This document shows positions 1-64,000 of a DNA stretch of 64,000 nt, piece by piece. Where the stretch lies: assembly GCA_903813345.2 (NCBI GenBank), contig CAIIXF020000002.1, positions 2,702,001-2,766,000 on the forward strand. Direction: 5' to 3'. A model generated the notes under the pieces. The model made no database searches. It worked only from the letters and a program-made list of their open reading frames with translations, and had not been told where the DNA came from. This DNA is from Owenia fusiformis. Lineage: Eukaryota; Annelida; Polychaeta; Sabellida; Oweniidae. Numbering within the stretch: position 1 is the stretch's first letter; every line of letters begins with the position of its first letter. Both the position numbers and the translations under genes were made by a program.

Positions 1-825
1 ACATTGAAGTTCACGTTAACGTTTTGTTCAATATGTGTAGCTTAACCTCTCTTCTTTCCTAGACAGTGAACTTGAACTTGGAGGTTAATTTCATACTTTA
101 AACCTACACAAACTCCGAACGAAGTATATGTCGTGTAGTTTTGGGAAAGGATATGTATCGATATGGTGAACTGAATTCAACAATGTTTTTCTCTTAAACC
201 AATTATTGAAAACATTCTTTAAAAAAACAAGGTTCGTTATGTAATGTTGACTGATTGGCAATAATTTAATGCAAAAACTATTTACACATATTTTTTAAAA
301 CTGTTTTTGTTAAAATTGATTTTTTGTTCCTCTTTACCAATTCTTGAGAGTGGAATAAAATGTCTTTCCGAACCTTGTTGGATCAAAATAGATCATACAA
401 CATTTTCTTAGACCTCTCAAAAATCATGCAAAAATTAAAACAAAACCCCCCAAAATAGATAAAAATTAAGATAAATATTTTATTTCATTAACAATATACT
501 TTTTTAAAATCAACCAAACTTTCCTTTGTACAACTACAATATTGAGAGACCTAAAAACGTTGTATTTATGTCGTTTTGTTCCAATGAGGTTCGGATAGAT
601 TTTCATTTCATCCCGAACATATGATACCAAGAACAAAATAAGTGTCTGGTGTGTTTTCTAAAACAATATAGAAAAAAGTATATATACATATTTCAAATTA
701 TAATGCAACCATTAAATTGATGATGTGTAAATTTTCAGAATGTGTTAATGACTTGTTTAAAAGAAACGCGTGTCGCAAAAAGTTCACCATATCGATATCA
801 CTCCTTTACCTGGGATACGCTCACC
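1..825. other. AT-rich non-coding stretch
   Basis: I see no coding region, RNA gene or repeat with clear boundaries here. Open frames are short and of low complexity. It lies upstream of LINE-A ORF1 and could include part of that element's 5' untranslated region, but nothing in the sequence shows where the element begins. Confidence 0.5.
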
Positions 826-1060
826 TGTCAAATCCCGATTTAAATCGGGAGAAATCCCGATTTTTTGTTGCTTATCCAGATTTATTTTTCAAAATCCAGA
901 TTTTCGAGAAATCCCGATTTTAAGGATACATTCCAAATTTTTTTGTAAAATATCCCGAGTTAAAGAATTTTTTTCACAAATTATCCCGATTTTGTGTTCA
1001 AAACTTCCAATTTGTTAACGAATCATCCCGATTCTGTAGTAAAAACTCCCGATTTTTAAC
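826..1060. repeat. Degenerate tandem repeat with ATCCCGATTTT core
   Basis: The motif ATCCCGATTT, or a close variant, recurs about every 30-45 bases, separated by T-rich or A-rich spacers. The first unit forms a local palindrome (AAATCCCGATTTAAATCGGG). Small open frames across it are repeat translations, not genes. Confidence 0.6.
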
Positions 1061-1368
1061 CAGAATTTAATTTAATAGATGAATCTGAGACCTAGCCCGT
1101 ACTAGTCATCATTCTTATGCATACCGAGTTCCTGAAAATACTGGCGAACTTGTAGAAGGTTTTAGCGATGATGGTGTTTGGGGCATTTGGTACTGATATC
1201 TTAAATGTGATGAAATCTATGGAGATTACAAACGGAGTTGTTATCATCACAAAGTGGTCAAAAGGGCCCTTAAACAAACAAACATAGATATTTAATATTC
1301 TTCAACCAGCTATCACTGTGCCAAAGACTACCTTAGCTCGAACAAATGATTTTCTGACCTACAACAAC

Positions 1369-2434
1369 ATGGACATGCTAAGGAAATTATCCCCAATAAA
1401 TAGCTACCTAAAAACACAAGATACAAGTAAAATTGAAATGAGGAAGTCACAAAACATTGGGGAAAGAGATAAAAGTCCATCAAGATCAATTCAGACTGAG
1501 AACTCGGATGAAAGTGACATGAATACTACATTCATAGAGCAAGACAATGAACCAGAATTACCCTCACAAGGCATAACCCGTCCCAAAGATACAGCCAGCA
1601 ACCTATGTGAGTACTGTAAGAAAAATGTGAGTGTAGTAGAATGTGAACTATGTAGGACAGTTGTCCTGTAATAAATGTCAAAATTTGACAAAACCAGCAC
1701 TGAAGGCAATTAATGCCCATAAAAATCTTCACTGGTTCTGCATATCATGTGAAAATAATGTTAAAGATTTATTGGAATCGAACACCATCTCAAATACAAA
1801 ACTCAATGAGGCCATTACCATATCAAACAAGAAATTGACTGCTACAATTACACAGAAGTTTCTAAAAATGCAGAGTGAAATAATAGCAAAAACAGCCGAC
1901 AGTAAAATAACCAAACAAATATTAGAACTAGAGCGAAAAATGTATAATGATTTTGCAATAGTGACAGAAACACTTAAGACAAGCAATAATATCCTCATAG
2001 ACAAGATGGAAAATTTGGAGAAAGAGATCAAGCAAGTCGAACAGACTGTGAATGAGGAGAGACAAAACGTTGGAACTACTACACAGATCAGTGAAATACA
2101 AACTAACCTGTCTGAAATGAAGAAAATAGTGCAAGAAAAGCCAGATATAATAACAGAACTTGAAGAGAAAGACAAGAGAAAAAACAACCTTGTCTCCTCA
2201 AATGTCCCTGAAAGTAGACAGGATACAGCAAGACAGCGTCAGATGGCAGACATAAGTGTAGTATGTGACTTAATCGAATTCCAACTTGGACTAGGTAGTG
2301 TCAACATTTCTCGTACAACTAGGCTCGGGACCCATGAGGGAGATTCTAGAAGACCACTACTTGTTATTTTTGAAAACACTGAAAATCGGGACAAAGTTCT
2401 GAAAGCGGCACCAAGACTCAGAAAAAGCACATCA
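1369..2434 (+). pseudogene. LINE-A ORF1, 5' part (PHD-finger, coiled-coil)
   Basis: This is the first part of the ORF1 protein of a CR1-like non-LTR retrotransposon, an RNA-binding partner of the ORF2 polymerase. After a polar N-terminus there is a Cys/His zinc finger of PHD type (CEYC, CELC, CNKC, then HWFCISC) over about 1601-1755. A long Lys/Glu-rich stretch, probably coiled coil, follows at about 1755-2200, and then an RNA-binding-like segment containing TTRLG and LLVIFENTENRDKVLKAAP. One frameshift lies inside the zinc finger near 1650-1670. I chose the ATG at 1369 as the first Met in frame. The reading frame is cut at 2434 by the 5.1-kb insertion and resumes at 7554. The family is recognised from domain order and motifs. 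It is dead in this copy. Confidence 0.8.
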
Positions 2435-2689
2435 CTGGGCTTTCAATAGCAGGGGGCGAGTGTCCGAAATCGCCGTTTGTTTTCGATAATTCGCCGTTTG
2501 TTAGAAGTCAAATATTGTCTAAGTTTTGGGGGAAAATATAAGTCTTCTATAGACTATCCTTTATTTTATTCAGCGATCTTGTTTTGCACTTCCTTGTCTA
2601 TGATTTGTACCTCAGTTTCGAACTGCAATGGAACTCACTATAATCGTAAGGATCACTTGATCTCATTATAGTAGTAAACACCGTCCAAT

Positions 2690-3400
2690 TTTGTACCTGT
2701 TTGCGCTATGGATTTTAGATCACTACCATGTTGAAATGGACCATGGCCATACCATGGTATACCATGGTATGACCATGGCATACCATGGTATATGGCCATG
2801 AAATGCAATGAAATACCATGGTAATACCATGGCCGATCATGAACGTTAAATGGCACCATTGCATTTCATTGTTAACAGTGCGTTTTTAACATGGAGTTTT
2901 CCATTGAAAAAATACTGCCGTTTCGCAGTATTTCATGGTCAGAAACCATCAAATGCAATGATATCATGGTCAAGTTCTCGGCTATGATATCATTGCATTT
3001 GATGGTTTCTTGACCATGATATCATTGCATTTGATGGTTTCTGACTATGAAATACTGTGAAACGGCAGTATTTTTTCAATGGGAAACTCCATGTTAAAAA
3101 AACGCTCCTGACCATGAAATGCAATGGTGCCATTTAACTATCATGATATACCATGGTATACCATGGTCAATTAACATGTAATTTTGTATCTAAAAAATAC
3201 CACCGTTTCACAGTATTTCATGGTCAAATACCATCAAATGCAGTGATATCATGGTCTAGACATTTAACCATGATATGCAATGGTGCCATTTAATTATCAC
3301 AATCTACCGTGGAAACTATACTTAAAATTTTGCATTTAAAAATACTGCTATTTGCAGTATTTCATGGTTGCAAACCATCAAATGCAATGAAGTAGAGTCA
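2690..3400. repeat. Palindromic CCATGG / ATGCAATGATATCATGG repeat cluster with a long hairpin
   Basis: Self-complementary words such as ATACCATGGTAT and ATGATATCATGG are packed through this stretch. A long inverted repeat has arms at about 2820-2973 and 3010-3165, with 36 bases between them; both arms carry the sequence around AAATACTGC and CATGGAGTTT. Degraded further copies of the same modules run to about 3400. The strand could fold into a stem of more than 100 base pairs. Open frames here only translate the repeat. Confidence 0.75.
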
Positions 3401-3689
3401 AGATGTTTAATCTAAGACTGGAGGTTTGACTTACAAAATATTAAGTTGATCTCCTATTTAACTGACAACAGTCAAATAAAAGTAAAGCATATTTGTTTAA
3501 CAAAAAAAAAATTGTTTCTAGGGTTATTAACTTAATTAATCATAATAGAAATTAATTTATTAAATAAAGGAACAAAAGTATATAAAGATGTGATTTTGAT
3601 GAATATCAGAATCACTAATTATAATAATTTGGTTATCTAATCAACATTTATTAATAAAGATATTTCACGTAAAAAATACTTTTTGAACA

Positions 3690-4765
3690 TGGCCTTTCAT
3701 TGTATTTCACTGCATTGCAAGAAAGACCATTGCATTTCATTGCATATCATGATCAATCATTGTATTTCATTGCATTTCATGGTTAAACGTGGTATTTCAT
3801 TGCATTTCATGATCCATTTCAACTCTGACCAATTTTAGACTTGAGACTCTTGTAGAGTTCTTTTTAGCAATGAAATACCATGGTATAACCATGGTATTTG
3901 ATGGTCAGGTTTGACAATGAAATGCTATGAAATACAATCAACCACGAAATGCAATGATATGCCATGATAAATGATAGTTATGATTATGGCACTCAAATAC
4001 CATGGTGTGACCATAGTATTTGATGGTCAGGTTTGACAATAAAATGCCATGAAAAACCACCAACCATGAAATGCAATGATAAAACCATGATAAATGAGAG
4101 TTATGATTTTGGCAATGAAATGACATGGTATGACCATGGTAATTGATTGTCACACGGTACAATGAAATGCCATGAAATGTCATCAACCATGATAAACAAT
4201 GGTAATGCCATGGTAAATGATGGTCAGGTACATAACAATAAAATATCATGGTATGGCCATGACATTTGATTGTCAAATTGTACAATGAAATACCATCAAC
4301 CATGATATACAATGGTAATACCATGGTAAATGATGGTCAGGTACATGGCAATGAAATACCATGGTATGACCATGGTATTTGATTGTCACATCTTATAATG
4401 AAATGTCATCAACCATGATATACCATGGTAGATTATGGTCAGGAACATGGCATTGAAATACCATGGTATTTGATTGTCACATCTTACAATGAAATGCAAT
4501 CAACCATGATATACCATGGTAATACCATGGTAAATGATGGTCAGGAACATGGCAATGAAATACCATGGTATTTGATGGCAAACTTTGGACATGAAATACC
4601 ATGAAACATGGTATAACATGATATACCATGGTATACCATGGTCAAAAATTGACCAAAAAAACATCATTGCCACCATGGTCAGAGTTGATGGTAATTTCAT
4701 TGCCGATCATGATAGACCATGGTAAACCATGGTATACCATGGTATCATGGTTTACGTTTAAACAT
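3690..4765. repeat. Tandem array of ~95-120-bp units built on CCATGGTAT
   Basis: The landmark GATGGTCAGGNACAT and its variants recur near 3900, 4020, 4212, 4332, 4435 and 4537. Each is followed by GGCAATGAAATACCATGGTATGACC-like sequence and then a TTTGATTGTCACA-like segment. The units have diverged and differ in length by small deletions. Each unit is rich in inverted ATG/CAT words, so both strands give pseudo-proteins of His, Gly, Met and Tyr. The flanking 3401-3690 segment is plain AT-rich DNA. Confidence 0.7.
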
Positions 4766-6890
4766 GGTATCTGACCACTATCATGTGCATGATAATTCAA
4801 ATTCCAACCTTTGGTATAATCAGAGTTGGTTATTTTTCACTGGACATGCAGTTACATGTATGATTGATACAACTCTGTCCAACCAGTCACAGTACAGTCT
4901 ACCCTGCGTCAGTGCGTGCAGAGTCTAGTTAAATTACTGAAGACGAAGAAGCTCTCTTTTAAGAAGTGAAGTCAAACGAATGCAAAGGGTAAGTACAGTC
5001 CTTCCAATGGGTGTAAAATTGTATTAATCAGTTAAAGGCCCCATATAAAGTTTAAACCACTTTGGCTTATATTTTTGTCTTATCCAATGTTATCAAAGCG
5101 TGAAATGTGAAACTTTTTATTAATTTAAAAAATGTTTTTGAAGGACTTTTTGTTTAAAATATCGTGAATTTATTCAAAACTAACTTTAAGAGGTCACACT
5201 AATCCTTTAAAGCGATAATTCACACCGATGTATAGCAATCATCCTCACTTGTTCTTTTGCCGACAAAATCAAGAAAATTGGTTGATAGGTGAGCGAGCAA
5301 TGAACTCATCCATGCATGAAAGTGGTTCAGGGAAAGATGCATTTCAAAATTTTAATTCTCATAGAAACCAATGGTAAACTAATATTAAAAACATATTCAT
5401 CCTTTTAACCTGGTTAGACAGTCAAAATTGGTTTATTGTTTAGCATATTTAGAAAAGATTGACATTGAAAAATGTTGCCACCTAAGTGATGTCACGATGT
5501 GGTCACTTAGGTTGAAAATATTTTCGATATGCTAAATCATTAAATTGGCACATTAGATATAACATTTTATTTTTAACATGGTGTGTCCGTTATATATTGG
5601 TGTTAAAAAGATATAGAGGTTCTTATATGAGTACCTGTGCAAGATCGTCCATTCTTGATGAGATTTAATAATTCCTCTTTATCGAGTCGCAGACGAGATA
5701 AAGAAACATTATCAAAGCGACTGTCGGATAAATTATGAATGTAGTTTCGCACAGGTGTCAACGGAACCAAACAGTGAACCCCGCTTTCCCGAACCCGAGT
5801 TTCCAGAATTCGCCTCGCATGCCTTCGACTCTTTCTCAAGATTTGGGCCCTAATTTTCTCAAAATATATTGTACCCCGACATTATCATCCTGGTGTCTCG
5901 TTTATAACACCCTTGTAATTACAATGCGAAGTTACTTAAGCATGATAAAAAGTGTATGTGTGGATGGGGGGAGGAGGTTTGACCCCCGCTTACCAAAAGC
6001 TGGGACATGTATACCTTTATATACTCAACCGGCCAAGTATTAACAGTACAAAAGGGAGAAAAAATCCACCAGGTTCATAATTCTACACGTTCACGTACAA
6101 GTTTAAAAAAGTGTATCTTAAATTTATGTAGAACTACGCCTTTGTACAAGCGACGCATTTTCACAGGTGCGTCTTTACAATGAAACACAATAACGAGAAT
6201 TGCAACTTTAGGATCTTGAAAAAAGTTGCAATATTCTTCCTGGTTAGAATAGGTTTCCACGTACAACTAGAAACACTATATAAAATAACTATCTATACAC
6301 CATCAATGCAAATATATGCTTTCTTCCATTCTGATACTCATGGCATCTTTCTGTTTCACCTGAAACACAGGGCTGAGAAGAAATGAGATGTCATGGCTTA
6401 TCATGATGGCTTTCTTCGAGAATACATAATGCGGGGTGTCACATTCATTGCAACACACCTTGCAACAATGTCTTATATGAGGGTAATTTCTTATATTGAG
6501 AAGTTTATCATCTATTGAAATTAAATACTTGTAGCTACAAAAAGCGAATTTGTTTGCGCAGTCCTAGCTCGACATATTGAAAACAATATTTACAACATGG
6601 TATTCTTAGTAGACTGTTCAATTTGGAATTTCGAAGTAGCCAAACATCAGCTTTCTAACAAAAATCATCATTAAAGGATTTTATCAAAGTCTTCCATGCA
6701 AATGAAGGTGTGAATTCACATTAACAAATTAAGATTAGATCCACAATATGTTATCAAATGGTTAAATGCGCAAAATGTGTAGATATGTTTTCCTTAATAA
6801 TGTATGAGGAGGCCTTTCAGGCAATTTTCGAAAACGTAGTGAGAACAAGTTTGGTGTAGAGGGGAGGGGGATATCTCCCACCTCGGTCTC
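4766..6890. other. Non-coding stretch within the 5.1-kb insertion
   Basis: No protein family could be recognised. An imperfect inverted repeat occupies 5440-5555: TTTAGCATAT near 5440 pairs with ATATGCTAAA near 5530, and ACCTAAGTGA near 5488 with TCACTTAGGT near 5503. It looks like a small MITE. The minus-strand frame at 5603-5839 has a protein-like mixture of residues, but I recognise no domain and do not call it a gene. Confidence 0.45.
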
Positions 6891-6902
6891 TCTCTAATGC
6901 CT

Positions 6903-6955
6903 TGGCCACATATGCGCCGGGCGCCGGCCGATGATTAGTCATCGGCCGATTTCTA
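6903..6955. repeat. Short GC-rich palindrome
   Basis: CGGCCGATGA and TCATCGGCCG flank a 4-base loop, just after GCGCCGGGCGCC. The segment is strikingly GC-rich against its AT-rich surroundings. The left side (TTGGCCACATATGCGCC) resembles the terminal sequence of the Harbinger-like MITE at 55094, so it may be a decayed relative; this is inference. Confidence 0.4.
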
Positions 6956-7553
6956 AATCAATTTCGACAATAATTATCTAATTCGGCAATTTTAGTTACA
7001 AAACATGAAGGTACATTATGTAAAATGTTGAAGACAATTGGTGCATATTTAACAAAATACCGGCACCAGTCCTGTTACTTTTGGAACACCCTGTATGTCA
7101 CCATTTCTGGCAATGTCTGGAGGCGGTAAAAACTAAAATGAATCTGATATACACATAATCACAAGTGAATCATCCATTAATACATCACTCTCATTTTAAT
7201 AATGACAATTCTAGATTTTGAGTTCTATTAAAAGTGTTCAATTCAACGGGTGCATTTGGATTTGTGAAATGCAACCTGTGTAAGGGTAAGTTATCTTATA
7301 AAAGGTAAATGACATTCTATATAAGTTGCCCTAGTCATTCCACAGTTCCAGGTGTTATTTTGTGGAGCCCATGTCTTGTCACATCACACGTGGAAATGAC
7401 TTTGACAAACCTTGGACATCTTTCTTTCAGTCCATGGACTCTAAAATAACAAGAATTTGCATTGTCGGGAGCGTAAAATTGGTTATTTTGAATGCCGCCT
7501 CTTGTATTTTTCATCTGCCCCTTGTACACAAAGTTAGTGAAACCACTGCATCA

Positions 7554-7983
7554 TGGAGGACTACATACATCCAGGCAGACCTGACCCCTCATGAAAGAAG
7601 ACTAGCTTATGAATTACGCCAAGAAAGAAACAGACGCTTAGAAAATGGAGAAACTGACCTCATTATAAGAAACGGGAAGATACTCAAGAAGCGCCAGTTT
7701 AGCACTGACCCCCCTCGACTAAATAGAGATAGAAATATTCAAAATCAGTCTCAGAGAAATAGAAACAGGCATCCAATTTCAAGTTCAGATGAAGAGGAAA
7801 CCTACAATAGAGTCTGATATGGAAAGCCAAACATATCACCCACCAGCATCACCATGGCTACCACCTCAGCAATACTATAATCCTCAGAAAAGAGCAGAAG
7901 AGCAAGCATCAGCAAGTTACTTCCAGGACAAATCCAGAAATAATGATACTCCTCTATCCAGATCACAAATCGGGACCCCATAG
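7554..7983 (+). pseudogene. LINE-A ORF1, 3' part
   Basis: This continues ORF1 after the insertion. The segment ADLTPHERRLAYELRQERNR followed by NLIIRNGKI-like sequence (here DLIIRNGKI) is the conserved C-terminal region of CR1-type ORF1 proteins. A basic, Asn/Gln/Arg-rich tail follows. Its first frame ends at 7817, while a second frame, open from 7789 to a TAG at 7981-7983, continues in a tail-like composition, so a frameshift lies near 7790. Beyond that stop the same frame stays polar up to a TGA near 8131, which may be the original ORF1 end. ORF2 begins in the same frame immediately afterwards. Confidence 0.75.
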
Positions 7984-8133
7984 AGAAGAGCGGAGATACT
8001 GGAAGAATCGAGCTATCATGAGGCAGAAAAACAAGAGGAACGACAACAAAACATAGTATATCATCAATCAGGATCTAATCGACAAAGAAAATATCAGGGC
8101 CACAAGAGTAGAACCCCAAACTCCAGGAAACAA

Positions 8134-9336
8134 TGACAAGCTACTAGTGCTGTAAATGGTGTAAATAGTGTACATAAAAACTCTCTTAAACTGATTTATA
8201 CCAATTGTGACTCATTGATAAATAAGAAAGATGAGCTGAATGTAATAATAGGGATAGAAAACCAAGATGTTATAGCTTTAACAGAAGTTAAACCCAAAAA
8301 TACCAGGTATCCCATTATGAGTACCGAACTAAAGATAGACGGGTATGAATGTTTTAATAATATAGAAGTAGAAAATAGCAGGGAAGTAGCGGTATATGTT
8401 AAATCAGGACTACAATGCTCCCAAATAGAACTAGCTGATAACAGTAAAGAATCAATATGGATAAATGTAGGTTCAGGAGTAAATAAAGCCACAATCGGAT
8501 GTTTGTATCGAAGTCCTAACAGTTCAAAAGAAAATTCCCTTAATCTCATATCACAAATACAAGAAATGTGTGGAAAAGCTCCAAATTATTTAACAATAGT
8601 TGGAGACTTTAACTTGCCAAATATAAACTGGAACTTGAATACAGTGAATCCGGGACCAAACAGAGAAATAGGTGAAAAACTCTTAGAGATAACTGAGGAT
8701 AATTTTATGACACAACATCAAGTAGAACCAACTCGTATTAGACCCGACCAACAATCCAATATATTATATCTTATCATCACAAATGAACCAGATACAATTA
8801 CAAATAATAAAACTATCTCGCCACTCGGAAAAAGTGATCATTGTCTGCTATCTATGGAAATGAATTGTGGAACAAAGTTCGAACCATCCCCCAAAGAGAT
8901 ACAGCTTATTCACAGAGGGAATTTTGAAGCCATGAAAGCTGACTTGGACATTGACTGGGAAAAAGCATTTCAAGGGAAATCTACCGAGGAATGCTGGGCC
9001 CTCTTCAAAGATAAACTAGAAGAAACAACAAAAAGACACATCCCAACTACACAATCCCAAAAAAAGAAAGAACCGTGGATAGATAATGAATGTATGAAGA
9101 AGATAAGAACAAAACGGAGAGCCTATAACAAGATGTCCAAGAGAAGAAAAAACAAATCCTGTACCGAGGACGATGAAAAAGCCTATAAGAAGATTTGCAA
9201 AGAAGCCAAGGCAGAGGTTAGGAGAGCCATAAGAAGGTATGAAAAGAAAATAGCAAAATCAGCAAAATCCAATCCTAAATTATTCTGGAAATACACGGGT
9301 TCTAAAACAAAGACCAGGATAGGAATACCAACCTAG
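8134..9336 (+). pseudogene. LINE-A ORF2, endonuclease and linker
   Basis: This encodes the apurinic-type endonuclease that nicks target DNA for target-primed reverse transcription. Visible motifs are YTNCDSLINK near the start, ALTEVKPKN (metal-binding Glu), CLYRSPNS, VGDFNLPNINW (catalytic Asp and Asn) and KSDHCLL (the Ser-Asp-His catalytic end). A basic linker rich in Lys and Arg follows, running into KLFWKYTGSKTK. No Met is obvious at the start; homology begins just after the TGA near 8131, and the first ATG in frame is at 8230. The frame stops at 9336 and coding-like sequence resumes one base out of register, so ORF2 is broken by a single-base frameshift near 9330. Confidence 0.85.
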
Positions 9337-11070
9337 ACAAAGACAATGACACTAAGACAGAAACAGAACAAGAAAAGGCAGATCTGTTGAACAACTTTTT
9401 TTCTGATGTGTTTACAAAAGAAGATACAGATAACATGCCTCTACTTGACTTTATATATATAGGTTCTTATATTGAAGAATGGTCTCTATCTGAGCCGGAG
9501 GTAAAGATAGCCCTCGAGACAATAAAAACCAACAAGTCCCCAGGTCCAGATAAGATAAAAGGAATAATCTTAAAAGGCCTGGCAGATATTATCTCATACC
9601 CAATATATGTTATCTTTAAAAGATCTCTGAAAGATGGGTATCTACCAATAGACTGGAGACGAGCAAATGTCACCCCCATCTTCAAAAAAGGTTCCAAGTC
9701 CAACCCCACCAACTATAGACCAGTGAGCCTGATAAGTATCATATGCAAGCTACTAGAAAACACAATAAGACACCAACTACTGAACCACATGAAAAAGAAC
9801 AAATTATTATCGACAGCACAACATGGTTTCTTACCAAACAGATCCTGTACAACAAATTTACTTGAAATTATAGAAGCATGGACTCGACTAATTGATATAG
9901 GGGGCGCTATAGACAAAATCTATTTAGATTGGGCGAAAGCGTTTGATTCTGTACCTCACCAAAGACTGCTTCTAAAGTTGAAATACATGGGAATTAGAGG
10001 TATCGCACACAGGTGGATAAGCCATTTTGTAACCCAAAGACAGCAGAGAGTAGTAATAAATGGAACATCAGCTGAATGGATGCCTGTAACGTCCGGTATA
10101 ACTCAGGGAAGTGTGCTCGGGCCGATTTTGTTCCTAATATACATCAACGACATGCCTGACGTGGTAAAACAAAGTAAAATTAGTCTCTTTGCTGATGATA
10201 CAAAGCTCTACAGAAATGTGACAAACCCAACAGAAAATCAACTCCTTCAGAAAGACCTTGATGCAATCCAAACCTGGACAGATAAATGGCAGCTAAAATT
10301 TAATACAAGCAAGTGCTCAGTCTTGCATTTAGGAAGGAGAAATGCAGAATGTGACTATACCTTGCGAAATAACAGCAATGATGATAATATGACAATCAGT
10401 AAGTCAAAATGCGAAAGAGACTTGGGAATCTATATGGACTGCAATTTAAAGTTTAGTGAACATGTCAAAATAGTGGCAAATAAAGCAAATCAAACCCTGG
10501 GTATGATAAAACGATCCTTCAAATATTGGGACTTTGACTCTTTTAGGTTGTTGTTCAATGGACTAGTGAGACCTAAATTAGAATATGCGAATGCAGTTTG
10601 GAATCCATACCTAAAGAAGGATATTGAAATCATTGAGAATGTACAAAGAAGAGCGACAAAAATAATTCCATCACTGAGGGAACTCTCATACCCTGAACGT
10701 CTTAAGGTACTAGATATGACAACACTTGCATTTAGACGACTCAGAGGAGATATGATAGAGACATACAAGTATATTAATAACTTCTATGATGTAAATACAA
10801 AACTACTTTTTCCCAGTCTACTCCAGCAAGAAGTACCACAACGAACACGTAGATGTAACACCCAGTATCTATTTAAGTCACATTGTAAAACATCCACAAG
10901 ACAGCACACATTTAGCCAGAGAGTAGTAAAACAATGGAATTGTATAACAGAATGGGTAGTTATATGCCCAAAGTGTGAATCAGTTCAAAAACAGATTGGA
11001 CTCCCACTGGTACAATCACCCAATGAAATACGATCATACAGTGGACTATCATTTTATACATCGTTACTAA
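9331..11070 (+). pseudogene. LINE-A ORF2, reverse transcriptase
   Basis: This is the reverse transcriptase and C-terminal part of a CR1-like LINE. Motifs in order are KSPGPDKIKG, PIFKKGSKSNPTNYRPVSL, QHGFLPNRSC, YLDWAKAFDSVPH (first catalytic Asp), GITQGSVLGPILFLIYIND, and SLFADDTKLY, which holds the catalytic Asp pair. The thumb and C-terminal region follows, with LVRPKLEYANAVWNPY and IIENVQRRATK. Near 10955-10965 a frameshift separates SQRVVKQWNCITEWV from the normal C-terminus, which reads on as NQFKNRLDSHW in the next frame to a stop at 11068-11070. The catalytic core is intact, but frameshifts at both ends make this copy non-functional. Sequence up to about 11230 is probably its 3' untranslated region. 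Confidence 0.88.
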
Positions 11071-11423
11071 CCTTAAGTATTGATCGGTTAAACAGGCAAA
11101 ATATGCCTATAAACCGTAATCATCTTATAACCATACATCTTATATGAATCAAGTGTAGGATTGTATCAAGCTTGGGAATTTCAATTGAGTTTACCTGTTA
11201 GCACAAATTATTACATACCTCATATGTATTCTATACGCTTATTGGTCAATTCATGGTCACATGATATGAAATAGATAGACTAATTCCCTGGAAAGTATTA
11301 AATCCCCGCTTTCGCAGATTACGGGGAAGATAAATGCTACTAATGACCGATGACGTCATTGAAATCACAGGAAAACGACTGCGCATCTTTAGTGCGCATT
11401 CAAAGTTCAGTTCAGACGACAAT
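11071..11423. other. LINE-A tail and leader of the recombinase gene
   Basis: This non-coding sequence lies between the LINE reverse transcriptase and the Crypton-like gene. The LINE 3' end is not marked by an obvious poly(A) or short tandem tail, so the junction cannot be placed exactly. The stretch at about 11340-11420 contains TGACGTCATTGAAATC and is less AT-rich, so it may be promoter or 5' leader of the recombinase gene; this is inference. Confidence 0.4.
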
Positions 11424-12083
11424 ATGGCTGGTCGTTTCGAAACGATAAATGACGATGATTTGGATAAATTGATTGACCAAGCCGATTCTTTGGCTACAAA
11501 AAACATTATCAAATCTTCAAGGAAACTCTTCGAAGAGTACTGTGGAGAAACTAACTGCGATGCTGACTCAGACAATCCAGAAATGATAGGATCTATATTG
11601 GAGAAATTTTGGCCGGCCTGCCGGAAACAAGACGGGAATCTGAACACAAATTAATCACTCCAAACAGTAAAATACGGACTTAAACGGTATTTTCGAGATA
11701 AGTTCAACTGTGATCTCAGTGAGGACGATCAGTTCTGCAAGCCTAACAAAGTGTTCAATGCTTTGTTGAAAAAATGAAACGAAAGGGTCTGGCTGATGTA
11801 AAACACAAGCAACCACTGGAAAGCAATGATTTAAAGAAATTATATTCGTCATTTGAATTAGACACACCTAGAGGCCTTCTGCATAAAGTATTTACTGACA
11901 TTATGATATACATGTGTAATCGTGGACGTGAAAATCTGCGTAATTATACCAAAGAAGACTTTGTCATGGAGGTAGACTCAACGGGTCTGAGATATGTGCA
12001 AATGTCCCGTCACATACTGACCAAAAACCACCAGGGTAGTGATGACGCAGAAGACAAATCACCAAGAATGTATGAATTGAAAG

Positions 12084-12299
12084 GTAAGGTAGTACTTATT
12101 AAAAAAATCTCAAAATCGTCAGTCCTCTGTCTTGGCACAATACTTTGACAATAAAATACAAAACAGTACAAAACAATACAATACAATACAATACAATACA
12201 ATACAATACATGTGTGTTTATTTTCACTTACTGTTCTGTTATGTGCACGTGGATTTATAAATACTTTTATCTAATTTTTTTTAATTTATGTATTTTCAG
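12084..12299 (+). other. Spliceosomal intron in the recombinase gene
   Basis: The donor is AAAG|GTAAGGT and the acceptor is TATTTTCAG|G, after a T-rich tract. The intron interrupts a Gly codon and is 216 bases long. Joining the flanks continues the recombinase domain without a break. The intron contains an (ATACA)n run at about 12168-12210. Confidence 0.8.
12168..12210. repeat. Pentanucleotide microsatellite (ACAAT/ATACA)n
   Basis: About eight units of ACAAT/ATACA, slightly degenerate at the left end, lie within the intron of the recombinase gene. Confidence 0.85.
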
Positions 12300-12784
12300 G
12301 CAATAATAATGCGACATGTCCTATTGCCTCATTCATCAAATACACAAATCACCTCAATCCAAAGTGCGATGTATTTTTCCAACGCCCTCGAAACCAAATA
12401 GAAGAAGATTTGGTTTGGTATTGTGACTCTCCTCTCGGGAAAAATACCCTTGGAAACATGGCCAAAACAATGTCCAGTTGCTACAACCTTTCAAGGCCAT
12501 ACACAAACCACTGCCTGCGAGCAACAACGATAACCAACTTAGATGCGCTAGGGTTTGCCTCACGACATATTATGGTTGTATCTGGACAAAAGTCCGAGCA
12601 GACAATTAAGAACTATTCACATACTGATGAAAACACAAAAAGACAAATGTCGTATGGGTTGGCTCAATCTGTGTCAACCTCTACACTAGATGTAGTAGAC
12701 TCACCAGTACAGCGTCATAATCAGATCACACCAAGTCTGCCAGGATTACCAGCGAAGGATGTTATTAATATGAACCCCATGGAC

Positions 12785-12846
12785 ATAGAATCAGACCTTC
12801 TAATGCCCTTGGAATATAGAATCAGACCTTCTAATGCCCTTGGAAG
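12785..12846. repeat. 31-bp tandem duplication in the recombinase C-terminus
   Basis: ATAGAATCAGACCTTCTAAT begins at 12785 and again at 12816, giving a unit of 31 bases. Because 31 is not a multiple of three, the duplication shifts the frame of the last part of the recombinase reading frame. Confidence 0.9.
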
Positions 12847-13113
12847 ATGGTATCTCATCTTCCCGAGAGAGCAATATCTTGAGATAAACCAAAAGAACAC
12901 GGCACTCAATATAAACAATTCAGTTGTCACCATAAATTATTACTATGGCAAACATTAATTATTATATGTTGAACTGATAACATAAACATGTACTATATAT
13001 GGCAAACATTATTGCAATTTTTTAAGTAAAATTTATGTAAATATATGTTGAATTAAAGCAAGAAATGTCTTAAAATTTTTTTAGTTTGAATACATATGAG
13101 GTATGTAATAAAA

Positions 13114-13245
13114 CAAATAGTGACTGCCAAATTTTCGGGCAATAGGGCAATAACCTGCCTGTGGCCTCGGGAACATGTCAGTGGACAGGATATTCCCTCG
13201 GGGAAAATAGTTTGCCCTATTGCCCTCAATGGCAGTCACTATTTG
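13114..13245. repeat. Inverted repeat (small MITE-like hairpin)
   Basis: CAAATAGTGACTGCCA at the left pairs with TGGCAGTCACTATTTG at the right. Inside these, GGGCAATAGGGCAA (13137-13150) pairs with TTGCCCTATTGCCC (13212-13225), and CCTCGGGA pairs with TCCCTCGG. The whole of about 132 bases can fold into one stem. The open frame crossing it on the minus strand is not a gene. Confidence 0.75.
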
Positions 13246-14440
13246 TATAATAACAGGTCCCTGTAAATACCAGTATAATGTTATTGTACGAGTGAAATCT
13301 GATTGGAACATAATACCCTTATTCACTTTTAGGGATTAGCATTTTTCACATTCATTCTAACCACAGAGTCATGTGGGTTTTAATATTAACATTTCACTCA
13401 ATGGAATTTAATTTTTAATAAGCCCAGCCTGAGTTTGACAGACTACTATTTTGTTTCCAATGCACTCAGAAGAGGAATTAACTGAATTGCAATTGCAATA
13501 CTGAGAGTATCCTACTTTGCATCCACAAACGCTTGTGTTTTTTTAACATGATTAATTTTCATTCGTTCACATGTTTAATGTTTCCAGATATACTGTTATA
13601 GTTAATCTACAGTCTCAATCATCAGTAAATTAGTAAAAGTTAAATAAATCAGAGTTATTCTATTGAATAAAAGGGACTCAACTCACTTTATCTTTTGATT
13701 GGTTGTGCTAAGCATACCTAAGTTTCTTTTGATTTACTTATTTGGTAAACGATATTTTGAGGGATTATAGTACTCATCAGATTTTATTTTTGAAATCTGA
13801 TTTCACAATTCAATTGACTTGATTATACATAAGTGACCAAACTAGCGCAATCTTTGTTTAGGTGTGCTAAGCATAGCTATGTTTCTCTTGATTTACTCCC
13901 GCTTAATAGGTAGAGGACATACTGAGTGATTATAACAGTACTCATCAGATTTACTTTGGAAGCTAATTCCAAAATCTTATTTGGTAAACAATATAATGAG
14001 AGTGATTTCAGAACTCATCAGATTTTATTTTGAAGGCTGATTTGAGTGATTTCAAAATCAATCAATGAGCGATTATCCAATTATCCCTCATAAGTTCATT
14101 TGATTTGATTTGATTTGATGGGTAATGTAATGCATATCAATGTAAATATATTTTAATCTGGAAAATATCTGTATATATCTGTAAATACTATATTAATCTT
14201 GTTTTGAATGATCTTTGGGATTATAATGATATATGTTTGCAATCATGTTATGACAGTGCTTGCTCCTTTAACTGTTTCCCCAGTCAATGTCCAGTTAATG
14301 ACTGGCAGCTTATTCAATGAACTGACATGTTTCATTATCACAAATATGAACATTTATGGTGAACCTACACATTTTTACCTATTTGAACAACATTATAACC
14401 GCCGATAACAATGGCATGAATTTATGGATGGAACTTCCTT
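13246..14440. repeat. Non-coding, with diverged direct repeats upstream of LINE-B
   Basis: Between about 13680 and 14110 several diverged units share GTGCTAAGCATA (13707 and 13862), TTTCTYTTGATTTACT, TATTTGGTAAACRATAT (13740 and 13979) and ACTCATCAGATTT (13771, 13939 and 14015). They end in a short (TTTGA)n run at about 14097. They precede the LINE-B frame and could be 5' untranslated monomers of that element; this is inference. The rest shows no gene. Confidence 0.5.
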
Positions 14441-15823
14441 TTGCTAATTCCTTGCTTTTTGATCACTAATGCTAATTGCTTGCTTTTGATCACACACTTG
14501 AATAAGGAATACAATGAATTGACTGAACAAGACATTGTGAACCAATCTATTATGCAATCATGCAAATACTTATACCCAGAATCATTAAATTCGAAACTTC
14601 AATCACAACATAATGTATCAATGAATTTTGGTTGCATTAATGCAAGAAGCCTATCACATTTTTCGAAAGTTGTTTATTTAAATGAGAAACTGAATAATCA
14701 AATTGACATACTTGGAATTACAGAAACATGGCTCAAAGAAAATGATGAACACAATTTATTAATGAATGGCTTTTATTCTGAATTTGTTTCAAGACAGGAT
14801 CGGATTGGTGGAGGGGTAGGTATATTTATTCGCGATAGCATTAAGTACAAGCTGAGACCAGATCTAATAATTGAAAATGACTATAATACCCAAGCACTTA
14901 CAGTTGAAGTTGAGCAGTCAAATGACAAAAACATATTAGTTTCAGTTATCTATAAACCCCCTGATGTTGATATTAGCCAATTTAATAAAGATCTTACACA
15001 ATTTATGAATATAATGACCAAGGAAAATAAAGAAATATTTTTGATGGGAGACTTTAATATAAATATACTTAACGCTGATCATGAAGAAACTGCTAACTTT
15101 GTGAATATATTATACTCTTTTAACTTATATCCAACCATTTTCAAACCAACACGAGTTACTACACAAACTGCTTCCTTGATAGATAATATTTTTACCAACT
15201 CTCTTAAGGCCAGCCAATCTGGTATAATTTTAACTGATATATCTGACCACTTTCCAATATATGTAACGACTGACTTACCTATTAATAAGAAAGTGAGTAA
15301 ACGCATTTCTTTTCGCCAAATAAAAAACAAAAATCATATTACCTTTAAATCACGCCTTTCTGAACTTGACTTTTCCCAGCTATATGAATTTGATGATGTT
15401 AATTTAGGCTATGCATATTTTATTGAAAAAATTCAAAGTCTCTATAATGAATGCTTCCCGGTAACTACTAAATATATTAAATATTACTACAATAAAAAAC
15501 CTTGGCTGACAGAAGGAATTTTGACCTCTATAAAATTTAAAAATAAACTTTACATTAACTATTTAAAGCACTCTACACAAGATAAGCTTGAATCTTACAA
15601 AAAGTATAAACGCATTCTAAGGCAAAATATTCGACATGCAGGAAAACTTCATTACAGATACAAATTCGAACAATCATCGTGTAATATAAAAGACACCTGG
15701 ACACACATTAATGAAATATTAAACAGAGGAAAGAAATTGCAAATATCACCTGATAAAGGACAAGGTGCAATTATTGGCAAATATCCCTATGGTCAAAATG
15801 AATCATTCGTAGGTGTAACATGA
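14441..15823 (+). pseudogene. LINE-B ORF2 fragment: endonuclease domain, reverse transcriptase missing
   Basis: This is the AP-type endonuclease of a second, distinct non-LTR retrotransposon of the jockey/CR1 group. Motifs in order are FGCINARSLSHF, LGITETWLKE (catalytic Glu), RIGGGVGIFIRDS, SVIYKPPDVD, LMGDFNINILN (catalytic Asp and Asn), ASLIDNIFTN and ILTDISDHFPIY (catalytic Ser-Asp-His). A basic linker follows (KKPWLTEGILTSIK to HINEILNRGKK). After about 15745 the sequence stops resembling a LINE and the frame ends at 15823 without any reverse transcriptase. The open frame extends to 14441 without ATG; the first in-frame Met codons are at 14552 and near 14620, just before the domain. All endonuclease residues I can check are present, so loss of the 3' half is the main defect. 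Confidence 0.82.
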
Positions 15824-16487
15824 AGAAAAAAATGTCGTATAATACTTTGGAAAATATTAAAGTGCTCGGACACACATAAGCTGAGATAGGGATCATTTCG
15901 TTCAGTAAGGTTGTATTGACTTACATGGAGCTGTGCACCATTGACTTAAAGACCAAAATCCAGTATAAAAGGAGAGGGGGTTGCTTGGAACAGCCAAATA
16001 TGTATGTTTGAATACTTTCTATTAACAGAAACCAGTAAATTTTAATTGATTTTTAGTGTTTCTCAATAAATTGGCTTTTGTTTGTTTTGAAACTTGTTGT
16101 GGTCACGTATGAACATTTGGAGACAACAAAAATGTACTCAGTTTTGTAAAATATTATTCTAATTTTGAATAAGAACAAGTGAAAGTTTTTTAAATGCTAC
16201 TTAATTATGATCAGTAGAAAAGTTCAAAATTTGAATCTAACCAATAGCATCATCCAAAGCTAAGGTCAAAGATCAGATTTCGGGTCAAGAAGGGTTCAAG
16301 TAAACAAAAGCAACTTCTACTGCCAGCTGATTGGCCAGCTCTTAATGGGTATGTTGACTGGCTCTATGATTAAAACACCCTGGGTTTCTACTTAACAGAA
16401 ATTTAGGCCTTTAACATGAGGATATCAGCAGATCCCAATAGAAGCCATTGGTTTCCATTGATTATCACAGAAATACCAAAATTACAC
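15824..16487. other. Non-coding stretch after LINE-B
   Basis: I see no gene or repeat with clear boundaries here. It directly follows the point where LINE-B breaks off and may be the end of a later insertion. Confidence 0.4.
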
Positions 16488-16590
16488 TATGACCTGAATC
16501 GATTGCAAACTTAATAATTTCACAAAACGACACAAATGGTTTATCTCATCAAATGTGCAAATATGAAGTTTGCAATCGATTCAAGTCATA
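16488..16590. repeat. Hairpin inverted repeat
   Basis: The left arm contains TGAATCGATTGCAAACTT and the right arm contains AAGTTTGCAATCGATTCA. The match extends to about 25 bases with one mismatch, and about 55 bases separate the arms. It is probably a tiny MITE or a decayed element end. Confidence 0.75.
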
Positions 16591-16827
16591 CTTAAAATTA
16601 AAAGATTGTACATTTTTTCATCATTTCTTCCCTACAAAATGGCTATAGAAAAATGCTCCAAAAACAACTTTTACACTTATCAAATATCGTACAAGTTTGT
16701 AAAACCAAAGATTACACTATTATATTTCATTATGTAGTAACATATTTGGATAAGATGCAGGGATGCGTAGGATGTAAATGGATTTTGACAGACACAAAAA
16801 CACTTCCTGGTTTGGAAGCTTCCTGGT

Positions 16828-16999
16828 CAACTCAACCCCAAGTCAACTCAACCCAAGTCAACTCAACCCTTAGTCAAGTCGACCCCAAGTCAAGTCGACC
16901 CTTAGTCAAGTCGACCCCAAGTCATCTCGACCCTTAGTCAACTCGACCCCAAGTCATCTCAACCCTTGGTCAACTCAACCCTTAGTCAAGTCGACCCCA
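16828..16999 (+). repeat. Minisatellite of ~15-17-bp units, AAGTCAACTCAACCC type
   Basis: About eleven units alternate between AAGTCAACTCAACCC, AGTCAAGTCGACCCC and AAGTCATCTCGACCCTT. The unit differs by about two bases from AAGACAACTCATCCC, the unit that builds the inverted repeats of the foldback element at 59925, so they are probably related. No reverse-oriented partner array was seen nearby. The open frame across it is a translated repeat. Confidence 0.85.
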
Positions 17000-17384
17000 A
17001 TGATTTAACTTGTTTTAAGTAGATTAAAATACAATATAATATTTCATTAAATAGTACTTCGATGAATATTTTGATAGTATATGATTTATTAAAGGAATAA
17101 TAGAAAATTATGGTAAAGGTAAACTTTCCTATTTGAATCCTATTTGATTAATGCAATTTCTTCCCTAATTCAAAAAATATTACATTGAGAAAATATACTG
17201 TTTTATAGACTTTTTGATTTAAAGATAATTTTAGAAATGAATATTGAAATCGCTGTTGATACACTAAGAACTAAGTATGGTAAATACGATATTCAATTCA
17301 TTTACCCAAACAAAGCATTGAACAGAAGAAAATATGATTTCATGAAAACTTATAGAAAGATGTTAATCTGGGATAAAAATAAAT
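17000..17384. other. AT-rich non-coding stretch
   Basis: Nothing recognisable was seen in this segment. Confidence 0.4.
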
Positions 17385-17841
17385 CTGACATATGATTAAG
17401 ATAATGAAAAACATAAATCTTTTTGTTTGTGCAGTTTGATTTGAAATCTAACTTCAAACAAAAAAAACATTTCCGTCACCTATATATCAAAACGAAGATT
17501 TGAACTGGATCATAAAATCCCAATCTGATTGTTTATGACACCTGACATATGAGTAAGATAGTGGAAAATAGAAAAACATAAATCCCATTGTTTGTTCAGT
17601 CTTGTTTTAAAATGTTACTTAAAAAACATTTCTATCACCTATAGATCAGAAGGAAGATTTGAACTATATCATATTGTTTATTGTTATAAAATCCAAATCT
17701 TGTTATTCATGACACCTGACATGGGTACGATAATGGAAATTGTAAAATCATGAATCCGATTGTTTGTTCAGTCTTGTTTTAAAATCTAACTTCAAAAAAT
17801 AAACATTTCTATCGTCTATAGATCAGAAGGAAGATTTGAAC
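17385..17841 (+). repeat. Three tandem copies of a ~157-175-bp unit
   Basis: Units begin with CTGACATATGANTAAG or a variant at 17385, 17542 and 17717. Shared landmarks are TTGTTTGTKCAGTYTTGTTT, an AACATTTCYRTC block and AGAAGGAAGATTTGAAC. Units two and three resemble each other more closely than either resembles the first. Confidence 0.8.
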
Positions 17842-18429
17842 GAATTTCTTTACCCTTGTAAGGTGCATGCAGAAAAATTGATTTATAAACGATATTGGTT
17901 GATGTTTTTTACCTGAGCATGCGTGAAGTCTGATGAACACTTTTGACGAAGACCGAAGCAAACATTACTAGCTCTCGAACGAAATTCCAAGATTTAGATC
18001 ATTTCGCCGTGTTTGCTAAGCGTGTATACGTGAATGACAAGCTGTTTTGAGCTGTTTTGAGTAGATGAGGGGCCTGTTTTAGGCACAACATTGATTTAGC
18101 TTGACATTAATGCGCACATTGGCACGTTTGATCATGTTAATACAAGTTTTTACACTCTTAGCAGGAGACGGGTTTTCGAAAAATCTGATTCACTCGATTA
18201 TCGTATATTTCTACTGACATTTTAACACCACATCACATAGAATTACGATGCAGAATGATAATAAAACACAAAACAACTACTAAATTCCACTTGTTATTTC
18301 ACAGGAGTTAAAAATGCACACTGCCTAGATTCTTTGTAAGGGTCGTCAGACATCGGATTGGCCGCCATATTTGAAATGAAAATATCACTAAATTGAGCTT
18401 TGCGCATGTCATAACATATCGACTGTAAA
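17842..18429. other. Non-coding stretch
   Basis: No coding region or clear repeat was recognised. It separates the tandem repeat from a reverse-transcriptase scrap. Confidence 0.4.
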
Positions 18430-18720
18430 GGGGTGAGGGGGTGATATAGTTTATTTTATTTATAAACTCTTAAAAATTAGTGTTTGAGAAGCAGGAGTTC
18501 CTCATGGTACTATATTTGTACCCCTTTTGTTTTTCTTATAGATAAACGACTTTGCGGATGAAACTGTAAAATATTCTTGCTTTTTGCTGATGAATCTTCT
18601 ATATTTTGCTCCTTCAGTGCTACCAATACCATTCGAAAAATGGCAATTTAACAATCAGATTTGAATGCTGTATACAACTGTTCAGAAAGATGGCAAATGT
18701 AATTTAAAGAACTAACATTT
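18430..18720 (+). pseudogene. LINE reverse-transcriptase remnant
   Basis: One frame reads GVPHGTIFVPLLFFLINDF, the eroded form of the GVPQGSxLGPLLFLIYINDL motif of non-LTR polymerases. In the next frame, about 25 residues on, FADESSIFCSF matches the catalytic FADDSSIF motif with the second Asp changed to Glu. Two or more stops and one frameshift are present. It could be the missing 3' part of LINE-B, 2.7 kb upstream on the same strand, or an unrelated fragment. Confidence 0.65.
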
Positions 18721-19326
18721 TAAAATCATTATAGATATGAAATGTTGACCCCTGACCCGGATCTTGGTGATGAACAAATACCAACGGATACAACACACAA
18801 ACGCTTTTGATTGGTCTTAGATACACATTTTTAAATATACGAGGGGGGATTCACAAGTAGTGGGACAAATGCTATAACTTCACTTATATCAACCAGATTT
18901 TATTCAAACTTGGAACACAGAACCACAAACATGTGATAATCATTGTGTAAAAATTTCAAAAAGTTACACCCAACTTCAGTAAAGTGAGAGTTCCAGTCAT
19001 GACGTCACAACAGGGTCTACGGAACACATTGTTTGTCGCTAATTGCTAGTTAAATAAACAAGTCTCAGCTGATATCCAGGACGTGATCTAATCCGTGACT
19101 TCTAGCGAGTCCTTTTGTGGAGCACATCAATTCTGTGCAAGACTATTGATTCCTTATCCTTCTGGTGCAATCTCATTCTTTCTCAAAGTATTCGCCATGA
19201 CAATCAATGAATTTTTGACTTCTCCTGAACCATTCTACAGGTATGCACCCTCAAAACCATATTTTCTAAGATTGGTCATCTCGGCTCTCACAGCATATTC
19301 AGAATACATATACAGAATACCACCTA

Positions 19327-20422
19327 TACGAGGGGTGATCAGGAATTTCTGGACCGTTGGCTCTATTTTTGCCATTTTTATCCTTTCTTACTGATTTTTT
19401 GACATAATATAACCCAAATAAATAGCATCACATCATGAAGATTTCATTGTTCTATGACATCATTATCCCATTATTTTGTTACCATGGTGATCGGTGACGC
19501 GACAAGGTGGAGCTCAGAAAAATACCAAATTTGAAAATCAACAGTAGTTTTATATTACATTTTTTGACACTGTATTCATTGCTGAATATGTTACAAACAT
19601 CCTCAAAGGTCTCCTCAAATAGGTTGTACTATATCATTAAGTATATTCATTAATGTTCATAATAACTGGCATTATTCTTCTATCAATTCTAATCCTCCAA
19701 AGTAGTTACCAGCATTTTGTAAGCATTTGTTATACCTTTTCACCTATTCCTGAAAGATGTGATACAGGCCGTCTTTGCCTACGAAATGTGATTGTTTCCA
19801 TCGGCTGTGGCCGTGTACCACACGCACCGTATTCCCAATGCCGTGTACCACACGCACCATATTCCCCAGACTTAGCTGACTGTGATTTCTATCTTTTCCC
19901 AACAGTGAAGCAGAAAATTATGAGGTATCCACTTTGAGGCCAGTAATGAGATCATAATCAGGAATTCACACACCACGTCTTTCAGGACTGGGTGAAAAGG
20001 CATAACAAATGCTTACAAAGTACTGGTAACTATAATTTGAAGTATTATAAATGATGGAATAATAATGACAGATGCACATTAATAAATATACTTAATGAAA
20101 TAATACAACCCAGATAGTATGTCACATATTCAGCAATGAATACAGTGTCCACATCATATAAAATTTCTGTTGTTTTTCAAATTTGGTATTTTTTCATATT
20201 AATGTTGTTTTTCAAATTTGGTATTTTTTCTGAGCTCCACCTTGTCGCGTCACTGGTTACCATGGTAACAAAAATAGTAAGATAATGGTGGCATAGAGCA
20301 ATGAAATCTTCGTGAGGTGATCCTATATATTTGGGTTATATTATGTGAAAAAATCAGTAAGAAAGGATAAAAAATGGCAAAAATAGAGCCAACGGTCCAG
20401 AAATTCCTGATCACCCCTCGTA
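19327..20422. mobile_element. Nested mariner with ~280-bp inverted repeats
   Basis: Both ends begin TACGAGGGGTGATCAGGAAT when read inwards. The similarity continues for roughly 280 bases, through GACGCGACAAGGTGGAGCTC to ATTCATTGCTGAATATG. TA flanks the element on both sides (19325-19326 and 20423-20424). It lies wholly inside the outer mariner and is therefore younger. Both halves carry a mariner transposase 3' end pointing outward: YNKCLQNAGNY on the minus strand near 19690-19740, and RHNKCLQSTGNY on the plus strand near 19995-20030. Confidence 0.8.
19797..20035 (+). pseudogene. Mariner transposase C-terminal fragment
   Basis: The motif HAPYSPDLADCDFYLFPTVK is the conserved region carrying the third catalytic Asp of mariner DDE transposases. 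It is followed, after stops, by QDWVKRHNKCLQSTGNY, the typical C-terminal end. A short direct duplication (CCGTGTACCACACGCACC, twice near 19812-19860) precedes it. The N-terminal DNA-binding part and the first catalytic residues are absent, so the fragment cannot act alone. Confidence 0.8.
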
Positions 20423-20973
20423 TACTGAAGATTTTTTTACTTCTTTCTTTCCCATAGACTTCCAACAAACCTCTGTAGGTCTCTAAATACTGAAAACTTC
20501 TTCAAAGCATTAAATTTAATCACAGCACAGATGTTTATACATGATTCTTGCTTTTTCATTGCTATTTTAATCAAATTTTGCTCCATCCAAGAAGGACTGA
20601 AAATGGCAGTGTCCTGGTGTCACTGCTTTGTGTGACATCATAATAGCATGATGATGTAATTTATGTTACAGTTGTCATGACTACAAGGCTTGATACAATA
20701 TGAAACCAAATATTTCAAAATAACCGTCATTTTGAGATATTTATGAGCATATTTATGTTGATCAAGCCCTTCATTTTTTAACTGCTCCATTAACCCCTAC
20801 TTTTGGATACCATAGCAACCGTTGTTGCTAGAGAACACAATGAATTAAATTGAAATTTCACTCAACAATGCCTTATATCCTAATCCGTTCATGTGCCAAC
20901 TTTGGTTGAGATGTATACACAGGGACTTGCTGCCTCAGGAAAGTCCCACTACTTATGAATCCCCCCTCGTATA

Positions 20974-21524
20974 TACAGGCGCTTGTCCTTTTTAAGAGGG
21001 AATTGATGTTTTTCTCTTTTATTATGCCATATTATTTTAATGACCCTACAGTATGGTGTCGTGCCTGCATTAGAGAAATGCGAAGATGCTATGTTTGAAA
21101 TTAATTCTATTCTTTGCTAAGAACACGATACATCTACTTTTATTACTATAAAAGTAAGTAATAAGAAGGGGTGGGGTGACAATTATCCTTTCAAAAAACA
21201 TGTCAATATACCTTTGTCGTAATAGTGTGTGGCAAAATGAACAGTTAACGTTGAAAATACCTGAAAATATACATACTGTAAAATGCCTATGGTTAGACAT
21301 TGTATTGCCCACCTACGCCCGCTTTATTACGCCCCTAACTGACAATTCTAATGTTAATTTGCCTGACTTGTATATAAACAATGGTTACCGCTAATAAAAT
21401 GCCAACATTAGCTGTTTTTATGTGTGAGTACTGTACACGGTGACTCAAAAACAGAATCCTTCAAAAAAAGATCAATTTCGTTCGTACATATGTAATCAGC
21501 TTCTTTTTTCATGTAATTCACCAT
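20974..21524. other. Non-coding stretch
   Basis: No gene or repeat with clear limits was recognised. Small open frames overlap on both strands without domain similarity. Confidence 0.4.
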
Positions 21525-21710
21525 AATTGCTAAGTAAAACACCATAATAGGCTAAGTAATACACCATAATAAGCTTAGTAATACACCATAATAGGCTTAG
21601 TAATACACCATGATAGGCTAAGTAATATACCATAATAGGCTAAGTAATACACCATAATAGGCTAAGTAATACACCATAATAGGCTAAGTAATACACCATA
21701 ATAGGAAAAT
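21525..21710 (+). repeat. 22-bp minisatellite, about eight units
   Basis: The unit is GCTAAGTAATACACCATAATAG, and most copies differ by zero to two bases. The repeats are directly adjacent, with no unique spacers. Confidence 0.88.
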
Positions 21711-22020
21711 CCACATAATGCAAATATTAAGACACTTGTTCACCTTTGAAACAAGGAATACGACAAATATACAAACTTTATCACTTGCAACAATTGAATT
21801 TTGAGAGAAAGAACATGTTAGAATTTAAAACTAATGATGTCATTATTTAAACACATGATTATCATCTGAAAGTTTAAAGGCATTATTAAACAGTCAAAAC
21901 ATTCATTTAAAATCCTGGCTTTTCAGCATGAAGTATCAAATCAGCATCATTAAAATAGCATACAGCATCAGCATTCAATATGTTGAGAACAGATAATCAG
22001 TACAGTTATACATCAAATGT
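21711..22020. other. Non-coding stretch
   Basis: No feature was recognised. It ends at the start of the dispersed repeat copy 1. Confidence 0.35.
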
Positions 22021-22746
22021 TAAAAACAGGATCTTAAGAGGTTCTGGACAAATCATTTGATTCTGGACTTGTCATATTTTTTTTTCAACGAAATGACATC
22101 CACGGGTTGAATTTTTATTAGCTATTTAGAGAGTGAGTCCTGCCTAGTATTAATTTCAATAAAAAAAGATAAAATAGAACCCTATTTGAGAGTCAATCTA
22201 ATACTTACATTACATTGATAAATTAAGGCAAATCCTGAAATATTTTTAAAGTGCATTTTTTATGAAATATTATCCAGCAAGTATTTAGATGAAACGGTCT
22301 TATTTAAATACAAATCATAACATGATGATATTTTTCATGAAACATTTTTCATTTTTAATTTAGGTGAAAACCCTTACATGATGATGTGTTTTCATAACTT
22401 CTTTCATAAAATTCCATCAAGGGGTGAAGATAAAATGATCGAATTTAAGTGATTTAAGGATCACGAGAATATGTTTTCTTGGATATTTTCTATGAAATCC
22501 CATCCAGTGGTCAAGGTAAAATTTAGATTTTGATTTGGTATTAGGTCACGTGTTCCAAAGATCCATATAAGGCCCATAGAACCATATGGGAACGTCATTT
22601 TGAATGTCACGTGATAGATCCATATAAGGCTTTTAGAACCATGTCGGGAAAGATGAGGGGAAGCCCCTGACACCTGTTTCAAGAATTTATCCGAACGTTG
22701 TTCAGATCATATCGGTTTTTATGCACTTCATTATTGTACCGAAGTA
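22021..22746 (+). repeat. Dispersed ~1.4-kb repeat, copy 1 (5' half)
   Basis: It begins AACAGGATCTTAAGAGGTTC and is closely similar to 26362-27085, including CAAGGGGTGAAGATAAAATG-type and TTTTATGCACTTCATTATT segments. Similarity to copies 2 and 3 ends at TACCGAAGT near 22745, where the GGCCCAACGTTGG array begins. No protein-coding capacity was recognised. Confidence 0.8.
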
Positions 22747-23560
22747 AAATATGGTTGGCCCAACAATGAACCAACGTTGGGCCAACCATATTTTCCATCG
22801 GTGGGCCAACGTTGGGCCAATGGACATAGCGACGGTGGGCCAACCACGTCAGCCAACGTTGGACCAACAGATACGTAATTGTTTGGCCAACGTTGGCCCA
22901 TCAGAGTTGTCGCCAGTGGGCCAACGTTGGGCAAACAACTACGTATCTGTTGTCCCAACGTCGGCTTGAGCGGTTGACCCAACGTCATTTTGTCCAGCGG
23001 GCTAACATTGGTCCAACAGTGGCAAAAAAATTATATTGGCCCAACGTTGGTCCAATGTTGGCACAGATAGCACACCGCCAGTGGGCCAACGTTGGGCCAA
23101 CGACTACGCATCTGTTGGCCCAACGTCGGCTTGAGCGGTTGACCCAACGTCATTTCGTCCAGCGGGCCAACGTTGGTCAAACAGTGGCAAAAAATTATGT
23201 TGGCCCAACGTTGGTCCAATGTTGGCAAAAAATTATGTTGGCCCAACGTTGGTCCAATGTTGGCTCGACAGTGCTTTAGTGCTAATGGCAATGTTGGCCC
23301 AACGTTGGCCTTGCAGAGGGAACAGATAGGTGGGTGGCCCAACGTTGGCCCAACAGTACTTTAGTGCTACCAAGATATCACAACGACGTTGGGCCAACGT
23401 TGGTCCAACATTGGCAGCCACCAAAGAACCAACGTTGGCCCATTTTTGGCCCACTATTGACACAATTTACTTCGGTGAGCCAACGTTGGACCAACAGATA
23501 CGTAATACGTAATTGTTGGGCCAACGTTGGCCCATCAGAGTTGTGCTATCTGGGATTGTT
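22747..23560. repeat. Array of GGCCCAACGTTGGGCC-type palindromes
   Basis: More than twenty near-copies of TTGGCCCAACGTTGGCCCAA occur, each self-complementary around AACGTT, separated by short variable linkers. A higher-order unit of about 169 bases is visible: CAGTGGGCCAACGTTGGGC at about 22913 recurs at about 23082 with the same following sequence, including GCTTGAGCGGTTGACCCAAC. TACCGAAGTAAA (about 22738) and TTTACTTCGGT (about 23467) lie inverted near the edges. All six frames are open over long runs and yield Asn-Val-Gly-Pro-Thr pseudo-repeats, which I do not treat as genes. Confidence 0.88.
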
Positions 23561-24830
23561 GGCTCCCTGGTATTAGCAGCAACCAATGGCCACCAATAGC
23601 GACGTTGGCCCGACGTCTTTGTGCTATCTGGGGTTATGACTTTATTTGGTTTGCTATCTGAGTTTTTAGGGTCATTTACTTGTACACTGTGATTATCATA
23701 TCGTTCATTGCTGTTGTAGTAGTTTGATGGTCTTCCGGAGTAATTGTTTCCTCTTGATCTTCCTCTTCCTCGATAGTTGTTTTGACCTCTGTTGAAACGG
23801 TTGTTGAATTGTCCTCTGCCATAACTGTTGAAATTCTGTTGTATGTTTTTCATTTCCTTTATTTCATTCAGTTCATTCTCCATTTTGTTTTGTTTTTCTA
23901 GTAAGGTCTTCATCATACTGTGTAGTGTGTTGTTACTATCAACTGTGTTTGCTGTAGTCTTTTTCGTTTCCATGGAGTCACTCTGCTTTTCGTTTAGTTC
24001 GTATTGAAAAGCTGTTTCTCTCAATGTATGGAATGTAGTTGAACTGTTATAGTCTGAGATTCCTCTTAATTCCCATCTCATTTTAGGACAGTATACACCT
24101 TCTATTAGTTGCTCTTTTAACAGCTTGTCTTCATCAACCTTTTCATCTTGATTTTGTTTCACAATATCCATTTACTTCATTAAGACTTGGGTATATTGAG
24201 CTATTGTCTCATTTGGATGCTGCTTTCTAGTATAGAATTCTGTCATTGATTTATGATAAGACTTGTGTATTCCGAAAACTCGTTGTAGTGTTTTAAATAT
24301 CTCAGTAGGTGTTGGGTTTGTCAGGTATCTTGCTTCTCTTCTAGGATTTGGACCTAGATGATATACAACAAAGTCTTCTTTTTCCGAGTTGTACCATTGT
24401 AGCATCCTCAATCCAGTCATAGATATCCTAATCTTCGTTTCCGATGAATTTATTCAATTTCGGTTTCTTCGATATACTTCTGTATACTGCGTATTATTTG
24501 AACTAGTTTCTGGTGTACTACTAGCGCTTTGAGTGTCAGCTAAAGTTGTTCTATCTGGTATTTCTTCATCCAAGTACTTATTTTTGAGGATCGCCAACTC
24601 TTTTTTCCATATTTATCATTCTGAGAAGTTCGCTTCTTTTTACTCTCTCTTCTTTATCGAGGGTTTCTGCCATTTCATCCATCGCTCGATCAGCCTCAGA
24701 TTTATGATCCTTTGTAGTTGTTTTTCTTTTTCGGGTCCTCTTGGCGCAATGTTTCAGCCATTTCATCTATTATACGTTCTGCTTCAGCTTTAATATCGCT
24801 TGGTATTACTCCATCTTGTGCTTCAGCCAT
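23561..24830 (-). pseudogene. Ty3-type retrotransposon gag, broken
   Basis: Read on the minus strand from MAEAQDGVIPSDIKAEAERI (about 24830) this looks like a Gag structural protein that packages element RNA. An N-terminal charged region contains two RAMDEMAETL-like repeats. A capsid-like region follows with MLQWYNSEKEDFVVYHLG, HPNETIAQYTQVLMK and LLKEQLIEGVYCPKMRWELR. The C-terminus is Arg/Gly/Asn-rich (RGQFNNRFNRGQNNYRGRGR) with no CCHC knuckle visible. There are at least two frame breaks before 24420 and a stop at about 24172. The 3' end runs into the palindrome array, and no protease, reverse transcriptase or integrase follows, so pol is missing. LTRs were not identified. Confidence 0.7.
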
Positions 24831-25409
24831 TTTGAAATATTAACGTAAAATAGTCACTTAAAATAGTCGCGTAAAATATTCACTCTGATTCCGCACGCGC
24901 CGAAAATAATATAAGAATGTTTAGAAGACAAAGTAAAAAAACATTCAAATTTTTAAGTTCAAGTTCTTCTAGTGAAGGCTAGACATGTAGTAATTAATAT
25001 AAAGTACCAAGTATTACTGACATATACTGGTTATCAGTTGGTTACCTCGTATTAAATGTAAAATAGATGTCTCTATATAGATGACATGTACGCAATACGT
25101 TCACTACCCTTGTATCATATGTAAAATATTGTATTCAGCAACTCTGCAGTGATCAATATGTATATTCATTCAATAACCTATCTGAAGTGTTTCGTATATA
25201 TACTATGGGTTTAATTATATCCCTACAATTACTAATTGGTGTTGTTGCTCTGCATATTAACAGTCCTTCATGTAATGATAAAGGTGTACACCAACTGTTC
25301 ACTGTCCCTGTTTTAGTACAGGTAAGTCATATGAACTCAAAATGTTATTTGCTATGCAAGTGTCTCTATAGATGGAGTTCAGATAAATGATAATGTTTAA
25401 TGTTCATTA
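24831..25409. other. Upstream region of the broken gag
   Basis: This would be the leader or LTR region of the gag element on the minus strand, but I could not pair it with a second LTR. Short direct repeats (TAAAATAGTCNC) occur at 24849-24880. Otherwise it is AT-rich non-coding DNA. Confidence 0.35.
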
Positions 25410-25578
25410 AGATGGCGCTCTATTATAGTGATAATTCAATGTCCATATAGATGGCGCTCTATTATAGTGATAATTCAATGTTCATATAGATGGCGCTCTA
25501 TTATAATGATAATTCAATGTTCATATAGATGGCGCTCTATTATACTGCTTAATGTTTCCTATAGATGGCGCTCTGTTT
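25410..25578 (+). repeat. ~39-bp tandem repeat with GATGGCGCTCTATTATA core
   Basis: Five GATGGCGCTCT cores occur, the first four followed by ATTATA(G/A/C)TG-like sequence, AATTCAATGT and CATATA. The last unit is diverged (GATGGCGCTCTGTTTTTG). Confidence 0.85.
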
Positions 25579-26180
25579 TTGTTCATTTCTGAGGTCGCCG
25601 TAGAAATCAACTGGCTAAACAAGATTGAATCATTATTTGTCAATGTTTCACGATCACTTTTCATTTGATATTACATCCTAGCACTATAAGTAGCATTTAT
25701 AAATTGCCCCGATGTAAATAAAATGAAAAAAAGTATTATTTATCAACAGAAATTTAAAATTCACAGTGCGGCTGCAGAGCGCAGAAATTCTGCGGCGAGC
25801 GTAGAAAAGCTACTGGCCGCAGAAATGATAGACCGCAAGGTCGCCGTAGGAAATGTGACTGGGGTGTAACTGACTAAACTACTAACTACCTTATCATGGC
25901 TTAGGGCTACTAGTGTAGTTGTCATGAGATAAAATTCATGGATTCCTTAAATGTATTTCCAATGGACATCCATGGTAAAATTTACAAAGGGAAACAATTG
26001 TAAAGAACACCCGTTGTAAAATTTGCAAAGGGAAGTACCCGCAGAACCATTTGTGAGGAATACCCGCAGTACCATTTGTGAGGGACATTTTGTCCAAAAT
26101 AAATAAACAAGAGAAATTTATAAAATATTTTATATTATATCGTATATTATATCAGTCAACTTCCTTATTGATCATGTATA
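25579..26180. other. Non-coding stretch with short local repeats
   Basis: A short GC-richer patch at 25765-25860 contains repeated GCAGAAAT/GCGGC words. At 25985-26090 there are paired repeats of GTAAAATTTRCAAAGGGAA and of CCCGCAGNACCATTTGTGAG. No gene was seen. Confidence 0.45.
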
Positions 26181-26358
26181 ATTTGCACAACTACCTTAAT
26201 GCTCAACTGCTATGTTGCACAACTACCTTAACGCTCAACTACTATGTTGCACAATTATCTTAAAAGAGTGACAACTACCTTAAAATATAGATTACAAAAG
26301 AGTGACAACTACCTTAGCATATAAACTACAAAAGAGTGACAACTACCTTAGCATATAA
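26180..26358 (+). repeat. Two adjacent tandem repeats, ~37 bp and ~36 bp
   Basis: First, TGCACAACTACCTTAAYGCT units repeat with a 37-base period at 26180-26260. Then AAAGAGTGACAACTACCTTA units repeat about every 33-36 bases at 26264-26358. Both share the ACAACTACCTTA core, so one may derive from the other. The array abuts copy 2 of the dispersed repeat. Confidence 0.8.
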
Positions 26359-26361
26359 ACT

Positions 26362-27801
26362 ATAAACAGGATCTTAAGAGGTTCTGGACAAATCATTTGA
26401 TTCTGGACTTGACATATTTTTTTTCCAACGAAATCACATCCAAGGGTTGAATTTTTATTGGATATTTAGAGAGCGAGTCCTGTATTGATTTCAATAAAAA
26501 GGTTAAAATAGAACGCTATTTGAGAGTTAATCTTATACTTTCATTACATTGATAAATTAAGGCAAATTCTGAAAAATTTTAAAGTGCATTTTTTATGAAA
26601 TATTATCCAAGTATTTAGATGAAACGGTCTTATTTAAATACAAATCATAACATGATGATGTTTTTTCATAAAATATTTCTTCAAGAAATTCAATTGAAGG
26701 CTCAAGATAAAACGAGCTAATTTAGGTGAAAACCCTTACATGATGATGTGTTTTCATGACTTCTTTCATAAAATTCCATCAAGGGGTGAAAATAAAATGA
26801 TCGAATTTAAGTGATTTAAGGATCACGAGGATAGGTTTTCTTGGATATTTTCTATGAAATCCCATCCAGTGGTCAAGGTAAAATTTTTATTTGGTATATT
26901 TGGTCACGTGTTCGAACCCATAGAACCATATAGGAACGTCATTTTGAATGTTACGTGATAAATCCATATAAGGCTTTTAGAACAATGTGGGGAAAGATGA
27001 GGGGAAACCCCTGACACCTGTTCACGATTTTATCCGAACGTTCATCGGATCATTTCGGTTTTTATGCACTTCATTATTTTACCGAAGTTTGCCGATTCGA
27101 TTCGTCGTATTTCGGAATATTGGGGACAATTTTATACTCCATTGGGAGTATTTTTAATCTACTTCTTATTACGAAGATTCCCGAACCTTGTTCGGATAAA
27201 TCCGGATTTTCTGACCTACTTCATCTACCGAGATTTAACGAGTTTACATTCGGCTCATTTCGGAATCCTGGTGACAATTTTATACTCCATTGGAGTATTT
27301 TTGATCTACTTCTTATGACGAAGATTTCCGAACCTTGTTCGGATTAATCCGGATTTTCTGACCTACTTCATCTACCGAGATTTAACGAGTTTACATTCGT
27401 CTCATTTCGGAATCCTGGTGACAATTTTATACTCCATTGGAGTATTTTTGATCTACTTTTTCTGGATTTTGCCCTACTTATTATATCTTTACAACAAGCA
27501 AATCAAAAAATTCGCCATGAACGGGTCTCGATCGACTAACCTAGAGCATGGAAGCTAGGCACGTTAGCCATGAGGCTAACGTGCAACCGATACGAAAGGA
27601 TAAAAGTATTATATATTTATACCGAGCGTCAATTCAAAATGATCTTCACTTTTGACTGCACGTAAATACAACTCGTCAGTTGTATCCAGAATAGATGAAC
27701 GCCTATGGTACTAGTGAATAACCAAGTCCCAGGCGAGTGGTTCGCACCCCACCGTGATATGTTATTTTTGCTTTTTTAATACGACAGAAAGGAGCAAGGT
27801 C
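26362..27801 (+). repeat. Dispersed ~1.4-kb repeat, copy 2 (most complete uninterrupted copy)
   Basis: It runs from AAACAGGATCTTAAGAGG to GACAGAAAGGAGCAAGGT. An internal tandem repeat at about 27100-27475 has 2.6 units of roughly 147 bases, each with GACAATTTTATACTCCATTG and TTTCTGACCTACTTCATCTA. Near the right end the sequence GTGGTTCGCACCCCACC resembles a tRNA T-arm or Pol III B box, and on the opposite strand GATCGAGACCCG is a second B-box-like motif. Similarity to copy 3 on the minus strand covers the whole unit. No transposase was recognised, so it is probably a non-autonomous element or SINE-like composite. Confidence 0.75.
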
Positions 27802-30800
27802 ACTGGCATGTAGCGGTCCCGATATCGATACATTCTACACGCAATAAAACCAGATACCTGCGTGTGATTAAAACTACATGTTAGAGCGTCGATATCCTAC
27901 AAATCCTATTTTTTCATAAAAATATTTTTTCATGAAATCCAATCGAAGGGTGAAGATAAAACGATCTTTTAGGTAAAACAGCTTAACATGATCTGGTGAT
28001 GTGTTTTCATAACTTTTTTCATAAAAGACCATTCTCGGTTTGGAGAACAAAGTTCGTCACTCTAATTGAGCGTTATCCCTGCTTCGGACAAACTTGATTT
28101 TTTTACATAATATAGATTTGAATGTCTTCTTTTGAATAGTCATAGTTTAATTTGGGTAATATTTCTAGATTTTTCATAAAAAAATTACTAGTGAAACACC
28201 CAACGTCGCTTTTATGATTCGTACCACTTTTTTTAACTTGGTGTATTGCATATTTCCGTGGGTTGATTTGAAAAAAAGACAAACAACGTATACATGAATA
28301 TGTCATAAGCATATAGTGAGATAATTGTTAGATTAGGTTTGCTATAAGTGACTTTAAAACAAAAAAATAAAAAACATTAGTTCACGTGTTAAAGTCCCAT
28401 TGACCACGACATCAAGGAAAATTGAGCTTTTTGTCATCAGACATCTTTATAGATGGAACTAGCTATGTACTACATTTTTAAATACACTCACATTGTACAT
28501 GTAGCTGTAATATCTAAGATGTTATTTTTATTGATGAAAAGATTCTTACATACTAAAGTTACATTAAAATATCAATTGCAATAGCCACCTGTTTTTAACA
28601 TCCCTTTGTCACTCATCCCTTAATTATCTCTGTGTATCTTAAACGTGTGTGTGTTCGATGTTGATAGCACCCGAGTGCAACCTAAGGAGCACATACAATA
28701 CATTTTGTGTATGCCCAGTCTGGCCGCCTTATATCTGCCTGCACCGAGAAATGGGCGTAGCTTTGACAATTAACGAATGATATAACGATATCACGGATTT
28801 CACCGAATGTTATTCATCCCTAAATAGCTTTTTTATTTAGTTTTATGATCCGACTGATGTTTCAATTTTTTGCAGTGACTCTGAAATTGCTGCGCCAGAT
28901 ATGACATCACAGCGACTCATTTTCCTACATTTAAATCACTAAACTAAATCAATTGAAACATAATCATTAAAGAATGAGGACCTTGTATTTTACTTTGGAC
29001 GAGGGTAGTGGCCATGTCTTGGCATGGCTAGTTGTGCATTAACGTTTGATACTGTTGTGCGGATAAAAATAATGAATATATGTTAAAGTAGCACTAAACA
29101 GATACCTTTAAAGTTAAAAGAATATAGTTACATTTAAAGAATGGGCCCAACGAATAGATATTGAATATAGGACTCGTTTGATGAAACGTTCGTTCTTTTA
29201 ATTCTAATAAACCTAGAAATCAATCAACGATTAAGTAAATTGACAAGACTTCATGTTCAAGTTGGCTGAATTTCGTGTAACTTAACTCTGTTATGTTTCT
29301 AGATTTTACATATGGAGAACAGAATTCGAAATCATAATCACAATCGTATTTTAAGGCAAATAGGCCATGAATATGCTTTTAGTTACACGGTGGATGATCA
29401 AATTAACACATTTTGGATGTTGAATTTCATTTCAAGTTCATTCGAATTTACGCATTATCGTGGGAAAGCCCATGGCATTATCCAATAAAATTGATATATA
29501 TACTGTCTAGGCTGAGACTAACATATATAATGTTATTTAATGTATTTAATATACAGGATATATCTGAGAAAGTTATGCAATATATCTACACGAGAAATAG
29601 TAGGGACCGAGGGTTGATATATTACCTTTACCTGTCGAAAATCGAGTATAAACTATGAGGATTAGATACGCATTGAATGTAATGGAACCGTCATGTAATA
29701 ATTAGAAATGATAATCACAATCAAATCATGAATATTTTATCTAGATTTAAAGTGCTTAAGATTTATTTTTAAAACTCAACCGAACTATTAACATTTAAAA
29801 GCACCGAACGAATTTTCTGGGGATTGCTGATGAGCGGGTGGGATGGGATGGGAGGGATAAAATGAAATACTAGATAAAATATTGATACCTTTACGCATGT
29901 CAATCTCAAATTAGAATGCATATATCATTATCTCTTTTATTCTTCTGTATTGTAATACGATAGTCTGATTATTGTCAATATCCTATACATGAAATAATGT
30001 ACAACGTGTATTCTACATTGAATAACAAACGAAATAAAACTCATCTTTGTACGAATTTATTTTTCATATGACACAAAGTAACATAACATTGTTATATGTT
30101 GCATTTACGACTACTACAGCAAATCAGAAAATTCGTACAATATCAAACGTAAGAGTTGTTCACAAATACATTGGTATTTTGATATGAGTATCATGTAGTA
30201 TTAAAATATTAAAATCATATGATCAGCAAGTTTATAAGCTTAATATTGTATTGTTTTTTATTTAAGTGTCGCATGCTTAATTTCATACATATACATCTGT
30301 ACAATCATCCAAAAAGCCTCGAGCCACCAATGGCTTATGAGACACTGCTAATCAAAATAAATCATATAATATTATATAATAAGATGCATAATATGAGTCA
30401 GTTGCAGAAATAGGATTATGAATAAAGCAAAGTTCATGACCTCTATTACGAACATTGTTTGATGAACTCGATCACTCAGTCAGTTGTTGAACATATGCAA
30501 ATGTGGTCAGGTTATAAATATAAGTACAATTTAAGTCCATGATATTTTCACATATTGAACATAACACTCAGTTCACAAAGAGATGTATACAAATCTAATC
30601 CACAAGTAGAAATGATTGTTTCATGCTGTTTATGCATTGTGTATAAACTGTAATCCAAAACATGAATAAAGTGGGCAAGAGGTGGTTGTATGATGGCCCA
30701 TAAAATCACATTATGTAACACCGGCACCCTGGTTCAATATAGTGCAGTGGCCCATGTTTGATATACGTACATCAAAACTCATGTTTTTTCAAGGAAAGAA

Positions 30801-30849
30801 GCTAGATTAGTGATATATTGAAAAATCAAACTACTATACCCCAATACTG
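27802..30849. other. Long non-coding stretch
   Basis: No gene, RNA or repeat with clear boundaries was recognised over about 3 kb. Around 27895-28040 there are further short fragments resembling the dispersed repeat (TTTTCATGAAATCCAATCGA). Open frames are short and lack recognisable domains. Confidence 0.4.
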
Positions 30850-31062
30850 TAGCCCGTATTTCTTTAAAAGGAATACAGGCTACAGTGAAGTTGCAAATGG
30901 AGGACCTTTGTTTATTTCCATAGTTCTGGAGGAATACTAGATTTTACATTGTATAGATTCATCGAGCAGTTTGCAACGCACTATCACCAGAAAAGTCCTA
31001 TGGAAAAGGACAAAGAATACCCGCTCTATTTGCAACTTAACTGTACCCTGTATTCTTTTTAA
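30850..31062. mobile_element. Small MITE-like element with inverted ends
   Basis: Read on the minus strand, the left end contains CATTTGCAACTTCACTGTAG then CCTGTATTCCTTTTAAA. The right end on the plus strand contains TATTTGCAACTTAACTGTAC then CCTGTATTCTTTTTAAA. A single similar end occurs at 56840-56930. The internal 100 bases are unique. Confidence 0.6.
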
Positions 31063-31890
31063 ATGTGTTCACGTGGTAGGGTAGTGTGATACTCCCTCTG
31101 CCTATGCCTACATCGTTTAATCTTTTTTTCATAGTATAACGCCTTATTAATACAACAGTTATTGAGCTGTTAAGAAAACATACTAACAAACAAACCACCG
31201 AGTTTAGAGTAAGACATATACATGTATTGTTCTATTATCAAATCATATATTGTGTCCCAATTCTAAAACGTTAACAGTTTATGGTGTACAATAAAACTAT
31301 TACTATTAACCACTTTAATATATTTAGACATAAAATATCAAGTTACTCATCAGCCAACAAATCTCAAAATATCGAAAAATGAAAAATACGAGGTACTTGT
31401 TCACTCAAATCTAGGAGTCAATTGGTAATGTGTACCTATAGATAGTTCTCAAAGTAAATGAGCAAAAGCGTAACATTTGTATGTAGCATGCTTCATAAGA
31501 CACTAAACTTAGCCCAAAAAGTAAGCGTGCATTTTGTTCCTGGCACTGATTGGTTAATAAGTGAATACAATCCGTTGAATGCACGATGCACTCAAAAGAT
31601 TAGCAGCTGGGAAAGGCTATTGAACAAAAAGTACGCTTTCGTACTCAAAAAAGGATTACCCTTTTACAACTTTGACAACTTTGAAGCATGAACTTCGGAA
31701 GATCTAACGGAATGTACTTACTGTTACCCTGTGGATCCCAGGGTTTTGATATGTTCTACAAAGTCATGCAAAGACAGACCATATATGCACTAAAAATATC
31801 TGTGACACTTGTATGATATGTATTCCACTTTGAACCACCATCTATTTCAATATTGTGAAAATATATATTTCCCAAATTATGAAATAAAGG
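31063..31890. other. Non-coding stretch
   Basis: No recognisable gene. The 77-codon frame at 31458-31691 shows no domain and I do not call it. Confidence 0.4.
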
Positions 31891-32310
31891 AGCTTGTATT
31901 CGCGAATGCCGCTAACGCCTGTCGGCTACCGGATAAACCTACTTTACTATTTTATGGGCAATTCATTAAAATATTAATGGAATATTGTCAGGTTCTTTTC
32001 ATATTTAAATGAGTCGCCCATAGAATGGTAGGTTAATCCGGAAGCTGAAATCTTCCATTCCCAAATCATAGTCTTAGCTTGTATTCGCAAATGCAACTAA
32101 CGCCTGTCGGCTACCGGATTAACCTATTATTTTACTGGAAACTCATGTCAATACGAATAGTACCTGCCACTATTCCATTCATATTTAAATGACTTGGTCA
32201 TATTATACTGGGTTAATCAGGTAGCCGGAAGGCGTTAGTTGCATTCGCGAATATAAGGTTAGCTTGTATTCAATAATGCAAGAAACGCCTCTCGGCTACC
32301 GGATTAAACT
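31891..32310. mobile_element. Cluster of two and a half related MITEs
   Basis: Copy A spans 31891-32065 and has a decayed right end. Copy B spans 32079-32258, with left end TGTATTCGCAAATGCAACTA and right end TAGTTGCATTCGCGAATATA forming inverted repeats of about 45 bases (ACGCCTGTCGGCTACCGGAT against ATCAGGTAGCCGGAAGGCGT). Copy C, 32261-32310, is a left end only. The middle carries the ATTCATATTTAAATGA segment also found in the MITE at 40121-40280, so they belong to one family. Confidence 0.75.
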
Positions 32311-32823
32311 ACCTCTGGAGTCATCGGGATTTTAAAGCGGCGTGCAAAGCGTAATCGGGTACACCCCAGTTCTCCGAAACCCATTACTCCGAAAAATAAA
32401 GTCATAATTTACCAGAGAAAGCGGGGGGCGTAGCTTACTTAAACTTACGTCAGTTTCATGCCATGTATTTGGCCAAATTAATGGCATGGACGCATTCTGT
32501 TATTCATAGATCTCTCTCTCACTTTGAATTGCATCCATTGCATGGCGTTACCAGAATGGCAGGAACGGGAGATTTATTTTACATTGTGATTCTAAAAAAA
32601 AGGTTATTAAAACACAATATATATTACGGAACAGTTTATCTTATCTTCTTCAATCTCTTTTATATAGGCAAAATAAAATGAAACATTTTGAAACAGATAA
32701 AATAATTTATCGCATAGAACTTTAAGAATAAAACAGTATACAAATTACGTTGTCAAAATATTTCGTCGCATTTAATTTCTTAGTCTCGGTCTCTTATCAA
32801 ATCGTAAAAGAATAAAACATTCT
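32311..32823. other. Non-coding flank of the palindrome
   Basis: No gene was recognised. It is single-copy relative to the right flank of the palindrome, which marks the outer edge at 32823/32824. Confidence 0.4.
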
Positions 32824-32829
32824 AGTAGT

Positions 32830-33000
32830 AATTCCCGGACCGCCTATATGGAGCGTTACTGGGGGAGGGGGAAAACTGCGGGAAATTTGAAAAATGGCGG
32901 GAATTTTGAATGTTTTCCGGCGCTGTGATTGGTCCGATCGAACACGTGACCACCGAGCGACCGTAATGAGTGACGTAGTGATGAATGATGTCCCCCTGAG
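32830..33000 (-). promoter_or_regulatory. Promoter-like GC-rich patch, left arm
   Basis: Read on the minus strand there are TGACGTAG-like (here CTACGTCA), GGTCACGTGTTC (E-box), GGACCAATCACAG (CCAAT box) and two E2F-like words, TTCCCGCC and TTTCCCGC, all within 150 bases of GC-rich, CpG-containing sequence. An identical copy lies at 49287-49457 in the other arm. No coding exon was recognised next to it. Function is inferred from motif clustering only. Confidence 0.4.
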
Positions 33001-36000
33001 GGTAAATGATGTAGGTTTGATGTTTCGAATGAGCGTGCGTGCCAAATAAGGTAATTAATAATCTAGCTAGAGGGGGCTAACTGGACCACCTGGTAAGTAA
33101 AAGTACGGAATAGCGTCCGGAGGGCTAAAACGTTGATTGACGGGTACAGAATAATATTTTTTGCGAATGTTGTATAAAAATAAAACGTTCTATTAGTTAT
33201 GATTATCAATGTATGTAAAATTTGGATTTAATTGATTGACTCAATGGAAAGTTAATTTTTAATCAATGGGTTTCTTCACATTTCTACTCCATTGTTTCTC
33301 TGACACATTAAGTTTACAACAAACAGCATTGAGGCCACCTCTTACACATGCACAAACAACCACCTGTATTCACTTTGCCAACCACAAAAATAGTCTTGAC
33401 ACACGACTCCTAAAATTTCAGCTAAATACATTACGCATTTTATACAAGCCCATACTTAACGAGTAACAATCCCTTCCCCTTGGTCAACAATTCTTTCAAA
33501 ATCATGCAGATTTTCACCATTCACATACATGTATTGATGTCAGAGCAATATAAGTAATACTTTAATCCCTTTGTCTTTTCAAGTCTGTGAAATGAGTGTT
33601 GTTCACTGATAACTAATCCGCTTGTTAGAGTTAATGGACTAATATCTAGAGCCGATTGTTCTAATTTCCACAAAACATAATAATTTGCAAATTAAGTTTT
33701 TTCATATTTATTTGATTGTATAGTGTCCCTCTTTCTATGATTAACATTGTGTTAAAATTTGGTTTGAATCGATTAACTCATTGGAAAGTTATTTTTTTAT
33801 TTTTAATTGATGACTTCTTTTCACATTTTCACTCCATTGTTAACGTTAATTTAAATCATTTATCTATTTCTTCTAAATATGTATTTTGTAAATATTTTTC
33901 AAATAGAAATAGAACAATCAAAATAAAATATGTGTGACATTTTAATTTGTAAGTAATGGAGATGAGAAGGCCAGTACAACAGTTGATCCTATTAACTGCC
34001 ATGCTGTGCATTCTTTGTTTTGTTTGGTTAAGTAATTAACCAGATGGGATGTACATCAAGTTGGACGAGAATAAACGCGTATAATATTTTTCAGAACCCA
34101 AATAATACAATATAATTTGATATATTCTGTTTAGATTGGAAAATACTAAAAAATAATATTTTTAAGAATAGAAAAATTCTTATTTGGATCTCACTTATTT
34201 CTAATTATATTATATTAATCTCTATATAATAGAGTATATTATGCTGGTTATATTTTTTTCCTCCATAATATAATATAATAATTACAATACTGAATGGAAA
34301 TACTGTATTATTACCCATCTTTTTACACAAATATTCGAAAATAAAACATCTTTTTATATATTATTTTATCGATTTCACCAAGTGCGTCCATTTTGAATCT
34401 TACGAGGCCCAAATGACAAAAGCGATCTACTCTTAATAGCCTTTCATTTGAGCATAATAAACCTATACTTTAGAAAAATCTAAAAAATAATGCAAATTCG
34501 CTTTTTCCGACCCCAAATTCATGGCCCATGGAGGTCATGGTGAAAAACTCGGAATATATATGAGACATAGGTAAATAGATGTTGTGAATATACTACCAAA
34601 ATTTCAAACAATAACATTTATTTTGGTTTAGAATGAAAAACTAAAGATGCTCTCAAAAAATCCCCGCAATCTTTAAAGCAGCGGCCATCTTGGAAATTTT
34701 TTTGCATACAATTATTCACCAATATACATCTTTCCACAAAATATGAAGAAAATCTGTCCACTAGTATTTGAGTTATCTTCTGGACAGACTGACGGACGGA
34801 TGGACAGAGGGCTTCACCATATCCCTACCGATCTTCGTTTGTTGGGATAATAATGTATGACTGGCTCCAAAAGAAAGTGATCAGCTTTTCAAATACTTTT
34901 TATTTGAAATAAAGCTAAATTTTGAAGATATCTCAAAGTTAACACAAAGAACTTCCGTAAGGTTGCCATTCTAAAAAAATGATGTTGTAACAGAAAGAAA
35001 TGTGTTTATCTCTTAAAACAACCTTATGTACAGGCTTTGTTGATGTCTACATTTGACTCATATATAGTCATGCAAAACAATAGATCAACAAATTATTTTA
35101 TAAAAATTTATAATACAGTTTATTAATAAAAACGAATGTCCCACTGTACAATTTACTTTATAAATTTCCTTTTTTATATTTTTACGATCTAAACTACGAA
35201 CTAACATAACACTTAAAGGAGAAACATAGCAAAAGGTATTCTGTGTCGGTTTGGATTAAACACACCAGTGACTACTCACTTTGGGCACAGCTTCCCTTTA
35301 AGTGCCAAAGATCCAACTATCATATTCGATGAATATGCAAATGTAGTAATGCAATGTAAAATGCCAATAAGTGAATATCTACATAGTACATACGCATTGT
35401 ACATTTAATGTTTAAAGGCATTGATCATTGGTTTTATTACATTTTATCTTATTCTACCAATAATTATTCCTGGTACAACCATTTTTGTATGAACTAAATT
35501 CTTAAAGATTATACTGTGAGCCTTATGATACACAAAACTAAATAAAAAACCAAACAACCTACAACTTGCAAAATTATTAGTTTTTGGTACAAACTCTATT
35601 TTGCAGGCTGTTGGAACTTTTTTATGTTGGGGTATTTAAATAGAGGCCCTTTTAAATGTAGAATGTACCTACATTTCAGAGTAAAATTATATCTTGATCC
35701 AGAGACTGAATTTCAATAATTATTGATACATACTTAGTCATTTTATATGGTAGTGTAAGCATCTATATTGTTTCATTGTATGTGTATACGTTATATCATA
35801 TCATATATCATTCAGCAACATATAAAAATATCATATATATATATACATCACTCTAGTATATGGTACTATATATTCACATGTTCTTTATTTTGGGTAATAT
35901 CCATAATTAATTATGAAAGCAGTGAAAATATCAATGACATCATGTTGAACATGCGTTTAAATAAGATGAAATATACAGATGATGTATGCAGCTTTAAAAT

Positions 36001-39000
36001 AGTATATAATATACACTTTACAAGCACCAATACCATTTCTAATCTAGATTCTTAAAGTATGAATAATAGTAATATGTAATTGATTTTTCAATTACTAAGA
36101 ATACTCATTAAATACTTGATTATAGGAACAAGTGTGTAATAATTAACGAACAAGGCATAAACATGCAAAGTGTTACCACCTGCCATTTGTTACAGATGCC
36201 AAACACTGAACTCCAAACACTGACCAAAAAAGTTGGAGACTATAACAAAATGTTACCACATAATGCGCAAATTCAAACAAATTCAGTCTAACAAAAATGT
36301 GCATAAAAATATGTATAAAGTATTACAGTAAAACCTGTTTGAGTCAACATTTCAAGGATCACAGAGAAGTGACTCATGAAAAACATTCAGATTCTTAGTG
36401 TGATCAATGGCATCAAATTAACACAGGGAGCATTTATCAATCTTATAATGAAGTCCACGATATAAAATATCCAATGAAAAAACTCCTGATCAAAGTAGGA
36501 TCATTTTGAAACCATACAAGTGCAGTTATACATCAATATGCTTGCTGGTTCTAATCCATTGAATGAAAGAAATGTGTAAACACTTCATCCACATTTATTG
36601 GTGTTTTTCTACAGTGGTTTGATTCTACTGTACATCTTACATAATATACTTATAATGTCAATAGATCTTTCCAATAAATCCTGACCCCTTTTTGGTGATC
36701 CAAGGAAATTTATACTTCTGTCCTGAACTGTAAGAATGACATCATGACCAATAGGTGTCATGATATAATGGATTGGTCTATTGTTCTTGCAACCTCACGG
36801 TTTTCTTTTTACTAATAAATATTAACATATCATACATGATTAAAAGACAAAATATATATAGACATTTACACATAGCTTGGTAAGATGTGTCTTATTCCAG
36901 CCAATCCGAACACAGTTTTTCACATAACAGCAGTGCGTGAAATAATCAATAACGCATTCTTTTATGTCCTCGTCATGGTGAGGGAGCTGGACTCACTGAG
37001 CGTTGCCAATTTGGCCCTTGCAAAAAGTTTCATCGAAAATATGTTGTTTTGATGATTTTATATCTTTTAAGTGACATGGAAGTACATATTTTGCAATGTG
37101 TGAAAAGTATTTAAGCCCAAGACTCAATGCATTATTGAATGACAATTCCTTTCAGGTGTGGCACTGGTGCTGGCACACCTCGTGCTAATTTTAGAAAGCA
37201 ACACCTTCAAGAAATGGTCATTCGACATTGCAATGGGTCAAAGGCTTAAATCTTTAAGCCTTGTGAAAAACCATTATTAATTTCACTGTAAAATCTCACA
37301 CACATTCAAACTCAGGCTATGTTCACTGAATTAATCATTAAAATTATGATCAAATAATATTGATTTTTCAAATAATACAAATTGTCTCTTCATGTATTAA
37401 TGACTTCCCTCGTGCTATGTCCAGAAAAAATCATTAAAATAATTTGCTCTTAAAATGTTAAACCTAATTAAAATTTTGCGTAGAATACATGTGTATGTCC
37501 ATATATGGTATGTACTTAGGCATGACTAAGTCACTACACTACTGAGAGTCTACAAATGTTACGCAAGTCGATGAACAATGAGCCGTTTATGTACAAAACT
37601 TGCCCAAAATGATATATACATTTTATACAGTTCTATATACATTCTGATTTTTGTTAACCAGCGTGGTAACAATTTGCTTTCACTAACTAGAAGACGATAT
37701 GGAAAAATAAACGACAGTTTAATGCTGTCCATAAAACTGGGTCATGTATAAAATTTTCACATTAGTGTTTTTTTTATAACTGGCCTTCACGCAAAACTAA
37801 AAACATTTGTCAGAATAAATGAAATAAATATTTTATGGTTTCGAAATAAGATGATCTGGAAAAATATAACGACAGCGCTGTGCTGCTCATAAAACTGGCC
37901 ATATTTAAAAGTCTCCCATTACTGGCTTTTTGTACTGGCCTTCGCACAATACTAGAAACGTATGTTAGAATAACTGATAAAAATACTTATACTGCCAAAA
38001 ATGACCGTGATATATGTCCACGTAAAATATTAAAAATCCTGCATTGTTGAATTCCAGCTTGAAAGTACTCAAGTAACATTCCTCTTATAAAAATGAACAC
38101 TCCATGTAGAAACATCAGTCCATTATTGTATATGTGTAAGTTTTTGAGAATATTGGTCCCATCATGAATATGCTACACCCGAGGCTGGGGTTGAATTTCA
38201 GCATATTGAGTTCTACTGTCATACACAGCCCTGGGGGGCTTCACTGGGGGGATCAGTTGACACTGGGATTGGAGCTAAGTCTGCGTACTGTAAGCCTTCA
38301 GCATTTAGAGACTTGGGCTGGAAGTAAGAAACTTAACTATACAAGTATGTTATAACACTTTAACTGCATGCATGGCAAATCCTATGATTGAACACAAATA
38401 AAAATTGGCAATTAAAAATGTATCATACTCTTAGATGTCTACTAACAACCCCCTCAAAACAATCTTCAACAAGGGTGATAGTCACTTAGGGAAAAGGAGG
38501 CTAAATAGATTTATTTCACACTTCAGTAAACGGAAAGATCTAAAAGACAAGGTATGATATGGTAAGTGATTCCAGACAGTAATATCTTTGACTATGAGAA
38601 TTTTTTCAATATAAATTCAACAGTCTCATCAATATAAATATAAGCTAATTTGTCCGATGTGGAAAATTTTGTCGCTGTCTAATCCCCCTTTTAGGGGCTA
38701 TAACAGCATCCCCCTCCCCCAGGCAAAATAACTGATATTGAATCAGAATTTGCGAATAATAGGATCTGCCAGGTCTCCTTGTTATAATACATTCAAAAAT
38801 CAATTGAATATAAAATCATTATTTACAAAACATGTTAACAGTTAACAGTTGGAAGCAAAAAGTTTATTACAAAATCATATAAGCTGATGAGTGATGATGT
38901 TTATAAAATGATAACCTTAATTTAAAATTAGAGATAACTAATGCATATTAAACCTTACATACATAATGGACATAATTACTACTACCACCATCAAATAATA

Positions 39001-39940
39001 AAAGCTAATTAGGCACAAAAAAGATAGATATAAAAGATGATAGTTTATAGAAAAGAAACATGTATGTCAATATCTAAAAACTACGTAATTTCACAAATGA
39101 CAAAACAGGTATATTGTGTTGTTACATAACATTAAGAGTATATCTACACAAGTAGAAAGACAGTGATTTGCATATTCCCAAGATATCTGGAAATTAGCCC
39201 TTCCCGAAACTCATTTTATAAATTCTTCTATTCTATATGACTGAATTTGTTAATCTTTCAAAGCTGTGAATTTTACGTGTACAGACCTAGAAATATGGTA
39301 ATGCTAAGGTGACTGTTTGTTAATGTGCACATCTAAGATGTGTCAAGACAAGATCAGGTGTGTCAGTGTCAAAATCTGTGATACATCAGACACGCCTAAT
39401 ACTTCTCGGGACACAAAAAGTAAGATTGAAGCACCCTGTGGCTGTATTCAGAAGTTTGCTATGATCATACTCTGCAGAAGTGAAAGCAAAATCATATATG
39501 ATACTGTCTTTGTTGCTAAGGCAACTCAACCTTAATGGAGTCTGGTGGTAATCAATTAGTTGGTCAACCAATGATTAACTGGATACTCAGCTTTGTATTG
39601 CTCAGCAACAAATACGACCAATCGCAACAACTGTTTCATTATACAGTATATGAAATAAGTACATGAGTGTTAAAGCTTGTGATTGGTCTAAACAGATCAG
39701 AGATTTATTTTTCCTACAAAGAGTATATCAGTAGCGCATATGCTCTGATACATGTAAAGAGTGATTCAGGGACACAAACAAGCAGTATTACCTGTTTATG
39801 TTTAAAACATTTAGCACATGGATCAATGGCAGTTAGTTAAACCTAAAATAAACCATTAAATACTCTCATTCAGTTTATCATTGCATAATATTGTTCACTT
39901 ATAGTTGCTCAAGGACAGGACCTACACAGCCAATATAATT

Positions 39941-40064
39941 CGACGCCGTTTCGGTATCAAAAAAATTTGGCACTGTTCCGGCACCGTTTCGACACCGTTC
40001 TGGCACCGAAACCTTTCGACACCAAAATCTGCTACCGGACTAGTCAGGCACCGAAACGGCGTCG
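39941..40064. repeat. GC-rich inverted repeat, left arm
   Basis: CGACGCCGTTTCGGT pairs with ACCGAAACGGCGTCG across a core of repeated GGCACCG/CGACACC words. The mirror copy is at 42221-42344. Structure suggests a very small MITE. Confidence 0.7.
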
Positions 40065-40120
40065 AAAATCAGATTGCATTTTGGGGGTGTAAGTATCACT
40101 CTCTAATGATAGCGGGATAT

Positions 40121-40280
40121 AGGTCGCATTCGGGAATTCAACTGTCAACTACCAGATTAACCAACAATTTTGGACAACTCATTTAGATATGAATAATACC
40201 TGCTGTTCCATTTATATTTAAAAGAGTTAGCAAAAGTAGGTCAAACCATCAGGTGGCAGTTGAATTCCCGAATGCTACCT
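40121..40280. mobile_element. MITE with GCATTCGGGAATTCAACTG ends, left arm
   Basis: The left end GCATTCGGGAATTCAACTG and the right end CAGTTGAATTCCCGAATGC are perfect inverted repeats, extended imperfectly through TACCAGATTAACC and GGTCAAACCATCAGGTGG. The internal ATTTATATTTAAAAGAGTT relates it to the cluster at 31891-32310. The mirror copy is at 42005-42164. Confidence 0.78.
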
Positions 40281-40940
40281 AAGTAACATACATTTGGAAG
40301 TACTTAAAAATGAATGTGCAATTCTCCAAATTCTTAATTGGTTTATACTCAGGGACCTCTAAAGGGAGATAATATTCATTTGATGTATAAATGTATAATT
40401 CATCCCCAACCTAACATTCTGACACCATCTAGACCCCATTGTACCTGAGCTTCCTTGCAGCGTCATGGCATGTGGTTTGGGCTACTCATTGAACTGAGGA
40501 TACTGGTTCAGTTTAATAATACAGGATGTTAAAAAAACGCAACCCAAAGAAATCACTATATCTTGAAAAATACTACTTCAATTATGTTCATTTTTTCAGG
40601 AAAGAAAGAAGAGACTGTGTATGTACAGGGTGTCCAATAAATAAGGTGAAAGATATTGTAACTTTCTTAATATTGCACCAATATTGATGAAATTTTCAGA
40701 GTTTGTAGCCCAAACCTTTTTACCTTTATTCTGTGAATTTAAAGCGTCTTCTATTTGATTGGACAGAGTTGTGGTTGCTATAGCAACCGAAACAACAAAA
40801 AGGCAGGGCAAGTTTGTTTACGTCACAACTTTCCAAGCCATATTTCTTCTTTCTGATAGCTTTATCCATACTTCCAGGTCTATCACTACCACAAATACAA
40901 TATAAAAACAGTCCTAAAGTCCCATTGTTATGAAAATAAG

Positions 40941-41210
40941 CTATTCGACAGAATGTCCATCTCTAGCTATACACTTCTTATGCCTATTCACCCACTCTCT
41001 AAACACACTTTCAAACCCATTCTTGCCCATTTCCTGAAGTCGTGCTAAGACATGTGATCTGAGTTCATCAGTGCTTCCAAATGTTTTTCCTCTCAAATCA
41101 CGCTTGAGTTCTGCATATAAGTAAAAGTCATTGGGTGCAAGGTCTGGGGAATATGGAGGGTGTGCAAGTAGGGGTATTCCCAGTGCCCTAATAGTTTCAC
41201 TAGTGAGCAT
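40941..41210 (-). pseudogene. Mariner transposase C-terminal fragment (left half and spacer)
   Basis: The frame contains AHPPYSPDLAPNDFYLYAEL, the conserved region of the third catalytic Asp of mariner transposases. ARLQEMGKNGFESVFREWVN and a C-terminal HKKCIARDGH follow. Transposases of this family cut and paste at TA sites. The N-terminal helix-turn-helix domain and the first two catalytic Asp residues are absent. The last 40 codons occur again on the plus strand at 41223-41346. Confidence 0.85.
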
Positions 41211-41222
41211 AGCTGTGGGTGG
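41065..41222. other. Unique 158-bp spacer at the palindrome centre
   Basis: This is the only part of the structure without a mirror copy. It continues the minus-strand mariner transposase frame of the left arm (PPYSPDLAPNDFYLY and upstream), so the left arm plus spacer is the original sequence and the right arm is the added copy. The junction GTGGGTGG|ACTCAG at 41222/41223 shows no obvious microhomology. Confidence 0.85.
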
Positions 41223-41346
41223 ACTCAGATCACATGTCTTAGCACGACTTCAGGAAATGGGCAAGAATGGGTTTGAAAGTGTGTTTAGAGAGTGGGTGAA
41301 TAGGCATAAGAAGTGTATAGCTAGAGATGGACATTCTGTCGAATAG
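41223..41346 (+). pseudogene. Mirror copy of the transposase 3' end
   Basis: It encodes the same last ~40 residues as 40941-41064 (RSHVLARLQEMGKNGF onwards), on the opposite strand. It starts exactly at the inner palindrome junction. Confidence 0.85.
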
Positions 41347-42004
41347 CTTATTTTCATAACAATGGGACTTTAGGACTGTTTTTATATTGTATTTGTGGTA
41401 GTGATAGACCTGGAAGTATGGATAAAGCTATCAGAAAGAAGAAATATGGCTTGGAAAGTTGTGACGTAAACAAACTTGCCCCGCCTTTTTGTTGTTTCGG
41501 TTGCTATCAACCACAACTCTGTCCAATCAAATAGAAGACGCTTTAAATTCACAGAATAAAGGTAAAAAGGTTTGGGCTACAAACTCTGAAAATTTCATCA
41601 ATATTGGTGCAATATTAAGAAAGTTACAATATCTTTCACCTTATTTATTGGACACCCTGTACATACACAGTCTCTTCTTTCTTTCCTGAAAAAATGAACA
41701 TAATTGAAGTAGTATTTTTCAAGATATAGTGATTTCTTTGGGTTGCGTTTTTTTAACATCCTGTATTATTAAACTGAACCAGTATCCTCAGTTCAATGAG
41801 TAGCCCAAACCACATGCCATGACGCTGCAAGGAAGCTCAGGTACAATGGGGTCTAGATGGTGTCAGAATGTTAGGTTGGGGATGAATTATACATTTATAC
41901 ATCAAATGAATATTATCTCCCTTTAGAGGTCCCTGAGTATAAACCAATTAAGAATTTGGAGAATTGCACATTCATTTTTAAGTACTTCCAAATGTATGTT
42001 ACTT

Positions 42005-42164
42005 AGGTAGCATTCGGGAATTCAACTGCCACCTGATGGTTTGACCTACTTTTGCTAACTCTTTTAAATATAAATGGAACAGCAGGTATTATTCATATCT
42101 AAATGAGTTGTCCAAAATTGTTGGTTAATCTGGTAGTTGACAGTTGAATTCCCGAATGCGACCT
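42005..42164. mobile_element. MITE, right arm copy
   Basis: Mirror copy of the element at 40121-40280 within the palindrome. Confidence 0.78.
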
Positions 42165-42220
42165 ATATCCCGCTATCATTAGAGAGTGATACTTACACCC
42201 CCAAAATGCAATCTGATTTT

Positions 42221-42344
42221 CGACGCCGTTTCGGTGCCTGACTAGTCCGGTAGCAGATTTTGGTGTCGAAAGGTTTCGGTGCCAGAACGGTGTCGAAACG
42301 GTGCCGGAACAGTGCCAAATTTTTTTGATACCGAAACGGCGTCG
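42221..42344. repeat. GC-rich inverted repeat, right arm copy
   Basis: Mirror copy of 39941-40064 within the palindrome. Confidence 0.7.
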
Positions 42345-45300
42345 AATTATATTGGCTGTGTAGGTCCTGTCCTTGAGCAACTATAAGTGAACAATATTAT
42401 GCAATGATAAACTGAATGAGAGTATTTAATGGTTTATTTTAGGTTTAACTAACTGCCATTGATCCATGTGCTAAATGTTTTAAACATAAACAGGTAATAC
42501 TGCTTGTTTGTGTCCCTGAATCACTCTTTACATGTATCAGAGCATATGCGCTACTGATATACTCTTTGTAGGAAAAATAAATCTCTGATCTGTTTAGACC
42601 AATCACAAGCTTTAACACTCATGTACTTATTTCATATACTGTATAATGAAACAGTTGTTGCGATTGGTCGTATTTGTTGCTGAGCAATACAAAGCTGAGT
42701 ATCCAGTTAATCATTGGTTGACCAACTAATTGATTACCACCAGACTCCATTAAGGTTGAGTTGCCTTAGCAACAAAGACAGTATCATATATGATTTTGCT
42801 TTCACTTCTGCAGAGTATGATCATAGCAAACTTCTGAATACAGCCACAGGGTGCTTCAATCTTACTTTTTGTGTCCCGAGAAGTATTAGGCGTGTCTGAT
42901 GTATCACAGATTTTGACACTGACACACCTGATCTTGTCTTGACACATCTTAGATGTGCACATTAACAAACAGTCACCTTAGCATTACCATATTTCTAGGT
43001 CTGTACACGTAAAATTCACAGCTTTGAAAGATTAACAAATTCAGTCATATAGAATAGAAGAATTTATAAAATGAGTTTCGGGAAGGGCTAATTTCCAGAT
43101 ATCTTGGGAATATGCAAATCACTGTCTTTCTACTTGTGTAGATATACTCTTAATGTTATGTAACAACACAATATACCTGTTTTGTCATTTGTGAAATTAC
43201 GTAGTTTTTAGATATTGACATACATGTTTCTTTTCTATAAACTATCATCTTTTATATCTATCTTTTTTGTGCCTAATTAGCTTTTATTATTTGATGGTGG
43301 TAGTAGTAATTATGTCCATTATGTATGTAAGGTTTAATATGCATTAGTTATCTCTAATTTTAAATTAAGGTTATCATTTTATAAACATCATCACTCATCA
43401 GCTTATATGATTTTGTAATAAACTTTTTGCTTCCAACTGTTAACTGTTAACATGTTTTGTAAATAATGATTTTATATTCAATTGATTTTTGAATGTATTA
43501 TAACAAGGAGACCTGGCAGATCCTATTATTCGCAAATTCTGATTCAATATCAGTTATTTTGCCTGGGGGAGGGGGATGCTGTTATAGCCCCTAAAAGGGG
43601 GATTAGACAGCGACAAAATTTTCCACATCGGACAAATTAGCTTATATTTATATTGATGAGACTGTTGAATTTATATTGAAAAAATTCTCATAGTCAAAGA
43701 TATTACTGTCTGGAATCACTTACCATATCATACCTTGTCTTTTAGATCTTTCCGTTTACTGAAGTGTGAAATAAATCTATTTAGCCTCCTTTTCCCTAAG
43801 TGACTATCACCCTTGTTGAAGATTGTTTTGAGGGGGTTGTTAGTAGACATCTAAGAGTATGATACATTTTTAATTGCCAATTTTTATTTGTGTTCAATCA
43901 TAGGATTTGCCATGCATGCAGTTAAAGTGTTATAACATACTTGTATAGTTAAGTTTCTTACTTCCAGCCCAAGTCTCTAAATGCTGAAGGCTTACAGTAC
44001 GCAGACTTAGCTCCAATCCCAGTGTCAACTGATCCCCCCAGTGAAGCCCCCCAGGGCTGTGTATGACAGTAGAACTCAATATGCTGAAATTCAACCCCAG
44101 CCTCGGGTGTAGCATATTCATGATGGGACCAATATTCTCAAAAACTTACACATATACAATAATGGACTGATGTTTCTACATGGAGTGTTCATTTTTATAA
44201 GAGGAATGTTACTTGAGTACTTTCAAGCTGGAATTCAACAATGCAGGATTTTTAATATTTTACGTGGACATATATCACGGTCATTTTTGGCAGTATAAGT
44301 ATTTTTATCAGTTATTCTAACATACGTTTCTAGTATTGTGCGAAGGCCAGTACAAAAAGCCAGTAATGGGAGACTTTTAAATATGGCCAGTTTTATGAGC
44401 AGCACAGCGCTGTCGTTATATTTTTCCAGATCATCTTATTTCGAAACCATAAAATATTTATTTCATTTATTCTGACAAATGTTTTTAGTTTTGCGTGAAG
44501 GCCAGTTATAAAAAAAACACTAATGTGAAAATTTTATACATGACCCAGTTTTATGGACAGCATTAAACTGTCGTTTATTTTTCCATATCGTCTTCTAGTT
44601 AGTGAAAGCAAATTGTTACCACGCTGGTTAACAAAAATCAGAATGTATATAGAACTGTATAAAATGTATATATCATTTTGGGCAAGTTTTGTACATAAAC
44701 GGCTCATTGTTCATCGACTTGCGTAACATTTGTAGACTCTCAGTAGTGTAGTGACTTAGTCATGCCTAAGTACATACCATATATGGACATACACATGTAT
44801 TCTACGCAAAATTTTAATTAGGTTTAACATTTTAAGAGCAAATTATTTTAATGATTTTTTCTGGACATAGCACGAGGGAAGTCATTAATACATGAAGAGA
44901 CAATTTGTATTATTTGAAAAATCAATATTATTTGATCATAATTTTAATGATTAATTCAGTGAACATAGCCTGAGTTTGAATGTGTGTGAGATTTTACAGT
45001 GAAATTAATAATGGTTTTTCACAAGGCTTAAAGATTTAAGCCTTTGACCCATTGCAATGTCGAATGACCATTTCTTGAAGGTGTTGCTTTCTAAAATTAG
45101 CACGAGGTGTGCCAGCACCAGTGCCACACCTGAAAGGAATTGTCATTCAATAATGCATTGAGTCTTGGGCTTAAATACTTTTCACACATTGCAAAATATG
45201 TACTTCCATGTCACTTAAAAGATATAAAATCATCAAAACAACATATTTTCGATGAAACTTTTTGCAAGGGCCAAATTGGCAACGCTCAGTGAGTCCAGCT

Positions 45301-48300
45301 CCCTCACCATGACGAGGACATAAAAGAATGCGTTATTGATTATTTCACGCACTGCTGTTATGTGAAAAACTGTGTTCGGATTGGCTGGAATAAGACACAT
45401 CTTACCAAGCTATGTGTAAATGTCTATATATATTTTGTCTTTTAATCATGTATGATATGTTAATATTTATTAGTAAAAAGAAAACCGTGAGGTTGCAAGA
45501 ACAATAGACCAATCCATTATATCATGACACCTATTGGTCATGATGTCATTCTTACAGTTCAGGACAGAAGTATAAATTTCCTTGGATCACCAAAAAGGGG
45601 TCAGGATTTATTGGAAAGATCTATTGACATTATAAGTATATTATGTAAGATGTACAGTAGAATCAAACCACTGTAGAAAAACACCAATAAATGTGGATGA
45701 AGTGTTTACACATTTCTTTCATTCAATGGATTAGAACCAGCAAGCATATTGATGTATAACTGCACTTGTATGGTTTCAAAATGATCCTACTTTGATCAGG
45801 AGTTTTTTCATTGGATATTTTATATCGTGGACTTCATTATAAGATTGATAAATGCTCCCTGTGTTAATTTGATGCCATTGATCACACTAAGAATCTGAAT
45901 GTTTTTCATGAGTCACTTCTCTGTGATCCTTGAAATGTTGACTCAAACAGGTTTTACTGTAATACTTTATACATATTTTTATGCACATTTTTGTTAGACT
46001 GAATTTGTTTGAATTTGCGCATTATGTGGTAACATTTTGTTATAGTCTCCAACTTTTTTGGTCAGTGTTTGGAGTTCAGTGTTTGGCATCTGTAACAAAT
46101 GGCAGGTGGTAACACTTTGCATGTTTATGCCTTGTTCGTTAATTATTACACACTTGTTCCTATAATCAAGTATTTAATGAGTATTCTTAGTAATTGAAAA
46201 ATCAATTACATATTACTATTATTCATACTTTAAGAATCTAGATTAGAAATGGTATTGGTGCTTGTAAAGTGTATATTATATACTATTTTAAAGCTGCATA
46301 CATCATCTGTATATTTCATCTTATTTAAACGCATGTTCAACATGATGTCATTGATATTTTCACTGCTTTCATAATTAATTATGGATATTACCCAAAATAA
46401 AGAACATGTGAATATATAGTACCATATACTAGAGTGATGTATATATATATATATGATATTTTTATATGTTGCTGAATGATATATGATATGATATAACGTA
46501 TACACATACAATGAAACAATATAGATGCTTACACTACCATATAAAATGACTAAGTATGTATCAATAATTATTGAAATTCAGTCTCTGGATCAAGATATAA
46601 TTTTACTCTGAAATGTAGGTACATTCTACATTTAAAAGGGCCTCTATTTAAATACCCCAACATAAAAAAGTTCCAACAGCCTGCAAAATAGAGTTTGTAC
46701 CAAAAACTAATAATTTTGCAAGTTGTAGGTTGTTTGGTTTTTTATTTAGTTTTGTGTATCATAAGGCTCACAGTATAATCTTTAAGAATTTAGTTCATAC
46801 AAAAATGGTTGTACCAGGAATAATTATTGGTAGAATAAGATAAAATGTAATAAAACCAATGATCAATGCCTTTAAACATTAAATGTACAATGCGTATGTA
46901 CTATGTAGATATTCACTTATTGGCATTTTACATTGCATTACTACATTTGCATATTCATCGAATATGATAGTTGGATCTTTGGCACTTAAAGGGAAGCTGT
47001 GCCCAAAGTGAGTAGTCACTGGTGTGTTTAATCCAAACCGACACAGAATACCTTTTGCTATGTTTCTCCTTTAAGTGTTATGTTAGTTCGTAGTTTAGAT
47101 CGTAAAAATATAAAAAAGGAAATTTATAAAGTAAATTGTACAGTGGGACATTCGTTTTTATTAATAAACTGTATTATAAATTTTTATAAAATAATTTGTT
47201 GATCTATTGTTTTGCATGACTATATATGAGTCAAATGTAGACATCAACAAAGCCTGTACATAAGGTTGTTTTAAGAGATAAACACATTTCTTTCTGTTAC
47301 AACATCATTTTTTTAGAATGGCAACCTTACGGAAGTTCTTTGTGTTAACTTTGAGATATCTTCAAAATTTAGCTTTATTTCAAATAAAAAGTATTTGAAA
47401 AGCTGATCACTTTCTTTTGGAGCCAGTCATACATTATTATCCCAACAAACGAAGATCGGTAGGGATATGGTGAAGCCCTCTGTCCATCCGTCCGTCAGTC
47501 TGTCCAGAAGATAACTCAAATACTAGTGGACAGATTTTCTTCATATTTTGTGGAAAGATGTATATTGGTGAATAATTGTATGCAAAAAAATTTCCAAGAT
47601 GGCCGCTGCTTTAAAGATTGCGGGGATTTTTTGAGAGCATCTTTAGTTTTTCATTCTAAACCAAAATAAATGTTATTGTTTGAAATTTTGGTAGTATATT
47701 CACAACATCTATTTACCTATGTCTCATATATATTCCGAGTTTTTCACCATGACCTCCATGGGCCATGAATTTGGGGTCGGAAAAAGCGAATTTGCATTAT
47801 TTTTTAGATTTTTCTAAAGTATAGGTTTATTATGCTCAAATGAAAGGCTATTAAGAGTAGATCGCTTTTGTCATTTGGGCCTCGTAAGATTCAAAATGGA
47901 CGCACTTGGTGAAATCGATAAAATAATATATAAAAAGATGTTTTATTTTCGAATATTTGTGTAAAAAGATGGGTAATAATACAGTATTTCCATTCAGTAT
48001 TGTAATTATTATATTATATTATGGAGGAAAAAAATATAACCAGCATAATATACTCTATTATATAGAGATTAATATAATATAATTAGAAATAAGTGAGATC
48101 CAAATAAGAATTTTTCTATTCTTAAAAATATTATTTTTTAGTATTTTCCAATCTAAACAGAATATATCAAATTATATTGTATTATTTGGGTTCTGAAAAA
48201 TATTATACGCGTTTATTCTCGTCCAACTTGATGTACATCCCATCTGGTTAATTACTTAACCAAACAAAACAAAGAATGCACAGCATGGCAGTTAATAGGA

Positions 48301-49286
48301 TCAACTGTTGTACTGGCCTTCTCATCTCCATTACTTACAAATTAAAATGTCACACATATTTTATTTTGATTGTTCTATTTCTATTTGAAAAATATTTACA
48401 AAATACATATTTAGAAGAAATAGATAAATGATTTAAATTAACGTTAACAATGGAGTGAAAATGTGAAAAGAAGTCATCAATTAAAAATAAAAAAATAACT
48501 TTCCAATGAGTTTATCGATTCAAACCAAATTTTAACACAATGTTAATCATAGAAAGAGGGACACTATACAATCAAATAAATATGAAAAAACTTAATTTGC
48601 AAATTATTATGTTTTGTGGAAATTAGAACAATCGGCTCTAGATATTAGTCCATTAACTCTAACAAGCGGATTAGTTATCAGTGAACAACACTCATTTCAC
48701 AGACTTGAAAAGACAAAGGGATTAAAGTATTACTTATATTGCTCTGACATCAATACATGTATGTGAATGGTGAAAATCTGCATGATTTTGAAAGAATTGT
48801 TGACCAAGGGGAAGGGATTGTTACTCGTTAAGTATGGGCTTGTATAAAATGCGTAATGTATTTAGCTGAAATTTTAGGAGTCGTGTGTCAAGACTATTTT
48901 TGTGGTTGGCAAAGTGAATACAGGTGGTTGTTTGTGCATGTGTAAGAGGTGGCCTCAATGCTGTTTGTTGTAAACTTAATGTGTCAGAGAAACAATGGAG
49001 TAGAAATGTGAAGAAACCCATTGATTAAAAATTAACTTTCCATTGAGTCAATCAATTAAATCCAAATTTTACATACATTGATAATCATAACTAATAGAAC
49101 GTTTTATTTTTATACAACATTCGCAAAAAATATTATTCTGTACCCGTCAATCAACGTTTTAGCCCTCCGGACGCTATTCCGTACTTTTACTTACCAGGTG
49201 GTCCAGTTAGCCCCCTCTAGCTAGATTATTAATTACCTTATTTGGCACGCACGCTCATTCGAAACATCAAACCTACATCATTTACC

Positions 49287-49457
49287 CTCAGGGGGACATC
49301 ATTCATCACTACGTCACTCATTACGGTCGCTCGGTGGTCACGTGTTCGATCGGACCAATCACAGCGCCGGAAAACATTCAAAATTCCCGCCATTTTTCAA
49401 ATTTCCCGCAGTTTTCCCCCTCCCCCAGTAACGCTCCATATAGGCGGTCCGGGAATT
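49287..49457 (+). promoter_or_regulatory. Promoter-like GC-rich patch, right arm
   Basis: This is the mirror copy of 32830-33000 with the same E-box, CCAAT and E2F-like words, pointing toward the unique flank beyond 49463. The palindrome edge lies within a few bases of its end, so whatever it normally drives may have been separated from it in one of the copies. Confidence 0.4.
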
Positions 49458-49463
49458 ACTACT

Positions 49464-50064
49464 CATTCTATACTTAATCACTTGGGATTTATGTTTCGGC
49501 ATTCGTTTCAGGCATTTGTTTTTTATGTTCTTCTCCTGAAATGTATTTGTTTGACAATAATCAGAGAAAGTGCGTATACGTATAAATATGCCACGCAAAC
49601 AAACGGGTGTGACTTCAATTTCTTGTCTGTCTGAGGACGTATTGGGAACGAGGTAGAATTAAAGAATTCTTATGAACGAGTCATGCAAGATACTAGAACT
49701 AGTAAAGTAATGTAAATGGATAAGTTAATTTCTGATGGATCTGGATATAATATATTTCAAAACTTTGTAAACACTAGATAACTTCATTTAGGCAGATATA
49801 GTATCTTGATATATTTGGCTATCATGCGTTTAAAATACGTTCCTAAAACTATGAAGACGTTAGGTGAGAAATATTGACGTGTCGCAAAATGCTCGCGCAC
49901 GCATTGTTACACATTTTGTGGCGTAATCCAGAGGATCCTCGCTTTTAACATGATAGAATGTGACGTTTTTGAGAAAAATGTACACACATGAAAATCCTTT
50001 CGTCCTCCACATTTACGTCTATATCTCAAAACATTTTAGACGAATAACTCTGATATCATATATA
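49464..50064. other. Non-coding flank right of the palindrome
   Basis: No gene was recognised. TGACGTGTCGCAAAA at 49875-49889 is the exact reverse complement of TTTTGCGACACGTCA near 51595-51609 and may mark the ends of a larger element of about 1.7 kb into which the mariner at 50065 inserted. Confidence 0.4.
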
Positions 50065-50886
50065 CAGGGTGTCCAATAAATAAGGTAAAAGATATTGTAA
50101 CTTTCTTAATATTGGAATAATCTTGATGAAATTTTCAGGGTTTGTAGCCCAAACCTTTTTACCTTTATTCTGTGAATTTAAAGCGTCTTCTATTTTATTG
50201 GCCAGAGTTGTGGTTGCTATAGCAACTGAAACAACAAAAAGGCGGGGCAAGTTTGTTTACGTCACAACTTTCCAAAACATATTTATTCTTTCTGATAGCT
50301 TTATTCATACTTCAAGGTCTATTTCTATCACAAATTGCACAAATTGCACGCACTCCATATTTCCCAGACCTTGCACCCAATGACTTTTACTTATATGCAG
50401 AGCTCGAATGTGTCTTGAGAGGAAATAAATTTGGAAGCACTGGTGAACTCAGATCACATGTCTTAGCAAGACTTCAGGAAATGGGCAAGAATGGGTTTGA
50501 AAGTGTGTTTAGAGAGTGGAAGAATAGGCATAAGAAGTGTATAGGTAGAGATGGACATTATGTTGAATAGCTTATTTTCATAACAAATTGGACTTTAGGA
50601 CTGTTTTTATATTGTATTTGCGGTAGTAATAGACCTTGAAGTATGAATAAAGGTATCAGAAAGAATCAATATGTTTTGGAAAGTTGTGACGTAAACAAAC
50701 TTGCCCCGCCTTTTTGTTGTTTTGGTTACTATAGCAACCACAACTCTGGCCAATCAAACAGAAGACGCTTTAAATTCACAGAATAAAGGTAAAAAGGTTT
50801 TGGCTACAAACTCTGAAAATTTCATCAAGATTGGTGCAATATTAAGAAAGTAACAATATCTTTCACCTTATTTATTGGACACCCTG
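50065..50886 (+). mobile_element. Long-TIR mariner, internally deleted
   Basis: Both ends begin CAGGGTGTCCAATAAATAAG read inwards, and the inverted similarity runs for about 265 bases, including GTTTGTTTACGTCACAAC. TA flanks it (50063-50064 and 50887-50888). The element is 822 bases and keeps only the C-terminal third of a transposase. It is a close relative of the element at the palindrome centre but is an independent insertion. Confidence 0.85.
50350..50570 (+). pseudogene. Mariner transposase C-terminal fragment
   Basis: FPDLAPNDFYLYAELECVLR is followed by SHVLARLQEMGKNGFESVF and a C-terminal HKKCIGRDGHYVE. It retains the third catalytic Asp region only. It joins directly to the left terminal repeat, so the 5' two thirds of the gene were deleted. 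Confidence 0.85.
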
Positions 50887-52239
50887 TATATTGTTAATGG
50901 GCTAGGAGCATCATAAAACACGAATCAATTGATATTTTAGGTGAAATATATATACGTGTTGCTGTGCTTGAAAATAGGCGAATGGCGTAAATTAGCCATA
51001 TTTTAATGAATTTTGAAAACCTTTCGTCCTCCACTTTTCCACATACAACAGAAAACACATACTTTTGTGAACATAATCAACTATTTATTAATAAACTAGA
51101 GTTTAGGAGCAAAATAATCATGTATGATTTATTAAAAATTGATCTCGTATTTTTTGTTTAATGTACACCTGAAAAGTTGAAGGTAGCAAAAAATGAGCAA
51201 AAAAGGTCGCTGTCAACAGATTCTATTTTTCAGACTCTATGACGTCACAATATGGGACGCTTACTAAAATTCATCCTTTGAAATAAAACTTCTATCTGCC
51301 TTTATCAAGACGAAAAATAAGTATAATAGTCATATATTGTTTGAGTTATGAGCGTTTAAAGACGAAAAATAATTCAAAATGTAACGTGTCAACATGGGAT
51401 ATTTGCCAGATGTTTTGGTAAAAACTCTTTTTTAAAAACGAACGCGCAAGAATCGTGAACGGAGTGTAGTTGATCTAAAATCTTCATCGAAACAGCTTTA
51501 AAATGATATATAACTTTAATTAGAATATTATCTTATAATTCGGGGAATCAAAGTTACATTCACGCGATACCCTTAAAAACAAATGCGCCACCTTTTTGCG
51601 ACACGTCATTGCTATTGTACGTTCGAAAAGTATTTGGTTGTATTTTGTAGTTCTCAAGTTACCCATGAACTTTCGTGGGCTAATTAACGTCTTGACTTAG
51701 CATATTTAGCCTAATTTTGCAATGATGTCAACGTGATTCAAATGTTATGCTGTCGTGATTCGCAGAGGTTGCGACAAGATTCGTTTTACAACAGATGTAA
51801 CTATGAGAACATGAAAGCTCATAATCCTGATTATGCAACCTTATACAATCGTTATCTTTGGGACAAGAGCCCAAAAACAAGGTACTCGTGAACGAGAGTT
51901 GAATTTGCTCCGTGAACGATAGGATACGCTGTTCCCCACCAACAAAATACAGACATATGCTTCAGTGTCCTCAACGCAGATTGTAGAGAACAAGAGAAAA
52001 AATGAAATATACTTTGCCATAACAGAATACTGTTAAAGTATTGTTTATTAAGTTTATTAAGTTTCACAAATAACTTTTAAATGCCTTCTTTACCGTCAAC
52101 GGACACTCAAATAAATACACAATACAATGCAATGCAATGTAATACAACGCATTACAATACAAACTAAATTAGAGTATTTGTGCATAGCATTTTCCCCTTT
52201 TGTTTGAAGGATATTTTAAGAATAATTCCAGCGTTCGTA
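50887..52239. other. Non-coding stretch
   Basis: No gene was recognised. CCTTTCGTCCTCCAC at about 51020 repeats the sequence at 49996, on the other side of the mariner. A degenerate ATGCA/ATACA microsatellite lies at 52115-52160. Confidence 0.4.
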
Positions 52240-52395
52240 CACACCTGGAAATGTCAGGGTTTTGATTTAATTTTCCAAGTGCCTGAAATGTCAGAGAATT
52301 TTAAAATAAGGTCAAAAAGGGCCAAAGAGTCCGGGAATTTTGAAACTGTAGACACGTCATGGAAATGTCAGGGAAATTTGTATCAGTGTTGAAAA
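52240..52395 (+). repeat. GGAAATGTCAGGG-containing repeat fragment
   Basis: GGAAATGTCAGGG occurs near 52247 and 52369, with the related CTGAAATGTCAGAGAATTTT between. It reads as an open frame but shows no recognised domain, and I regard it as a dispersed repeat fragment. Confidence 0.4.
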
Positions 52396-52645
52396 AATGA
52401 TGTTCCAGAAAAATAAATTTTAGGACTATGACAGGATCTCAATGAAATCCAAAATGTAACATTTAGTTGATTCCACACGGGGCGTGTACATTGTCTAACA
52501 TATATCTAAAAGGTTTACACTGTCTTGATTAATGAACTTCTTAGATCTAGTCGCGCTTCAGAAGTGGAAATCCTTCAATTATCAGAGGTTAATGTTTCTA
52601 AAACTGTATTGAAATAAACGTACGTCTTGTTTTCAAACCTACACC
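52396..52645. other. Short non-coding stretch
   Basis: Nothing recognised; it ends at copy 3 of the dispersed repeat. Confidence 0.35.
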
Positions 52646-54365
52646 TTGCTCCTTTCTGTCGTATTAATAAAGCAAAAATAACATATCACGGTGGGATACG
52701 AACCACTCGCCTGGGATTTGGTTATTCACTAACACCATAGGCGTTCACCTATTCTGGATACAACTGACGAGTTGTATCTAAGTGGAGTCAAAAGCGAAGA
52801 TCATTCTAAATTGACGCTCGGTATAAATATATGATACTTTTATCATCTCACACAGGTGAACGTTAGCCTCATGGCTAGCGTGTTTAGCTACCCTCTCTAG
52901 GTTAGTCGATCGAACCCCGTTCATGGCGAACTTTTTGATTTGCTTGCTGTCAACTTATAATAAGTAGGGCAAAATCCAGAAAAAGTAGATCAAAAATACT
53001 CCAATGGAGTATAAAATTGTCACCAGGATTCCGAAATGAGACGAATGTTAACTCGTTAAATCTCGGTAGATAAAGTAGGTCAGAAAATCCGGATTAATCC
53101 GAACTGATTCGGGAATCTTCGTCATAAGAAGTAGATCAAAAATCCAGAGAAGTAGATCAAAAATACTCCAATGGAGTATAAAATTGTCACCAGGATTCCG
53201 AAATGAGCCGAATGTAAACTCGTTAAATCTCGGTAGATGAAGTAGGTCAGAAAATCCGGATTTATCCGAACAAGGTTCGGGAATCTTCGTAATAAGAAGT
53301 AGATTAAAAATACTCCCAATGGAGTATAAAATTGTCCCCAATATTCCGAAATACGACGAATCGAATCGGCAAACTTCGGTAAAATAATGAAGTGCATAAA
53401 AACCGAAATGATCCGATGAACGTTCGGATAAAATCGTGAACAGGTGTCAGGGGTTTCCCCTCATCTTTCCCCACATTGTTCTAAAAGCCTTATATGGATT
53501 TATCACGTAACATTCAAAATGACGTTCCTATATGGTTCTATGGGTTCGAACACGTGACCAAATATACCAAATAAAAATTTTACCTTGACCACTGGATGGG
53601 ATTTCATAGAAAATATCCAAGAAAACCTATCCTCGTGATCCTTAAATCACTTAAATTCGATCATTTTATTTTCACCCCTTGATGGAATTTTATGAAAGAA
53701 GTCATGAAAACACATCATCATGTAAGGGTTTTCACCTAAATTAGCTCGTTTTATCTTGAGCCTTCAATTGAATTTCTTGAAGAAATATTTTATGAAAAAA
53801 TATCATCATGTTATGATCATCCTCCGATCACAGGGATTCAAAATCCAGAATATCTTCCCTCTTTTTACCCCCTGCTATAACCAAGTTGGACGCGACCGAT
53901 TAAGCTGAATCACGTGATCTAATTTTGCGCCGATAACGTATACATGATTGCTGTTGCTGTCGCTGTTGCTGTTGCGACAGCCAATCAAATTGCGAGTTCT
54001 TAATCGGGGAAATGCTAACTGCTTATAGCAGGGGGAAGAAGGAGGTACGGATTCTGGACACCTGCTTAGGAGGATGGTTATGATTTGTATTTAAATAAGA
54101 CCGTTTCATCTAAATACTTGGATAATATTTCATAAAAAATGCACTTTAAATTTTTTCAGAATTTGCCTTAATTTATCAATGTAATGAAAGTATAAGATTA
54201 ACTCTCAAATAGCGTTCTATTTTAACCTTTTTATTGAAATCAATACAGGACTCGCTCTCTAAATATCCAATAAAAATTCAACCCTTGGATGTGATTTCGT
54301 TGGAAAAAAAATATGTCAAGTCCAGAATCAAATGATTTGTCCAGAACCTCTTAAGATCCTGTTTA
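52646..54365 (-). repeat. Dispersed ~1.4-kb repeat, copy 3, inverted
   Basis: This is the reverse complement of 26362-27801 over its whole length, apart from a 259-bp MITE insertion and a rearranged tandem-repeat unit near 53140 (AAAATCCAGAGAAGTAGATC). The tRNA-like motif is better preserved here: on the plus strand near 52905 GATCGAACCCCG is close to a Pol III B box, and on the minus strand GTGGTTCGTATCCCACC resembles a T-arm. Confidence 0.8.
53818..54076. mobile_element. hAT-like MITE with 8-bp target duplication
   Basis: GTTATGAT flanks it on both sides (53810-53817 and 54077-54084), and copy 2 of the host repeat has the uninterrupted site at about 26645. The ends read CATCCTCCGATCACAGG and, on the minus strand, CATCCTCCTAAGCAGGT. 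Subterminal CCCCCTGCTATAA occurs in inverted form at both ends. An 8-bp duplication with short inverted ends is typical of hAT elements. It has no coding capacity. Confidence 0.82.
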
Positions 54366-55090
54366 TAAAAGAGTGACCAGTCTGCCAGTGCAGTACTGTT
54401 GGTGGAATGCCTAAAAATATAAAATCAACACCATAAGTTAATACGTAGCAAAGTAAAATATCATTAAAATGCAGATTAATGTTTAATGTTTTAGTTGATA
54501 AAACCATATTTGTGATGGGGATTAAGTAATATATGAATGAAACTTTATTTCCCCACACAATGCCTGAAGCATTATATAAACATCAAAACACACGAAGCAT
54601 GACTTGTTCAATATGGTCAATAGGGTCAAGTTGACCTTACAAAATGTCGTATTGACCTTACACATACTACAAATATAAATCAAATAACAAGAGTGGAATT
54701 TTACCTGACAATAAAGCTACTTGGGCTGTGAGTGTGGGCATATGGTGTAGTAAGTCAGCTATGAACTAACCTAAAAATGTACATTTGAACCTAAGTGAAA
54801 ATGTAAACAAAGGAATGAAATCCAATATGTAGTATATTTCCAATAGACCGAATATCCTGAGAATTCGGTCTATTGATCTTCATTTGGCTCGTGTGGGAAA
54901 TTCCATGAAATTTCGTGCACATTAATTTCTCTTTCATTACAAGTTCTCTCAAGATGAAATTTCGTACATGTATTACTGATGCATTTATCTTTAACATTTC
55001 CTTAAAGTGCCTGATAAACTATAAAATGCGCATGCGTCCAGGTGTTGATAAACTATAAATAGCGAAAACCCAGGGTTTGTCATCACAAGG
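54366..55090. other. Non-coding stretch with a short hairpin
   Basis: AATAGACCGAAT at 54842 and ATTCGGTCTATT at 54863 form a perfect 12-bp stem with a loop of about 9 bases. No gene, terminator context or other repeat was recognised. Confidence 0.45.
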
Positions 55091-55093
55091 TAA

Positions 55094-55585
55094 TGGCCTA
55101 GTCACATAGCCCGGCCGATGAGGTTCCGATGAGCCAGCGATGCAATTTTCACCGAACTCGGCCGAACACCGACCGGACACCGACCGGACATCCGTGGCGT
55201 TTGTTGCTTAAAACCGCATCGGTGGCAGCTCGGTGAAATTTTAACTTCGGAGTTAAATTTCACCGGGCTCTCACCGAGCTCCCTCACCGAGCTCCCTCAT
55301 CGCAGCCCCATCGTAACCACATCAGAACACACGTCGGCCGGTGCACGGCCGAGTATCGGTCGGTGTCCCGTGCATCTGAGACAACCAGAGGACGACCGGC
55401 CGAGCTCCGACCGAGCTCCGGCCGATGTGGGACAGAGCCTTGGAAAGTATAGTACCTGAAGATGTCCGGACGGAGTCCGTTTACGTCACCGAGCTCTGCT
55501 TCCGATGAGGAGAGCTCGGCGGCACCAAAAAAATCCACCGAGCTCTACCGATGCCGGACATCGGCCGGGCTATGTGACTAGGCCA
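55094..55585. mobile_element. GC-rich MITE, Harbinger-like, TAA target duplication
   Basis: The two ends are perfect 27-base inverted repeats beginning TGGCCTAGTCACATAGCCCG. TAA lies on each side (55091-55093 and 55586-55588), as expected for PIF/Harbinger elements. The 492-bp body is far more GC-rich than its surroundings and is built of CCGAGCTC, CCGACCGG and CGGCCGA words. Minus-strand frames through it have no recognisable domains. Confidence 0.85.
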
Positions 55586-55588
55586 TAA

Positions 55589-57689
55589 GCCAGGACGTGT
55601 TGAGCAAACTTCTAGTGTTGATATTGAATTTACATGTAGCCAGATAAGTTTCCTTATTGAAATTACATATAGTTATTAGCAATACTTTGTAGGTGATAAT
55701 TAATAAAATATGAGTATACAAATATGAGAGAAATTGGCCATTTCGAACCTGTTGAAGGTTTGTGGCTCTCGGCTACACCACACTACCCTACCTCGATCGC
55801 GCATGCGCGAATTTTTTGGCTTTCAACCAGGTAGCTTTTGAGTATATCGACTGCTTAGTCAAAAGGTTAATACGTTTGATGCTCGGAGTGAGTCAATATT
55901 GCTATTCGCTGAACTTCAGTGGTGCAATATTGAAGTCCATGTTCCAAGTTATATGATAGTTGACGAAAGAATGTAAATAATATCATTTTAAATTGTAAAA
56001 TATTTGATACGTCATAGTACACGGTACACAGTTGCAAAAGTTGATCAATACAGGGTACAAGGAATGTAAATTGTTCAATAGTACAGGGAGCAAGACAGTA
56101 AGCTGATTATACAGACATACTTTGTCCCATATCTCATGTACATTTACGTTGCACACAGTGAAAATAATGCTAAGAAGGCCGCCTGTTGATGCTTTGAGAT
56201 GTCAGTGATTGTTATTTAATCCAAATAAAGTAAACATTATTTTGTAGATTTAGACACGGGCTTTTAGGTCGTATATGCATTTTAGTCATTAAATTAACAA
56301 GAACGCTAGATTATAAGTGTTACTAGGGTATCAAATTGAAATAAAATAACAAAATTAAATCTCTCATCGCTCATCACAAGACACCTCGAAACAAACATTA
56401 TCCTCTCTGTGACAAGAGGAAAAATGTTTCACAATATGTTATGCGGCAAATGAAGTCAAGATACATTTCTGGGACGACTTTTTATGCATCTCAAGATTTT
56501 AGAAAAACAATTAATTTACAAAAATACAGTTGAATAACATACTAGAAAAAGTATCCACATATAACACGATGACACGCAGTTTAAATAACAGTTAACTCGG
56601 TTTTTTGTTACATATCAATGTAACATTTTCGAAGGGAAACTTACATGCTACCTGTACGTTGATAGATTTACTGAAATGTATCGTGTATTGCATTCGAGTT
56701 TTGCTTCACTGCGCCCACTATTATCTATCTTTGCCTATAGTGTTTTTTGCCAACAATATTCTACAAACTGCTTGATGAATCAATTCTATGTCTGGTAGAA
56801 CACTAGAAATAAATGTAAAATGTATTTTACGCTCAGAAATATGGAATTAAACTCACGTCCTCCATTTGCAACTTAGCTGTACCCTGTTTCCCTTTTAAAC
56901 GTGGTCACGTGGTAGGGTAGTGTGTACACCGGGGAATTTACTTCCATGAGTACAGACACAAATGTTGGGCTCCCGAAGAGGTACGCGAGAAGGTGACCTG
57001 GCATCAAATGTACGACTGAATGCTTCTATCGAGTAGATAAAAGAACGAATACGACAATAAGGTATTGCAAACGACAATTCCGAGCATTCATCTCAATGAA
57101 GTATTTTGAAGTGAAGAAAATATGATTTTTGTTTTGAAACATGGATTCAGATGAAAGTAACTTCATTCTGACAACTAATCAAAACTGAACAAAATTGATT
57201 ATACGTAACAGACGATTTATTGTTTTACAATGTTTTGATCGGCTAAACGAATGAAACCAAGAAATTATGACATGTAAAATGGCAATTTTGAAATGTAAAA
57301 TTTAAAAGTGACAAACACAACCTCCCTATCCACTCTTTATGAGCCCTAATATGTACAAGCAGCAGTGGTAGTGTACAGCTTATTATCACACTACTGGGCT
57401 TTGTATTCTTAAGCTTGTTGTTTTTAATAACACTGTTGCACTCGACGTAAATGTTTTGTGTAGGCAGTCAACGATAATCATTGTTTTATCCCGGTTATAT
57501 GACCTCGGCAATTATAACAAAACCGTACTAAACGAAAAAACGCAAATAAGAGAAAGCTTTCACACACATATAAAAATGAACTAGTCTAATCCGCCAGTAT
57601 AAACTCTGTTATATACGTAGCCAGGTCGGGCGCACACTTTAAACTATTAGCAATAGACGGCTACGGTAATAATAAATTGTTTCAACTCA
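55589..57689. other. Long non-coding stretch with a solo MITE end
   Basis: At 56840-56930 the sequence CATTTGCAACTTAGCTGTAC followed by CACGTGGTAGGGTAGTGTG matches the right end of the element at 30850-31062, continuing past its terminus, and CACTACCCTACC occurs inverted near 55781. No gene was recognised. Confidence 0.45.
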
Positions 57690-58110
57690 CCTGTTTTCTT
57701 CAGGTTGGTTTCAAAATGGCAATTCAACTAATGTCAAGGACGTTTGAGTTCACGAGATATAAACGAGATTTCCAAATTTTTGAACTCTGACGTTTAACCT
57801 CAAACATGTTACCAACTCTGAAACTCCGCCTTCTCATTACCATTCCGCCCTATTCACCGGATATAACGTAATCCAGAAACACTAGCGAATAGTGATATGC
57901 ACAGAAATTTGCATAAATGCATTTCCGGAACTATGCTCCGCCCATCCACGTGTGATTTGTTTACAAACATAATGACGTCACTAGTGAAATCTCGTATCGT
58001 GTTGCATACTGGGAATTGAGAATGACAAACATGGCGGTTATTGATATCAACTAAAATCGTCTGAAAGTTTTATGAATATCTTCAGTTATAAGACAGAACA
58101 AGTAAAAGTA
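57690..58110. promoter_or_regulatory. Possible bidirectional promoter
   Basis: Motifs packed here include CTCCGCC and CCGCCC, CACGTG, a full CRE (TGACGTCA, 57973-57980) and a YY1-like AACATGGCGG (58028-58037). On the minus strand GAAAACAG|GTGAGTTG (57690) looks like a splice donor, and on the plus strand ACAAGTAAAAGTAAG near 58098 could be another. This pattern suits a TATA-less promoter between two first exons, but no coding exon was recognised on either side. Confidence 0.4.
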
Positions 58111-59520
58111 AGAATGTAAGTTCTTTATTCAGTATTCATATTATCATTATACGATCTTTTATCAAAATTCATGAAACACCACATCTGGCAATATGTCGTC
58201 TCTATAGTCTGAATATTTTCTACCAAATTTCAAAAAATATCAGACTAGAGGATATAGTTTAATCCAATATGGCTGATGTTGAAATTTGCAAAATATCTTG
58301 AGTGTTTCCTTAAACTCCCAATAACTTCAAAATTACAAACGGTATATAAAAAATACCTATTTCAACATAGAGATTATATATTAATCTTTAAACTAACTAT
58401 ATGAATAATATACTGAGACAATGTAACTTGTTTAGAAATTGGACAAAGTATGGGAAAATATTTACCACATCCAGAAGATCCAAAAGCAGGCCCAACACTA
58501 AAGTATGTAATACAGTAGTTACTAAACCTTTTTAAAGGTGGCATATCAGTACAGTCTCAGTATGTGGTGTGTTGAGAGGTAGTATACATTGGGTAGGAAT
58601 AATCAGTATTTAATATTTAATAACAATATTTAATATTTGAAAATATTTATAAAAGTGCATGTCACACTAGTATGCCACTATTTGGTATTAAAATAAAGAG
58701 GAGGAGTTCAACTTTCATTTGAATTACGAAAATAGCGATGTAGGTCAAAAATAGTTCCGACGTTAGCATGTTTACTTCGCGTTTGCCCGTCATATCAGAG
58801 TTGAGGAAGTGGTGGCAAACGCGAGTTACAATAAATGGACGCTAATATCTCAAAAAGTAACCTGACTCCATTTAATTTGATGTAGATCAATCGAACCCCT
58901 ATATGAACAGGTACATTTTGATATATAACACTATCGGGGGTAAGCGTTTTATAGTTGGTCACGAACGGCATAGGTGCAAAGTATTGTTATGAATTTTCGA
59001 ATTTGATGTTGGATTACGGTACTCATACCCTGAGTAATGTAGTTTGGTTGGGAGATTGGTGGGCGATAATAAGTGTTTCCCGGGAATACATAGAATGTTC
59101 ACAATACATTTCTATCAGATCTAAAATTGTCAGTTTTTGTGCAAAAGTCCTGAAATTTTTGCAGAATTTAAAAAAAATAAAAACAGAATTTCTCAGATTT
59201 ATTTTCTCAAATAGACGCATTATCCTGTTATCTTGAAGTTGTGGCAGGTTTAGTGCCAATGCATAACAAAGCGACAGTGGGCTTATTCAACAAAGTCATT
59301 ATAAAATTATATTGTCACAATTTGGCCAAGATCCACGGCAAAATGCACCAGCTAACTCACCTTTTTACGATAATTCCAAAAAGTTTGAGCAATCCGTAAT
59401 TTGTTTTCACAAATTCGGAGCATAACGTCGGTTTATTTTCACTTCTCTCTCGAAAAAGAAGTAGAATAACTCTCACGTTCATTCAAAGTGGGCGCCACGC
59501 TGCTTACCCCGTCAGACATA
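58111..59520. other. Non-coding stretch
   Basis: No gene or repeat with clear boundaries was recognised. Frames at 58955-59259 overlap on both strands and show no domain. Confidence 0.4.
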
Positions 59521-59916
59521 TCCCGGGACCACGGTGTCCAATGTCTTCACCTTAACCACAGTTATACCTGGGTATTTACTAGTGGGTCTTTTAGGGTGAC
59601 GAATGGCTGAGATCACATTGCAGTCTAATTTAAATCCATCCTTAAGCAGTGTATTAACTTTGTTTTGAACATCATCAGCTGCTTCTTCTTGCTACTCTTC
59701 GATATGTTTAATGACGAATTCATGAAAGTCATTTGTTGCGGGAGGTACATTTACTTTGAGAATGTTTATCTGGTCTTGTAAACGTTCATGTGTACCAGCT
59801 ATTTCAGTTCTGATTTCGGCCTTGGTTTCTTTAGACTTACCGTCTACTGCTTCCATAATTCTGGTTCCTTGGTTTGCCATCTCAGTCTTAATATTGGAAA
59901 TTTACTCGGTGATGGT
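59521..59916 (-). pseudogene. LINE ORF1-like remnant, coiled-coil and C-terminal part
   Basis: Read on the minus strand, MANQGTRIMEAVDGKSKETK starts a charged coiled-coil-like region, and after a stop (near 59690) the frame continues with EEAADDVQNKVNTLL and VISAIRHPKRPTSKYPGIT. This matches the layout of ORF1 proteins of non-LTR elements, coiled coil followed by an RNA-binding fold, though the family is not certain. Another stop lies upstream near 59902. It is continuous across the foldback insertion with 60904-61274. Confidence 0.5.
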
Positions 59917-59924
59917 ATCTATCA

Positions 59925-60895
59925 GGTTTCTAGACAACTCATCCCAAGACAACTCATCCCAAGACAAGTCATCCCTAAGACAAGTCATCCCAAGACAAGT
60001 CATCCCTAAGACAACTCATCCCAAGACATCTCATCCCAAGACATCTCATCCCAAGACAACTCATCCCAAGACATCTCATCCCAAGACAAGTCATCCCACT
60101 AGCATAATTGATCAATTATTTAATTTGTCCTCTATATTATATATATCCCTTTTTCATTTTTACGATTACAAAGTGATATTTGATTATACACTCAATATTA
60201 ATATTGATAATTTTTAGCGTTTTGAAAAGGCACTTGAAAGATTGTTCTACTTTTACGTATCGGTATTTTTTTTAATTCTGGGTTATTCTCCCAATTCTCA
60301 ATATATTTGAGAATATAGAATTGAAGATAAAAGTCAAAGACATAATTGCCAAATTCAATCATCATGATTCTGAAAGTTTAAAATTAGAAATCTTATTTAA
60401 GAATAAGCCAAATATGACATATTGGAATTAAACAAAATATTTTAAAACAAAGACTGAATTAATCTGGGAGAATTATTCTGATAATACCCCGGATAATACA
60501 TTCTTCTTGCATTAATCCTAATCTGACACCCTTGATGATCTTTGATTTAATAATCAAAGTATATATTGATTTGAACATGTTTATCTTTATCCCAATTAAT
60601 CAACAAAAATTAACTAAAACTAGGCTATACTAGCTACAAAATACAAAATATATTCTATGGCCAAACACAGAGTGCTAACTGCTAAAATTAATTGTATAAA
60701 ATATTGTTATTTTTCAAGTTGGGAAGAGTTGTCTTGGGGATGAGTTGTCTTGGGATGAGATGTCCTGGGATGAGATGTCTTGGGATGAGTTGTCTTGGGA
60801 TGAGATGTCTTAGGGATGAGATGTCTTGGGATGAGATGTCTTGGGGATGAGTTGTCTTGGGATGAGTTGTCTTAGGGATGAGTTGTCCTGTTACC
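59925..60895. mobile_element. Foldback-type element: TIRs made of 15-bp tandem repeats
   Basis: The left terminal repeat (59932-60098) is about eleven units of AAGACAACTCATCCC, and the right one (60721-60890) is the same in reverse complement (GGGATGAGTTGTCTT). Outermost sequences are GGTTTCTAGACAACTC on the left and, on the minus strand, GGTAACAGGACAACTC on the right. An exact 8-bp target duplication ATCTATCA flanks it (59917-59924 and 60896-60903). The ~620-bp AT-rich interior has no recognisable gene, so the element is non-autonomous. Tandem-repeat TIRs are the hallmark of foldback elements; hAT- or P-type transposases give 8-bp duplications. Confidence 0.85.
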
Positions 60896-60903
60896 ATCTA
60901 TCA

Positions 60904-61274
60904 TAGTCTATTGTCCCCTTTGTAGCGATAGAAATATTCCCATTATGGACATTGAAGCTGTTTGTGGTTGTTCAGTAGCTGTGGCTGTAGCCCTGGGAAA
61001 AACCACCCTCTGCTCCTCCGGCTTTTGGGAAACCACCAGACTGTCCACACCGAGGCGGAAGACCCTCACGATGTAGGCCATCCTGTAATGTCGCTTCCAA
61101 TGTTGGCGAACCCTTGTGTGTAACAGTCTTTTTCGAAATTTGACCTTTATTACTCTTATTTATTCCTGTTTTCAGAGGCCATTCCACCACATCTTTTTTA
61201 CAAACTGGTGCCATTTTTGTAAAACTTTTGACCGGAAGTCGAAATTCTAGACGGTTGAGCGTCGATTTCTCCAA
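60904..61274 (-). pseudogene. Unrecognised ORF, probably N-terminal part of the split ORF1-like gene
   Basis: The minus-strand frame from 61274 or from the internal ATG at about 61214 (MAPVCKKDVVEWPLKTGIN) is Lys-rich and then Gly-rich (SGGFPKAGGAEGGFSQGYSH), stopping at 60972. In a neighbouring frame a Gln/Thr/Ser-containing reading continues toward the foldback insertion and, across it, toward the coiled-coil remnant, with stops. I recognise no domain. CCGGAAGT, an ETS-type word, lies just upstream of the internal ATG, so a host first exon is an alternative. Confidence 0.35.
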
Positions 61275-61792
61275 CAGTTTTCAATAAAACTACATAAAAT
61301 GATTATGAAATAGCATTAAACTATAAAAAAGTATTAGTCATCTTATATGCATATCTGAAATTTAAGAACCATACGCAATGTACTTCCTGAGATACATTGA
61401 CTTTAAAATTTGAACCAATGCTCACATGGTCCATGACGTCATTAAATTGAATACATGTTGTGAATGCCTTGAAAGGCTGAAATTATTTGGTCAATCTTTG
61501 TTTTTTGAACAGTTAGTCAGGTTATGTTACAAATGATATATAACCAATCAAAATATAGAGTCTATTGTGTAGTCTTCCGTTGCAGGAATGTTGTTGTAGC
61601 ATTCTGTCCACCAGTCTTTGAAACCATATCTTCACAGGCTGGTATCGAAAGATTTGTCCGCTGTGACGGAGCCTGCTATTTTTCATAAAAAACACTAAGA
61701 ATGCTTCTTTTTTAACTCATATGTTTCGTTATATCAAAGATAATTACTTACTCCATGCAATGGATATATCATTCGCATGTAACCTTCACTAG
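61275..61792. other. Non-coding stretch
   Basis: Nothing recognised between the ORF1-like remnant and the second foldback-like element. Confidence 0.35.
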
Positions 61793-62957
61793 ACAACTCG
61801 TCCCCTTGACAACTCATCCTTTATCACACAAAGCCAAATTATTTTTGGAAAGAAATATTTAAAAAATACACCTTGGATCATTGCATTATAAATATTATCT
61901 TTTACTGTATTGACACAAATAAAACCGTCATGCAGTCAAATGGTGCATTTGAGACTTTCATCTCTTTTATATTACATGACTTAATATATCATGACAAAAA
62001 ATTAAGTTCTCTCTTTGCATAATTTTGAAACATGAACTTCAGTAACTTCATCTGTAAATACTGTGAAAAAATAATCTGGATTGGATTAAAGAATATTTGA
62101 ACTATGAATAACAAACATATAATGACATCAAAGGAGCTTAATTATTCAACCAATGTTAATATACTATTGAAATTGTATATTAAAAGTAAAATTAAAGGTA
62201 AATATTGATATAACAAATTACAGATTAATTGGTTAATTATTTCCTTGACAATATCATAGTTGATAAACTGTTTTACAGATTTCCCCTCCAGAAAGTCTTT
62301 GTTCACTTGTACTCCACTTGGTTATGCTTTCACCGAATCAGATCGCTTCGAAACAAAATGTCCTTGAAGGTACAAGTTTTCTCGTTTCCTCATTTCATTT
62401 TTATCACAAATGTGTGTCAGTATCATATGTCAGTATCATATGTTTGGGAACAAATAGTACAGAAGACAAAAGAATCATCGCTTTAATTCCTCATTATTGT
62501 AATGTAAATGGAAAGAGTAAGAAGTGCAGATCTTATTCATTTTTGAAGTTCCATTTATGTAACAAAAGTGAGGTATTAAATCGACGAAAGTTTTGTTTGC
62601 AAACATGTACATTTTCTTAGACATATCATACGACACACGTTCGTGATAAAAATGTTGTTTTAATTCTGCCTACAACTGGTGAAATAAGGAAAATAGAAAA
62701 ATCGTACCTTTGAGGCTCTCACATTTTGTTACCGAAACGATCCATTTAAAATGTTATTGAGTGGAGTACCAGTATTGATAATATAATATTAAATTACTCA
62801 AACATGCCAAAGGATGAGTCGTCCAGGGTATGAGTTGTCTAGGGGTTGAGTTGTCCAGGGGATGAGTTATCTAGGGGATGAGTCGTCCAGGGGATGAGTT
62901 GTCTAAGGGATGAGTTGTCCAGGGATGAGTCGTCTAGGGGATGAGTTGTCCGGGTAC
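61793..62957. mobile_element. Second foldback-like element, asymmetric arms
   Basis: The left end has only two units (AGACAACTCGTCCC and TTGACAACTCATCC). The right end (62811-62957) has about nine units of GGGGATGAGTTGTCTA type and ends CCGGGTACC, matching the outer end of the element at 59925 when read inwards (GGTACCCGGACAACTC). The interior of about 1 kb is AT-rich without a recognised gene. No clear target duplication was found. Confidence 0.6.
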
Positions 62958-63498
62958 CATCATATGCAATTTGTCTTAATGTATGAATGAATTTAACTGG
63001 TATAATTCTGTTTTCTCATTCTCTAACATGTTCTATTGATTTTTTCTTCTACAATGCTATTATTTTGAGTCAATATTCCCCAACATTTCACAAATTCCTA
63101 TGAAAACATTGATAACATCAAAAAATTAGGTGATTTGTTCAAGAAGTTTGAAGAGTATGTTTATATTTTAAGAATCTAAATTACAATGAGCATATCCTAG
63201 ATTTAATGGATGTTTATAACAAAGTGTCCCATTTCAATTTTTTTCAAAATGTTGGCCTTTGCATGTTATGTACTTTTGATGGCTGTCGGGTCGAACACTC
63301 TTGGCAAATTCTTCCACTGTGACCTGTGGAGTTTTTGCCTCAAATGTTTGCAGTTGTCATCCAGGGTTCAGTCATCACTTTTAAATCTCTTCTGCCCCTT
63401 CTTAATTGTCGTTCTATCTGGTGTATACTCTTATCATACTTTTTCATGGTAGCATAAGTTTGTGTGACTGTGAGTTCGAGTGAAGTATGAAATTAGGC
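62958..63498. other. Non-coding stretch
   Basis: No gene was recognised with confidence. Minus-strand sequence near 63240-63460 is Lys/Arg-rich and could belong to the decayed element ending at 63926. Confidence 0.35.
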
Positions 63499-63926
63499 CA
63501 CCAAATGCAAGGCCCTCTGTTATTAGGTGAGAATTGCAGCCATTTCTGCAATTTCTTGACTGTGACTGAATTTGAATGTATGACTATTGAACTGTGGTAT
63601 AATGACACCACGGTGCCAAATATCATTATTTGTACTTGGTAAACATCATGCTGAATAAATTTAACAAAATCCTAAATATTTTGATCATTTAAAAGAAAGA
63701 AATATTAATAAAATAACACTTTGGAAAAATGGTACCTGCCCCACCCACCCCTACCCCCATGTTGCTATAGCAACCATATTTAGACTCAATGCCAATGCTT
63801 GATGCTGAAACTTAGGAATATAACAGATTAAACTTCAATTGTAATATCCACAAAATGTCAGTTGAATTGAAGAATATTAAAGAAAGTTAGAGCATAAAGT
63901 GCATTACTTCTGGGACAACCCTCGTA
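63499..63926 (-). mobile_element. Terminal part of a mariner-like element
   Basis: Read on the minus strand the end is TACGAGGGTTGTCCCAGAAG, followed by TAATGC, which resembles Tc1/mariner terminal repeats and the ends of the elements at 18838 and 19327. A GTTGCTATAGCAAC word at 63762 is also shared with the mariner terminal repeats at 40771 and 50213. The opposite end was not found in the window, and no transposase motif is readable. Confidence 0.5.
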
Positions 63927-64000
63927 TTGCTTTGATTTGAGTTGATAGTTCATGTAAGTAAATTCGGGTATGTTTAATGACATTGTACTTTATATATTAC

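Follow-up and report, generated by a model that had tools for sequence, protein, structure and literature searches.

The large palindrome in the stretch of DNA analyzed here (64,000 nt from Owenia fusiformis, hereafter called the window) is genuine and was inserted recently; it contains host DNA between Maverick ends and has no recognized genes of its own. The earlier note on this DNA had described a pair of nearly identical inverted arms; beyond that first reading, the whole palindrome proves to have been inserted as a single mobile unit, bounded by Maverick ends and filled with host-derived DNA. Its parts and immediate surroundings are listed below in window coordinates.

32818–32823, plus strand: left target-site duplication (TSD) CATTCT, directly outside the left edge
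32824–49463, no strand: whole inserted unit, palindromic, 16,640 bp, with an empty site in four of four fetched target-repeat copies
32824–41064, plus strand: left arm, 8,241 bp
32824–33224, plus strand: Maverick end, starting AGTAGT, 401 bp, 94.5% identical to an element on contigs C40 and C489
33196–33224, plus strand: junction of the Maverick end with a dispersed repeat, a 29-bp homology overlap with 10 identical bases, GTTATGATTA
33196–34383, plus strand: 3' end of a dispersed host repeat, finishing ...TTTCACCAAGTG (mirror 47904–49091)
34384–40522, plus strand: host DNA, ~6.1 kb, collinear with G000 C10:7427631-7435653 (mirror about 41763–47903)
38173–38317, minus strand: apparent last exon of a host gene, suggested by an open frame and a splice-like site (mirror about 43968–44112)
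40520–40628, plus strand: end piece of another dispersed host repeat, beside the mariner
40620–41222, minus strand: mariner-derived piece (terminal repeat and 3' part of the transposase), within which the arms fold back
41065–41222, no strand: asymmetric loop, 158 bp, which extends the mariner transposase sequence of the left arm; the joint lies between 41222 and 41223
41223–49463, minus strand: right arm, 8,241 bp, mirroring the left arm
49063–49463, minus strand: Maverick end at the right edge, finishing ACTACT, with 0 differences from the left end
49464–49469, plus strand: right TSD CATTCT, directly outside the right edge
49464–50058, plus strand: right flank, part of the young dispersed repeat into which the unit was inserted, found at at least 39 other places

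The two arms are 99.927% identical end to end over 8,243 alignment columns, and chance cannot account for an 8.2-kb inverted pair of such identity. Arm identity ends at the outer edge on both sides, and the alignment agrees with the arm edges and the 158-bp spacer given in the earlier note. It contains two mismatches and two gap openings: substitutions at 33774/48513 (T/A) and 40805/41482 (A/G), a 2-bp difference in an AT-microsatellite (35832 vs. 46453–46454), and 2 bp opposite 40778–40779 that are missing from the right arm. The earlier note had correctly listed the 2-bp loss and the microsatellite change, but had counted one substitution where there are two. When the mariner copy at 50059–50891 is taken as an outgroup, the A at 40805 proves to have arisen in the left arm and the 2-bp loss in the right arm. 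Because each arm has its own private change, gene conversion, which had been offered as one source of the arm identity, is unnecessary and was dropped. A very recent inverted duplication, also proposed at the outset, is supported by the near-identical arms and the one-sided, fold-back-like loop. A tRNA scan and an Rfam scan gave no match.

The palindrome begins with AGTAGT and finishes with ACTACT, and nowhere else in the window are such tips paired and bounded by a 6-bp direct repeat. The direct repeat at its edges is exactly 6 bp long (extension to 7 bp fails), and the probability of a chance 6-bp match at two given places in the window is ~0.0004. Copies of the target repeat, taken from the best 40 of 1,163 candidates, were 100% identical at 37 places and 99% identical (rounded) at two, over 413–595 bp. 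All four of the uninterrupted copies that were fetched carry an empty site with a single CATTCT, and they equal the joined flanks without any difference in the aligned part. The TSD and the exact empty sites thus show that all 16,640 bp were inserted as one unit and that the assembly did not create the palindrome by mirroring a flank. Among the target-repeat copies listed, most have 413 bp in common and a few the full 595.

The termini of the palindrome are evidently Maverick ends. A genome query with the first 400 bp of the arm gave four matches among four candidates: both ends of the palindrome itself, a single place on C489 and a single place on C40. Homology to the latter two starts at the AGTAGT tip and breaks off after position 401, with 22 substitutions in between. 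Directly inside the Maverick end on C40 lie ORFs of 81 and 187 aa. The 81-aa ORF of the C40/C489 element is 56–57% identical to the ORFs at the same place in two Mavericks on contigs C9 and C8 (E 1e-15 to 1e-19), and the 187-aa ORF is 51–52% identical to its counterparts there (E about 1e-63). Over 81% of its length, the 187-aa ORF also matches an Owenia fusiformis protein at 100% identity. In an alignment of terminal inverted repeats (TIRs), the block around CTGTGATTGGTC...CACGTGAC in the palindrome's left end was found to be common to the TIRs of these same two Mavericks. The composition of the arm shifts ~400 bp from the tip: the CpG ratio is 1.45 up to that point and 0.50 beyond it, compared with 0.69 and 0.86 in the flanks. 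However, because the first 300 bp (ratio 1.24) reach only the ~90th percentile of window segments, this shift supports a host-derived interior without proving it. The terminal 20-mer had 0 matches in a set of viral contigs from which Owenia fusiformis records may be left out.

Because C40 and C489 are near-identical to each other, in the element as well as beyond it, they probably represent a single locus in duplicate. No second end of the C40/C489 element was found, and it may be another truncated or host-joined Maverick. At C40:32361 and C489:57138, the Maverick end is followed by virus-like DNA, CpG-rich over ~3 kb, and further in by CpG-poor DNA, where an ORF resembles, by eye, a piece of a reverse transcriptase.

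The genome contains 11 matches to the PolB family PF03175, including open frames of 1485 aa (C9) and 1475 aa (C8). The two gene-bearing Mavericks are:

C9:25120136-25138822: 18,687 bp, AGTAGT/ACTACT ends, TIR of 366 bp, TSD GGAGTG
C8:11359383-11381475: 22,093 bp, AGTAGT/ACTACT ends, TIR of 407 bp, TSD ATCTAA

According to sections of a survey of vertebrate Mavericks (PMC8097293), their commonest end motif is (AGT)2//(ACT)2 with 6-bp TSDs, the trinucleotide end repeat is linked to the jumping-back step of protein-primed replication, and the elements measure 12,723–24,620 bp (mean 16,862, SD 1,678) with TIRs of 46–1,447 bp (mean 402). The palindrome has a perfect 6-bp TSD (CATTCT), the (AGT)2//(ACT)2 motif at both tips, and an end linked by homology to gene-bearing Mavericks through the C40/C489 ORFs that match C8 and C9. 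Its 16,640 bp fall within the 12.7–24.6 kb range and close to the vertebrate mean, yet it is smaller than the genome's own C9 and C8 Mavericks. It therefore resembles Maverick/Polinton elements (polintoviruses) in end motif, 6-bp TSD, a homologous end of a few hundred bp, and size, but is unlike them in being a palindrome without a recognized Maverick gene whose 8.24-kb mirrored arms are mostly host DNA. Genes for PolB, integrase, ATPase, protease and capsid proteins were not detected in the left arm and loop, where 55 ORFs of at least 45 aa gave no convincing Pfam match (best E 0.024), although this is a weak test for Maverick genes because Pfam also missed the mariner piece. Since the defining genes are absent, we regard the palindrome as a gene-less derivative with Maverick ends rather than a Maverick proper.

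Inward of the Maverick end, the arm consists of host DNA. For the dispersed repeat at 33196–34383, 11 of the 17 fetched copies were compared, and its end was seen in four copies. A genome search with 33224–40600 returned the best 40 of 7,867 candidates, and among the matches listed the C10 locus was the sole partner of 34384–40522 besides the arms themselves. This cargo differs from C10 by 232 substitutions in 5,560 aligned positions (4.17%) and by 36 indel events. A mariner-like insertion of ~2.1 kb is present at a TA in C10 but not in the arm, whose corresponding site is empty, and two stretches of the arm are absent from C10. The apparent last exon is open in C10, and its frame is shifted by one base in the arm; further up, a C10 ORF gave a sub-threshold I-set match (E 0.023). 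The mariner piece at the inner end of the arm was recognized by PDB chains of SETMAR and Mos1, and occurs at at least 39 other places at 93–97% identity.

The loop is a plain continuation of the mariner transposase reading of the left arm up to 41222, and the mirror copy starts at 41223. Such a one-sided, fold-back-like loop is in keeping with the remark in the earlier note that a polymerase turning back on its own template would leave an asymmetric loop. There is no clear microhomology at the joint, and the single strand near it folds no better than shuffled sequences (z 0.46). A self-primed hairpin at the loop was considered and rejected, since the folding does not exceed that of shuffles. 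Snap-back copying and the joining of two broken sisters both fit the joint.

Taken together, these observations are probably best explained by a gene-less Maverick derivative, in which a Maverick end was joined to host DNA, made palindromic, and inserted by Maverick enzymes. It would consist of two inverted copies of a series made up of the 401-bp Maverick end, a host repeat end, the ~6.1-kb host locus, a second host repeat end and half a mariner, placed tail to tail within the mariner. As for the order of events, we infer that illegitimate recombination would have joined a Maverick end to host DNA at a short stretch of partial likeness. The resulting linear molecule, intact at its Maverick tip but broken off within the mariner at the other, would then have been turned palindromic, either by fold-back copying or by the joining of two broken sisters, and would thereby have been supplied with a replication and integration end at both tips. 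Finally, a Maverick protein-primed polymerase and integrase would have copied and integrated the molecule in trans. Because no enzyme gene was recognized inside the palindrome, these enzymes must come from elsewhere; that replication was protein-primed and insertion integrase-mediated is suggested by the ends and the TSD. A linear extrachromosomal stage before integration is favored because the two arms mirror each other right up to the tip of the element and no further. Copying along a linear template would end in just this way, at the 5' end of the template, whereas an inverted duplication in the chromosome would need a switch-back inside the terminal repeat. The insertion is also recent, because the two 401-bp ends have 0 differences and the arms have two substitutions in 8,241 bp, whereas the paired TIRs differ at 6/362 positions in the C9 Maverick and at 7/407 in the C8 Maverick, and because the target repeat is young.

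The same final anatomy would be reached in situ if a non-palindromic Maverick-ended insertion had later had its right half replaced by an inverted copy of the left, with resolution in the terminal repeats, for which Maverick TIRs of a few hundred bp would supply the homology. We think this improbable because a second switch would be needed exactly inside the terminal repeat, because the young target repeat leaves little time, and because no non-palindromic version was present among the matches listed for the end or the interior (for the interior, the best 40 of 7,867). Overall, a linear extrachromosomal stage before integration is strongly preferred over an in-situ event. There is distinctly less to be said for a standing non-autonomous family with 8-kb terminal repeats that has long been palindromic and has moved repeatedly. 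Such a family would accommodate a cargo 4.2% diverged from C10, which implies that the capture or the split from the donor predates the insertion. However, the end query matched just this palindrome and C40/C489 (four matches, four candidates), and the host segment was found only here and at C10 among the matches listed.

An assembly or fold-back read artefact had been one of the options in the earlier note, and the near-identical arms and short, one-sided loop are what such an artefact could leave. We nevertheless judge it very unlikely, because an artefactual fold-back would mirror the flank too, while the edges here end at an AGTAGT tip and a TSD. With AGTAGT/ACTACT and the TSD at both edges, empty sites in four of the four fetched copies, and private changes in each arm, the palindrome in the assembly can be taken as real on the strength of its sequence. 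Least credible of all is an unrelated transposon or foldback element whose ends are merely Maverick-like. The interior without a Maverick gene is in keeping with this idea, but the end is homologous to that of an element whose Maverick ORFs lie just where they would be expected.

Although the insertion is recent, the cargo is 4.17% diverged from C10, and thus either parted from the C10 lineage well before the insertion or derives from a different lineage. In the exon, there is one substitution where 6.1 would be expected without constraint (P 0.015; P 0.19 if only one of the two copies is unconstrained), which leans towards a donor locus still under constraint. It is conceivable, though on the unlikely side, that the palindrome was a natural transducing molecule: host DNA of an Owenia lineage ~4% diverged would have been carried on a Maverick end, made palindromic, putatively packaged, delivered by a particle and integrated in the germ line. 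The recent insertion, the 4.2% divergence of the cargo, the absence of C10's mariner-like insertion and the exon count all fit a transducing molecule, and an old capture within the same lineage fits too. If the former is true, the palindrome would preserve in the germ line, as a fossil, a transfer of DNA from host to host by a virus.

Several other features of the window were noted. The palindrome is bracketed by an unrelated inverted repeat pair (26361–27800 and 52643–54367), with a third copy at 22020–22745. The first ~1.15 kb of the aligned pair is almost identical and the remainder about 94% identical, and the abrupt switch looks like ectopic gene conversion. The copy at 52643–54367 contains an insert of ~265 bp flanked by TCATAAC. 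The element at 50059–50891 is mariner-derived, with 277-bp terminal repeats and a transposase scrap, and is related to the mariner at the palindrome center. At 8137–12958, ORFs for a LINE endonuclease and reverse transcriptase come first, and the ORFs after them match DUF3504/tyrosine recombinase weakly. A search with a LINE protein gave distant animal matches only. Related minisatellites with 15–16-bp units, two of them in inverted orientation, lie at 59932–60098, 60719–60887 and 62812–62951, and a self-palindromic stretch with many ACCATGG-type units at 2815–3167.

Among the open-licence PMC papers listed, judged by titles and the beginnings of abstracts, there was no description of a palindromic or host-DNA-filled Maverick. 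The exact empty site shows that a Maverick-ended molecule consisting almost wholly of host DNA can insert as a unit. Maverick-type elements can apparently pick up and move host DNA, and the palindrome provides a testable case of Mavericks as its carriers. It also ties the giant palindromes of animal genomes to protein-primed mobile elements.

The closest analogue is the SYREC of adenovirus type 12, a giant palindrome made of a viral end and human cellular DNA, with the viral end at both tips, which is reported as virion-packaged DNA from cultured cells. The palindrome described here is likewise composed of a viral-type end and cellular DNA with that end at each tip, but it is of Maverick type and is known as an integrated copy in a genome assembly rather than as virion-packaged DNA. 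Sections of PMC13035915 and PMC9147251 contain no mention of SYREC, and those of an adenovirus packaging review (PMC5033970) mention no inverted duplication. In its structure, the palindrome works like the adenovirus-12 symmetric recombinants. To these palindromic virus-host molecules of adenovirus cell culture it adds a counterpart that is integrated and can be dated.

Other known elements share single features with the palindrome. Foldback/Galileo elements also have very long terminal inverted repeats, but their TSDs are of 7 or 9 bp and they are not known to have viral ends, whereas the palindrome has the Maverick motif and a TSD of 6 bp that fails at 7. Pack-type elements and Helitrons carry host gene fragments, and capture of such fragments by Helitrons is described in sections of PMC6431247. 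These elements resemble the palindrome in holding a piece of a host gene between transposon ends, but differ from it in that the palindrome has viral-type ends and its cargo is doubled as a palindrome.
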